Source: Cucumis sativus (Eukaryota > Streptophyta > Magnoliopsida > Cucurbitales > Cucurbitaceae). Taken from it: 64,000 nucleotides of DNA. Below, one piece after another: positions 1-64,000 of the stretch. The notes under the pieces are model-generated. The model searched no databases. It was not told where the DNA came from and worked only from the letters and a program-made list of their open reading frames with translations. Every line of letters begins with the position of its first letter. Within the stretch, counting starts at the first letter, position 1. The position numbers and the translations under genes are program-made. Location of the stretch: contig NC_026655.2 of assembly GCF_000004075.3 (NCBI RefSeq), positions 26,707,489-26,771,488 of the forward strand, written 5' to 3'.

Positions 1-2346
1 CCGGTGGGAAGGTGATTCCGGAACTTGAATTGAAGTGGAGAATTGAAAGAACAAAGACGAAGAGAGGATTGGTGTAAGAGTGTAATTGAAGAAGAAGCCG
101 CGAAAATGGTGAAATCAGAGAGAGCTGACAACGGGGAGTGAGCTGAGGGACCTAAATAAGTGATCTTTATTGTATTATGTTATTTTTTTCAAATCAAGTT
201 TGTAAACAATTTTTTAAAAAAAATACCCTTTTAACTAAACCAAACAGCACGATTTTTAGCTTTTTCCCGTGACCTAAAGAAAAACAACTTTAAACACTAT
301 CAATCCTAGAACGTCATTACTGAATGAAAACCATATTCCAAGCAATAGCATAAAATGTGTGTGCAACCGATCAAGGTCAGCAACCCGACGGAGGTAATCT
401 TGTCAAAAGCTAGCCAAGACAATGGAATTCAAAAAAGTAGCGGTGAACCAATAATCACATGAGATTTAGAGTTTTGGGACGACTAAGTTTGTATATACAC
501 ATTTTTTAAGTACAACAAGCAGCTTTATATGTTTCTATATGAAAAATTAAAACAAGGGGCTTTATATGTTTCTATATGAAAAATTAAAAACATTGAAAAT
601 TTGAAAGAAAAAAATCAAATTAGTTTGAAAATAAAATGTATAAAAAGAAACATCTAGCACCTTCATCTCCTAAAGTCTTTAGGTTTCACAACCAACGTTC
701 TAATCACATCTATAAAAATAATGAGTATCTGACCATATTGGGTGCAATTTGGGGACGGCAAAAATAGACATCATATGTGAATGCTTTTGTCAAAAATCTT
801 ATTATTTACGTTTTTTTCCTACTTTGATATTTCTTCCCATTTTTATTTTTTAAACTCTACCATTTTAGTAGTGTCGAAATGGTAAAGTATTGTAATTTTA
901 TTCAATAATAATACTAAATAAATATCTATTAAGTTTTCAACTATCGGACAAAAAAAATGTTAAATGACTTAATTTTTGGATAAAAAAATGTTAGAATTTA
1001 GATGAATTATCAAAATGTACTTGCACGTACGAAAAAAATACTATCTCGTTCTTGTTCGTCTCACTTCTCTCTTTTTTTTCCCTCACAAGTCACTACTCTT
1101 TGTTTGTTTGTTGCTTAGTCTCAATTTTAACCACTCTCGTTTTGTCTCAATTTTGATCTCTCATGCTCTCTCTTCGTTTCTTCACTCACTAAATCACTTC
1201 TCTCTATCGCTCTTGTTTAGTTAATTGTGATGCAATTGCTCACATGCATTTGTCATGCCAAAAAGAAGAAAACGTGTAGAGGAACAAAAATAAGGAGATA
1301 GACGAAAAAGCACTAGAGAAGAAGAGATAAAAGATTTAAAAAGAGATGAAAGATTTAGAAAAATCAAGAAAGGAAGGAGAATACAATAACTCTGTGGTCA
1401 TAACATCAACAAAAAGGCATTTTGAACCTTTCAAATTAGATTCTCTTACAATTTTCTCTTGAATTCCCACAAGCCACAATTTCAACTACGAAAACGTGAA
1501 TTGCAAGTTTATTACGTGAATTTTGAAGTTTGTGTCTAAATATCTTTGAGCTAATAATTTTCACCCTTCTCATTGTTTGTTGATTAAACTCTAAACTTTA
1601 GAAATATTTGATAGATCTTTAAAGTTTTGTTTTTATTAACTAAAAGAATTAGTACATCTTTAAATTATTATTTTTTTTACAATTTTGAAAAAGGTAAATA
1701 ATAACAAAAAAATTAAAAGAGCTAATGATCTACTAGACATTTTCTAAGACTTCATTAGATCATGAAATTACTTGAGAGCTTAAATTGACGAGTGAAGCAA
1801 AATTTAATATTATATCAACACTTTAAGTTTTAGCATTCTCTTTCATTCGTGGGCTTAAAATATGTAAAAGATCCAATAAGTAAAAATAAATAGTAATTTG
1901 GAAGGAAATAACGTTATATGAGTTTGTTGAATATTAGAGTTGTAATTAACCTAAAAATTTTAGCTAATGAAGGAAGGAATTTAATATTATATCAGCACTT
2001 TCACCTTCACCGAGTATCTTTAAAATTCAGACAACAAATCAACACAAACCTAAAGTTTTGGAACTAAACTTAGAAATTTAACACCAAAAACATGTGATAT
2101 ATGTGTATCATCAGATTATAGGCATAGCCTTTGCCTGTTCATGGACTGTATACTCAGCAACATATAAAGTACATAAAATCGCTGAAACAAAAGGCTCTCC
2201 TAACATCCAAACATTTGAAGGTTGAGATGACTCTACAAAACATTCTAAAGGATCAATTTCATGAACAGTTGAAAAAAAAGAGAGATTATTGAACAAAAAG
2301 TTAAAAGTTTCAGTGATTAATATTGCAGAAAACTGTGTATGTTGTT
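1..2346. other. Left edge and CNX1 downstream spacer
   Basis: No gene is supported here. Bases 1 to about 150 are less AT-rich than the rest and, read on the minus strand, are CT-rich with no ATG. That is how a 5' leader of a minus-strand gene lying beyond the left edge could look, but this is only a guess. Bases 1050-1220 are pyrimidine-rich and give a meaningless plus-strand ORF. A 27-bp unit is repeated in tandem at about 532-585. The last 250 bases before 2347 are probably the CNX1 3' UTR. Confidence 0.4.
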
Positions 2347-5300
2347 TTAGTGAGAACAGGAGCATCCAGTTTCACTTATACCTTCAGAAGCCAGCTTATA
2401 ACTCTGATCCCAAATGTTTGTTGGTGTTGCTTCAGCATGAGGAACGTGACGAGGATGTTTCTCTCTTTTGTCCCCTTTCATTTGTTTCAATGCATGTTTA
2501 AGGCTAGGCAATAAGGCCTCCATACACTCTGCTGCGGCGTTGGGATTTCCGGGCATGTTGATAATCTGAAGAAGAGTAACATGAGAGAGAGATGCCATTG
2601 TCGTGTACTCAAAGATAACTAGTGATAGATCTAGAACTTTTATGTTAAAAGTACAATTTCGTGTTAATATAGTTTAGAATGCATTGTTGAATTGTCTATG
2701 AGGAGACTGGTTGCAGCAGAAAGGCTGGCAGAATGAAGCTGGTGATGAGGAAGAGAGAATTAGAAACTTTTTATGAGCCAAATGAAATGGATAGGTGGTG
2801 AAAATCAATTTGAAATATTGTTACTTGTTATTTAGAAGAAATCAGGTCTCAAATTAGTTGATTTAACCACAAAAGTGTGGTTTGTTCTTCCAAATGGGTT
2901 TGGAATTTCCCTCGAGATGATAGCAAATTATTGGTTTGAGTAAAGATGGCTGATTCCCTTTCAGACGGTTGGCAAATATTGTTTGGCACCTCCATTTCGA
3001 GATAAAAAGCTGTTAAGCAAGCTGTTATTTTCATCACTACAGAATATTTGGTTGAAAGGAACAGAGATCTGGTGACACTGCATCATGGTGACTAATTGTG
3101 ATTCCTTCCATCCAAAGGCACCAGTCTTGTACTGCCGTGTTTCACGGTTGTTCAGTGGGATATTTGGCTGGAAAAAAACTAGGATCTTAAAGCAAAAGTC
3201 TATTGATTGCGATACATTGTAGGATTTTCTGGGCTTGTATTGGCCTACTCTTTCTCCTCTTTTATGTAGCGTGATTCTATACTTACTAACACTAATTGGG
3301 GTACATTTTCGTGTTCTAGTGGCTTATCACTTCTTCAATGAAAAGTGGTCATTTACTCTGAAAAAATCTAAACAGAAATATGAAAAGAAAATTGTTGGCG
3401 TTACCAGGGTTGATCCTCTAATCCCAGCTGCAGATCGTGAGAGCACAGCGAATGGTGTAACCTATCACAACAGGTTCAGATTAGAATAAGACCAATCACA
3501 ATTACTGTGCAAAATAAAGGTATGATAGAAGAATCATCAGACAACAATATGCAGCAGAGACTAAATATCTACCTTAAGGCTTTCTTGCATCATAACATAT
3601 AATAGACCAGGGGTCTCTTTATGCAATAATGGTTTGGTTGCTTCAGGCGTCACATCTCTTGGGGAAAATCCAGTTCCACCTAGACGGAGATTGATTTTTT
3701 TTAAAAAAGAGAAAAATAAAGAGAACTGGACAAAAAATTGCACCTCCTGAGCGGGGGAAGATTAAATTTGGTGAGTATTACCAAGTGTTAGAATAAGATC
3801 GACTTTGTCAATGTCACACCATTTCACAAGAACGTCCTGAATTTTACTGACATCGTCTGAGACAACAGCTGTTGCAACAACACTGACCCCTCCTAATTTT
3901 TCTGATGAGGCTTGAACAATTGAAACGGCCCTTGGTCCACTATATGAAAGAAAAGGATATTTTGTCAAGGCCTTCATGCCCAATGGTGAAAGCACAGCAA
4001 TTTCAAGAATTTCACTTGCATACATGTGTCAATTGAGGATTTAACATGATGTAAGAGCATGAGGTCTTATTTAATGTACGACTTGTGGATAATTGTTCTG
4101 CAGAAAGTTGATTCTTGTTGCCTATATTATCCAACTCTTAGGAGCTGAGAGATAAGGGATGGTAATTTAGTAGCCTCTATACGCTGATTGTTATTCCATG
4201 AACGAAGGAACATTTTTAATGCTTTGAGCTTCATCATCAATCCATGTTCACGCCAACCAGCAGCCCTACAGTTTGTCCACCAAGTTTCCACATGTGGCTG
4301 AAAGGATGGAGTAGAGAGCCAAGAATTCTCAAATCCGAAAGTTTATGGACCCCAATCAATCACCTCCAGCCATAGCAAGAGGAAAATGATACGAAATGAC
4401 ACTATCTAATTGATGAACCTAAAAGGATCCAAATTTAGTAGCACAAATGTCAGTAACCAAAAGATGATCAGTTAAGGAGGCATATTGGGTGAGTCCAAAG
4501 CTAGACCACGTGTAGGTTGCATTTTTCATAGGCACGTCCCTCAAATGATAATTATCGATACTGGTTGAAAAGCCGCATGTTATTTGTAACAGATTGATCA
4601 TGCAATGAGAAAGCCCTTTCTCTTCAATGGCCTTGACAACCATTTCATCCCAAAAAAAGCAAAAAAGAAAAAGAAAAAAAATCAAGAAGAGAAAATTGCT
4701 AAACGAGGATCCAATCCAATCACATCAGTCACCAAGCACTTGTGCAATGAGGACTCTGTATAGAGGCCGTCTTATAAGTTAACGGGGAAAAAACAACAAG
4801 CCAACTAAACTTGATGTAGCCATAAGAATTGAGAAATATTGAGAGCCCATCTCTACTTCAATTAGTTTAACCCATATGAACATCTAGGTTTTATGCTTAA
4901 TGGAGTTGATGTATTTCCAAAGCACCAGTTTTAATGTTATACAAATGATACATATAAAACGATCTTTAAAAGAGAACATTTCTAACTATATCCTTCTGAA
5001 AGGGCTCTCTTTCTCACACAACCTACTGTAAGGTGACATTCCAAAATTACGCCTATCCCTGCTCTTGCTAACTCCCCATATTAATAACAAACTCGCCTAA
5101 GCAAACTGCCAAGTAATTATAATTATCCCTCTATTGATATCCTGATAACATTCCCAATACTTCCCCAAGTAACAATCTAGTGAAACAAAACCAACAATAC
5201 ATGCAAAACTTTCAAGAATAAGAAAATGGAAACCCCTTTGTCCAATACTCGGAATCCTAGATTATTTCGTAGATGTTGTGGCAAAGCATTTAATATTTTC

Positions 5301-8300
5301 CTTTTCCCTTCTAAAGGAGGAAAAATACAATAACAGCTTTGCTCATTTTTATTTAGCATCAATATAGTGGCCTCTAAGAAACAAGCATTCAAAGAGGAGT
5401 ATCCAGATGCAAAATATTTAAGACACTAGATTTCCTAAGCAATAAATAAAAATAAAAATAATATATATGAATCGGAATGACGAAGGGTTGAATCTCAGTA
5501 GATCATAGCAGCCTTGAATATATATATAAGAGAAAAAAAACCAACAGACATAGTCACCAACTTCTATGTCAAATAATTACCTGTTGCTTTTTTTCAGATG
5601 TAAGAACTTAAATATTGTTGCAGAACAATTACCATCTATACAAAATTGAATGAGGGAACACATATATTAAGTCTCTCTTCTTTCTTAAAAAAAAATTAGT
5701 TAATAGAAGAATTAAGGCAATAATACCAAATGTTTGGGTTTTCGGCATAAGAAAATGTGAGTACTAATGGAATATGGAAGTATTTCGGCAATATTAGTTC
5801 CCCCACAAAAACCTAGGTTTTTTTCAGTTGGCGCTCTTTAGTAAGACTAAGGCTTTTTGAGATTATGTACCACAAACCCTCTACATCAAGCAAAGTGTCG
5901 GTGTTAGATACATGTCAGAGGACATGCTCCAGACCAACATGCCAACTTATGAGTCTAGTACTAATATGGGAAAAAAGAGCATGCGGTGATAAAAGAACAC
6001 GTTGGCATAAATTTTGACAATAATTAAAATTAAAAACAAAACAAAAAAACAAGCCTCAACCCATTCAGTCTGAGACCAACTTTAAAGTCCCACCTAATAA
6101 TAATTTAAGACAAAAGAAAAAAAAAAAAGTAAAAAAGAAATTAAAAGTTCAAAAAGAAAATGAAAACCAAACTACCCTTCCCTTCCTTCTATGCAATTCA
6201 CAACGGAGTTTGGAAATACCTGCAACCACCACCGCCAATCTCGTTCACCACCAATGCCAATGCTTTATATGTTAAATTTACATATATGATATATCTGAAA
6301 AAATTGTGTCTCCAATGTTCTCGTGTACTAATTTTCTTTAGAAAATAACGTATTGTTGTGTCCCATCATATCTATCTTTTTGCTTCTCAGTTTTGAAGAG
6401 TTTTTTGGGAACTTTTTGCTAGGATTTTTGAATTGAAAGCTCAAAGCATATGATTCTTAAGAACAAGACAATCTGCCAAGGTGCAACCAAAAGAGGACTC
6501 CTAATCCCTCTAGCAAAAGAACCAATATAGAACACTAAGACAAAAGAATTGCCAACAATGAGGAAAAATGATTGTGAAATGTAATACCTTCGATCAGGAC
6601 CAGCCCCAGATGCAACAGTATCGCTCACCGTAAGAATAGCTACTTTGGACACAATATCTTGAACCTGACTGCTAATGTTTTTGGATATATTACTTTTCAG
6701 AAAGACTGTTGAATCAAATGATAAGGAGTTGGCATAATCAGCAATACTGCTTATGTCAGAAATAACAATAGCCGATACAGAAGTTCCAGCAGGTATAGGA
6801 TTTCCTGTTGGTGGCAATTCCAACAAAGCATTGGCAGATTTCAAATTCAAAAGTCTGCTGCTCACCTGATGACCAGTACTCTCCGCAGAGAAACTGATCC
6901 AAACAACAGTAATGTCAAATGAATAACATATAAAGGATATTCAAGAAAGTTAAAATGCAACAGAGAGAGACAAGTTGCAATGGGTCCTATCGAGTGTAGA
7001 TAGAACAATGAATCAGATTTACCCCAACTACTTACCCAGGATTTCCTGACCCGTCATTATCTTTCCACTTGATAATTGCACAATGAAACAGTGGTCGAAT
7101 AGGATCTGACTTTATTGGCTCTGAAAGACGTACTCGCACTCTGGATTTATAGAGAAACAAGGAAAACAAGTATAAAAGAATTAAAAGAGATACGGTAAAA
7201 AATGAAAGAGAAGGACAAGATTTGATCTTTCAGCTACCTTAGAAGATGAGGATTTTCCCATCCACCAAGTCGGCGGATGGCAGGGACTACAAATAGTTGG
7301 AAACAAACTAAAGAGCTCACAGGATTTCCAGGCAACCCAAATGCAAGGATCTGATTTGATTCCTTCTTTTCTGTGTTCTCTGGTTTAATCTCTACAAAAG
7401 TCACAGGTTTTCCCGGCCTCATGAAGACCTGAAAAGACATTTTCAATTCCATGAACAAAACTACAGAGAATTGGGACAACCGAGTGAAAGCATTTCAAGA
7501 ACCATCTGCATACCGCATTAAAATATACAACCCCTTTCTTAGCAAGTAATGGCTTGACATAATCCCTATCTCCCATTGAAACACCACCAGAAGTCAGAAG
7601 GATATTAGCTCCAGCAGAAAATGCATTTTCCAAGATCTTCTCAAGCTCGCCTTCATCATCTCTAGCAATACCAAGGTCAATGATTTTGCATTGGTGTTGA
7701 ACAGCAGCAGCAAGTAACATAGCACGGTTTGAATCCCTAATCTACACAATTTATTTTAACAAATAAAAATTTTATAAAATTAAATAACATACATTAACTC
7801 ATCAAATGAGAAGTTGAATGATGAGAGAGTATGTGACTAAGTACCTCACAATGTATAATATGGAATTATTTTATCAGGTAAAACACCAAACTTGAAAAAG
7901 TAACTAGATGGGTATGAAAGCCCGATACACAAATGCCAAATATACAAGAGGCAGCAAAGTATGTTCCATAATACCTGCCCACGACCCAGACATTCAGTCT
8001 GTGGCTCTACAAGTTCATCCCCTGTAGAAAGAACAGCAACTACTGGAGTAGGATACACCTACAAGACAACGTTAAAAGTAAATCAGAAAGGAGATGGATG
8101 AGAGAATACATGACTAAAAACAAAATATATTGGAAATTATAATACCTTTACTGTCATGACACCCACGGTAGCAAGCAGGCCAATTTCTGAAGAACCTATT
8201 TTATCACCAGCTTTTAAAACAAGAGCATCCTTCTCGATATCACATCCCTGGGAACACAGTGTCATCAGCTATTAACGTTTAAATAGTAAATAAAGCCACA

Positions 8301-11300
8301 AGTCTAATAACCAAGTCTAGTATAAGCCATGCCCACAAGACATGAAAAAAAAAATCACTTTCTAGTAAAGATATTTGCATCAGTATGGCCTCGCCTAACA
8401 AAAAGTGAAAAAAAGTAGGAAAGTAAAAAACTACTGTCTAAATTCCTCTGAATAGTATAAGACACGTGAGGTAGTAATAAAAAAATAATGGGGAGTTTAG
8501 ATACATCAAATCCCCCACATTGAATAAATTGCATCTAAGCTTCAGTCCTCATGGAACATAATTCTCACTATATTAAGATTTTAACAGGCACAAAAATTCA
8601 TGTTCAAACAATAATCAATCCAAAAATATGGCCTAATAAGTAATAACATATTGACCTAGATCAGCGTTTACCAACATACCATAGCCCAAAGAGGAAAAAA
8701 AGGCAGATAAACGAACAAATAAATGATTGACTTCATGAACCAAACTGTGATTTAAAGTCTTGCTGCCTCCGTTCATAAGCCTCCTAAAGATCCAATCACA
8801 GGATAACCATTACAGGTCAAAAAAGAAGGTGTAGAATCTGGTTGAAGTACTTCAATATTTTTCTCCTTAAGAAATGCTTTAAAATATTTTTCAACTTGAA
8901 TCAGATGAACAAAAGAGCATCCATGTACAAACGGAACATTTATTTATTTATTTATCAAGAATAGCATTGCAGTCTACATTGGTAACTTTATCCCTATAAA
9001 TAATCATTTGGGTTGGACGGAACCGAACTAACCCAAATTAAAGATAAAAGTGTTAAAAGCGGTAAAGAAAATGAACACCGAGTTACGTGGAAACCGAGTA
9101 CCGGAAAAACCCACGATCTGACTTTCTTCTTAATTTCTCATATTAACAAAAGATACAAAGGGAAAAATAAATAGACAACAAGCTTATGATAAAAGAGGAA
9201 AGAAAATTAGGGTAAATCCTTCCTTGGACCAAGCCTACTAATTCTAACACTCCCCTCCAAGTTAGGATGTCAATATCAGTGAAACCCAATTTGCTAACAC
9301 GTGAGTCAAAACTTAGTCACTTGGTGAGAACATCAGCAACTTGTTGGCTCGAGGGGATGTAAGGAATGCATATGGTACCATTGTCCAGTCATTCTTCAAT
9401 GAAGTGTCAATCAATCTCCACATGTTTAGTTCTATCATGTTAAACTGGATTGTTGGCAATGCTAATACCTGCCTTATCATCGCAGAATAATTTCATCAGC
9501 ACCTCACAGTCCTAATGAAGGTCAGATAAAACTTTCTGAAGCCAAATTTTCTCACATATCCCCAAACTCATGGCCCTGTACTCAACTTCAGCAATGTTTT
9601 TGGCCACAAGCCCTTGCCTCTTACTCCTCTAGGTTATGAGATTGCCCCATACAAAGGTACAATAGCTGGAGGTGGATTTCATGTCAACAACGGACCCTTC
9701 CCAATCAGTATCAGTATAAGCCTCAATAGCTCTCCTATCGGTCTTCCTAAACATCAACTCTTTACCAGGAGTTATTTAAGTACCTCAGGATTCTGTTAAC
9801 TGCCTCCATGTGTTCCTCAGAAGGAGCATGCATGAACTAGCTAATGATACTCATAGCATAGAAGATATTTGGTCTAGTATGTGACAAGTAAATCAACATT
9901 TCCACGAGGCGCTGATATTTTTTCTTTCTCAACTGGAACTTTATCACCTTAATTTTTCAGCTTAGTTGAATTCAATAAGAGTCTCAGTAGATACTGATTG
10001 ACATCCCAGCATATCTGTCTCAATCAACAAATCAAAGGTATACTTCCTTTGAGATACGGAGATACCTTCTTTTGATCTAGGTACCTACATCCAAAGGAAA
10101 TACTTCAAATTCCCCAAGTCTTTAATTTCAAACTCATCACCCATCTACTTTTTCAATTGGATGATTTCAGCGGTGTCATCCCCAGTTAAAACTATGTCAT
10201 CAACATAAATAATCAACACGGTGATCTTCCCAGTTTTGGAGACTTCTGTAAACAATGTGTGATCTAATGTACCCTTGGGACTTGACAAAGGTAGTAACCC
10301 TATCAAACTATGCTCTCGGTGCTTGTTTTAGCCCATACAATGATTTTTGAAGTTTACAAACCCGATGATCAAATTAGGGGTGGGGGCTCATATAGACTTC
10401 CTCTTCCAAGTCTCCATTCAAGAACGATTCTTAACATCAAGCTAATATAAAGGTCAATCTTTACTCACAACAACAAATAACAGGACTCCAATGATATTTA
10501 GTTTTGCAACTGGAAAAAAAAGTTTCTGAATAATTGACCCCATAGATCTGAATAAACCCTTTTGCAACTAACCTGGCCTTGTGTCTGTCAAGAGTTCCAT
10601 CTGCGTTGTATTTGAGTGTGAACACTCATTTACATCTCACAGTTTTATGTCACTTAGAAAGAGTACAAATCTCCCAAGTCTTATTCTTTTCAAAAGCTCT
10701 CATCTCTTCCATAACAGCAGTTTTCCACTCAGGGCACTCTAAAGCAATGTGCACATTTTTAAGTATCACGACAAAGTCAAGGCTGGCTGTGAAGGCTCTA
10801 AAATGTGGAGAAAGACTCTCTATGAATATAGGTTGTACACCCAAACACAAGAAGGAAGACCTCAGAAGTAAGGTGGGTGGAGGGATACGACTCCTTGAGA
10901 CAATCTAAGGGCGTCTGAAGGTGGAGGACACAAGAGGGCATCCTATTAATGAGATAAGTTGCAGTAAGAACACCATCTTCCCACAGATAAGAAGGATGGG
11001 AAGTAGAAAGCATAATGGAACGGGCTAATTCCAAAAGGTGACAGTTTTTCCACTCGTTTTTGCATTGAATTGTGTCTCTACAATGCGATAGAAGTTCTGG
11101 AAAATGGAGGAAACCTCGAGTTTATCAGTGATAAGGAAGACCCAAGTAAGACGGGTATGATCATCAATAAAGGTCACAAACCACTGTTTCCCAGAGGAGG
11201 CAATGACCTTTGAGGGACCCCAAACGTCACTATGGATAAGGGTGAACGATTGGGTTGGTTTATATGACTGTGAGAGGAAGGAAACCTAATGTTGTTTGGT

Positions 11301-14300
11301 CCGCATACACACATCACAAGATAAAGAGGAGACATCAATTTTAGAGAAGAGATGGAAAAATAAATACTTCATATATTTAAAGTTTGGGTGACCCAACTAG
11401 AAATGCCACAACATACAATCTTGTTCAGAAATATTAAAATATAAAGACTAACTAGTCCTAGAGCTACTACTAGCGAAGGTATCATCGTCAAGGAGATAGA
11501 GTCTCCTGCTATGTCGGGCAGTGCAAACACCCTCATCGAGCTCAAGTCTTGAAAAGAAACAAAATCAGATAAGAAAGTAGCTTTGCAGTTCAGCTTACGA
11601 GTGTTATTGCTTATAGATAGCAAATTATAGGAAATCTTAGGCACATGTAACACATTCTGGAGGGATAACCCTTTAAAGGGAAAATTTTGCCCCTTCCCAG
11701 CAATTGGAGCTAAAGAACCATCAGCTATTTTGATCTTTTCATTACCAACACATAGAATATAAGAAACAAAATTCTGAGAAGAACCTGTCAAATGATCTAT
11801 AACACCCGAGTCCAGGATCCAGGGATTCTTCCAATCGACACTGATAAGATTAAGGGACTAAGGCATACTTAACTGAGTAAAAGCTCCTAAAGTGGAGGGT
11901 GGACTGGGACCGTTCTGGTTTACAATAGGGCCAGATGGTTGAGAGGTTCCAGTAGACTCACTCATACAAGCACACCCTGAGTTATGTTTATCATTTGAGG
12001 AACGTTTCTTACCTCTTGGAGGACGACCATGAAGTTTCCAACACTAATCCTTAGTGGGCCACTATTTCTTGCAATGCTCACAGATAGAGATCGGTTTCCC
12101 GCTCTTCTTCTCACTATCATGGGTTGAGGATCTAGCATTGAAGGCAGCAGAGTTAGTAGCAAGAGTAGTCAGAATACTCCCGACATTCGTATGGTTTTCT
12201 TCAAAATGGACTTCACAACCCACTTCTATTGAGAAAAGTGATCTCTGGCCAAGTATACAGCCACAAACAATGTCAAACTTGGAATTGAAACTGGCAAGGA
12301 AGTCATATTGTATGCCATCATTCGGAGTTTCTGATGTTGTCTCTCTGCACATGACCATCTCTTGCTAGAGTAGAGAGAGTATACACGTAGGAGGTTAAAT
12401 CCATAGTTCCTCTCTTGCAATTATGGACTTGTTTCCTCAGTGTATACAGACGAGAGGCAGTTCGTAAACCTAGGGCGGCGGCGGCGGCGTGTGGATGTGC
12501 GGCTGACCAAAAAGGTATGTGGTTGGACTTGGGAAAACAGATGAGAGTAAGTCGGCTGAACGGCGAAGGAATTGGACGACGCACATGAGCGAACAGCTAA
12601 GGCTCATGCAATTGGTTTCCTTCACTAGGCTACGCGGCTAACTTCAAGGGTGGACCCATTGTGATCCTCGACGTCTTCTGAAGCTGGTGGAGCAGCTTTT
12701 CCACGGCAGTGACTGTGGCATCAACGATAGCGGCAGTAGCAGCAATCTTGTCTGTCTCTATTTGGGTTTCATCTATCGTGTCTAGGGTTTCGTCTTTACC
12801 CCGCTCTAATACCATGTTAAAAGTGGTAAAGAAAATAAACACTGAGTTACAAGAAAACCCGAGTACCAAGAGAAAAACCACGATCTACTTATTAATTTCT
12901 CTTATTAACACAAGATACAAAGGAAAAAATAAATAGACAATAAGCTTATGATAAAAAAAAAGAAAGGAAATTAGGGTAAATCTTTCTTTAGGCCAAGCTC
13001 ATTGATTCTAACAAAAAGAAATACAGTTTGTTTGTATTATGATAATAAAATTACTAATACATATTTTTCTGATTGCATTCCACTCATTGAGATTATTTAA
13101 CTCTCCAATAATTCCTAGAAAATTATTGGCTCAAATACTTGAAGTTTAGTCCTTCATAATGTAAAAGTTGACATAGAACTCTAATTTCATTCAATGTATG
13201 AAAATATATGAATACAATTTTGTAGTTGTTTCACATTTCTTTTTTTTTTTTAAACGGAAACAAGCCTCTTTATTAATGATAATGAGAATAAAACTCAAAG
13301 TACAACAGCATTATACTAAGGGCAAAAAGAACTAAGGAAAAATACAAGCTAAAACTTAAACAAAGACTATACTCGGGCAACATAAATATGGTGGAAATCT
13401 AAAAACAAACCTGAACAGAAAATAACAAGCTAATCAAAGCCACTCAAAGACAATACATCAATAGAAAGCTAAATACCAAGCAAAATTTAAACTCTCTCAG
13501 AATTAGTCACTCAAATCTAAAATTTTACACACCCAAATCTTCAAGATGAAAGGACAGATAAATCTAAGAAGATGCAACCAGCTGCTTCAAAACTGTCTTG
13601 CCAATTCAATCCAGTGCCCAGAGGAACTCGAGGAAGTCTACCAGACCACAAAATCTTGCCAGCACTGCCTTCAACACATTACTCTAGTTGTCAAAGAGAA
13701 ATCTGCTTTAGGAATGTCAGACTCTCAAAATACCTTCATCCCACCTTGTAAGAATGCCCTTGAAACGCTTTAAAGCTTACAGCAAAAGTCCAGCCAACAT
13801 CTTTTGAGCTCTAGATGCTTAGAAGCTGTCTCTTCTAGATTCCAGAATTAGTACAATGTCCTGATTAATTTCTTTAGTAATCTTTTAATATCAGCCACCT
13901 TAATTTTTGTCCAAGTCCTCGCGTAATTCAAAAGCTAATCTTCATTTTTCAACCCTGAAGGATATCCACTGAATGACCTGTTTTCCTTTGGATTAGGCTA
14001 AGGAGATTTCACAGGCCTCCAATATGGAATGCAATTTTTGAGGTATGTTTTTCTTTTCCAGTGGAGTAAAGGGGAAGCTCTCCTTAATGGAACGTAATTG
14101 AACCTCTTTAGTTCGGAATAAATACCTAAAGCCTTGTTCATATCGTCCAGCATTTCATCTGTATTTCCTATATCCTCGTCGCCGTCTTCTCTTTCCAGTT
14201 CTTCACTGCTTACACTTGCCAATGACTCTTCATCAATGTCTTTCAGATCTTTATGAGAAGTTGTATGAAAAGTGCAATGTATTACTCGCACATTTCGTTT

Positions 14301-17300
14301 ATCAAACTTCAAAAAGAAAAAAAATTAAAAAGAGAGGTCAAACTAATTCAAATCAACCTAACCCAAATACCATAGAGGCAATCTAACCCAAATACCATAG
14401 AGGTTATCTAACCCAAATCTCATGAGGTTGAATCCATCATCAAACTAAAGGTTGTGTGGATTAAATATTACACTTCAATCAATTATTGAACTGGGTCCAA
14501 AACATCTATGAATCAGATCCATTAACCTTCCAGATGAAATTCAAGTGGAAATCTGGAACTCAGCTGGAAGGAAAATATCTTGTCAACAATACTTGGTACG
14601 TGTTGAACAAGTGTAAATCCTGGCAGGTTGATACAACAAGCATTCAATCCAATCTCCTACAATGTTGTGCAGAGGCTGATGTTCTTTCCTTCATTTTGTT
14701 ATAGATCCCCATTGAGGAACCTTCCTTCATTTATATAATTAATAACCACTACCTCCTGAAATGCTTTCCTTCTCTCTTCTTATGAGAAAACTACAAAAGG
14801 GCTTCATTGAAGGAGTACAATGTTGATGCCCACGAAAAAGTTGGGGTTTCAATTTACAGATTTTGAGGGCATACATACGCTTGTATATAGCTTCATCGAA
14901 GGAGTAAATTACGTTGATAACATTTTTTCCTTTTTCTTTTTCTTTTTTTTATAGGAAACAATAACCATTTATTGATAATATGAATGGGATACAAAAGAAG
15001 TTCCGGTTGGAAAATTATTACAATAAGCATCTTCATTGAACTGCGGTGGTAGTTAGACTATAAATTCAAAAAGGGAAAAAAAATTCCTCCAAATAATAGC
15101 TAAAAGAGAAACAGATTCACCAAAATGACTTCACCCATAAATGATATCCGTCAATCTGGAATTGTCTAATGAATTTGTTACCCCTTTGGTTTAACTGAAA
15201 ACTCCTCAAACAATCAACAAACTCAATAAAAAAAAAAAACAGAGAAGGAATAGTTCCTTCTCCTTTTCTGTAAACTAACTTTTCCTCCATTGTATCTTCC
15301 ATCAAAAGCAATACTTAAAGATAAAGCCTCTACTGAAAATTACACTGAAAGATATTTCCACCCTTTCACTGGGAGATGGAAGAGAAACTAAAAGGAGAAA
15401 GAATGGTTCCTCCTCCTTCTCTGTAAACTAACTTTTCTCTATTGTATCTTTCATCAAAAAGCAATACTTAAAGATAAAGCCTCCATTGAAAATGATAATG
15501 GAGGACATTTCTACCCTTTAAGTGGGAGATGGAAGAGGAATTCATTTCTTTTCCATAATAACTACGGTGTTCAAAGTTTCTACAATTGTGAATAAATTAT
15601 TGAAAATAAGCTCTGCTTTTTAATAGATAGTTGAATGTGCAAAATAATAGGGAAAAATAACTAAGGGAGCATAGAAAAAGCTTGCCAATCAGTATCGACG
15701 GAAGACTGTAGAGGAACTATTTTACAAGAAGTTGAAAAAAGGCGGCACCAAAAAGAGCTCACTCAACACCCCTTAAGCCTTATTGCCAAAAAGATCGCAC
15801 CATATCTGTCATTCTCTATTGTATTCTTGTTTTTAATGAAAATTCTTTACTTTCAAATCTAGAAAAAGAATTGCATGCATTACTACTTTTTTTTTGTTCC
15901 CCTTTGTGATTCGTTAACTACTGTCCATTGGAACTTTTTGTGTTGATATTCTACAAAGGAAAATTTTATTGCCTAACAAAATAATTGTCATTGTGGTAGA
16001 ACCTTTCAACGAAATAGTGCTTTATTTATTATTTAATTATAAGAAAAAAAAGGTAATGAACTAATACCACGGGGCGGATATCAGCACCCTTCCTGGCTTT
16101 CACTTTTATTTTTACACGCTTGGATTCAATTTTTTCGGTGTCCTCAACTTGAACTACCGCATCAGCACCATCAGGTATTGGTCCTTAAAAATGTAACAAT
16201 AAGAATGAATCGGAATTTCAGAAGGGAAAGAAAAAGTTGCAGTAAGGAAAAAGAAGAAAACATAACACAAGGACCTTTTCTTGAAAAAATGACAAATTGC
16301 AAATTTCATCCCTGAAGTATGGCGGTTGTTACAATTACACCCTCAAACTTTTAATGGTAAAAATTGAGCCCTCAAACCTATATAAGTGTTAAAATTGGAC
16401 CTTAAAGATTATGATAGTAGTTGAAATTGAACTCCCAAATGATAAAAATTGAACCTGTAAATTCATATAATTGCTACAATTTCTATAATTATGCAAGTTT
16501 GAGGGTTCAATTTTAACACTTGTACAAGTTCAAGCACTCAATTTTTACTTTGAAAGTTTGAGGATAAAAAGCTACTACCGCCACCATTTAGGGGTGGTTT
16601 ATGCAATTTGCTCAAAATAAATTATAGGATGAATCTTAATTCAAATTGAAAAAGTTAACACACAGCTACAGATTGGATTTCATCACTCCAACTCTCGAAA
16701 AAACAACCTGAAGGCCATAAAGACAAGATGAATCACACCAAAAAAGGAGGAGTTGAACAAAAGACCTTTGAAGTTGATGAGAATGATAGGAATATTACAA
16801 ATATTTGTGAGGAGCACTCAAATTGAAGGTCAAACACTATCACAGACGCAAAAATTAACAGAAAAATCATACTTGTCTAAAGATATTCAAGAGTTTCTTT
16901 CTTCTGAAAGAAGTCATGGAGAGCCCAAGACCACATTCAACCATGGAAACCTTGATTTATCCTTAAACTACCAGCCAGAGAACCATTCAGAAAGGTCATC
17001 TTCCACCTCAAGGGGCATAACAAACTCAAATGGTTCGTAGATAAAATTCCACCCTCGCAAGAATAGAAGATAAAGCAAAACTGCAGTGTGTAAAGAGGTG
17101 GTTAGGGGTCCCTTCATTCTTGAAACATAATGAGCAGATTTAGGGAGTGTAAAAACTTTGGATTTCTTCTCTACACTTTGAGGGGGGTATTTCAGTTGGC
17201 ACTGTGCTGACCAGATAAAGAATTTGTTCTTCTTGGGGCTATGGTCCTCCCAAATTTCCTCATCACTCCAAGTCTAATGATGATGGGCTTGAACATTTTG

Positions 17301-19201
17301 GATCAAATCCTTACCCCATTGCTCCACACAAGACCTAAAAACCAAAAATCATTCCAAATAAAGTCATGTTTATCCATGTCCTTTTCCAGAGACTAAAAGT
17401 TCACTTCTATAGCTCCAACTTGCGAAGTGGTGATGGATAGAGAAAAAATATCTAAATTTCTTCCTAAAAGTTAACCATCAGTTTATCCAAAAAGTTAATT
17501 TCCTCTACAGAGAAGCTCAACAGCCATTTGAGTAAAAGGGTTGTGTTCTTTTTAACTTTAGCAATTCCTCCCAAAGCTAACAAAGTGCTAAGTACCATCC
17601 TTATCAACTCCCTCCAAGACAGACCTTGAATACTTCAGTCATCAAAAAGCTTAGAAAGGAATTATATCGTTAAGTTGGTGAAAATATCATTTTTCTCCAT
17701 TGCAAAGTTCACTTGTAATGATACTATTGGAACATCAACAAGAACTCCGTTTGGAATTTTCATCAAGAAAAAGGGATTAACTACACTACTTAATCAGTAG
17801 ATGCTCTATCAAATGTGAACACCAAATCTTTTACAAATTATATTGAGCAAATATGTGATGTAATCTACCAAAAAATATACTTCTAGCATTAAGTCCTGTT
17901 CACCATATGCTAACTACAAAAATGGAAACTTGTTTATGATTCAAATATGATCAGAAAAGCACCTCCTGTGGTTACATAGGCAACGGTTCCTGGAGTAACT
18001 GTCACACCAACTCCATCGTTCCCAGCTCTAGATTCTGTAATCACCGGATACTCCCCAGGCCCATCTGAAGCAACCACTGCATAGCCATCCTACAAAGAGA
18101 GATTACCTGAGTGTCATGAATCTAGCCATCACACTTGAACGGAATTTCCCAAAGTAAACGTTAATTTATAACATAATTGCTTCCTCAGAAAGCAAAGCAA
18201 GAGGGAAAATCCACTGAAACATATTGATGTAGTAGAATTGTAGTAAATTAGAATATCTTGGCAAAACTTTTAATTGATTAGGACTAGGATTGTTTCATTA
18301 GTTTATTAGGATTAGGATTAGTTTCCTTAGTTTAGTTAGATTGACATTAGTTTCTTTGATTGATTAAGATTAGGACTAGTTTGTTTTCCGTTATCAATTA
18401 ATCTATCAGCTCCACTAAAACCAAGAACCAACTAGCAAAGGCGACTTCTGACAAGCCTGTTGAGGCATTTTGTCGTACTCTTTGTTATAAGGCGGTGGAA
18501 GACTTGAATCATATTCTCTAGCGCAACAACTTTGCGAGTGGTGTTTGGGGTTCCTCCTTCCAGACGTTTGGTATGGCAAGCACTCACCTTAGAGATATTA
18601 GAGCTATGATCAGGGAGCTCCTCGGTCTGTTTTTTGGGGGAAAAAAAGGTCGGTTCCCTTCCCTTAAATTTATACAACTTCAGTCCTTTTGTTAATTTCA
18701 TGTTTTCCTTTGAGCTTTAACATCAAAGACCTTTTGCAATCATTTGTACATGATTTCACATAGTTAAAGCCCCTTCTTGTAAAGAAAGTCCCTTTCGTTT
18801 CATTTTTACTCGATGAAAGCCGCTACTTTGGTATTAAAAACAAAAGTACTAATCTGAAGGCATCATTTCATTTCTTTCGATCAAAAACCAAAGAACGATG
18901 AACCCCACAAAGCAAAGTCCACCAGCTACACAAAGAGCAATCAAATTTTCTTCCGGCCAACTAAGGAAACGACCAATCCAGAACAAAAATTAAGCTCGCA
19001 ACGGAGTGAAAGTACCTTAATGGAGGCTGGATAAGGGGGCAAAGGGTCAGAAGCGCGAATGTCTTGAGCCAAGACCTTCCCCATAGCATCATGAAGAGAG
19101 ACGACGATGGGGGGGAGGCATCGAGCGACTTCCAGCACAGTTTTAAGAGCTTCATCTGAGGAAATCATGGCTGTGGACTTGACACAAGAGTGATCCGCCA
19201 T
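2347..19201 (-). CDS. CNX1: Molybdopterin biosynthesis protein CNX1 (MoeA-MogA fusion), 13 exons
   Basis: CNX1 carries out the last steps of molybdenum cofactor synthesis in the cytosol: the G domain adenylylates molybdopterin and the E domain inserts molybdate. Exons in order of transcription are 19201-19016, 18089-17963, 16183-16068, 8247-8146, 8058-7975, 7741-7514, 7428-7238, 7140-7036, 6893-6588, 3939-3782, 3679-3573, 3461-3405 and 2565-2347. All junctions are GT-AG, and the joined 1986 nt stay open for 661 residues, close to the roughly 670 of Arabidopsis CNX1. The E (MoeA-like) domain fills about residues 1-440, with [10 protein letters not shown] at 256-265 and [13 protein letters not shown] in exon 7. 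The G (MogA-like) domain starts near KVAILTVSD (about 463) and contains [12 protein letters not shown] and INMPGNPNA. The protein ends GCSCSH, like the Arabidopsis GCSCTH. The start MADHSC is the only ATG that gives the expected N-terminus. The gene looks intact. Exon choice is by eye from splice signals and family similarity. Confidence 0.95.
2566..8145 (-). other. CNX1 introns 4-12 (short introns and one 2.6 kb intron)
   Basis: The non-coding parts here are CNX1 introns. The largest, 3940-6587, separates the E-domain end and linker from the rest of the G domain. I see no gene or clear transposon in it. The minus-strand ORFs that overrun exons (for example at 4419-4685) are intronic read-through. 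Confidence 0.7.
9051..9249 (-). repeat. 3' LTR of the copia element
   Basis: 199 bp, beginning TG and ending CA on the plus strand, and homologous along its length to 12815-13013. In element orientation this is the downstream LTR. Confidence 0.92.
9250..9261 (-). other. Polypurine tract of the copia element
   Basis: Read on the minus strand this is CTTGGAGGGGAG, directly next to the TGTTAGAA start of the 3' LTR. That is the expected place and composition of a plus-strand primer. Confidence 0.85.
9262..10850 (-). pseudogene. Copia reverse transcriptase and RNase H remnant
   Basis: On the minus strand the segment near 10230-10150 reads [13 protein letters not shown], the catalytic YVDD box of copia reverse transcriptases. 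The segment near 9490-9310 reads as the RNase H/C-terminal part ([15 protein letters not shown], then [10 protein letters not shown], then [11 protein letters not shown]) with in-frame stops between the pieces. The RT start ([20 protein letters not shown]) lies near 10740-10670. Several stops and shifts show it is dead. Confidence 0.9.
10798..11830 (-). pseudogene. Copia GAG-pre-integrase and integrase remnant
   Basis: The minus-strand ORF 11791-11369 contains [18 protein letters not shown] and the [16 protein letters not shown] pattern typical of the GAG-pre-integrase region. The ORF 11034-10798 has the integrase C-terminal pattern ([16 protein letters not shown]). The pieces lie in different frames and are broken by stops, so no full integrase remains. 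Confidence 0.88.
11950..12802 (-). pseudogene. Copia gag remnant with partial zinc knuckle
   Basis: The minus-strand ORF 12358-12062 reads [20 protein letters not shown] and ends in the start of a CCHC knuckle (CEHCKK), where a stop interrupts it. The downstream sequence continues as [18 protein letters not shown]. An N-terminal piece ([15 protein letters not shown]) lies just inside the primer-binding site. This is a decayed copia gag, normally the particle-forming nucleocapsid protein. Confidence 0.85.
12803..12814 (-). other. Primer-binding site of the copia element
   Basis: Read on the minus strand this is TGGTATTAGAGC, immediately after the 5' LTR. It differs by one base from the usual TGGTATCAGAGC of plant copia elements, which is complementary to the 3' end of initiator methionine tRNA. 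Confidence 0.9.
12815..13013 (-). repeat. 5' LTR of the copia element
   Basis: 199 bp, TG to CA, the same length as the other LTR and clearly diverged from it. It is followed by the AAAAG target duplication. Confidence 0.92.
13231..13420 (-). repeat. Retroposon (LINE-like) 3' tail, minus orientation
   Basis: A poly-T run at about 13231-13241 on the plus strand is a poly-A tail on the minus strand. It follows an AATAAA-like signal in the context of a short 3' UTR (about 13260-13420). That is how the 3' end of a non-LTR retroposon looks. I could not find its other end or a target duplication. Confidence 0.45.
14938..15020 (-). repeat. Second retroposon-like 3' tail, minus orientation
   Basis: On the minus strand, ATCAATAAATGG is followed within about 20 bases by an A-rich tail (plus-strand T run near 14941-14950). 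It resembles the tail at 13231 and lies in the same CNX1 intron. The 5' limit is unknown. Confidence 0.4.
15229..15536. repeat. 154-bp tandem duplication in CNX1 intron 3
   Basis: Two imperfect copies lie side by side. TAAACTAACTTTT occurs at 15271 and 15424, and GGGAGATGGAAGAG at 15371 and 15525, so the period is about 153-154 bp. The copies differ by scattered substitutions and small indels. Confidence 0.85.
16291..16613. mobile_element. Fold-back element / MITE with long inverted arms in CNX1 intron 2
   Basis: The left end (from GACAAATTGCA, running through CCCTCAAAC and GTAAAAATTGAG) reappears as the reverse complement of the right end (GAGCAAATTGCA, TGGCGGTAG, CTCAAACTTT, GTAAAAATTGAG, GTGTTAAAATTG). 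Arms of about 150 bp form an imperfect hairpin. There is no coding capacity. I could not establish a clean target duplication, so the superfamily is open. Confidence 0.7.
16614..17962. other. Rest of CNX1 intron 2
   Basis: No gene is recognised. A plus-strand ORF at 16753-17040 has no family signature and no splice context. The surroundings (17050-17660) have a composition unlike the AT-rich intron background and may be an old transposon piece, but I could not match it to a motif. Confidence 0.4.
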
Positions 19202-20881
19202 TAGAATGCTGTTGGATTAAATGAAGAGAAGATTGGATGAAAGAGAATCGGAGTTTTATAGGATTGAATTGAGAGTGATTGAGGAATCTGTGGCAGCTGA
19301 AACTTGACTCTTCAGCTCGTGGAAGAGTGATGATGATCAATAAGAAAATTACGAAGGAAACAATTCAATTAATTTGGAACTTTGGAGCCATAAAAAAATG
19401 AGAAATTTTCAAAGGAAAAAAAAGTATGTTAACGACATTTATTAAAAATAGACATAGAAACGTTTACTAATATTTATAAATAGTTTGAATCGTTTTTATT
19501 ATACAAATATTTTCGAAGTTTAAAAATACTACAAAACTTTTTGAATAATAATAATAAACACATTTTGTTTTTTCATATCCATACTCTCGGGGTTTTTTTT
19601 TTTCAAATTCTTAACTTACACCAATTAGATAATTTTCAAAATTTAAGTTAAAACGTAAAATTTCATAAAGTTTCAAAATGGAAATTTTTTTGGAAAAACA
19701 TATATAAAACTTAACTACTAAAGCTAAATCTTGTTAAATTTTCCCATTCTTAAATTGATTTGTTGATTTATACTTAGTCTTTGTATGATTTTATTTGTTT
19801 ATTTTATCTGCTTTATTTATTTTTTTTCTTAATAGTTTTAATAAGGGTGCAATTTTATTTATTTATTTTAAATTTAATTATTTGTTTTTTTATTTTTCAT
19901 CCAAAATTAATTATAAATATATTTTTTAAGTTTTATAATGGTTTAGGAACTTTAGAGGCATTCTTTATGCAAAGTGTGTAAAGTTTATGAACATGTTTTT
20001 CCAATTTAACCAAAACATAATGCAATTGATGATATAAAAAGATGGAAAATTGTCCAAAATAATAATAATATAGTAAATTTGATTAAATGTTTACAACGTA
20101 TAGCAAAATTTATATGAATAGTAAACATTGGTAGACAATAATATACTTCTATCATTGGTATTATAGATAGTGATAGAAGTCTATTAGTATTATCGGCAAA
20201 ATCCAAAATTTTGTTACATGGGATAAATATTTTAATTTATTTTACTGTTTTTATAAGTGTTTCTCACACTATGAAAGTTGTATTTTTACAATTTAAATAT
20301 ATGAAATTTGTTATAACTTATTAATGAAATTTTGAGGTAACTAATTTATAATTGACGGTTATTTGGATGTGGATGCAAAAGCTTAAAACTAGAAGAATTT
20401 AAAGAAAACAATATAAAAGTTTATGGATGTTTGTGTTTATTTGATATCATGCGGTTCAATTTATAGTGTTTGATTTTATATGATTATCTTCGTTGAATGG
20501 TTGTTTTTTATTTGAGAAAACGGAGCATGTGATGTTATTGAAAAATTAGAGTACTCTGAGAAGATTATAGCATTGTAGTCTTTGAAGAAAGCTCATATCT
20601 TTAAATGAAGATTAGTTTGTATCGTGGTCGACTTTATAAGTTAGATAGTCTTATAACTATTGAGATAATTATCTTTGAATCTTTTAGAACTTCTCTGTTT
20701 ATAAAGTTATGTCATGAGCTTGGGTTTAGTTGGCCTACGAATAAGATTTATGGTTCATCACATAGATTTGAATCATATCTATCATTTGTCTAAATTATGT
20801 TTATTTTTTGTTAGACATTTGTAAACATAGTAAAATAAATTAAAATATTTACAAGTTGTAGTAACATTTTTTTATTTTATC
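19202..20881. other. CNX1 promoter side and AT-rich spacer
   Basis: CNX1 is transcribed leftwards from here, so 19202-19400 should hold its leader and core promoter. I could not single out a convincing TATA box. The rest is AT-rich and without genes. Around 20030-20230 it contains the motif GATAGTGATAGAAGTCTATT, which resembles short fold-back AT-rich repeats seen elsewhere in the window. Confidence 0.5.
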
Positions 20882-22290
20882 TGTCGCGACGTGATCGCTA
20901 CGCAGAGCGGTTGACCATCGTGTTGATTTAATTTCAATAGATAAATAGTTTTGGAGTCGTCACCAACCATATTAAGGTGTGATTGATCAACAATAAAAAA
21001 AAATAGTCGAGCTAAATTCATGAGATTTAAGTTCGGAAGTCAGTTGTGTGTATGGAAGATGTTGGTAATTTTATCTTTTAAACTAAATTAAGAACGAAAC
21101 AAAAATTTATATTTAGTTTTTTTTTTTAAAAAATGTCTCATGTTATCAATTCATATCGAAAAAAATAAAACATGATATCATCAATGGAAAAAATAAGACC
21201 TAAACATAAATTGATAATTATGGGTGACATAAGAGTCATTAGAAAAATGAAGTCTATTTTTGTTTCAAATGATTTTTTTTTATATTCACCTTAAGAATAT
21301 TAAGATACCAAAATTTGATATTTTAATCTCTATAATATGTATCTAATGAAAAATTTCATGTATGTAAGAATTAATAAATTCATGGAAAACAAAATGTGTT
21401 TGTAATTTTTAAGACAATTTATTAATTAAATTTCAAATTGATAAATTTTATCTATTCATGAAATTCAAATTATAAAATCCTTAGATTTTTATATTTAAAT
21501 TGAAAAATAAATAATAATAATAACAAAACCGTGTAAAATTTGAGAAATAGTTATGAAACAAATAAGGTAATATGGTGAGATAAAATAATATAGAGAGATA
21601 ATATAAATGGGATGCAAAAATATGCAACATGTCATAATGCAAAATAATTAATTAATGCATCATTATACCAAATAATTAATCAACGCAAGCTAGGGTAAAT
21701 GACACAATCATGATCTTACTGGGCAAATAGTTAACCCAATATGTCGAATGAGTGACCGTGACAGATAATTAAATGATACCGATTAATTAATGCATTAAAA
21801 ATTATAATTAATTAATATATTAAAATTTATAATTAATTAATGCATATGCAAATAATTATCTCACAATGTCAATTAATTAGGGTATGTCAGTAATTAATTA
21901 ACATATAAGTCAAATGAATGATTCAAATCAATAATTAACACATGGGTGCCAAACGAGTGATTTAAATTACACTAATTAATTAACTCAACAGCTAAACAAT
22001 TAATCCAACATGTTAGGTATTAATTAATTAACACAACAACCAAACAATTACCCAACATGTCAGGTACTAATTAATTAACACAACAATTAAATAATTAACA
22101 CATACATTGATTAATTAACACAACATGTCGGGATACTAATTAATTAATCAAATGAATAATTAAGGTAGAAGTATATCACTCGTTATCAAATCTTTGTTAT
22201 TGTTATAATCTAAAATTTGGTTGTTTTTTTACGATTCTTCTTTTTCTTTTTTTGGCTTATTTGGACTTTGGCCATTATTTATTTCTGTCA
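20882..22290. mobile_element. Probable solo LTR (1409 bp) with TTATC target duplication
   Basis: The segment starts TGTCGCGACGTG and ends ATTTCTGTCA, so it has TG and CA ends. TTATC occurs immediately before it (20877-20881) and immediately after it (22291-22295). No gag or pol coding is visible inside. The phrase TTTTGGAGTCGTCACCAACC near the left end is reminiscent of plant Ty3/gypsy LTR termini, where it reads GAGTCGCCACC. I infer a solo LTR left by recombination between two LTRs. The family name is not certain. Confidence 0.6.
21640..22165. repeat. Irregular array of TTAATTAA-rich units
   Basis: Within the probable solo LTR, units such as AATTAATTAACACAACA with the phrase CAACATGTCGGGTA or variants recur at uneven spacing about ten times. 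The period drifts, so this is a degenerate array and not a clean satellite. Confidence 0.7.
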
Positions 22291-24038
22291 TTATCGAATT
22301 GGTTTTTAATTTCAAATTAAAATACATAAATTTTTAATTAGTCCTAAATTTTTTTATTATTTGTATTTTATGTAATTAATTTAGTAAATGACAGGATGAT
22401 TTGAGATTCATCCACAATTTCTTATTGAACAATGTTCTCACATGAAATCAATCTTAAAATGAAAATTTTAGATAATAAACGAGAATTCAACTTATAAGTC
22501 AAATGTTGTGAGAATTTAATGAAAATGTTTGAATGATAATAAAAACAAATATAGTTTCTGATTTAATCAAATTCCCTTTGTTTAGTAATCAAAGTCTCAA
22601 ATTTAGAAACAAAGCAAAAACTATAAAATAAAAAATTGATAAACTAAATATTTTTTTATTATTAAAAATAATTATCAAATCACAAATTCACCTAAAAGCT
22701 TAAGTTGATACGGGAAACAATTTAACCCAACACCATCTTAAATCACCAATTGATTCAAAATTTCAAGCTAATGGATGAAGACAAATTTAATACCACATCT
22801 AACAATAACATTAGTTCGTGAAACTATACAATTGTTCACCGTCAATACCATAAAACTAAAAAAACTCAAGCTGAGCTAAGGTAGCCATTCAAAATAAAAA
22901 CCACAAGTTTCTCGAAATTTAGAGATTTATAGCAAAATCAAAATAAAAAAACTTATCTCTAACTTTGATATTAATCTCAAAATTCATTGAGGGAAGAAAA
23001 ACGAAATTTCCCCCTACAAAAAATACTTTCAAGAATTTGTTATTGATTTTTCATTACTATAGTCTATAGTACTGTCCTAAAATTTTAAAGTTTATATTTC
23101 CAAACAATACTTTTCTTTACAAATACATTATCGAGCATAGATTTAAACGTAGGATTAGGATTATTAAGTGGTGGTAAAACACTATGGTTATGCTTTTATT
23201 GATAAGTGACCATCGTCGTTATTCTTATATTAGTGAACTAGTTATACCTTTGAACGTTGTATTGATTTAAACTATAAATCAATAATTACATTAATTTAAA
23301 TAATAAATTACCAGGGGTGTAAATTTAAATTTTTGTAAACTTTATAAATGGTATAAAAACTCACTAATATTTTAATTTAAATATATGCTAATTATATTTT
23401 ATTATAATAATTGTGATATGGAAATCAAACTTTCAATTTCTACAGCAAAAGGTCGTATCAATTAACAACTGATAACATGACATAAGGGGTGAGACACAAA
23501 TGGACTAGTTAGTTTGAGGATAGGTTTACGGGATGGGAGATAGCAATCAAGTGTGATACATGTTAGAGGGGTATGTCTACCTCCATAGTTAGGCAGACTG
23601 TTAATTTAAATGGACATAATACGTTAGCATTAAACTCGTGGATATCTATTATCACTTACTTCAACAAAAAGAACGATCGAGGTGTCAGCACGATGTATGC
23701 TGTATTGCACGAAAACTTCGAGTAAGCTCACTTTAGCGAATGAATTAGGACGCAACCATTGGGTGACGTGGAGATTCTAAACTTTGGTAGAGAGAGAGGA
23801 AAAGGAAAAGGAAAAGGAAAACGAGCGAAAATTTATAAATTTCAAAAGCGACCAAGAAAAACGCAACCCTGCCTGACCTGAAGCCGTTCTTCTTCAAAGT
23901 TCCCCTCTTTTTTCTCTTCAAATCTTTCAATTCTCCACCATCAAATTCCGTCAATTTACCCAAATTTCTCAATCACAATCCCAAAATCCTCCACCCACTT
24001 CCATGAATTTGACCATCACAGTCACAAACTGAATTCAG
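22291..24038. other. BPM upstream region and leader
   Basis: AT-rich DNA with no gene. The last 280 bases (about 23760-24038) become richer in C and are probably the 5' UTR of the MATH-BTB gene. An AGGAAA microsatellite-like run lies near 23797-23820. Confidence 0.5.
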
Positions 24039-27000
24039 ATGGCTGACACCAATTCCAATACCCCCACCGCCACCGCGCCGGAGAAAAGCCCCTCCGCCTC
24101 CCCGACGAGCTCAAGGTCGGTGACTCACACTGTCAATGGCTCTCATAAGTTTGTGATCCAGGGTTACTCTTTGGCGAAAGGAATGGGACCCGGCAAACAC
24201 ATTGCTAGCGATGATTTTACCGTCGGAGGGTATCAATGGGCCGTTTACTTTTATCCAGATGGGAAAAATGTTGAGGATAATTCGACTTATGTTTCTATAT
24301 TCATTGCACTGGCTAGCGATGGTACCGATGTGAGGGCGTTGTTTGAACTCACACTTGTCGATCAGAGCGGTAAAGGGAAGCATAAGGTTCATAGCCATTT
24401 TGAGCGGTCACTCGAGAGTGGTCCGTATACTTTGAAGTATCGCGGCAGTATGTGGTATGTTTTTTATTTTATTTACTGTGATTTTTATTGATTAGGTGAT
24501 CATTTATTGGATAGATTGCTGTTGTAGATTTAGAACGTTTGAATTAGTGCATCTATGACTTATGGTAGTCCTTTGGTCTTGAGTCGGGATTTGGGTTCTT
24601 AATTGGTGTTTTATGTATATCTATAATCGTGCAAGATTGTTTCTCCTTTCGTGTTCTATGTTATACGTATTTGTTGATTGTTGTAGTAGATTTAACTAAG
24701 TTTAAACTTTAAGCTTCTAGGTTGATTAATGACTGAACGTGGTATTAAGATAGGAGTTCGTGTGTGATCCTCAATAACCACTTGTTAGGCCTTGTACAAA
24801 TTTCCAACAAGTGGAGGAGAACGCTCAAGTATTGATAAAATGAAATTTATTGTAGTCCTTATAACTCCAGCCTTTGGGTTCATTGGGAATTCAACACGTG
24901 ATGACCAGCCATCTTATTTTTTAGTTTATTACTGTCTACTCCTTTACCATTACAATTTTACTTCCCCTTTTTAACTCTTTCGAAAAGAAAACTTCGATAG
25001 TATGGTTCTATGACAAGTCTCAGCATAATGGCCGTGATAAGAAGTAGAATTACTTTGGGTTTTGTAACATGTAAATGTTGCAGCACAAGTGAATGGTCTC
25101 CTTCCCTGTGCAATATAACAAAACCAATTATCAAGGCTCCACTATTAATTAGATATGTGCGTGTAGTGTATATATATGTTGAGAGAAACGATTTCATTGA
25201 TAAATGAAATGTGGGGTAAAAACTGAACCACCCAAAAGTGAATTACAAAAGACTGTCCAATGGGAGACTAAATAAGAAAGGGTATAATGTTGTTTGCATT
25301 TTTTGTTGAAATGGTAGAGTTTGATTGATCAAAGTTGGATAACTCTAGTATCCATTCAATGTAATATGGAGGTACCGATGGCTGAATGAGCCAATTGGGT
25401 ACTTCAAAATGAAGTGATATACAAATGTATCTTTATAAAAACTAAATTTTCATTAAGAAAAAAGGGTACACAAAGGATACAGAAAACACAACCTACAAGA
25501 AATCAATTAAGGGATATATGGTTGATGGTACACAACTTGTTAGTAGATTAATTGATCACTTTGAAAGGAGTTATACATCACATCACGGACAATAGATCAA
25601 ATAAAGATCTCTGGGGTGTATACTGACGTACTATGACCTACAAACAACATGCGTTATGAAGCACAATGCATATTTTAAGTTTGCTCAATTTAAGTTATTA
25701 GGGCTAAGTCTAACGGGTGACTGACGATGATGCTACCAAGTTACCAACATTGTCATCAGTTTTTCTTTAAGCCATTTTATTGTTTGACATCAACATTAGT
25801 TTGAAAGATATTTATCTTCTAAATTGGTCGTTAAATATTATATTATCCATATTGAAAACTATTAAATATTAATTTGATCTTTATTATTGTATTAGAACAC
25901 AATCAAATTAGAAATTTAGAATAGTATATGAGGATTATAATACAATATCAATATTTTAGCTCTGAATTTTTATTTACTTCACTTAACCAAGCATATATTG
26001 TATTGATCATTGATATCTCCGTGCAATGTTGTTTTTGATTTAATTCTCCTGTGGTCATATCTTATAAATTCTTATTAAGATCTCACATTTATAAGATGTT
26101 TCAACGAGCTCTTTAGCCTAGTTGACCTTATTATACCATTTTGTTCCTGGGGAACAAAATAATTTGTATATTTCACGCATTGCTTGTAGTTTGGTTTGTG
26201 AAAAAAATTAGAAGTACTTGTGTTAAGTGCAATTTGTTCAAACTTTCATTGGTTTACTTCATAATATGGGTATTGGAAAGCCAGCTCTCTACTTCTTGAA
26301 CTTTTGGCAAGAGATGTTTGGGCTTCTTTGTGGCTGGTTACCATTAGTGAGGTTAGTTGCTCTCTCTCTATGCCATCCATTTGCCGCTAGTGGAGTATTA
26401 TTGGGTGTCTCATTGAAGTTCAGTGGAGCGTTCACCCCATGGATTGACCAAGTGGTCAAAGGGGTAAATTGTAGATAGGGATTGCCACCTCATCAAGGTC
26501 TTTTATATGGTTCAAGACTTGTCTCTTGATACCAAATGTCATAGGGAAAAATAAATGTCATAGGAGATTGGTGATAGTACCTATAATTTGGCCCAAACAC
26601 ACATTTATTTATAATAAAACAAAAGATCGTGTTGTGCTTCTTAATTGAAAGGAATAATAGGCAATACCCATAAAAATTCTTGCTAAATAGCTTGGGAAAA
26701 ATAATTTAGACTTTTTTTAGAAGTATTTTGCTTAATTGAGACCTTATTCTATTCAAGACATTAGTTTGAATTGGAATCCCTTCATGTTCTCTATTTAACT
26801 TGGTTTGTTTCTTTTATTTTCAGCTATTTTATCTTGTATTTTGAGCACTAGACTCTTTTTATTTATCAATGAAATTTCTATTTTCCTTTTCGAAAAAAAA
26901 TTGAAAAGAGGAATTCCTCACCTTGGGTTCAGGCTGTGATGCTGGAAGTGTAAAAAATAGGAAGTTTGCTTGAGAATCAAAGTGGCTTTGGATGTCTTTT

Positions 27001-30000
27001 AACGTAGACAAGATGTTGTTTAGGTTGAAGGAGGACTCTCTTCAAAGAAAAGATCGTGTGCCTCGTTCCCTATTTGTGAAGATGCGGGAATTGCGTTCCA
27101 ACCAAATAATCCATAAAATTTCCCCAATGGATTTCAACCAAAGGACTTTCTTTTCTTTCTTGATGCGATGCACGTTGAATAAATGAGATAGATTGCCCTT
27201 AGCTTAAAATTGGAAAGAAATATGCCACCCAAATGGTAGAAAGGTGGTCTTGTACCTTGAATTTGAAATAAGCTGCACCTTATTCATCTAACCATCAACA
27301 TCCGATAATCTGTCTAAAGTTCTAACTGATATTTTGAGCTCGTGGAATAAGCACCAGCCTTGTTAAGTCAGGCATCTTGGTATCAAAATAGACCATGCTA
27401 TTGCCTAAGCCAAGCCTAAGCCAAAACAGACAAAGCCTGGTTATGATAAATGAGAATGGTGTTTGGCCTCTTAAGTACCTTTGGAGGTAATCCTAAATCC
27501 TGCAAGTCTTGGAGTCAGTTGTTGGGAAAGTGTTGTTGAACCTTCTAAATGGAATGTTAACTCTATGTTTAGAGGCGTGAATTCTTTAGCTACTCATCTA
27601 CTTCATCTTTTTTTAAAGAAAATTATTAACCAAACTCTTCATTGATTTAATGTATGTTCAAAGGTAAAGGCTCTTGATGGGAGGAAAAAAACAAGAAAAT
27701 CAAACTGGAGAAAGCCAGTTACAAATAATCAGAAAATAATTTAGAAAGAGCACCAATTGAGAAGCTTTGGTATGTAGTGGGTCTTTTGAAAGAGAACTGA
27801 CAAGAGCTCAGAGAATTTTCTTCTTGCGGTTATGGTTTACAAAGTAAAGCTCAACTTTGTGGATAAATAAGCTTAACTTTGGGAGGTTACTGACAGAATG
27901 TCAATGGATGAATATTTTTTAAGCGATTTGTGGAAAATTTTGGTTGCAAATGAATCAAAGTATTTTGAAGAGCCGAGGATGTTTTCAATTTGTGGGGATG
28001 CCATTAATCTTTTTGTTATATGTGTGTGTATTACACCAGCTAGACCTGCTAGAGTAATCGTATAACTTATTTGACTTTGAGTTCGTTGATGGTTTAGCTC
28101 CCCTCTTTTTTTTTTGGGGACTTTTCATACTTTAATAAATAGTTTGTTCAGTTATTATAAGAACTTCGTTGTGGTTTTTAAGGCTTGAACCATTCCAGAA
28201 TATTCATTCTTCTTCTCCTGTCACTGGTCTTCACATATCTCTTGAAGATTTGACTTTTCTTTGATTCGTCAATGTAGGGGATACAAGCGTTTTCTTAGAC
28301 GATCTACCCTTGAAAACTCTGACTACCTCAAGGATGATTGCTTGCAAATAAATTGTACTGTTGGAGTTGTGGTTTCGTCAATAGAGCGTCCTCATTCACA
28401 GACAATTTCTATTCCCGAGTCTAATATTGGAGCTCATTTTGGTGCGCTGCTGGAAAATTTAGAAGGTTCGGATGTCACTTTTGATGTTGATGGAGAAAAA
28501 TTTCAAGCTCACAGGTTGATATTGGCTGCTAGATCACCTATGTTTCGGTCTGAATTTTTGCATATGTTAGAGGAAAGTAAGGAGGAGATTTTTGTTAAAG
28601 ATCTAGAGCCTAACGTTTTCAAGGTATAAACATGGTTACTCTGTCTTATTTGTGTTTTCTCTTCTGTGTTCTGGTTTCTTTGCTTCGGCTTTAGTTTTGT
28701 CCAATTAACCACTGCATCATGTTTAGGGGTTTATTCTGAAGTTTTTTTAATTTTCATCAGGCTTTGCTGTACTTTATTTACACCGATTCCATCGCAGAGG
28801 ACGTGGTTGAATCAAGTTCAAGTTCATCTTCTGATTCTGATGTGGGTGACCACTTTATGGCAAAATTGTTAGCAGCAGCGGACAAATACGGTTTGGAGAG
28901 ATTGAGACTGATGTGTGAATCTCATCTTTGTAAAAACCTTTCCGTACGGTCCGTTGCACAAGTACTAAGTTTTGCAGAGGAGCACCATGCCACTGAATTG
29001 AAAGCAGTTTGCCTGAGATTTGCTGCAATGAACCTTGGAGGTACGTTGCTATTCAATTTAGTCAGTATGATCTTTGATAAAAATGTTAAACGTAGAAATA
29101 CCATATTTTTCTCAAGCGTAAATATAACTTGTTGATTTACAAAAGAGCCACCCCTGATAGAGTTAATTACAAAGGATATGTAATTGCAAGTGCAGTCCAG
29201 TTTGTGTTTATTTGGGGCAAATAATGACTTGTGAAATCTTAGAGCCCAAAGTTTAAGGAGTTAATAAAGCATAGAATTGATGTATTTTAGTCATGGGGCT
29301 ACAAACTCCTTGAACCTAACAAGGAGTTGGTTAACAACTCCAATTCCAACTCTTTGGGTCAAACACCTCTAACCTTCTAACCTTTCAATTGTGTTTAACA
29401 GGTTCTTAAATATTTAATTTTGTAATTGTGTGTTTAATGGATCCTTTAATAAATTTAATATTTTTAAAAATTAATTGGACTAAATTTTAATGTAACCCAG
29501 CATCTTTTATTATATTCTCTTTTTTGTTTCTATTATTTATTTATTTTAGTTCAAAGAAGGTCAGGAGCAGGATTTTAACGTAGGACCTTTAAGAGAAATT
29601 AATAGCTTGGTTGCTTTGGTCGACATATCCTCCCTGTTTTTTCCTAATGATTAAAAGTTCTAGGATTTCTCTTCGTATCTTCATAATTGATTCTCCCAGG
29701 CGATTTTCAATGCTCTCATTTTTCTGGGCTCTAGTCAATTGTTATGCATTTCTCTCAAGTGAGTCATGAAATATCCATATCATCCAGATCCTCTAGTTCC
29801 AAACTCAGGCTGAGTTTTGGCTTTTGGGATGACTTTTAAAGTACTTTGACTCAAAAGCAGATTTTCTATAAGCACTTCTCAAAAAAGTATTTGCAGGTCG
29901 TTTATCTTAAAAGTTCTTTTAGTGTCATTAGAATTTAAATTTTACTAATTAACTAAAAACATATTATTTTTTAACATCTTTGGGGGCCTAGGTAAGCTTA

Positions 30001-30991
30001 CGCTCACTTTTATTGGTTTTAACAACTTTTAAGTGTTGTGGAAACTTGTAGTATAATCCTAGGCATGTGGCCACCGTAAACCAAACTCATTCCCTCCACC
30101 TATGACCCTTTGGGGTGCTCATTTGGTTATTATTGTCGGTTGTTATTATAGTATGTGAGTCATAATAGTCTGTGTTTGAAGTTCAAACTATTTTAGTTTG
30201 GTTATAATAATTAGTGTTTGGGGTGCAAATTATTTTAGTATAGGTAAACATTAGTAAATAGTAAACATCCTTTCAGAGAAGGAAAGAAAGAATGAGTAGA
30301 AAATAGTAATCACTTAACATACAAGGATTTGAAGAGAAGGAAAGAAAGAATGAGTAGAAAATAGTAATCACTTAACATACAAGGATTTGAAAGGGCGATG
30401 ATGTAGTTAATTGTAAATTATAATAATTAGAAACACCAAATATACAATTATATTTGGAGTCCCAAACATAGAGTGATAATAATAGACCACTGCATCGACT
30501 GTCAGTTGTTGGCCCAAACACCCCCCACATTCAATTCTTAATAACACTCAATTCATAGTTTCTTTTGGCGGTGTACTGAAAATAGGAAATTCTTGTGTAA
30601 TTACAACACTCGAAAGTTCTCTTGTAGCTGTTTTAGCAGTCCTCCAAGGGAGAGTTCTTTCTTCCACCTCGTCCTTGGATTACCTAAAATTTGTTACCCT
30701 TTGAAAAGTCATCTCAAACTCATCTTTAAGAGCACTCAACAGTCATCAATGTTGTTTTTTCATTCTTTCATATGGTTTTGTAAATTGGACCATTCCTTTG
30801 CAGCTGTGATGCAATCAAAAGGTTTTGAGCATTTGAAGGAAAACAATCCCTCTCTCCAATCCGAGCTCCTGAAGATACTTGCACAAAACTGTGGGGATGT
30901 TTGTAGCAACGGATCGAAATCCCGAAGTGTGTGGGCTCAACTTTCCGATGGTGGTGACTCAAATGGAAGGAGAGTCAGACAAAGAACCTGA
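24039..30991 (+). CDS. BPM5/6-like: MATH-BTB protein of the BPM5/BPM6 type, CUL3 ligase substrate adaptor
   Basis: BPM proteins bind CUL3 through the BTB domain and recruit substrates through the MATH domain, so that transcription factors and the PP2C phosphatases of abscisic acid signalling are ubiquitinated in the nucleus. Exons 24039-24454, 28278-28623, 28761-29040 and 30804-30991 join with GT-AG junctions to 1230 nt, 409 residues. The known family is close to 400-410. MATH covers about residues 28-160 ([20 protein letters not shown], then [20 protein letters not shown]). BTB starts near residue 201 ([20 protein letters not shown]) and is followed by the BACK-like helical tail. The ending [20 protein letters not shown] is the BPM5/6 signature. 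A run of seven serines ([10 protein letters not shown]) sits in the BTB part just after exon 3 begins. The gene looks intact. Confidence 0.95.
24455..28277 (+). other. BPM intron 1 (3.8 kb)
   Basis: A long first intron after the MATH exon. It contains no gene. Around 26820-26908 the plus strand shows a 3'-UTR-like stretch (TTTATTTATCAATGAAATTTC) ending in an A-run, typical of a LINE or similar retroposon tail. Other ORFs here (26227-26478, 26992-27186) show no family motif. Confidence 0.5.
29041..30803 (+). other. BPM intron 3 (1.8 kb)
   Basis: Non-coding apart from the splice sites. It contains the exact 58-bp tandem duplication at 30275-30390. Nothing else is recognised. Confidence 0.7.
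30275..30390. repeat. Exact 58-bp tandem duplication
   Basis: Bases 30275-30332 and 30333-30390 appear identical by eye (each begins AGAGAAGGAAAGAAAG and ends AAGGATTTGA). Perfect identity points to a recent duplication. Confidence 0.92.
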
Positions 30992-32021
30992 TAACTCAAA
31001 ACCATGATTGTTCCTTATGTAAATGCAAATATGTTTTTCAAGTAACTTGAAAAGAAAAAAAAAAAAAAAAACCCGAAAAGAATAGCTTCATTTCGTTATG
31101 TTTGTCGAGGAACGTACTCAATAGCAGCAAAATTAGATTTTTCATCTTGTAGTTTGATGTTTGCACAACATGGGATTTTAGATGTACTCATTTGCTGAGG
31201 AAGCTTTCATTGAAAACCTGAGGGCTAAAAGCAAAAGAAGGAAGGTTATAAGCTCTTTGTCTTATTGATTATTTGTTAATTTTTGTATTTTAACTTTTCT
31301 ACATCTTTATTTTGTTTTCTGTTTAGAATATACTTTTCAATGTTAGCTATTTTTAAAATTGGTTTCTTATAGTGCAACTGTTTCCACACACAGTTTTTCT
31401 TTTGAAATTTGATTAAAAATTTAATGCTTCTACCTCTGTTTTTTAAAATTAAGAAAAATGTTTAATTTTCAAAATCAAATTGAGTTTAGTTTTGTCACCT
31501 TATTCAAAATCTTAAACTAAAAATGACATTTGAAAATTACATTGTCATCTTATATTCGAAATTGAAACTCTAATTTTTACCCATCAATAGAAATTAATGT
31601 AAGAGTTTTTAAAAGTTTAGAACTAACATAATTAAAATAATTATGGTGGCAATTATAAATTTATCAAAAGAAAATAAAGAAATTATTTTAAATACCAAAA
31701 CTTCTAAGAAAATTTAAAAATAAAACAAAATACTAATGATATATTTAAATAACTGTCTATCAAAATATTTAAACAAAAGAAGAATGATATTTAAATAACT
31801 GTCTATCAAAAATAAACGAAACTTGCTCCCCAAGGATTTTGAGGAACGGAATCTTCGTTCTTCAAACTACCAAATCCCTTTTTATATATTCAAGTTCCGA
31901 GTAACGATGCCAAAAATCAGGACCCATACACATTTATACAAACTCCCAATTACCTCAAATCCCCGTCGCTTTATTCGTTGCAACTTCATTTCATTTGATT
32001 TTTCTGTTTTTAGACGAATCC
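30992..32021. other. BPM 3' UTR and spacer to the zinc-ribbon gene
   Basis: Contains the probable BPM 3' UTR, an A-run of about 20 at 31050-31071, and AT-rich spacer. A short duplicated phrase (GATATTTAAATAACTGTCTATCAAAA type) lies near 31738-31812. No other gene is seen. Confidence 0.5.
31881..31890 (+). promoter_or_regulatory. Possible TATA box of the zinc-ribbon microprotein gene
   Basis: TTTATATATT lies about 130 bases upstream of the ATG at 32022. A start 30 bases downstream would give a leader of about 100 bases. Motif and position only. Confidence 0.4.
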
Positions 32022-33199
32022 ATGGACTGGTGTTCTCACTGTCTCGAGGTTTGTACAATCCAAATCGATGGCAATTTCAGGTACCTTTAACAGTTACTTC
32101 TCTTTCTTCTTCTTCTTCTTCTTCTTTTCATTCGATTGTTATGAATTTCAAAGTTACTTTTAGTTGAATTTCTGAATTGGGATATAATTGTTGTTGGAAT
32201 CTCAATGTTGAGTCAATTTGTTTTTCTGTGATTTTACGTTTCATTTGCTTTTAGAATTTTTTCGTGATTAGACTGATTGAAGTTTTTTTTTTTTTTTTTT
32301 TTTTTGTTGAAAATTTGGTTACCAAAGTCTAAAATATTATATTCTTAATCCTTAAATTTGATTTCAATTTACTCGTTGTGTTTCAATTTGATCTACGTTG
32401 CTCAAGTTTAATTTTGATCTGTAATTTTCTCTAAATGCTACTGACTTAGTGTTAACATAGAATTATAATTAATTACATTCTATCAACTATTTTAGTTGAC
32501 TTAAATGGTTGTTGGGTGAATGAAAAATAAAATCACAAGAGCTTATACTATTGCAAAAATGTTTGGAAGCTATTAGCAAATGGTATCAAAGTCATTCTCC
32601 CATCTTATCACCTTGGACAGAATCCTCAACAATCCAAAGAAGTGGTGAGCCTCAGAAAACTAATAATCATTGTGTGATGTGGTCGAGCTCCATCATATAG
32701 GCAATGTGCTCCAATAAAAGGAGTTAACATAGATGAGAGTAGGAAAATGATTAAATAAAATAAACTAACATATGTATTTAGGTGATAAGTACTATATAAT
32801 AAACCCACAAGAGTGTATATCTTTGTCAAGGGTTAGGGTTATCTCTATAAATGTCTTCACCTTTTAACTTAGACTATGCTCGTCTCGACAAATATTATAG
32901 AGGGGGTTTGATCACATATTTTCAAGTAGCATCGATCCCCTTTTTTCCTTTTAAGTTGTCTTTCTTATAAAAGTATATAAACAAAAAGTTGATATTTGAT
33001 ATTGTTTTTTAATGAACAATTCGCAAATCTTGATTGCAGATGTTGCTCAACATGTGGAAAAGTGCTTGCACAAAGTTCTACCGCCAAATCACCGAACTTA
33101 AAGCTCATAAAAAAAAAATTTAAAAGAAACTTCATTTCTCATCAGAAGAAAATTAGGAAAGAACTTCTTAAATTAGCACAACTCTCTAATACGACTTAG
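32022..33199 (+). CDS. 72-residue TFIIB/BRF1-type zinc-ribbon microprotein
   Basis: Two exons, 32022-32080 and 33040-33199, join across a 959-base GT-AG intron and leave 72 residues. The N-terminus reads MDWCSHC, then a short spacer with IDGNFR, then CCSTCGKVLA. This is a C-x2-C...C-x2-C zinc ribbon with the WCxxC start and the CxxCGKVL end of the N-terminal ribbon of BRF1/TFIIB. In BRF1 that ribbon helps recruit RNA polymerase III. Here the cyclin-fold repeats that normally follow are absent. Instead there is a basic, helix-prone tail (KLIKKKFKRNF, then QKKIRKELLKLAQL) and a stop. No further BRF1-like exon was found before the next gene. The intron falls inside the ribbon, which supports a real spliced gene over a chance ORF. 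It may act as a small competitor or partner of polymerase III or II factors, or it may be a decayed BRF1 fragment. Expression is unknown. Confidence 0.65.
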
Positions 33200-35814
33200 A
33201 TTTTCATTTCCCAATTCAACCACATTTCCAAATAATTATCTTTATTCATTTGTTTATTTTTTCTTATCGTCATCCTTTAGCAATTCATTCTCGGAAGGAA
33301 AATGGAAAGTAGTATGTGAATGTGTACTCAGATGGCCACAATTAGGCTTTATGAAGAAGGTAAATAAATAAATATTAATTGAAGTTCAAAGCTCTATTTT
33401 CTCAGATTTCATGGATTAATCTTTAAAAGAGGTGAAAACAATTATGATATATGTAATGAAGCAATCATCTATTAGTAGGATACTTTTTTTATGTTCAATG
33501 CAAGCAAAATTTTAAGAAACAAAGTGCACAATATCAAAGTATTGTGAAGATATGTATGTGGTTGATTGTCTATATCAAAAATTGAGAGGGGGAAAGAAAT
33601 GTGAAATAAGTGATTAAATTAAAAAATGTTTAATGGAGCTCGAAAAAGTTCACTAAATATTATCATTTAGAGAAAGTATATCAAGGAATCATCAAGTGTG
33701 TATAGGGTTTATTTTTTAATTTGTGGGTTGATTTTTTTTTCTTTTGCTATTTTTGCAAAACTAAAAACTTTGAGCTATTGGCCTAATATTGATAACTTAT
33801 TTTGCTGATTTGGGAACAAATCCAACTTTTTAAAAGTTAAAAGACTAAAGTAAAGTATAGTGTTTTGAAACTTAGAAACCAATGAAAAGTTGTTATTAAA
33901 TTTAGTGACAAAAGTTGTATTTAATTTGTATTTTTTTTAAAATGTCAATAAATCTTAACATACAAACCATAACATTGACGCTCAAAATTGTTACTAAAAT
34001 AAACCTAAAATGTATGCTCATAAATTCCTTCAAGAGTCAAATCAACATCAAATTATTGGGGTGATTAAGATTTCTTAAAAGAAAGGAAGAAAAAAGGGGT
34101 TTGTGTCATGAAGAGAACCATTAAATGTGAATAAAAAATGATTGTCATGGTGACATTAAATGATGAAATAGATATTACATTATTGACAAATGGATTAGGT
34201 AACAAGCCAAATCCCTTATCATATTGTCTATCCCTTTAATTCATTTATTCTACTTTGACTTCCTACATACTCTCACTTCTATTATGGCCCATTTGTTTAG
34301 TTTTAGGGTTGAATTGCAAAAATTACCACTAAAATATATGTAATTATATTACTAAACTATCAAAATTAAAAGTAAGCTATTAAATTTATTCAAAATTTAA
34401 AATTAGGTAATCAAACAGCTTCCACAATTGTATGGTTTATATAAGTTTGATGGTTCAATTTTTAAGACTCGAGGATCTAATTTTAATATTTTTAGAAGTT
34501 TAGGCGTCCAATTATAAAAACTATAGTAAAGAATAAAAAAATGATGAATATCAAATATAACTAATTGGAGACTTTTAAATAGTGTTTACGGTAGCAAGAG
34601 ATATGTCTATTATATTTGTAGTAAGAGATGATTTTTTTCTCCTCTCCATTGAGAGCCGGGAAGGAGTCCATCTATATGCTCGAAAGCATAATCGCAAACT
34701 TAAGAGTAGTGAGAAGCAATTAGAATGAGAACCTCATCTCCCACTAAACTCTACTGAATCAAAGTTACTGATCACAACCACAAAACAATAGTCAAAACAA
34801 ATCATAAACCATATGTCATCCATCTTCAGTGGGACGGAATGTTGAACCCCTACCCAAAAGCAACACTATCTAGTGAACTTCATAAAGCAAAGCCCTTATT
34901 AATGACTAAACGCTCGAAACAACTAGAATAAATTAGACTTCTTACTTATTAGATAGACATTAACGACTTAGGTCTATCTTCTACTCTAGACCTAAGATAT
35001 AAATTGAAAATTTGAGACATCATGTGCCACACGTACAATATTAATTAAATCTACACAGTTCTTCTCATTATGAGATAATACTCTATCGAAAATCTCTTCT
35101 CCCATACTTAAAACTGAAGCTAATTGAGATCTTTTACTTTTAGCTGAGACTCATTTCCTATTTGTCTCTAAGACACTTGTTAAAGAATTTAGTGGTCTAG
35201 AGTAGACACCACAAAAATGTAGTAATTGAAAGCATGAATAAGAGAACATACAATAATAGAATCTAACTCAAAAATAAAATTGTTATATTTTGAAACTTAA
35301 AACAAAATTGAAATGAATTAAATAAAAACTAACAACAGATTGAAAAGATATTTTCTCCTAAAAATTTATCTACTAATGGAATCTGAAAAAGTCAACAAAA
35401 CGTATTGACCTCGTCGGCGACTAACCTCAGGCGGCGGTGAGATAAAAAAAGAAAGAAAAGAAGATAAGAACATACGGCGGCGTCTCTATCGGGAACAGAG
35501 TGGCAATTTCGGTTAATAAGGGGAAGTGGAAGGGTATTTTTGTTGATGTAGAGAGAGAAAGTCGTCTCTCTCATCTCCGCCTGCAGCTGAGTTTTTTTCT
35601 GGTGGGTCATATCTATTTCTAAGCTCTCTTTGTCTTCTTCTTCATCTTCCCAAAATCAACAAACCCACGCAAATTCCAAATTTAGGGATTGGGATTTGGA
35701 ATATTAAAAATTTCCCAATCCAATTATTACTTTTCCAAGTAATTTCTGTTTGAATGTTGATTACTATACGATCCTCCGTCAGGTGGATTTCCGCTTCTTT
35801 TTTGATTTAAGTTG
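33200..35814. other. Spacer between the zinc-ribbon gene and the SnRK1 beta gene
   Basis: AT-rich and without a gene. At about 34315-34535 there is a phrase pattern (GAATTGCAAAAATTACC at one end, CAATTTTTAAGACTCGAGG and similar further on) faintly like the fold-back element at 16291. The last 180 bases (about 35630-35814) are the probable 5' UTR of the next gene. Confidence 0.5.
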
Positions 35815-38800
35815 ATGGGTAATGCCAATGGTAGGGAGCAGAGTACTCCCGGAGCACCACCTGCCGGAGGAAGACCTGACGTCGATGAGCAAAGTCCGGC
35901 AATTACTTCGGAAACCAGTGAAACTAGTAACGTTGTTTCTTCAGATTCGATGGGAAATACTCCTCCTCAAAGCCCTGGGAAGTTCCGATCCCCGATCTTG
36001 TTCGCTCCCCAGGTCAATATTTCGTTCTTTTCCCGCTAATCTTTATCTCTTGTGAACTGGGTTTGTGTCAATTTATGTTCTTTTTGCTTTTCATGCTGAT
36101 GTTTTTTGGTTGTTCGTGGGATTTGATTCATTCAATGATACGTCGTTTTGTTATTGGGTTTTATTGTTTGGTTGAGGTTGGGTTTCCCGGGGAATTTCTT
36201 TACTAAGATCGCTGTATTGCAATGGTTGTAAATGGGGAAAGTTCCAGCCAAGATCCACTTAATTGACTACTTGAACTAATATTGACTTCCAGCAATTTTA
36301 AATAATGTTAATTGTTAATTATTATTATTTATTTTTACTTTTGATCATTTTCTTAATGCTGTGCTCTTTGGATATGAATGGCTGAAATGTGGAGATGAAT
36401 GGCTGAAATGTCTGTTGTTGGATTTGACTTCTCTGATCAACTACAGTTTGTATATGAAAAGCTGGGATTTCTCTCTTAATCTCGATCCCCTTTGAACTTT
36501 TGATTAATCTATTAGAGTTGTTTGGTTTTTAGAATCAAGTATGTTGTGGAGCTGAGTGTTTCTTCTTTATCGGTTGAAGGACTGATGGCGTACTCATCGA
36601 TGTAATGGGTGATGAGTAAAAACTTGTAGATCCGGATTTGATCTTACTTAGCAAATATTTTGGCTAGATTGTAAGGTCGAATTTGACTTTCTTGCTGTTT
36701 GAGATGAACCCAATGTGAATTTGTATGATGTTTAGCCTTGGTTATGCCTTTTGAAATGATGGTGGGCATGTGTTACAAGACTTGCAGATTCCAGTGGCTC
36801 CCTTGCAAGGAGGTAATGGTCCAACCCATTACAGTGGAGCCTGGCAGAACGAATTCGAGGGAGCTGTAGATAGTCCTCCAGAGCAAGGAGTCCCGACAAT
36901 CATCACATGGAGCTTTGGAGGCAATAATGTTGCCGTTGAGGGGTCTTGGGATAACTGGGCTTCCAGGTTATTTTTTATCCTTCTCCAGGCTGCTATTGTC
37001 AATCCGTGATTTGTTCAAGCCTCATGCTTCACGACATTAGATCTACTGCATTTTGCATAAATAATGAAATATTATGCTACATTGGTTCTGCAGGAAAACC
37101 CTGCAGAGGACTGGCAAAGATTTTTCGCTACTTATGGTCCTTCCATCTGGAGTATATCATTATAAGTTCATCGTCGATGGTCAACGAAGATATATTCCAG
37201 ATCTTCCTTTCATAGCTGATGAGATGGGCAATGTCTTTAATCTTCTCAATGTTTCTGTAAGTGTGATTCTTCCCTCCATCTGCATTACCATCCAATCAGC
37301 ATGAACTTGATCTTGACTCATTGTTTGTATAAAAAATTTATTCGGCTATGTGTAAAAATAGAAACTATCACATAGGTGCAAAAATACTTGCTTGATTCCA
37401 TGTCGACATATCACTAGAAGGATAAATGCCTGAAGAGATTCCATAGTAGTTCACGGCTTCTCAATTTTATAACTACAACCTTAATAATCCATGATGAATT
37501 GTTCAAAAAAGAACCGATCAAAGATTGTTTAAGCTCATTCATTTTCACACTATTGGTATTACTCTCGTATGTTTGATGTAGAGAGATCATAGTTTTAAAC
37601 CTGGAAAAGGACTAAAGAAAAGAATGAGGATAGCTCTCCACTCCCCAAGTCAGTAAAGTTAGGTAGAAACTCAGAAAGCCAAAACAGCCTTAATGTCTTA
37701 CGTTATGGCAATATAAATTCTAAAATAAAAGAGGAAAAACTGTGGCAGTGTCACCACTAAAAGAGAAAAAGAGAGAACAAAGGAGAGAAACAGCCGCATG
37801 TCTTACAAACCGGTTGGCTGGTCTGAATGATGCCAAAATCTCCTATAACAAATCCTTTTCTTTTCCTTTTTGAACACTTCTGAACACCAACGTAATTAAC
37901 ATAAGATTTTTCTGATAAGGAACGTGATTAAAACAAGTTCTTTGTTTATTTTATTAAAAAAAAGGTTCTTTGTTTATTTAATATCAGAAACGTGATTTAC
38001 TCAAGTGCTTGAGAGTTTTGTCTTCATCCTCTATGTAGCAACTGTAGACATTCAGAAATTATTTCCTTTATCCTGTCATGCTTTTTGAATGTGTTACTTG
38101 TAAATAACTACTCTTGCACCTGTTTGATTCTTTTGGGGAGCTTAGTTTTATCATTTTTGGAGGAAAAGAACAAATTTATATCATCAGGTTGATCAGAAAA
38201 TTATAGGAGAATTGGGAAAGGTGCCTACACAATAGATTATCCTGGCTCTCTTGTTCTTTCTTTTCAATTTGTGCAATGAGACACGTTCATCATGTTTCAC
38301 AATTATTTCATCTTCTTGCTTGCCATGAGCGTGTTAAGATACTACCTTCACGATTTATATAATAATAATGAGATAAGAAGGTTTAAGTAGTAGGTATTAC
38401 AGCATGAGCATTCCCACCGATTCAAGATGGGGATGCTCCCAAGTCTTATACTCGCAACTTAACAAAACAACCAATAACCTGAAATACAACAAAAATTGCT
38501 ACCTAATCACAAACCCCAACTTATTAGCGGGTGAATTTCCTTTGCCCCTTCTAACATAAACATTGGGTATTTGGAGGGGTCCCATAAAGTGTACATTTTG
38601 TCCATTGATTGTTCTATTGAAGTATATTCAAAAGATACAAGGAGAATATCAAAATATGTTGAGTAAAATAGTTATTCATGTGCTCAACCCTAATGAGCAT
38701 TTGAGCTATTAAGGGATATATCTATATATATATATAGAACATGAGCACACATACACATAACACACGTGCGCATAATAGGATAGGAGGCTGTAGTCTTCTC

Positions 38801-39398
38801 ATTCATGGTTCTGGTGTGCATTTATTGCCTGTGTTCATACTACTGTCCATCACCATAACTTGGTAACTCTCTGGAACAAAAAGAAACCATATACTTTTCC
38901 CATGAAATTCTATTGTAATCATTTTGTTATAATTCTGAATGTACACTGAGAATGAGAAGTTTCTTGTCAGCATTGAAGAGAAAGATTCATTACTTCAATT
39001 AACTAGTGTAGTGCTGAAGACAAACTGACTTTATGCGTTTCATCTTCACTTTTCATTTTGGAGTTGTTTCCATTCTGTAGGATAGTGTGCCTGATATTCT
39101 ACAGAGTGTGGCCGAGTTTGAGCCTCCACAATCACCAGAGACAACTTACAGCCAGACATTCCCCACCGAGGAAGACTTCGCCAAGGAGCCAGCAGCCGTA
39201 CCATCGCAGCTCCACCTCACGGTTCTCGGCATGGAGAACGCAGATGAAGCTTCATCCTCAAAACCTCAACACGTTGTGCTTAACCACCTTTTTATAGAGA
39301 AAGGATGGGCTTCTCAGTCTGTGGTTGCTTTGGGACTTACTCATAGGTTCCATTCAAAATATGTCACCGTCGTCCTCTACAAACCGCTCAACAGGTAG
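35815..39398 (+). CDS. KINB1: SnRK1 regulatory beta subunit, KINbeta1 type
   Basis: Beta subunits scaffold the SnRK1 energy-sensing kinase, tying the catalytic alpha to the gamma subunit and setting its location. Exons 35815-36012, 36788-36966, 37094-37256 and 39081-39398 join to 858 nt, 285 residues, close to Arabidopsis AKINbeta1 (283). The start MGNANGRE carries Gly2 and fits N-myristoylation, which would tether the complex to membranes. The 5'-AMP-activated protein kinase glycogen-binding (CBM48-like) domain covers about residues 101-180 ([18 protein letters not shown], then [15 protein letters not shown]). The C-terminal alpha/gamma-binding (ASC) domain covers about 200-285 ([37 protein letters not shown]). 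ATG 35815 is preferred because it puts glycine at position 2. The gene looks intact. Confidence 0.96.
37257..39080 (+). other. SnRK1 beta intron 3 (1.8 kb)
   Basis: Non-coding, with a TA-rich run near 38723-38738. No nested gene or clear transposon is seen. Confidence 0.7.
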
Positions 39399-41445
39399 TT
39401 ATTGTCGATTTTTCTCACTGAACGTTGTAAAGGATCACGAGCTACTACACCCTCCATCGTCTGTGGAGGAATGTTGTTTTATAGAACTGCCTTTTGGCGA
39501 AAGTTTGCTAGCAACAAAATAACTCTTATTCTGATCAATATTTCTTCAATCTGTGAAGAAATGTCTGTTTCATAGAACTGCTTGGCCAAAAAAGTTATAT
39601 TACCTTTTCTCTAATTGTGTCAATAGCTAGTAGGTTTTGATAGATCTAAGTGGGGAAGTCTTGGTCTAAGCCTACGTCTTGCTCAGTTTTAGCATTCTCG
39701 TGTGCTACGTTCGACAAATTATTTTGGTTCCTGATTTTAGATTGGATTATTAAATAATTTTGGTCTTGGATGTTTAATTATCCAAGATCACTCCCAACTT
39801 TGGAATAACTTCCCTTTAGAAAAGAATGGATGTTTGTAGACTTTGAACATCTTAGGTGAGAAATTGATCGAACACTTTACACAATACAAATACAAATGAT
39901 ATCATTTGTAAGTAGGTTTGGCAACAGGCTACAGTCAAGGGCATTCCCATCCTTGCCACTACATAAGGAAATAATCTCAATCCATCTATCCATCACCGAC
40001 ATAATTAATATAAGTTCTCATCCTTTCTCTAAACTTTATGCTCTTTACTTGATATATATATATATATATATATCTTCAAGTCTTCTCTGGATTTTATCTT
40101 TTTTAGATCAATTTCTTTTATGGAAAATCTTTTATTTGCAATTTTTTTATTGTATTAAAGAAAAACAATACTATTTAAACTAGGCTCAAGCCTTCGTATT
40201 TTCTTAGTGAAAAAAAAAAAAGAAACTTTCATGAAAACATGCATAAAATTTAAAACAAAAACACACCCAATGATAAAATTTCACAAAGTAACAATAATTA
40301 CTAAGAGGACTAAAAGGGAAAATGTTTCTTTACATATCATTCTTTTAACTAATATTTTCTATTGTATACAGAATATAACATAATCATAAAATAGAACCTT
40401 GGTCTAAAGAGGGCTGAAGCACATTTATACCATTAACTAACAATTCCTATTGGAATTATCTCGGTTCTTTTATATATATATATATTATATAAAGAGCATA
40501 AAATTAAGGAGACTCAGGTCATATTACATCCGCTAATAAGATTTATTGTCAACCCTATATTTAACTTAATTTCTCTAAACAGTGCTATATAAGAACAAAA
40601 AAAATTATTACCATTCAATTTCCTTTTCTTTTTCGAAGGGTTAACACCTCTATATCGTTTTCACAAATAAATTGTTATTTTAAACGTATTAGATAGAATA
40701 GCCTACTAATACTTAAAACTACTTATCAAGTCTATCAAACTTGTTCTAGTTTCTTTTCCTCTTTTTTCTTTCTCCTTTTAAAAAGCAAGTTTATGAGTGT
40801 TGAAAAATCACTAAAACTTTCATTAAAAAAAAGTTCGAACTTGTTCAAGGTTATATGTTGAAGTTAGATAGGTAAAAAAGGGCACAACACTACTAAAATC
40901 TAGAAGGTTAACTTTGAACGATGAATTTAATTCAAGATAACTCTTCTCTCAACTTTTCTTGTTAAAAGGAAATAATGACACAAGTGGTAAGGTTTTCTAA
41001 ACTCATATATATTTTTATATAATTTAACCTTCAAATGTAACAAAGAACCAACTATATAAAATAATAAACATTATAACGTATTAATAATTGATACATACAT
41101 AAAAATGGTGTGCTTAACATTGGGGAAGGTCCGTACCCACAAAACATTTTCTTCAAATTATTTATCTTATTTAATTTAAGAATGATTTAAAAGAAAAATA
41201 TTTTTGAAAATTTTATTTTCATTTACACATACACGTCTTGATAGAGGTTTATGGTTAAACAATCAAATTCGATTTTCCATTTACTTTAATCACTTGAAAA
41301 TATATTCAAAATACACCCTCCTAAATACATACATACAGTTTGCTCGACTAATCGGTTAGTTTTAAAGGATTAAAAACACATTTCGAGTGTCCTCGTTCCG
41401 AAATAAGAAGAAAAAATTCAGCGAAATCAAGTGAAGAAATATGGA
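39399..41445. other. Tail-to-tail spacer between the SnRK1 beta and calmodulin genes
   Basis: The two genes converge here. The spacer holds their 3' UTRs, a TA dinucleotide run at about 40051-40073, another near 40474-40486, and AT-rich DNA. No gene is seen. Confidence 0.6.
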
Positions 41446-41451
41446 TTTATT
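41446..41451 (-). terminator. Possible poly(A) signal of the calmodulin gene
   Basis: AATAAA on the minus strand, about 490 bases downstream of the calmodulin stop. It is the best-placed canonical hexamer, but plant poly(A) signals are loose. Confidence 0.4.
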
Positions 41452-41938
41452 AAGCAAAGTCAGCAGCGAAAAGAAATAATAACATAGGCATTACAAATTA
41501 CAATACAATGGAAGAAATCTCCATCTCCAGCAGTATTAATAAAACATTCATGAGTGATGTTGAGGAGCCAAAAGGCCAATGGATTCATTGGAAATGTACT
41601 TGAAATTGATATTGCGAAACACAAAAAAGAGAAGAGAAAAGAAAATACCAAATATTGATAATAGAAGGAGGACTCCACTATCTCTAAATCTACTCAAGAA
41701 GAAGAAAAGAGAAGATGAAAAACAGCAAACCAATAACAGAAAATACAGTACCATAAATTATGCAAACAAAGAGAGTAAGATAACAGAAAGAACCAACAAC
41801 TAAAGCTAATAACACCCAAAAGAAAAGAAGGGGTTTCTCCTACAGATAGAATTGCCCCATTAACAAAGGGATCCTCTCTCTCCTTTTTCGGTTTCTTAGC
41901 TTTCGTTGCGTTCTTGTTCGTGTTTGCTTGGTTTTGTC

Positions 41939-43410
<1,472 letters not shown>

Positions 43411-43589
43411 AGTCGGGGGAAGGGAAAAGTAGGAAGGAGAATGGAAAGGGGAGAGGGTTTTGAAAAAGTGGCGATGTGAAAAGAAAAGAAAGAAGAAGAA
43501 GAAAATTTATTTGTGTTTTCTACAAAATGGCGAAGGATGGATAGAAAAAACCGGAGAAAGTGTTAGTGAAAAACAATTGGAATGGGTCG

Positions 43590-43595
43590 CACGTG
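43590..43595. promoter_or_regulatory. G-box CACGTG upstream of calmodulin
   Basis: A perfect palindromic CACGTG about 180 bases upstream of the calmodulin ATG. G-boxes bind bZIP and bHLH factors involved in light and abscisic acid responses. A second copy lies 55 bases further upstream. Confidence 0.6.
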
Positions 43596-43623
43596 TCAGA
43601 TTGGCACGCCGCCGAGAAACTCA

Positions 43624-43629
43624 ACGCGC
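43624..43629. promoter_or_regulatory. CGCG-type (CAMTA) site upstream of calmodulin
   Basis: ACGCGC fits the vCGCGb consensus bound by CAMTA factors, which are themselves calmodulin-binding. It sits between the two G-boxes. One six-base match only. Confidence 0.4.
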
Positions 43630-43644
43630 CAAATTGCCTCCTCA

Positions 43645-43650
43645 CACGTG
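43645..43650. promoter_or_regulatory. Second G-box CACGTG upstream of calmodulin
   Basis: A second perfect CACGTG, 55 bases from the first. Paired G-box/ABRE elements are a common arrangement in stress-responsive plant promoters. Confidence 0.6.
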
Positions 43651-45773
43651 AGGGGTTGTTTTTCTTTTCTTTTTGGTATCTTCCCTGGATAACAATTCTC
43701 ATCAATTTACTACAAATATCTCTCCCCCACCTTCTCTATCAATCTCTAACCTTTCTTACATTAAGTATATTTATATATATATATATATCAAAATACAAAA
43801 TGAAAAATAATCAACAACAATAATTATTGAATGACAAAGTTGTTTCAAGTATTTTTAAAATATACTCAAATTTTATACGGTGTCAATCTTATTTATTAAT
43901 AGATTTTCAGTTAATTTTTATCCATCTCATTTAATGTTGTATTTGATAAGTATGAATATGGAGGAATATTTATTAATTTAAATAATTTGTTTTTATGATT
44001 ACTTTTAAAAATATCCATTGACTTCCGTATTTTATCAATAAATAATATATATTATTTATTTTAAAAATATTTATTGACTTTCCTATTCTATTAATAAATA
44101 ATATGTATATTTATTTATATATACAGTTCACTTATAAAAAATGATAAAATAGATGAACTATTTACCTAAGTATAATGAGTTTTTGTTATATATATTATTT
44201 ATTTATCATCAAAAGTACAATTAAAAAAAATGTTGACACTTTAAGCTTTGGGGATATATACATGTATTTATATATATTTTTTAATTGTATGAAGAAAAAA
44301 AATTAATCAAGATTTAATTATAATTTTTTATCATTAATTTTGAGTTTTGTGTCCGTCTAATAAGTCAAAACATTGTTGGAAGTAGTAAAAAATAATTGAC
44401 TAGTTAGAAGTAAATTTAAACTATATATTTAATAATATCTTAAACTTTAGATTTTGTGTTTAGTATATCGTAAATTTTTAAAAATAATGAAGTGAATAAT
44501 TGAATTTATGTTTGGAAAGTTCATGGATAGACACAATTATGAATTAATAATTGTATATTTGTATTTTATTTTTACTTACTGGAATGAAAAAAATATCACG
44601 TAACTTTTTTATATAAACAAAAAAGGAAAAGAGATAAATAAGAGTGAATGATAAATCACAAGCTTAAATAAAAGTAGATGTCGTGTATTTTATAACCGTT
44701 GCATTAAAATAAGTTTTTTACGCGTAGAAGTTGTGTATTAATAAATTTTAAATTAAATTTATATAAATTGAGAATCATAATTTTCAAGTAATATTTATAA
44801 TTATAGGTAGAAGAATATTTAATTCCTTGACATATTATATACCCATGAATAAAGATGGATTCTATATAATTTTTTTTCTTCAAAAAAGTTGGATTCTATA
44901 TTTTTTTATTTCATGTTGGGGTATATTTCTAGGCATAGAATAAACAAGTGGTTTTATTTACTTCATTTTAATTTAATAAATACTATCTTATAAAAAAAAT
45001 TAAATACATCAATATTCTCTTGGAAATCACTAGTTTGGAGGAATATCATAGAAATTGGAATTTTTTGTATTATTATTAAAAAGTTACAAGTTTCATTGGT
45101 AAATCAACCCAATTAAATTATAAAACAAACTATTTAAGAAAACTTTAATTTTGTTTATAACTCCTCCTCACACTCTTAAATGCTTTTTTTTTATTTTTAA
45201 AATATGAAAAAAAAAAAAAAAAGCTCATAACACATTTTTTATATGGTAAATTTGACAAATATGACAATAATTTAATGATAATTTGCTTTTAAAATTTGTT
45301 ATTTTTACAATTTAAAAAATGTAAGTGACATGAGCTCCATTATCATTAATTTTTTTAACATTTTAATCAAAAGAATTTAAAGAAAAAACCTATACTAATA
45401 ATTTTAATTTTCAATTTAAGATGGAAAACTATTGATATATTGGGTTAAAAAAAACCCCTCAATTTCAAAAGTTTTGAAAAATGTTAAAAGATAGAATATT
45501 GTTATATGGATAGAAAGGATTTATACTTGATTTATATTAAATTTTATTGATTTTTTATAAAAAAAATATTAAAATGTAAACAAACAAAAATCTCGATCAA
45601 CTTCATGTCAAAGAATCTTTGAACACATATTCAATAAGTACAATTTTAAATGATAAAACTGTAAAAATATTTACAAAATATTACGATCTATCTAAAATAA
45701 ACTGCGATAAAATACTATATATGTCTATATTGTGTCGGGATGGATAGAGATAACAATTTATTGTGAGATATTT

Positions 45774-45804
<31 letters not shown>

Positions 45805-46228
45805 TTTTTAAATAATTTGATTTGTTTTACAAATTCAACACTTTTCTTCCTCAAATATAGATTAAAGAATTATATTATTTTACACAATTTTATTTAAAGA
45901 TTTAATAAAAATAAATAAATAATAAACCATCATATGCCAAGGCATATCCATTCTCTTGATGTTGAAATTTAGAATAAAAAAACATTTTTAAAAAACTAGT
46001 TTTATCCAAATTTTAGTTATTTATATCTATATTTTTCTGAATAACTAAAAACAAATTAAATAAAATTAATTTGTCTTGAGTCAAATTTTGAAAATTTTAA
46101 GAACTTATTAGTTTAATAAATAGAAAAAAAACTATTTATAAAATAATAATAAAATTAATCTATTTTTGTATATTTCGTAAATAATTTCATGTTCTATTCA
46201 ATAATTTGTGGTAGAATACTATCAATTT

Positions 46229-46335
46229 TTTTAATCTTAATTAACAATTATAAATTAATGTATAATATTAATTAATTTAATTTTTTTAATCTTAATTAAC
46301 AATTATAAATTAATGTATGATATTAATTAATTTAT
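46229..46335. repeat. 55-bp tandem duplication
   Basis: The phrase TTAATCTTAATTAACAATTA occurs at 46231 and 46286, followed by the same 30 or so bases with one visible change. Two copies, period 55 bp. Confidence 0.85.
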
Positions 46336-48230
46336 AAATGTTTTTTTTTAAGGGCACTTTAAAGAGAGATTATTATTTATAACAAAAGAAAAACAGATTA
46401 TTAAAAAGGATGTTAAAGGGATAATTTGAACATCTTACCAAATATAAAATATAAAGGAAGTTATTATTTTAAATGATAAAATTGTTTTAAAAGATATTTA
46501 TAAATATATAATAAAATTTTACTGTCAATCAATGTTTATCACGGATATACAATGACATTTTACTATATTTGTAAATATTTAAATTTAAAAAGAGAACTAT
46601 TTTAAATGACAAAAATTCGTGATAAACATATACAATAGTCTATATTGATCTATCGTGGTCAATCGCAAATAGACCGAATATTTTGAAAATATTATAGTTA
46701 ATTTTGTTATATTTAAAATTAGCTTTTTCTACCCAACTTTCAAACATACACCGTAAAGTCTTTGTATATTTTAAAAAGTAATAAACAATGACTTTTAATA
46801 ATGTGGTCGTCCCTTGAAAATATAGTGAAATATAATGAATAAATAGTCTAGGAATCTATGACAAAATCTTACATATATAAAATGATATGATCTAAAGCTT
46901 AGTTTAAAAACAATCTTGTAATTCAAACTTTATATATTTTATTATAAAGTTTGAAATTTACTCATAACAAGAAGCTTTAAAATGGACCCATAGGCCTTTA
47001 CTTTATTTATTTTCCTTTTTTCCTATGCAATTAAAGAAACAAAGGCATGTGTATTTTTGTCTATGATGCATTGTGTCATGATTTTTCTATATGTATGTGT
47101 GTTGGAATTGTCATTGTACACCAATAGGAAACATCTAGAAAAAGTTCCACTCAAACAATGTTATGATGGGTATGACTTTTAGAATAGTAATATGATCGTT
47201 TATTCAACAATCTAAAGATATTATTCAAATTCATGACTTTCACTTTTAAGTCGTTTTTTTTTTTTTTCCAGTTTTATAAGAAATATTGAAAACAACCTAA
47301 AGAATTCACAAAAGGGTGGTTGGTTTATCACTAAGTTTAAGATGTGTGGTTGCATAGTAACTCTCACTTTGCAATTTTGTTTTATATCTCTGTCTATACA
47401 AATTTGCTATATAAAAGTGACGGTTCGTTTTCATACAAAATTTAAGTCTTTCCAATCATGTTTATATATATATATATATAAATAAAAGATGTAAATGAAA
47501 TGGTTTTACAAAGTTTAAACTTAATTTATGTTTCAACAAATTTATAAGTTTTTTGTTAAGTTTAAAAGTATGGTAAAAGGAACACGAAAAAACGTATAAA
47601 AATAAATGATCATTGAACTAAAATGAAGCTATTTTAACGAACATATGATTAGACTAAAAATGCACATCACCACAATCCCACATCTCGATGTTTACACTCA
47701 AACATCTTTTACTATGCAATCATTCAACTAACTACGTAACTCTTGTGTATGATTTTATTACAATCTTATTTTTGTTAATATAACTTTGATTCAACTAAAT
47801 AACCACTCATCATTCATTATATTTTCTTTTTCTTGTTATGAACGATACTTGTAAATTGAACAAAATATTCTATAAAAATTAAAAAACCGAACAAAATATT
47901 AAAATTAAAACCTTACAAAATCTTAGAACATTGTGTTTTTGTAACAGAAGAGCAAAATAATTATTTTATTTCCTAAATAGATAAAAGAAAAAAAAACAAT
48001 GAACATGTGAAAATATTTACAAAATATAGTAGAATTTAAAATTATATCGCTATGTTTTTAAATATATATATATATATAATAAATAAAGAGTTTCTTAAAA
48101 AATATAACATACCGTAAAATATTTACAACTGTATAAAACAATTATGAAAACGGAAAAGTCTCACAAGCCCACAATGAAAATACAGAAAATGTTCCATTCA
48201 TCATGTGATTAATTGACTTCATGCGCACAA

Positions 48231-48625
48231 GTAATTTTCCTCTAAACGATAGTGTATTACAGTCTAAAATGATCTACTATCACATTTAGGTCATGATACT
48301 TGTAATTTTTTAACAATAGAAAAATAATAATTTTCTTTTAAACGATCGTGTACTACAATCTAAACGAATGATCTATTATCACATTTAGGTCATGATACTT
48401 GTAATTTTTTAATGATGGAGAAAGAATAATCTTATTCTAAACGATCGTGTATTACCATCTAAACGAATTATCTACTATCAAATTTAGGTCATGATACTTG
48501 TAATTTTTTAACGACGAGGAAATAATAATATTTTTCTAAACAATTGTGTGCTATCGTCTAAACGAATGATCTACCATCACATTTAGGTCATAATACATGA
48601 TCGTATAATTATTTTTAACGATGGA
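48231..48625. repeat. Minisatellite, four copies of a 99-bp unit
   Basis: The landmark TTTAGGTCATGATACTTGTA or its variant recurs with GGTCAT at 48289, 48388, 48487 and 48586, exactly 99 bases apart each time. Each unit also holds TCTAAACGATCGTGT or a variant. Copies differ by point changes but keep the period without indels. Confidence 0.9.
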
Positions 48626-49020
48626 CAAAATTTCAAATTTAAACAATTGTATTGACTATGGGAAACGATCGTCATGTCAAAATAATATTTAAATGATATT
48701 AATATTATTAAAATATGAAATTTAAACGAAAGAATAAATCCTTTATATGAAAAAGGAGAGAAAGAAATCTAAAAATGAATAAATGACACCGAACAAACGA
48801 AAAAAAAATGACGAAAAGATAAATGTGAAAATTATAAAAATATTTTTCTTCGATATTGTTATTCTTTTTTATTACTATCGTAAATATTTTGAGTTTTGGT
48901 TAAACTTTTTTTTTAGTTTTGGTAAATTTTCCTATTATTAAATGGGACGAAATAATCGGAAGAACTGAATTTTACAGAATTATAAGTTTTTAACAATTTG
49001 GGTGAATCAGTCAATCGGAA

Positions 49021-50738
49021 AACTGCCTCTGGGACCCCACGGAGCAAAATTTTGTTGCTCAGGGTCCTCTCGTTCTCTCTCTCTCTCCGCTCTTGATCCA
49101 AATCTTCATTCACTGTTCTTGTTTCTCCTTCTTCCCCAACCCTCCCACTTCCCCTACTTCAGCTTCGGTACGTCTTTCTTCACTTCAATTTTAAATCAGG
49201 GTTCCATTTTTCAATTTCTGCTTCTTTCTAATTTTGTTTTGATACCGTATTCATATACTTCTTGTTAATTTTATATCTGTCGTAATTCTGCTTAATTTCC
49301 ATGTTTTTTCCTAGTCTTTTCTTGTAATTCTTTCGACAAATCTCAATCTGACGAGGGTTTGAACGCCTCGTTTGAGTGATGATTCTGTAACGAGGGAAAT
49401 CTTCCTCTCGGTTATAGGAGACAACTCAAAAATAAATTCGGATTAGGTTGGGTCTCAATTCAATATATGTATTTTTGGGTTGATCCAATCCGACTCGAAT
49501 TTCATATGTATTAATAAAACATTATGTATGCATTTCTTTTAGAATGGATGAATTTTTAATGTCTTTTTTAGAAATGTTTTCTTTTGTTTAAGTTTACAAT
49601 AGATATCATGGATATTTGAGCATTTAAGTTTTATAAGATTTTAGTTTAAATTCATGTATTTTAGATTAATAAGAAAAAAAAAAAAAAAAAAGACCCAACA
49701 ACCCAACCTGAATTTTGAGGGTTGGATTGGAGAGAAGACCCTGTTGGAACTGGGAGTCTTTTGAATTGCCAACTCAACCAACATGAATTTTCGGGTTGGT
49801 CCAAAGATTTCCCACAACTCAACCTAAGTACTACCTAAACTGTCTCCTTCGCTTGTGAGAGATAAAGTATGTGGGGATTGTACAGATGATACATCAAGAA
49901 GTTTGTCAGAAGAATTGGGGACAGTGATTGTACTCGTATTAATTCCTGGCTATCAAGTTGAAATCATGGGGTTATTAGGCTATTCAAGTTTAGTTGTGTT
50001 TATATAAGCCACATGAATGTGTTTGGGATTTTTCATTTTTTATTATTTATATTACATTTTTAGTCTATATGTTTCCATTTTTGTTCATAGTTTTCTTTTA
50101 TTTATCAAGGCTTACCCAAGAGTCTTACCAATAATCAAATGTCACATATCCAATCTAGTAAGATGTATTTTTCAACCATAATTGTACTTAAAATCTGACC
50201 CTGTTAAGACATAAAGTCAATAGAATATTCTTTGCAATTATGTATTTATTTACCTTGATCTGACTTTTGCCAATATGGCATGATTTGGATTATTTTCCGT
50301 ATGTAATAGTTCTCAATAGTACTATTCTAGTTCATTATAAAAACCATTTTCTTCTCTTGGCAGATGCACAAGCCGAGAGAACGTTATTAAAACCAACCCC
50401 TTACTGTAAACCTTTTCTGACCCCAACGGGTGTTCTTCAGTTAATATGATCTACAGTATGCTACAAGGGAGTTGGGTTATCTTTTACTACATTGGGGGAT
50501 TTTTAGTACCCTCTAATTAAACAAACATTTTTTGAAGTACACAGAATCAAAACGATATATAGGTGAAAATATAGAGAAGAGTACAATGGAATTAAATCTG
50601 CTTTTCTCTTGAATTGTGATTGTCCATTATCCAATCGAGGAGTATATTCCTAGATTCCTTTGCAGACTAATTTGATGTGGCTTGCTTGGCTGGGCTAAAG
50701 TTTATACAACATCAATTCTTTTTTAGATTACGGGTTTA

Positions 50739-50769
<31 letters not shown>

Positions 50770-51279
50770 TGGGGGGGGGGGGGGGTGTTTAACCTTTTAT
50801 CGTTGATGCTATCTTCACCCTTACTTTTGTGTGTGTGTTTAATATATAATGAATGAAATCATCACCAGATATTTGTCGATTTTAAGGAAATATATTGATT
50901 TAAACTTAGACCCTATTTTCTAACCATTTGATTTCTTAAATTTGCGCTTGTTTCACACCAAAACTTTAGAATGGTTTTCATCATTCCTAAACAAACATGT
51001 GAATTCTTAGGCAATTTCCAACAGCAGGAACAAGTTTCCAAAATCTACTTTTCTTAGTTTTAGAAAATGGGCTTGATTTTGGAAACAAATTATGTGACAA
51101 GGAAACTCTAATGTACAAGTAGTTCTTTATAAGCTTAATCTCCAAAAACCGAACGGTTATCTAACAGGTTAGATCATTATGTGCTTTCCAAAAGTTGTAT
51201 TGGGATGAATTGTTGTGGACAAATGTTTGATTTTGTCTTCAAAATTGATTTTCTTAACCAATGGGCATTTCATTGCAGA
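49021..51279 (+). other. Probable leader exon and leader intron of the RING-H2 gene
   Basis: A CT-rich block at about 49060-49167 looks like a 5' UTR exon. It is followed by a donor-like GTACGT at 49168. TTGCAG at 51274-51279 is a good acceptor before the exon with the ATG. If both are used the leader intron is about 2.1 kb. It contains an A-run (49674-49691) and the composite TA/T/G tract at 50737-50785. The exon limits are inferred and were not confirmed. Confidence 0.5.
50737..50785. repeat. Composite simple repeat (TA)12-T10-G15
   Basis: Twelve TA units (50737-50760) run directly into ten T and then fifteen G. A G15 run is very unusual in this AT-rich DNA. Confidence 0.95.
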
Positions 51280-51339
51280 ATTCATACATTTAGGAATAAG
51301 CCTGGGTTTTTTTTTTCAACTGTAGCAATTGAGAGAAGG

Positions 51340-52272
51340 ATGTCATCTTTTGGTGAAGACACCCATTGGTGCCATCAATGCCACCATTCATTCTGGCTTG
51401 ATGGAGAAGACATAGTTTGCCCTCATTGTTATGGTGGTTTCGTCGAAGAACTAAACGATGAACATGATGAAACAGTTCAAAATGACTTTAATCCAGGCAT
51501 AGAAGAAGATCTTTCAACCCAGGTGCCTCCAATTTTCGAAGCTATGTTTGCATTAATGGGACGAAGAAGTCCTTATCCAAGATTTGGTCTTCTCGAAGCT
51601 GTTGATACTTTCACCAGAGAGAGAATGGCTGGAAGAAATCCTAACTTTGACGTCAGGAGAAGATCTGGTTCTGTTCCAGGGCAGAATTTGGATTTTTTCA
51701 ACTCTTTTTGGTCATTCCATGATCACATGTCGGGTTCGACCTTTGCTAATGTCACTCCAGAAGGTAGATCAAGTCAGCATACGGGACTGGAAGAATTAGC
51801 CGCACAACTTTCCTTAAATGAACAAAGAGAACCAGTCCCAACTCCTGCTTCTCACTCTTGTATAGAAGCAATGCCCACAATCAAGATTAACCAAATGCAC
51901 CTCGGCACCGACTCTCATTGTCCAGTCTGTAAAGAAAAATTTGAGCTCGAATCTGAAGCCAAAGCTTTGCCATGTAATCATATCTATCACAATGATTGCA
52001 TTCTTCCTTGGCTGGTCCAACATAATACTTGCCCGGTTTGTCGACTCGAGCTGCCTCAGCAGGAAAGTGGACACAGTTGGGGAGGGAGTGGTGACAACAA
52101 CAGTGAAGACCTAAATGAGAGAGAGATTACTCAACGAAACCTGAGAAGGAGGCATCCGATCCCAGATTTCTTTGCTCCTCGTCGAATTGTCACTCGTTTC
52201 AGCAGTGGGATTCATATAAATGGCCTATCTTCAGATCGAGATCACGATAACGAGATGGGTTACCCTGAATGA
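51340..52272 (+). CDS. RING-H2 E3 ubiquitin ligase with N-terminal zinc ribbon (RHC1A/RNF126-like)
   Basis: An E3 ligase that would pass ubiquitin from an E2 to a substrate. The coding part is a single exon of 310 residues if translation begins at MSSFGEDTHWC (51340). The reading frame is open further upstream to 51181, but TTGCAG at 51274-51279 looks like a splice acceptor, so the upstream part is likely intronic. The zinc ribbon uses C11-x2-C14 and C27-x2-C30 (WCHQC, then CPHCYGGFVEEL). The RING-H2 domain spans about 194-236: CPVC, then CNHIYHNDC, then CPVC, the C3H2C3 spacing. Between them is a low-complexity linker, and a basic tail (RRRHPIPDFFAPRR) follows. This layout matches plant RHC1A/RHC2A and animal RNF126/BCA2. 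The substrate cannot be inferred. Confidence 0.93.
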   Translation: MSSFGEDTHWCHQCHHSFWLDGEDIVCPHCYGGFVEELNDEHDETVQNDFNPGIEEDLSTQVPPIFEAMFALMGRRSPYPRFGLLEAVDTFTRERMAGRNPNFDVRRRSGSVPGQNLDFFNSFWSFHDHMSGSTFANVTPEGRSSQHTGLEELAAQLSLNEQREPVPTPASHSCIEAMPTIKINQMHLGTDSHCPVCKEKFELESEAKALPCNHIYHNDCILPWLVQHNTCPVCRLELPQQESGHSWGGSGDNNSEDLNEREITQRNLRRRHPIPDFFAPRRIVTRFSSGIHINGLSSDRDHDNEMGYPE

Positions 52273-54912
52273 CGACCTTTCCATTATGGTCTACAACTCT
52301 TCTCTACTTTAGAAGCTGCTGAGCATATGGGAAAGAAAGCTGTGTTCTACAACAAATGAGGTAATAAGAAATAAGAATCAGCTCTAGAGGAGTTGTAATA
52401 TCTAGAGCTGTTTTTTTCTTCCACCTTTTTTTTCCCTTCCTTCTTTTGTGTAAAATGATATGAAAAAAAATCTCATATCTCCTACAATGACTTGTACTGG
52501 GAAAAAAGGGGCCCTAGAGATGAAATCAAATGTAATTATAGTTGATATGTCCCATGGATCAATTGAAGCCATTTGCCTTTTCTGATTTGTGAGCTTCAAT
52601 GATGAGAAGAAGATTTGAAAAGGAGCAATAGATTTTATTGTGTTTATATAATGTTGTGCATTTTGGCATTTGTTATAATCCAAAGACATTAAATTTCCGT
52701 CTATACCCCCTTATTTCCACCCGTTCGACCTCGACACGAGGAAAGAATTTGCATCCGTTGGAAAAATTCATGAAACATAACATGTTAATTTGGTATTTAT
52801 TTTTACTAATTCAAACATTTTCTTAATTCTTTGCATTTCTATAACTTCTCTTTGAGATCAATACTTTATCGATAAGATATTTTTCATGAAATTAGGTCTA
52901 GACATTTCCGACCCCAATAATACATACACTCACTTATTGCATCTAAGATTCTCACAAATGGGTTGAAATGATAATTGCTTGTTTCTAACTTATTTTTCTT
53001 ATCGTTTGAAGTATTATAAATCTAACTCTTTTCTCTGTATGTTGGTCTATTTCACCATTCTATAGAGGCACAAAGATTCTTTAGGTGGGATAAAGGATGT
53101 TCTTTTCTTCCCACTTTTAATATACATTTACAAATATCAAATTTTAAATCAATACGTTCTTTATCTGCAAACATAGCTAAAAAAGAAAAAGAAAACATTG
53201 AAGTAGATTTCTGTTTTGGTTATTCTAAATTTACTTCTATTGGTGTATCAACAGTATATTTGATATATCAAATACAATGTATATTTTGTTAATAATATAT
53301 CTGGTATATTTGTTATACAATTGATACAACTAAATTACCATTTGTATATCATATTTGATAGTTAATAAGTGTTTATACATTTGTTATTAAAAAATCGGTA
53401 TACACTTAGTATAGCATAGAAGTTATACAACTGATGTATCAAATTTATCATTCACAAACCATATTTATTAGTTGAGAAGTGCTAGTTCATTTACTTTTAT
53501 TTGTGAACTTCGTTTTAATCTTTAGTCATCTATTATAGAATGTTAACTTTCTAATAAATCACAATACTTATAATGGATCGATCTCTTATGTTATTGACCA
53601 TTCTTCTATGAATATTGATAAACTACCAGTACAACTAATGTTACACTTGAAATTAAAATTTGAACAAATGTTATAAACGTATTTGAACAATTGTATTTTT
53701 AAGAAGTACTTGAAATAGATTTTAAGTTAACGTTGATATATAATATTAATATATCAACATTATACTTAAAAATTTATTAAGAAGAAACGTTAATATACTG
53801 CTTATGCACTAATTGTATATTTGATTACAATAGTTTTTTTTTACGAGCATTTCTACGATATTGATAAGAAGAATTGTTATGGATAGTAAAATAGCAAAAA
53901 AAAGAAAAAATAACTTAATTAAGTTATAGAGAGTTTGATGAATTTTACTATTTTTGTAAATAACTTTAATATTTTGCTATTTTTAAAAATGTATCTATAA
54001 CAAATTCGAGTCAAATGCAACTTTATGACTTTTGCATCCAACAACAAAAGTCTCGATTAAAAAACGCCCATATTTGGCACATTTTGTTCGACACGATTGT
54101 TAAAAAAATAGACGGATCTAAAATCTAATAAACTCAACTCAAATCTGAACTCAAATAAATTAAAATTTTATGGATTAAGTTGGTTCGTGAGTTCACCTAA
54201 AATAACTCAAACCAATCCGAACCAATTAACTTTACAATGCCTGTATGTGTTTTACTTATGATAAAGTTAGGGTCACTTTGCTTAAAAATAACAAAATATA
54301 AAATGAAAAATTGAGTTCATACCCCCCCAACAATTTAAAAGCTAACAAGTCCACTCAATTGAAATACCCAAGATGGCCAAAATGTCTTTCATGTGTTAAC
54401 TTCATACCTAAAATACATTGTATAGTAAAGCTAATCAGTCCTACCAAGTAGATGCAGATAAATACTTTTTTCTAGATTATGATAGAAGTGTTAAGAAGCA
54501 GCTGGTTTTATAGATATCAATGATAACTAGGTCTACAAAGATGATTCAATCATCCTCGAATAATACATCAGTTTCAAAATACCGTAGAAGATGATTATTA
54601 AACCCTATAAACTTATAATAATTTCAATTTTGTATTTAAAAATACTTTTCCTAGTCGTGCTTCTTTCCCTTTTAGTTTATGATTGGTCTAGTTGGTCGTT
54701 ACTCGTTAGAGTTTGTTGTTTGATGTAAATGACAAAGTTAGTTCCCTAAGGCAATCATCAAATTGGCTATCAAAGGTGATTGTTTCTAAAATTGATCATT
54801 GAAAGTGGTCTTCATCGGGAGGTGTTTGTTGGAGACGAGTTGATAGTTAGAGTTGACGCACAAAGGTGTTCATAGGAGTATATTAGTGGTAGTCGTTGAC
54901 AGTATTCAGAGT
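52273..54912. other. RING gene 3' UTR and AT-rich spacer
   Basis: The first few hundred bases are the probable 3' UTR. The rest is AT-rich without a gene. A stretch at about 53880-54000 (TTTACTATTTTTGTAAATAACTT and neighbours) resembles the short AT-rich repeat family seen at 45.7, 46.5 and 57.2 kb. Confidence 0.55.
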
Positions 54913-56595
54913 TGTCACGCCCCCACACGGAACATGTTTCTTCCTAGCATTTTCAAACGCAAATGCGACTTGGGCAACTCTAATGTCTTTGACAAGGAGC
55001 CAGAACGCCCAGTCTTAAACTTAAACTTTTATCGAAACTTAAATGCTTTGCTAGAATGCCTCGTATTTAAACTTAAGCTTCTACCTAAGCAAATTTGCTA
55101 ACCCAACACTCCTAAATGGAATGCCAGAATGCTTGAATCTTAACCTTAAACTTGAGCTTTAACTTCTTAAAAAAAATATGCTTGGCAATAAGTAATAGTA
55201 ACACCTTAAACTTTGGAATAACTTATCTATTTGTTCATTCCTTACAAACTTAATATAATTTACAAGACATATTTTTTAAAACTTAAAGTTGTTAAACTTA
55301 AACTCCAACGCCTTGTCCAACTTTTAATGCCAACACAACACAACCGCTTACCTTAACAATGCGACCTCCTTGCTTTGCTTACCTAGGGAAAGAAAACTTA
55401 AAACGTAAAAACGTTATGAGGTGAGTGACATTTTAGGAAAACCTTTGAGAAATACAAGTACATACGTAAATTCATTTTACAAGATCAAGTTCACAACGCT
55501 TCGTCATGCGTTAAAAGAACTATAATACCACATTAGCCCCTACTTATTCATTTCGCCAGGACATTGAACCACTCTCACACATAGACTATTGTGACGGTTT
55601 GTATCATCATCAGCATCCTTTAAAGATGTTTATGTTCAATTCCTAGTTGTGCAGGCAGTCAACTCAAATGTGAACCTTTCAACGCATTCGGCCACCTTCT
55701 TATCGCCATGCAGACCTCTCAAGGCATAGTTGCCTCGATCCTTATGTGCACATAATAGCTAGCTCATGATAGGAACAAAACTGATGGTCTATTTGCATAA
55801 AAGCATTTCATACAAGCATGATCAGATGAAATACTTTAACTTGGAAACATTTCAGCTTAGAAACATACTTTCAAAGAGTTATGCTTTTCTTTATAAACAT
55901 AAACAAAAATGACTTCGAAAGAAAAACTTTAGAAATCTCCGTTCGTTCTCTTTTAGGAGAGTCACTCACAAAAGCTATATGTTTTCTCCTAACCCTTTTC
56001 TTAACCCTTCTTAAAGCTTCTTCTTCTTGTCCTCGCTTGGTGCTCTTTTTGGCAGAACTTCAACACTTAAAATTTCATTATCCTTCCTATGAACCCCTAA
56101 TGCCTATTTATATAATCTTAAACTAGATTAGTCATCTTTAAAAACTCATCTTAACTTACCAACTACTAGTTAGTGTTTTACACGTGTAGGTTTAGTATCT
56201 TCTCTAAACATGCTTAATTTAAACTCAACATGTAAGAAGTTGACTAATCTAATTTAATGAACAATCCTTTCCTTGCCTAGCTCTTTCTCACTTAGATCAA
56301 AACACATTACTAAATTTCTCTTTCTCCGTTATCTTAACTTAGCATAATGCCTGCATACTTTCCTTCATTGTGTCGCCTTAATTACTAAAACATATGCTTT
56401 TTTCTCGCCTTACTAGAATATATACATGCCCCCTTTCTCGTCTTACTAGAACATATGCTTCTTTCCCAAAATGCGTCGTCTTATACTTAGTGATCACTTT
56501 AACTCCCTGTACTTTAGAACACGTAGTTTTTATACTTGGTAATTTTTACAGCTCATTTCTTCATATCCTCTCTTCACCAAGACACGGGTTTCACA
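54913..56595. mobile_element. Solo LTR (1683 bp) with AGAGT target duplication
   Basis: The segment starts TGTCACGCCCCCAC and ends GGGTTTCACA, so it has TG and CA ends. AGAGT lies directly on both sides (54908-54912 and 56596-56600). There is no gag or pol coding and no second LTR inside, so it is best read as a solo LTR. The TGTCACGCCCC start and long length resemble plant Ty3/gypsy LTRs. That family call is an inference. Confidence 0.75.
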
Positions 56596-56600
56596 AGAGT

Positions 56601-57616
56601 GGAGTCATTGAAAACATTTGAAGAAGTTTAAAAATAACAAACTCAACTCCACACAATGGATTGAGTTGGTAGTTTTTACAAACTAGACTAAACTCGCGCT
56701 GGTGAGCCAAACACATTGATAAATAAACTCTTAGTAAATTGAATTTTGAGTTTTTAATAATTGAGCTCTTTTTAATTCGTACAATTCATCTATATCACTA
56801 TCATATATTGTGTTATATTGAGCTCTAGCCATAACCGTCAACCAAATCTTGCAGCCAGTCAACTTCAGTGACCACGTTTAACAACCCCACTACCACACGA
56901 CCAACTTCGACAACCATTACTTTAAATAATTACTTCATAGTACTTTATAATTATCCATTATATAGAAATTTAACATTAATAAAAACATTTTTAGTACCTA
57001 CCAAACTTGTATATAAAAACACTTTTGAAAGACATATGAGTGTTCTATTTTAAACTATTTTTATCAAAAAGTATTTAAATAAAAACCACTTTTTAAAACA
57101 ATCTTTTATATATAAATTCAAACAAACCATAAATCTCCCGAACTATTTTCAAAAATAGCAAATCACGGTACAAAATATAGCAAAATTCATCAAACTATTT
57201 GATGCATTTTGCTATATAGTTTCATTTTCTATGTTATTTATAACCATTTTTCTTTCAAATATAACAAAATGAACCAAAATACTTATAAAATGTAGCAAAA
57301 TAGTGTCATCTATGTACGATGAACTACAATACACAAAAATAGATTACAATACTAATTATCTTATCTATCATAAATAATTGTGATATTTTATTATTTTTGT
57401 AAATATTTTTAAAAATTTTATCATTTAGAATAAGGAAAATTGTAAAAAAATAGAATATTTTGTCATAATTTTGTCAATATTTTAAATTTTTAAAAAAACC
57501 CCAAATCTGCATTAAAAAAAATTTAATAATTATTTAGAATAATTGGATTTTATGCTATGATTTTATATATAGTTTGTAGAATAAAAGAATATATTAAAAT
57601 CGGGGTATCTCTCCCT
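56601..57616. other. Spacer upstream of the UBA gene
   Basis: AT-rich and without a gene. Bases 57150-57430 begin with phrases such as AAAATAGCAAAT and ATATAGCAAAATTCATCAAA and end with TTATTATTTTTGTAAATATTT, like an imperfect fold-back AT-rich MITE. No target duplication was established. Confidence 0.5.
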
Positions 57617-57628
57617 CTATATATATAC
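57617..57628 (+). promoter_or_regulatory. TATA box of the UBA-domain gene
   Basis: CTATATATATAC lies just upstream of a CT-rich leader that starts at about 57650-57700. Position and motif fit a plant core promoter. Confidence 0.55.
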
Positions 57629-57977
57629 GTACCCATACAAATTCTTACAAAATTTTCCCAGGTCCACATTTCAGTTAATTAGTACAATTTGGAATTATCA
57701 AAATCTCCTCCCTTTTTTTTTCTCTCTCCTCAAAACCCTAATTTCATCTGATTCAGCTTCAGCCTTGTGATACCTATCCCATTTCTCCTCACCTCACCAT
57801 TATCGTTCATCCGTAAATTCCTCGATCTGCCGTATCTAATTTCCAACCTCAACGACGATTTCTCACTACCCTTGTTCAAGCTCCAAGGTTGCTCTCTCTT
57901 ACTCTCTTTCTCTCTCTCACTTGCTGTAATGGAACAACTTTTCTTCCTTACTCCTCAACTATCTTGGACTTTCTCTC

Positions 57978-58012
57978 CTTCTTCTTCTTCTTCTTCTTCT
58001 TCTTCTTCTTCT
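57978..58012. repeat. (CTT)11 microsatellite
   Basis: An uninterrupted CTT run of 35 bases in the leader region of the UBA gene. Confidence 0.95.
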
Positions 58013-59439
58013 GTTTTGGAGTTTACTTCAAACGTTAGGATGTTATCTTGGCCTTTTGATGAAGTTTAGCTACTCCGAAGTATCAATTGCCGTCGGTATC
58101 CTGTGGATTTTGTTGCTTTTTTTTACTCTATTATACTGATTCTTCAGTTGTTCTTTGGCCTTCTTGCATGATTTTGATTTTTCAGTTGATCTTTTGTGGT
58201 TTTGAGAAACTGGAGTTGAATGAAATTGAATGTTGCGCGTGAACTTCGAATGGACGGTGGAACTCTTTCTACTTTACTAGCTCTTTTCTTCTATATTGCG
58301 TCGTTTGTTATGATTTCTTTGTTACTTCTTGGATGTTCCGGCTTGGAATGAACTATGGAACTTTTCTTTTCCTGTACCGTAATGTTTGTTATGACTTATG
58401 TGTTACTTCTAGTATGTTTCGGTTTGTTTTTTCTTTTTCTCATTCTCTCTGCAATGTTACAATTGTACGAGAGCTTCGAGAGGTTGGTATGTGTGCCTCT
58501 TTCTATTATGTTTTTGCAAGAATTAGGCTCTCGTAACTCATATTGTAACTGCAATTACGTGTATACTTCTGCTATTTATATTGCTAGAGTTTGAAGAAGC
58601 ATACTAGTTTGGCCTGCTTAATGCTTATGCAATGGTTGGCTGGGCTCCGCGATGTTATATTCGACAATGCTTCTTGAGTTCTGGACTTGGAAGAGCTTTT
58701 TAGGATATGTTTACGATTGGTAAGTTTTCTTGTTGAGTGTAGGATTGTTGCATTTAATTTTAGTGGAGTATTGATTTCTGTGTTGTAGTAGCTGGGGACT
58801 CGTCTCTTACTTAGGCGTTTGCCTGTTCTCAACTGTTCTGGAACCAAATCCTACTCTCTTTTAATTGGTAAACTGCTCTCCCCTGTATCAATGGATGCCG
58901 TGGAATTGCTCTTGGTGCTCACTGTCGTATTAGGGAGATAAAAGTTTGGTGGTTAGAGTTCATTGGAGCCTCTTATGGAACTTGTGGCTTGAAAGAAAAT
59001 TGGGTGTTTGACGATGAAGAGAAATCTCTTCTGTTTGCTTTTTAAAAATATAATCGCAGTGTTTTAGGGAGGGAGGAGAAAACAAAGACAAGGCCTATTG
59101 ATATAGTGTTCATTCGGACGTGGAGAGAGAACCATAGATAATCTCGACTATATCGATGACTACTTCCTTGCTTCATAATGAATTTTAAATTTAGAAACTC
59201 CATGTCATCTTGTGATTTGAACAGATGAGTTACTGGCTTTGGTAATATGTTAAGTGGAACAGTGAAGATTTGCTGCTCCTCAGAACATTGGTGCTTACTT
59301 TAGAATTTTCCAGGATTTTGTCTCCGTTTAAAAAAAAAATATTCCAGGAAAAAGTTTATCAGGTAAGATTATAAAAGTGGTGTCACAGCTTAACACTCAT
59401 GAGAAGCTACAAAAAAAAGTTCAGAACACATTGCTTAGC

Positions 59440-59933
59440 CCCTCGATGTGTTGTCTTTGATCCAAAGAAGAGGAAACTTTGGATCATCTATTTCTACACT
59501 GTCTCTTTACTAAAAAAGCTTGGAACACTTTGTTTAGGATTTTTGACTTGGAGCTTTGTCTTCCTAGTAAGATTGATAGCTGGATGATTGAAGGACTCAA
59601 CATTAGAGGTTATAGCCCAAAAGGAAACATCCTATGAAAATGTGCGACTCGATCCCTTTTGTGGTGCATTTGGAAAGAAAGGAATAGTAGAATTTTTGAA
59701 GATAGATATAATTCTTTTGATTCTTTTTGGACTGTGTTGCAACACACAGCTTCTTGGTGGAGTACGAATTACACTAAACACTTTTGTAATTATAGCCTTT
59801 CAATGATTTTCAACAACTGGAAGGCTATCATTTCTTAGTTCCTTAGCTTATTCCGGGGAGGGTCCTCTTGTCCCTTGCCTTTAGGTTGTTCTGTTTTGTT
59901 ATATGAATATACTTGTTTCTTATAAAAAAAATG
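59440..59933 (+). pseudogene. LINE 3' end (zf-RVT region plus tail) in the UBA leader intron
   Basis: In one plus-strand frame the text reads EEETLDHLFLHCLFTKKAWN, then SLLWCIWKERNSRIFEDRYN, then CNYSLSMIFNNWKAIIS and a stop. This is the zinc-binding C-terminus (zf-RVT) of plant non-LTR reverse transcriptases. At least one in-frame stop breaks it. A short 3' UTR and a run of A at about 59924-59931 follow. Only the 3' end is present, as expected for a 5'-truncated LINE copy. It has the same orientation as the host gene. Confidence 0.85.
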
Positions 59934-60183
59934 GAGGTAATCGAACGTAATTGAAGTATATTTTTAGCTGATTGTGTATTTACTTTGTTGTGAATTGTCC
60001 TGAATCCTGATACAGTTGAGTTTTAACAGTTACATGTAATGTAGACATTCTAGTTGCTTGAAGAATGATCAATTTAGTCATTTATCTGTTTAGATGAACT
60101 AAGCATCATTAGGTGGTAGATTACATTACAGAATCTGATGTTGTTTACTGCACATTTCAGAAGGAATTTTCTGCAGTGGAGAA

Positions 60184-62157
60184 ATGTCTCCAGCATCAAA
60201 ATCTAAATCGAAAGACAAGAAAGCCAGCAAAGAAGTACAGAAGCCTACACTGCCTATACCGAAGCCAATGGGGGCTGCTGCTGCTGCAGGTAGTAGCAAT
60301 GTTCCAGCTAGTGCGTATAATCCTCTTTCAGGAACATTCCATGCACTTGAATCAACAGTATCTGTTTCTTCACCTCTTCATTCAAATGGTCGATTCAAGA
60401 ATATAGACGACACGGATGCTCAATCTGGGGTTCTACTTTCTTCAGTGGCAGAGTGTGATACCATTTCTAATAATGGTAGCTGGTCTGGTGAGTCAGAAGA
60501 CCATAAAGACCGAAAGTCTAACCCCACTGTCCGGCAAGAAACAATCCCAGGGGCAGACATTGACAAACGAGAAAAAATCCGTCAAAAGAATGAGAAGAAG
60601 CATCAGCGTCAGAAAGAGAGACGTGCTCAGGAATTGCATGAACGGTGTAGTGGCTACCTTATGTCCAGAAAGCTTGAAGCTCTTGCTCAGCAATTAGTAG
60701 CAATGGGCTTCTCACAAGATCGAGCGACTGTAGCTCTCATGCTAAACGAAGGAAAAATAGAGGATTCAGTTTCTTGGCTTTTCGAAGGTGGCGAAGAAAC
60801 AAATGATTCAGCTGATCAAAATCTTGGCGGGCAAAATTTAAAACTAGACATATCAGAAGAACTTGCTCGTATAGCAGATTTGGAAGCACAGTATAAATGT
60901 ACAAAACAAGAAGTTGAGAGAGCTGTTGTCGCTTCTGAAGGTGATCTCGAGAAGGCAGCCGAATCCTTGAGAGAATTGAAGCTCGATCCACCTGCTGCAC
61001 CTCCAAAGCCGGAAGAAACTGGTGATCCTCCAACGACTTTAAGCAGTAAGTTTCCTGGTAATAATACTAATCAAGCTTCATTAAGAACACAAGCTAACCC
61101 GAATCCACCTTCAATACAACAAAGAAAAGAAGAAAAAGATTTTAATTACACAAAAGGAGCAATCACAGCCGGTATGTCTATAGAGTCTCTTGGCAAGAAT
61201 ATACCGCAGCCTCTAAGGAGAAATCCGCAAAAGATGGAATGGGGAAGTTATGAACAAATCACAACAGCTGAGAAAAGGTGGCCAAGTACAGGAACAAGCC
61301 CCATTTCCTTCTCTTTAGCATCAGCACAGTCACAGTTATCATCTCCACCGATCAAGAACGAAGCTCGTTATTTAACGATGGGAGCCGAGTTTAATAGTCT
61401 TCAATCTGGTTCAGTGAGAGAACCAAATTCAGTAGTACAGAGTCGGAACCTATCGGTGCATGCTAAACCATCTTCTGTTAGTACTATAAGTTCTTCGCCT
61501 CCTGCTAGTTGGTATTCTAGTAATGGCCTTGGAACCATGCCATCGTCTACTGGGTTTTTGCCGCAGATCCGTGGCTCGAGAAGTTTCAAGCCTAGTGAGA
61601 TGACATTGAATCAGATGTATCCTCAAGTTCAATATCAGCAGCAGCAACAACATTTTGTCTCTGGTAACAGCCGAGGGGACTTCCTTGATGCCAACCACAC
61701 CAATGCTTCATGGAGCAGAACAGGTGGATCGTCGTCCATAGCGCCAGCCTCCTCGCTCGGCCTATTTTCAGGGGCAAGTTCAACCCAGTCAGGGTCATCA
61801 TCACCTGTAGATTGGAACACGGGTAGTTCGATGCCGCATTTAAACTACTCCGACATAGACTGGTCTGTGGATAAAGGTCTAACCTCAGTTCGACCTGGTG
61901 GGTTGTTGCAGGGGTTAAATTCGTATATGCAGAAGAACCCCCACCTTTACGAATCGAATACTTCCCGTTTGGTGGACGCTCAGCCATTTGTTCCATCAAT
62001 GCCGTCTAATATCAATAGAGTTCCAATGGGTGGATCGCAAAATGGAGGCGTTATGGGTACTGAAACATCAGCTAATGGTTCTAGAGAATGGACTTCTCCC
62101 TTTGAAGGGAAGGATATTTTCAGTTATCCTAGACAGTTTGTTTTCTCTCCTCCATAA
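60184..62157 (+). CDS. UBA-domain protein of unknown function (657 residues)
   Basis: A single coding exon. UBA domains bind ubiquitin, so the protein may act as a ubiquitin receptor or adaptor, but its role is not known to me. The N-terminus is lysine-rich (SKSKSKDKKASKEVQK), followed by a charged helical stretch (about 125-155, DKREKIRQKNEKKHQRQKER). The UBA domain covers about 163-205, with the MGFS turn (LVAMGFSQDRATVALM, then DSVSWLFEGG). A second UBA-like helical bundle covers about 225-264 (EAQYKCTKQEVERAVVASEG). The remaining 390 residues are serine-, proline- and glutamine-rich and look disordered, with a QQQQQ run. Arabidopsis has similar UBA/EF-Ts-like proteins of unknown role. ATG 60184 lies about 20 bases after a good splice acceptor and is the first ATG in frame. 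Confidence 0.9.
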   Translation: MSPASKSKSKDKKASKEVQKPTLPIPKPMGAAAAAGSSNVPASAYNPLSGTFHALESTVSVSSPLHSNGRFKNIDDTDAQSGVLLSSVAECDTISNNGSWSGESEDHKDRKSNPTVRQETIPGADIDKREKIRQKNEKKHQRQKERRAQELHERCSGYLMSRKLEALAQQLVAMGFSQDRATVALMLNEGKIEDSVSWLFEGGEETNDSADQNLGGQNLKLDISEELARIADLEAQYKCTKQEVERAVVASEGDLEKAAESLRELKLDPPAAPPKPEETGDPPTTLSSKFPGNNTNQASLRTQANPNPPSIQQRKEEKDFNYTKGAITAGMSIESLGKNIPQPLRRNPQKMEWGSYEQITTAEKRWPSTGTSPISFSLASAQSQLSSPPIKNEARYLTMGAEFNSLQSGSVREPNSVVQSRNLSVHAKPSSVSTISSSPPASWYSSNGLGTMPSSTGFLPQIRGSRSFKPSEMTLNQMYPQVQYQQQQQHFVSGNSRGDFLDANHTNASWSRTGGSSSIAPASSLGLFSGASSTQSGSSSPVDWNTGSSMPHLNYSDIDWSVDKGLTSVRPGGLLQGLNSYMQKNPHLYESNTSRLVDAQPFVPSMPSNINRVPMGGSQNGGVMGTETSANGSREWTSPFEGKDIFSYPRQFVFSPP

Positions 62158-62696
62158 GAGGAGACGAAAATTTGTGACAATAAATGAAAATTAAAAGAAG
62201 AAAGAAAGAAAAGTGAGTTTGAATGATTGTTTTTTCCTTTTTTTTTTATTTCTTGCTGGCTTATACTGTTCTTTTAAGATTCATGTCAAATGCTTTTTTT
62301 TGTCGATTTAAATATCGTTTCTATTTTTATGCAATTTCTTTGAACCGGAGAGAGGAGACTTAGAATACATTATTTACAAAAATGACCTTACCTCGTGCTC
62401 GAAACAAAGAAAGAAATATCTAGCTCTCAAATTCGATTTTGACATTATCTAAGATTATTATCATTGTTTATATTCTTGACATTTTCAATACTTGGGCTGA
62501 TTCCAAATCTTGCTTACTTTTTTCTTCTTAATTCTCCTTAGAGACCAAAGATTTGGTTGTTGGTCGCATTAAGAGAACTCAAGATCTCACTTTCCAAGTT
62601 TATCAATGGAGGGATGTGGTTTTAACTGTGATACACAAATTCTCACTACAATATCAAACATAAGGTGAACCTCTATTTTCTCGTAGGCAGAAGAAG
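62158..62696. other. Tail-to-tail 3' UTR region of UBA gene and ISPE
   Basis: The two genes converge with 539 bases between their stop codons. No further gene is seen, and the two 3' UTRs may meet or overlap here. Confidence 0.65.
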
Positions 62697-63766
62697 CTAT
62701 CGAGCTGATGATGATTCGGGATGCTCGGACGGCGGACTACAAGCGGATGACGAAGCAGGTTCTTGATACCATTTATTTGGTTCACGAGTGAGAAAGTTGG
62801 CCTCTGCATTCAGAGTTTTTCAGATAAGATTAGATCCAAACATTTGATTTTAGGAAGAGACAATACACTAACTAAAATCAATGAATTCTGTTTATGTTCT
62901 TCATTCAATACAAATCATACTATTCATTTTTCCAGGTCGACTTCTTCAACGAGTAAAGGACGATGTCAGAAGGTTTAAGAGCAGATCTGAAACGACTTTT
63001 GAGATAATAAAAATTCTTTTTATGGTATACAACGTATAACAGATGAGGGTTAAACTAAGTCAAATTGGAGTTTAACCAAAGCTTATGAAAAGATGTACCC
63101 AATATTAAGTTCATTGATTTATCACCTCTCAACTTCATTCTTAACTTGATAGGTATTTTAAGCTGCAAAATTCTCCAAATACGAGACCGAATTCAAACCA
63201 AAATTTCTCTTCGGTTATTTTGGTCATGTAAGTTTTGCAGGCTTGCTTCCAGACAACACAACAATACTAGAAAAATATCCAACGAATATCGCTTCTCTAA
63301 CTTGCATTTGGAGTGAAGACAGTCTCCCAGTAACAAGGGAAGGGCTTTATGCATTAACGGTCTTGCATGAGGTCAAAAAATATAGAGAATAAGTCACGGA
63401 GTGTTCATGGTGTTACCTGCCAAAAATACGTCCCGAAATTCTTCGTCATCATATATGAAGCCCGGAGGATCTGGGGACCCAATCCCTACTATCGTGCTAC
63501 CACTGCAAGAAACGGGATTGGACGGGGTGGTAAGACGTTTATACTAATAATCATACTTCAATAAAAGCTCCATAAAAGAACAGAAAAACACGTGACATTA
63601 TCTACCTTGCAAACATATGAAAAAAAGATCAAGGGGTGTTCATAGAATTCATTTGAACGTTCTTACCTCCCGGACATAAATACTGCATCGAATCCTCCAC
63701 GGCTGGCAGAAATGATCCGCTGCTTCAATCTTTTAAGAGATGGGAGGACCTCAAAAGCAGGAGGTT
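62697..63766 (-). CDS. ISPE: 4-diphosphocytidyl-2-C-methyl-D-erythritol kinase (IspE/CMK), C-terminal exons
   Basis: IspE phosphorylates CDP-methylerythritol in the plastid MEP pathway, which makes isoprenoid precursors. Only the last three exons are in the window: 63766-63667, 63502-63417 and 62803-62697, with GT-AG junctions and consistent phase. They read PPAFEVLPSLKRLKQRII, then GGFDAVFMSGSGSTIVGIGS, then PDPPGFIYDDEEFRDVFLA, then EANFLTREPNKWYQEPAS and a short serine-rich tail before TAG. SGSGST is the C-terminal glycine-rich part of the GHMP-kinase fold. The N-terminal transit peptide and the ATP-binding motif lie beyond the right edge. The last exon is easy to miss because a plus-strand ORF overlaps it. 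What is visible looks intact. Confidence 0.93.
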
Positions 63767-64000
63767 CTGAGGAGAAAGAACGCCAAAGATAGAAGTATAA
63801 GTGTGTCAACTAAGAACTAAGAACTAAGAAGCACTATTTGGCTAGTGTGTCGCACACTCGTTGAACACACAAAAAACACTTGTTAGTGCAGCAAATGTGT
63901 TAGACAATAAACATGCATAAAATTAAAAACACTTGTTGAATAGACAAAAAAGTATAGGGGGTAATAATAAATTCTGAGTTGAATTACATCAAACAATGCA
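63767..64000 (-). other. ISPE intron cut by the right edge
   Basis: The bases after the acceptor at 63767-63768 belong to the next upstream intron of ISPE. No exon is recognised before the window ends. Confidence 0.7.

Follow-up and report, generated by a model that had tools for sequence, protein, structure and literature searches.

A ribbon-only gene in two Cucumis genomes, very likely a truncated relative of BRF1, with a possible role as a Pol III microProtein

The question raised by this locus is whether two short exons, which together encode a zinc ribbon resembling the N-terminus of the RNA polymerase III (Pol III) factor BRF1, make up a working small gene or the remains of a larger one. 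The exons lie in a 64,000-nucleotide stretch of Cucumis sativus DNA, the whole of which is called the window here, and are flanked by a MATH-BTB gene on one side and an AMPK/SnRK1 beta-type gene on the other. The locus comprises the following features:

32022..32080, + strand: exon 1, 59 bases, with ATG at 32022, encoding MDWCSHCLEVCTIQIDGNF plus two bases of an R codon; based on translation, on rank 2 among BRF1-profile matches to 3553 open reading frames (ORFs), and on its match to exon 1 of the genome's BRF1.
32081..33039, + strand: intron, 959 bases, GT-AG, phase 2, interrupting the ribbon at the codon where BRF1 has its intron 1.
33040..33199, + strand: exon 2, 160 bases, with the ribbon half CCSTCGKVL, a basic tail, and the stop codon TAG; based on translation, on rank 1 among the same 3553 ORFs, and on alignment to the melon orthologue (P0001).
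33068..33196, + strand: tail, residues 30-72, defined by charge count, helix-prone, and not alignable to BRF1.

With the donor CAG/GTACCT and the acceptor TTGATTGCAG/A (slashes mark the junctions), the exons join in phase 2 into 72 residues with no internal stop and a mass of 8215 Da. The original prediction of two exons giving 72 residues, with an intron inside the ribbon and good splice sites at both ends, is borne out by translation across this canonical GT-AG junction. The ribbon takes up residues 1-29 and has its zinc-type cysteines at positions 4, 7, 22, and 25, and the tail holds 12 lysines or arginines (K/R) against one acidic residue. Neither a broken frame nor broken splice sites, by which a pseudogene would be recognised, are seen, the frame and GT-AG sites being whole in the window and the protein whole in melon. 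When the intron was compared with its own genome in a DNA search that skips very common words, matches elsewhere were confined to query bases 408-521, which include a T run. Directly 5' of the start codon, at 32007-32013, lies an acceptor-like TTTTTAG, from which a 5' UTR intron is possible.

The identity of the ribbon was assessed with a profile built from residues 1-34 of 15 plant BRF1s (14 of the 22 from the protein search and one assembled by hand), run over all six frames of the whole window, where 3553 stop-to-stop ORFs have 12 codons or more. Exon 2 ranked first (E 0.004) and exon 1 second (E 0.029), both on the same strand, followed by a match inside the BTB exon at E 0.18. The spliced 72-residue protein scored 30.4 bits and the melon orthologue 27.8 bits, while the best score among 20,000 shuffled versions of residues 1-31 was 16.4 bits; the ranks and shuffle scores together indicate that the ribbon is not due to chance. 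The N-terminus of the same genome's TFIIB-like gene reached 25.0 bits, a margin so small that the BRF1 profile by itself separates BRF1 from TFIIB weakly. Residues W3, C4, S5, C7, C22, C25, G26, K27, V28, and L29 are common to the window protein, the melon orthologue, and the genome's BRF1. Pfam PF08271 was not reported for the small protein, and since it was not reported for full-length melon BRF1 either, its absence is uninformative.

Descent from BRF1 is indicated by the structure of the two genes. In the source genome, of 226.6 Mb in 88 contigs, a full BRF1 gene lies on C1 near 24.78-24.79 Mb, on the minus strand, about 1.95 Mb from the small gene, and its 19 exons, joined by hand, give a 631-residue protein. 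The BRF1 ribbon is interrupted in phase 2 at the end of exon 1, at GF-CT/A-YCDMCGKVL, and the small gene is split at the same place and phase, at NF-AG/A-CCSTCGKVL. The shared intron thus has phase 2, interrupts the codon that lies two residues ahead of the third zinc cysteine, and occupies the same alignment column, with a length of 118 bases in BRF1 and 959 bases in the small gene. In the TFIIB-like gene on C4, the ribbon is encoded in a single unbroken reading frame. Because intron codon and phase are shared along with the ribbon, they point to common descent, and the small gene is very likely a truncated BRF1 relative. The BRF1-type zinc ribbon first proposed from the DNA is upheld by the profile ranks, the shuffles, and the shared intron position. 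It is highly probable that the gene was derived from the 5' end of BRF1 by duplication and loss of everything beyond the ribbon. A processed (retro-) copy of BRF1 was also considered and was ruled out by the presence of an intron at the BRF1 position.

The fate of the later BRF1 parts bears on another explanation, namely that the two exons, which match the first two of BRF1, belong at the head of a longer, complete BRF1-like gene whose later exons went unnoticed. Whole-genome searches with PF00382 for the two cyclin (TFIIB) repeats and with PF07741 for the BRF1 TBP-binding domain gave no match in the window, and when 23 BRF1 proteins were run against the window by tblastn, the best 40 rows contained no convincing exon beyond the ribbon, the best match away from the ribbon exon having E 0.062 and lying far off, at 60.8 kb. 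The tblastn test for further exons has little power, as even the ribbon exon scored no better than E 0.045 in it, which leaves a longer gene some room; against it, an in-frame stop closes exon 2, and the melon protein ends at the same alignment position. A longer gene is judged highly improbable. The absence of cyclin repeats noted at the outset holds within the window by PF00382, PF07741, and tblastn, and hidden downstream exons restoring a full BRF1, which had been named as one of the findings that would count against a stand-alone protein, were looked for and not found in the window. In a gapless comparison of the tail with 22 of the 23 BRF1s (one with a cut ribbon was dropped), the lowest uncorrected p values were 0.055 for the window and 0.16 for melon, both with Dillenia. 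The tail as a leftover BRF1 exon 2 was rejected, there being no significant gapless match to these BRF1s.

Counted over aligned residues, the ribbon shares 19 identities with Dillenia BRF1, 15 each with Punica and Solanum BRF1, and 13 with cucurbit BRF1, and this closer likeness to Dillenia than to the cucurbits hints at an old paralogue. In a tree of 19 rows (17 of the 23 BRF1s and the two small proteins) over 32 columns, the small proteins join Dillenia at support 68/73, and a joint clade with cucurbit BRF1 is unrejected (p-AU 0.287). A recent copy of cucurbit BRF1 is not favoured by these comparisons. When the DNA of window positions 31500-34500 was compared with the BRF1 region, exons 1 and 2 lay outside all of the best 20 matches. 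A search for a duplicated block shared with BRF1 returned one BPM exon and one SnRK1-beta exon matching elsewhere, none near C1:24.8 Mb.

A second BRF1-like locus, at C4:17609644-17611295, matches the C-terminal part of BRF1 only, at residues about 420-560 and in order, and 9.9 kb of this locus gave no ribbon or cyclin match at E 1 or better with three BRF1 queries. Its layout is similar to that of AtBRF4CTD, described as a C-terminal-only BRF relative (PMC7865254). Both are partial relatives of BRF1, as the small gene appears to be, but they keep the opposite end.

A conserved orthologue, proposed from the outset as a check, is present in Cucumis melo as a 71-aa 'hypothetical protein IC582_003221', identical in 53 of 70 aligned columns (76%) over residues 1-70 with one gap. 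It was the one relative among 17 candidates from a search of about 5.8 billion proteins, and a second search, with an alignment including the BRF1 N-terminus, again returned the melon protein alone among 73 candidates. These protein searches listed a copy neither from another cucurbit nor from the species of the window itself, although the same database contains the BRF1s of melon, Benincasa, and Cucurbita. In the two latter genera, the small protein either lacks annotation, is missing, or has diverged too far for a word-based search. The locus tags suggest that melon BRF1 (IC582_002953) and IC582_003221 lie in the same region. A putative BRF1-derived, ribbon-only gene is, on this evidence, common to two Cucumis genomes.

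Selection between window and melon was evaluated against a neutral K of about 0.09, which is our own arithmetic from an LTR rate of 4.5e-9 per site per year and a split of 10 million years, both as given in PMC6856369. The neutral simulation assumed an indel model and used the window sequence as a stand-in for the ancestor, and because melon is known as protein, the counts of non-synonymous changes are lower bounds. The two small proteins differ at 18 amino acids plus one codon gap, compared with 12.7 differences expected at K 0.09. At least 22 nucleotide changes fall in 170 non-synonymous sites (pN at least 0.129), as against at least one change in 175 such sites (0.006) for BRF1 residues 1-74. 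The first 90 residues of the genome's BRF1 match melon at 99%, and the whole protein differs at 33 of 631 positions in an ungapped comparison that is inflated near the C-terminus. These measures give no indication of constraint on the small protein as a whole, with divergence at or above neutral, and since divergence is close to neutral, the orthologue by itself is no proof of function.

This divergence suits the view that a second BRF1 gene was lost and that the locus is what survives of it in decay, namely its exons 1 and 2; the donor of exon 2 would have disappeared, translation would read on to a chance stop, the frame would have stayed open by luck in both species, and no protein that matters would be made. 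A tail that cannot be aligned to BRF1 and the lack of any protein from the window's own species in the searches agree with decay. What decay explains less readily is the state of the gene, with frame, start, and stop whole in both species and splice sites whole in the window. The neutral chance that a second copy keeps its frame and splice sites was 0.028-0.085 at K 0.09 and 0.008-0.147 across six settings. The four zinc cysteines are kept in melon, an outcome with a chance of 0.41-0.45 in the neutral simulation, and changes are fewer in the ribbon (3 of 29) than in the tail (15 of 42; Fisher p 0.025). Taken alone, the ribbon lies below the neutral expectation without reaching significance (p 0.11). 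Melon has a basic residue at each of the 12 basic tail positions, an outcome seen in 0.6-3% of neutral simulations over nine settings. The basic-residue test and the division into residues 1-37 and 38-72 were chosen after the alignment had been seen, and the selection tests overlap; combined, they tilt slightly toward a translated protein. We regard the remnant as a serious contender that falls somewhat short of an even chance, and consider that the small protein has some function, of whatever kind, with a chance a little better than even.

The tail has a character of its own. Residues 38-72 changed faster than neutral, their 82 sites carrying 18 changes or more (binomial 3e-4 for 0.09, 0.008 for 0.12), and the melon tail holds 14 K/R against one acidic residue. 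Over 33068-33196, the tail is seemingly faster than neutral while every basic position is basic. AlphaFold2 (AF2), applied to the melon orthologue with an alignment of 17 of the 22 BRF1s from the protein search, gave strands across the ribbon (block means 75, 84, and 82) and a helix at 35-70 (block means 50-60), with a mean pLDDT of 64.8 and a pTM of 0.36. The basic, helix-prone tail of the original prediction is in keeping with the charge count and with this weak model (pLDDT about 50-60 there). Compared with solved structures (Foldseek, VIA-align 2), the AF2 model had no significant match, and the assignment to a zinc-ribbon fold rests on sequence, not on the model.

These properties would also suit a working small protein with another job, in which the ribbon would be a zinc-stabilised fold and the tail would bind RNA, DNA, or ribosomes with no contact to Pol III. 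A tail that evolves fast and stays basic, with few acidic residues in either species, agrees with such a role, as do the Foldseek rows, 14 of 25 of which are ribosome entries and 4 of 25 RNA polymerase or TFIIB/TFS, none significant. It is countered by the ten BRF1 ribbon residues from W3 to L29 that the two species share with the genome's BRF1, and by the failure of non-polymerase structures to match significantly. We consider such a role improbable.

The reading we propose is that of a Pol III microProtein, and past the ribbon we infer every step of it. If expressed, the small gene would yield a protein of about 8.2 kDa with a BRF1-type zinc ribbon and a new basic, probably helical tail, which may serve nuclear entry or nucleic-acid contact. 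The free ribbon would occupy the Pol III dock where BRF1's own ribbon binds. Having no linker, cyclin repeats, or TBP-binding domain, it could hold the dock and not build TFIIIB, and it would block or tune Pol III initiation as a competitor, a trans-microProtein. Solved structures of initiation complexes place the Brf1 ribbon in contact with the dock of Pol III, where Bdp1 residues and/or C34 are required to keep it stable (PMC6066478). A free ribbon may for this reason bind weakly and may need the tail to hold it, and we grade the mechanism lower on that account: as a whole, from expression to dock binding and action as a trans-microProtein, it is put forward tentatively. Graded down on the same ground and unlikely, though conceivable, is a lineage-specific Pol III regulator, whose free ribbon would sit on the dock while the fast-evolving, always-basic tail holds on to nucleic acid or to a different surface of the polymerase, so that Cucumis would have a dominant control on the synthesis of tRNA and 5S rRNA. 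Overall, a Pol III microProtein function is possible, with roughly the same likelihood as a fragment in decay.

Among known systems, the small protein resembles BRF1 (TFIIIB 60/70/90 kDa subunit) in its N-terminal zinc ribbon, its M-x-W-C-S start, its CGKVL motif, and the codon and phase of intron 1; BRF1, however, is a protein of 631 residues that includes cyclin repeats and a domain for TBP binding, whereas the small protein consists of the ribbon followed by a basic tail. AtBRP6 (AT5G39230) is likewise a plant TFIIB-family protein cut to its N-terminal part, described as a zinc ribbon and linker without cyclin folds and of unknown function (PMC7865254). It differs in belonging to the TFIIB subfamily, to which BRP6 is assigned (PMC4036515), and not to BRF, a comparison made by description only. 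MicroProteins are characterised as 7-20 kDa single-domain relatives of larger proteins, for which duplication followed by the loss of domains is one possible origin (PMC6003976). The 72-aa protein shares with plant trans-microProteins its small size, single domain, and relation to a larger multi-domain protein, but it is common for those described there to have a protein-protein interaction domain and to sequester their targets as dimers (PMC6003976).

A microprotein made of a BRF1 or TFIIB ribbon was not found among the literature matches listed, most subscription journals being outside that scope. To our knowledge, no trans-microProtein derived from BRF1 has been reported earlier. The original remark of knowing no described microprotein of this kind stands in that none appeared among the papers listed, and is weakened by AtBRP6, a partial precedent for the architecture. 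If expressed, the small gene would let one ask, in a natural setting, whether a BRF1 ribbon on its own is able to control Pol III, and the range of plant microProteins would widen beyond dimerising transcription factors to include a core polymerase factor. Without expression, it would be a clear example of a gene fragment passing for a gene, which can happen because the divergence of two close species cannot settle the matter.

The surroundings of the small gene in the window include the following features, assigned with Pfam:

24033-31000, + strand: MATH and BTB/BACK exons, probably of one BPM gene.
36755-37009, + strand: AMPK/SnRK1 beta-type gene.
41939-42340, - strand: calmodulin-like EF hands.
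51139-52272, + strand: RING with zinc ribbon.
60181-62157, + strand: UBA protein.
11369-11857, - strand: retrotransposon-type Pol fragment (PF22936).

A tandem repeat with a 99-base unit, 3.7 copies, and 85% match occupies 48232-48596. The GC skew of the + strand is strong at 55000-58000, with values of -0.372 over 56001-58000 and -0.629 at 57700-57999, and the skewed stretch ends at a TCT repeat at 57974-58012.
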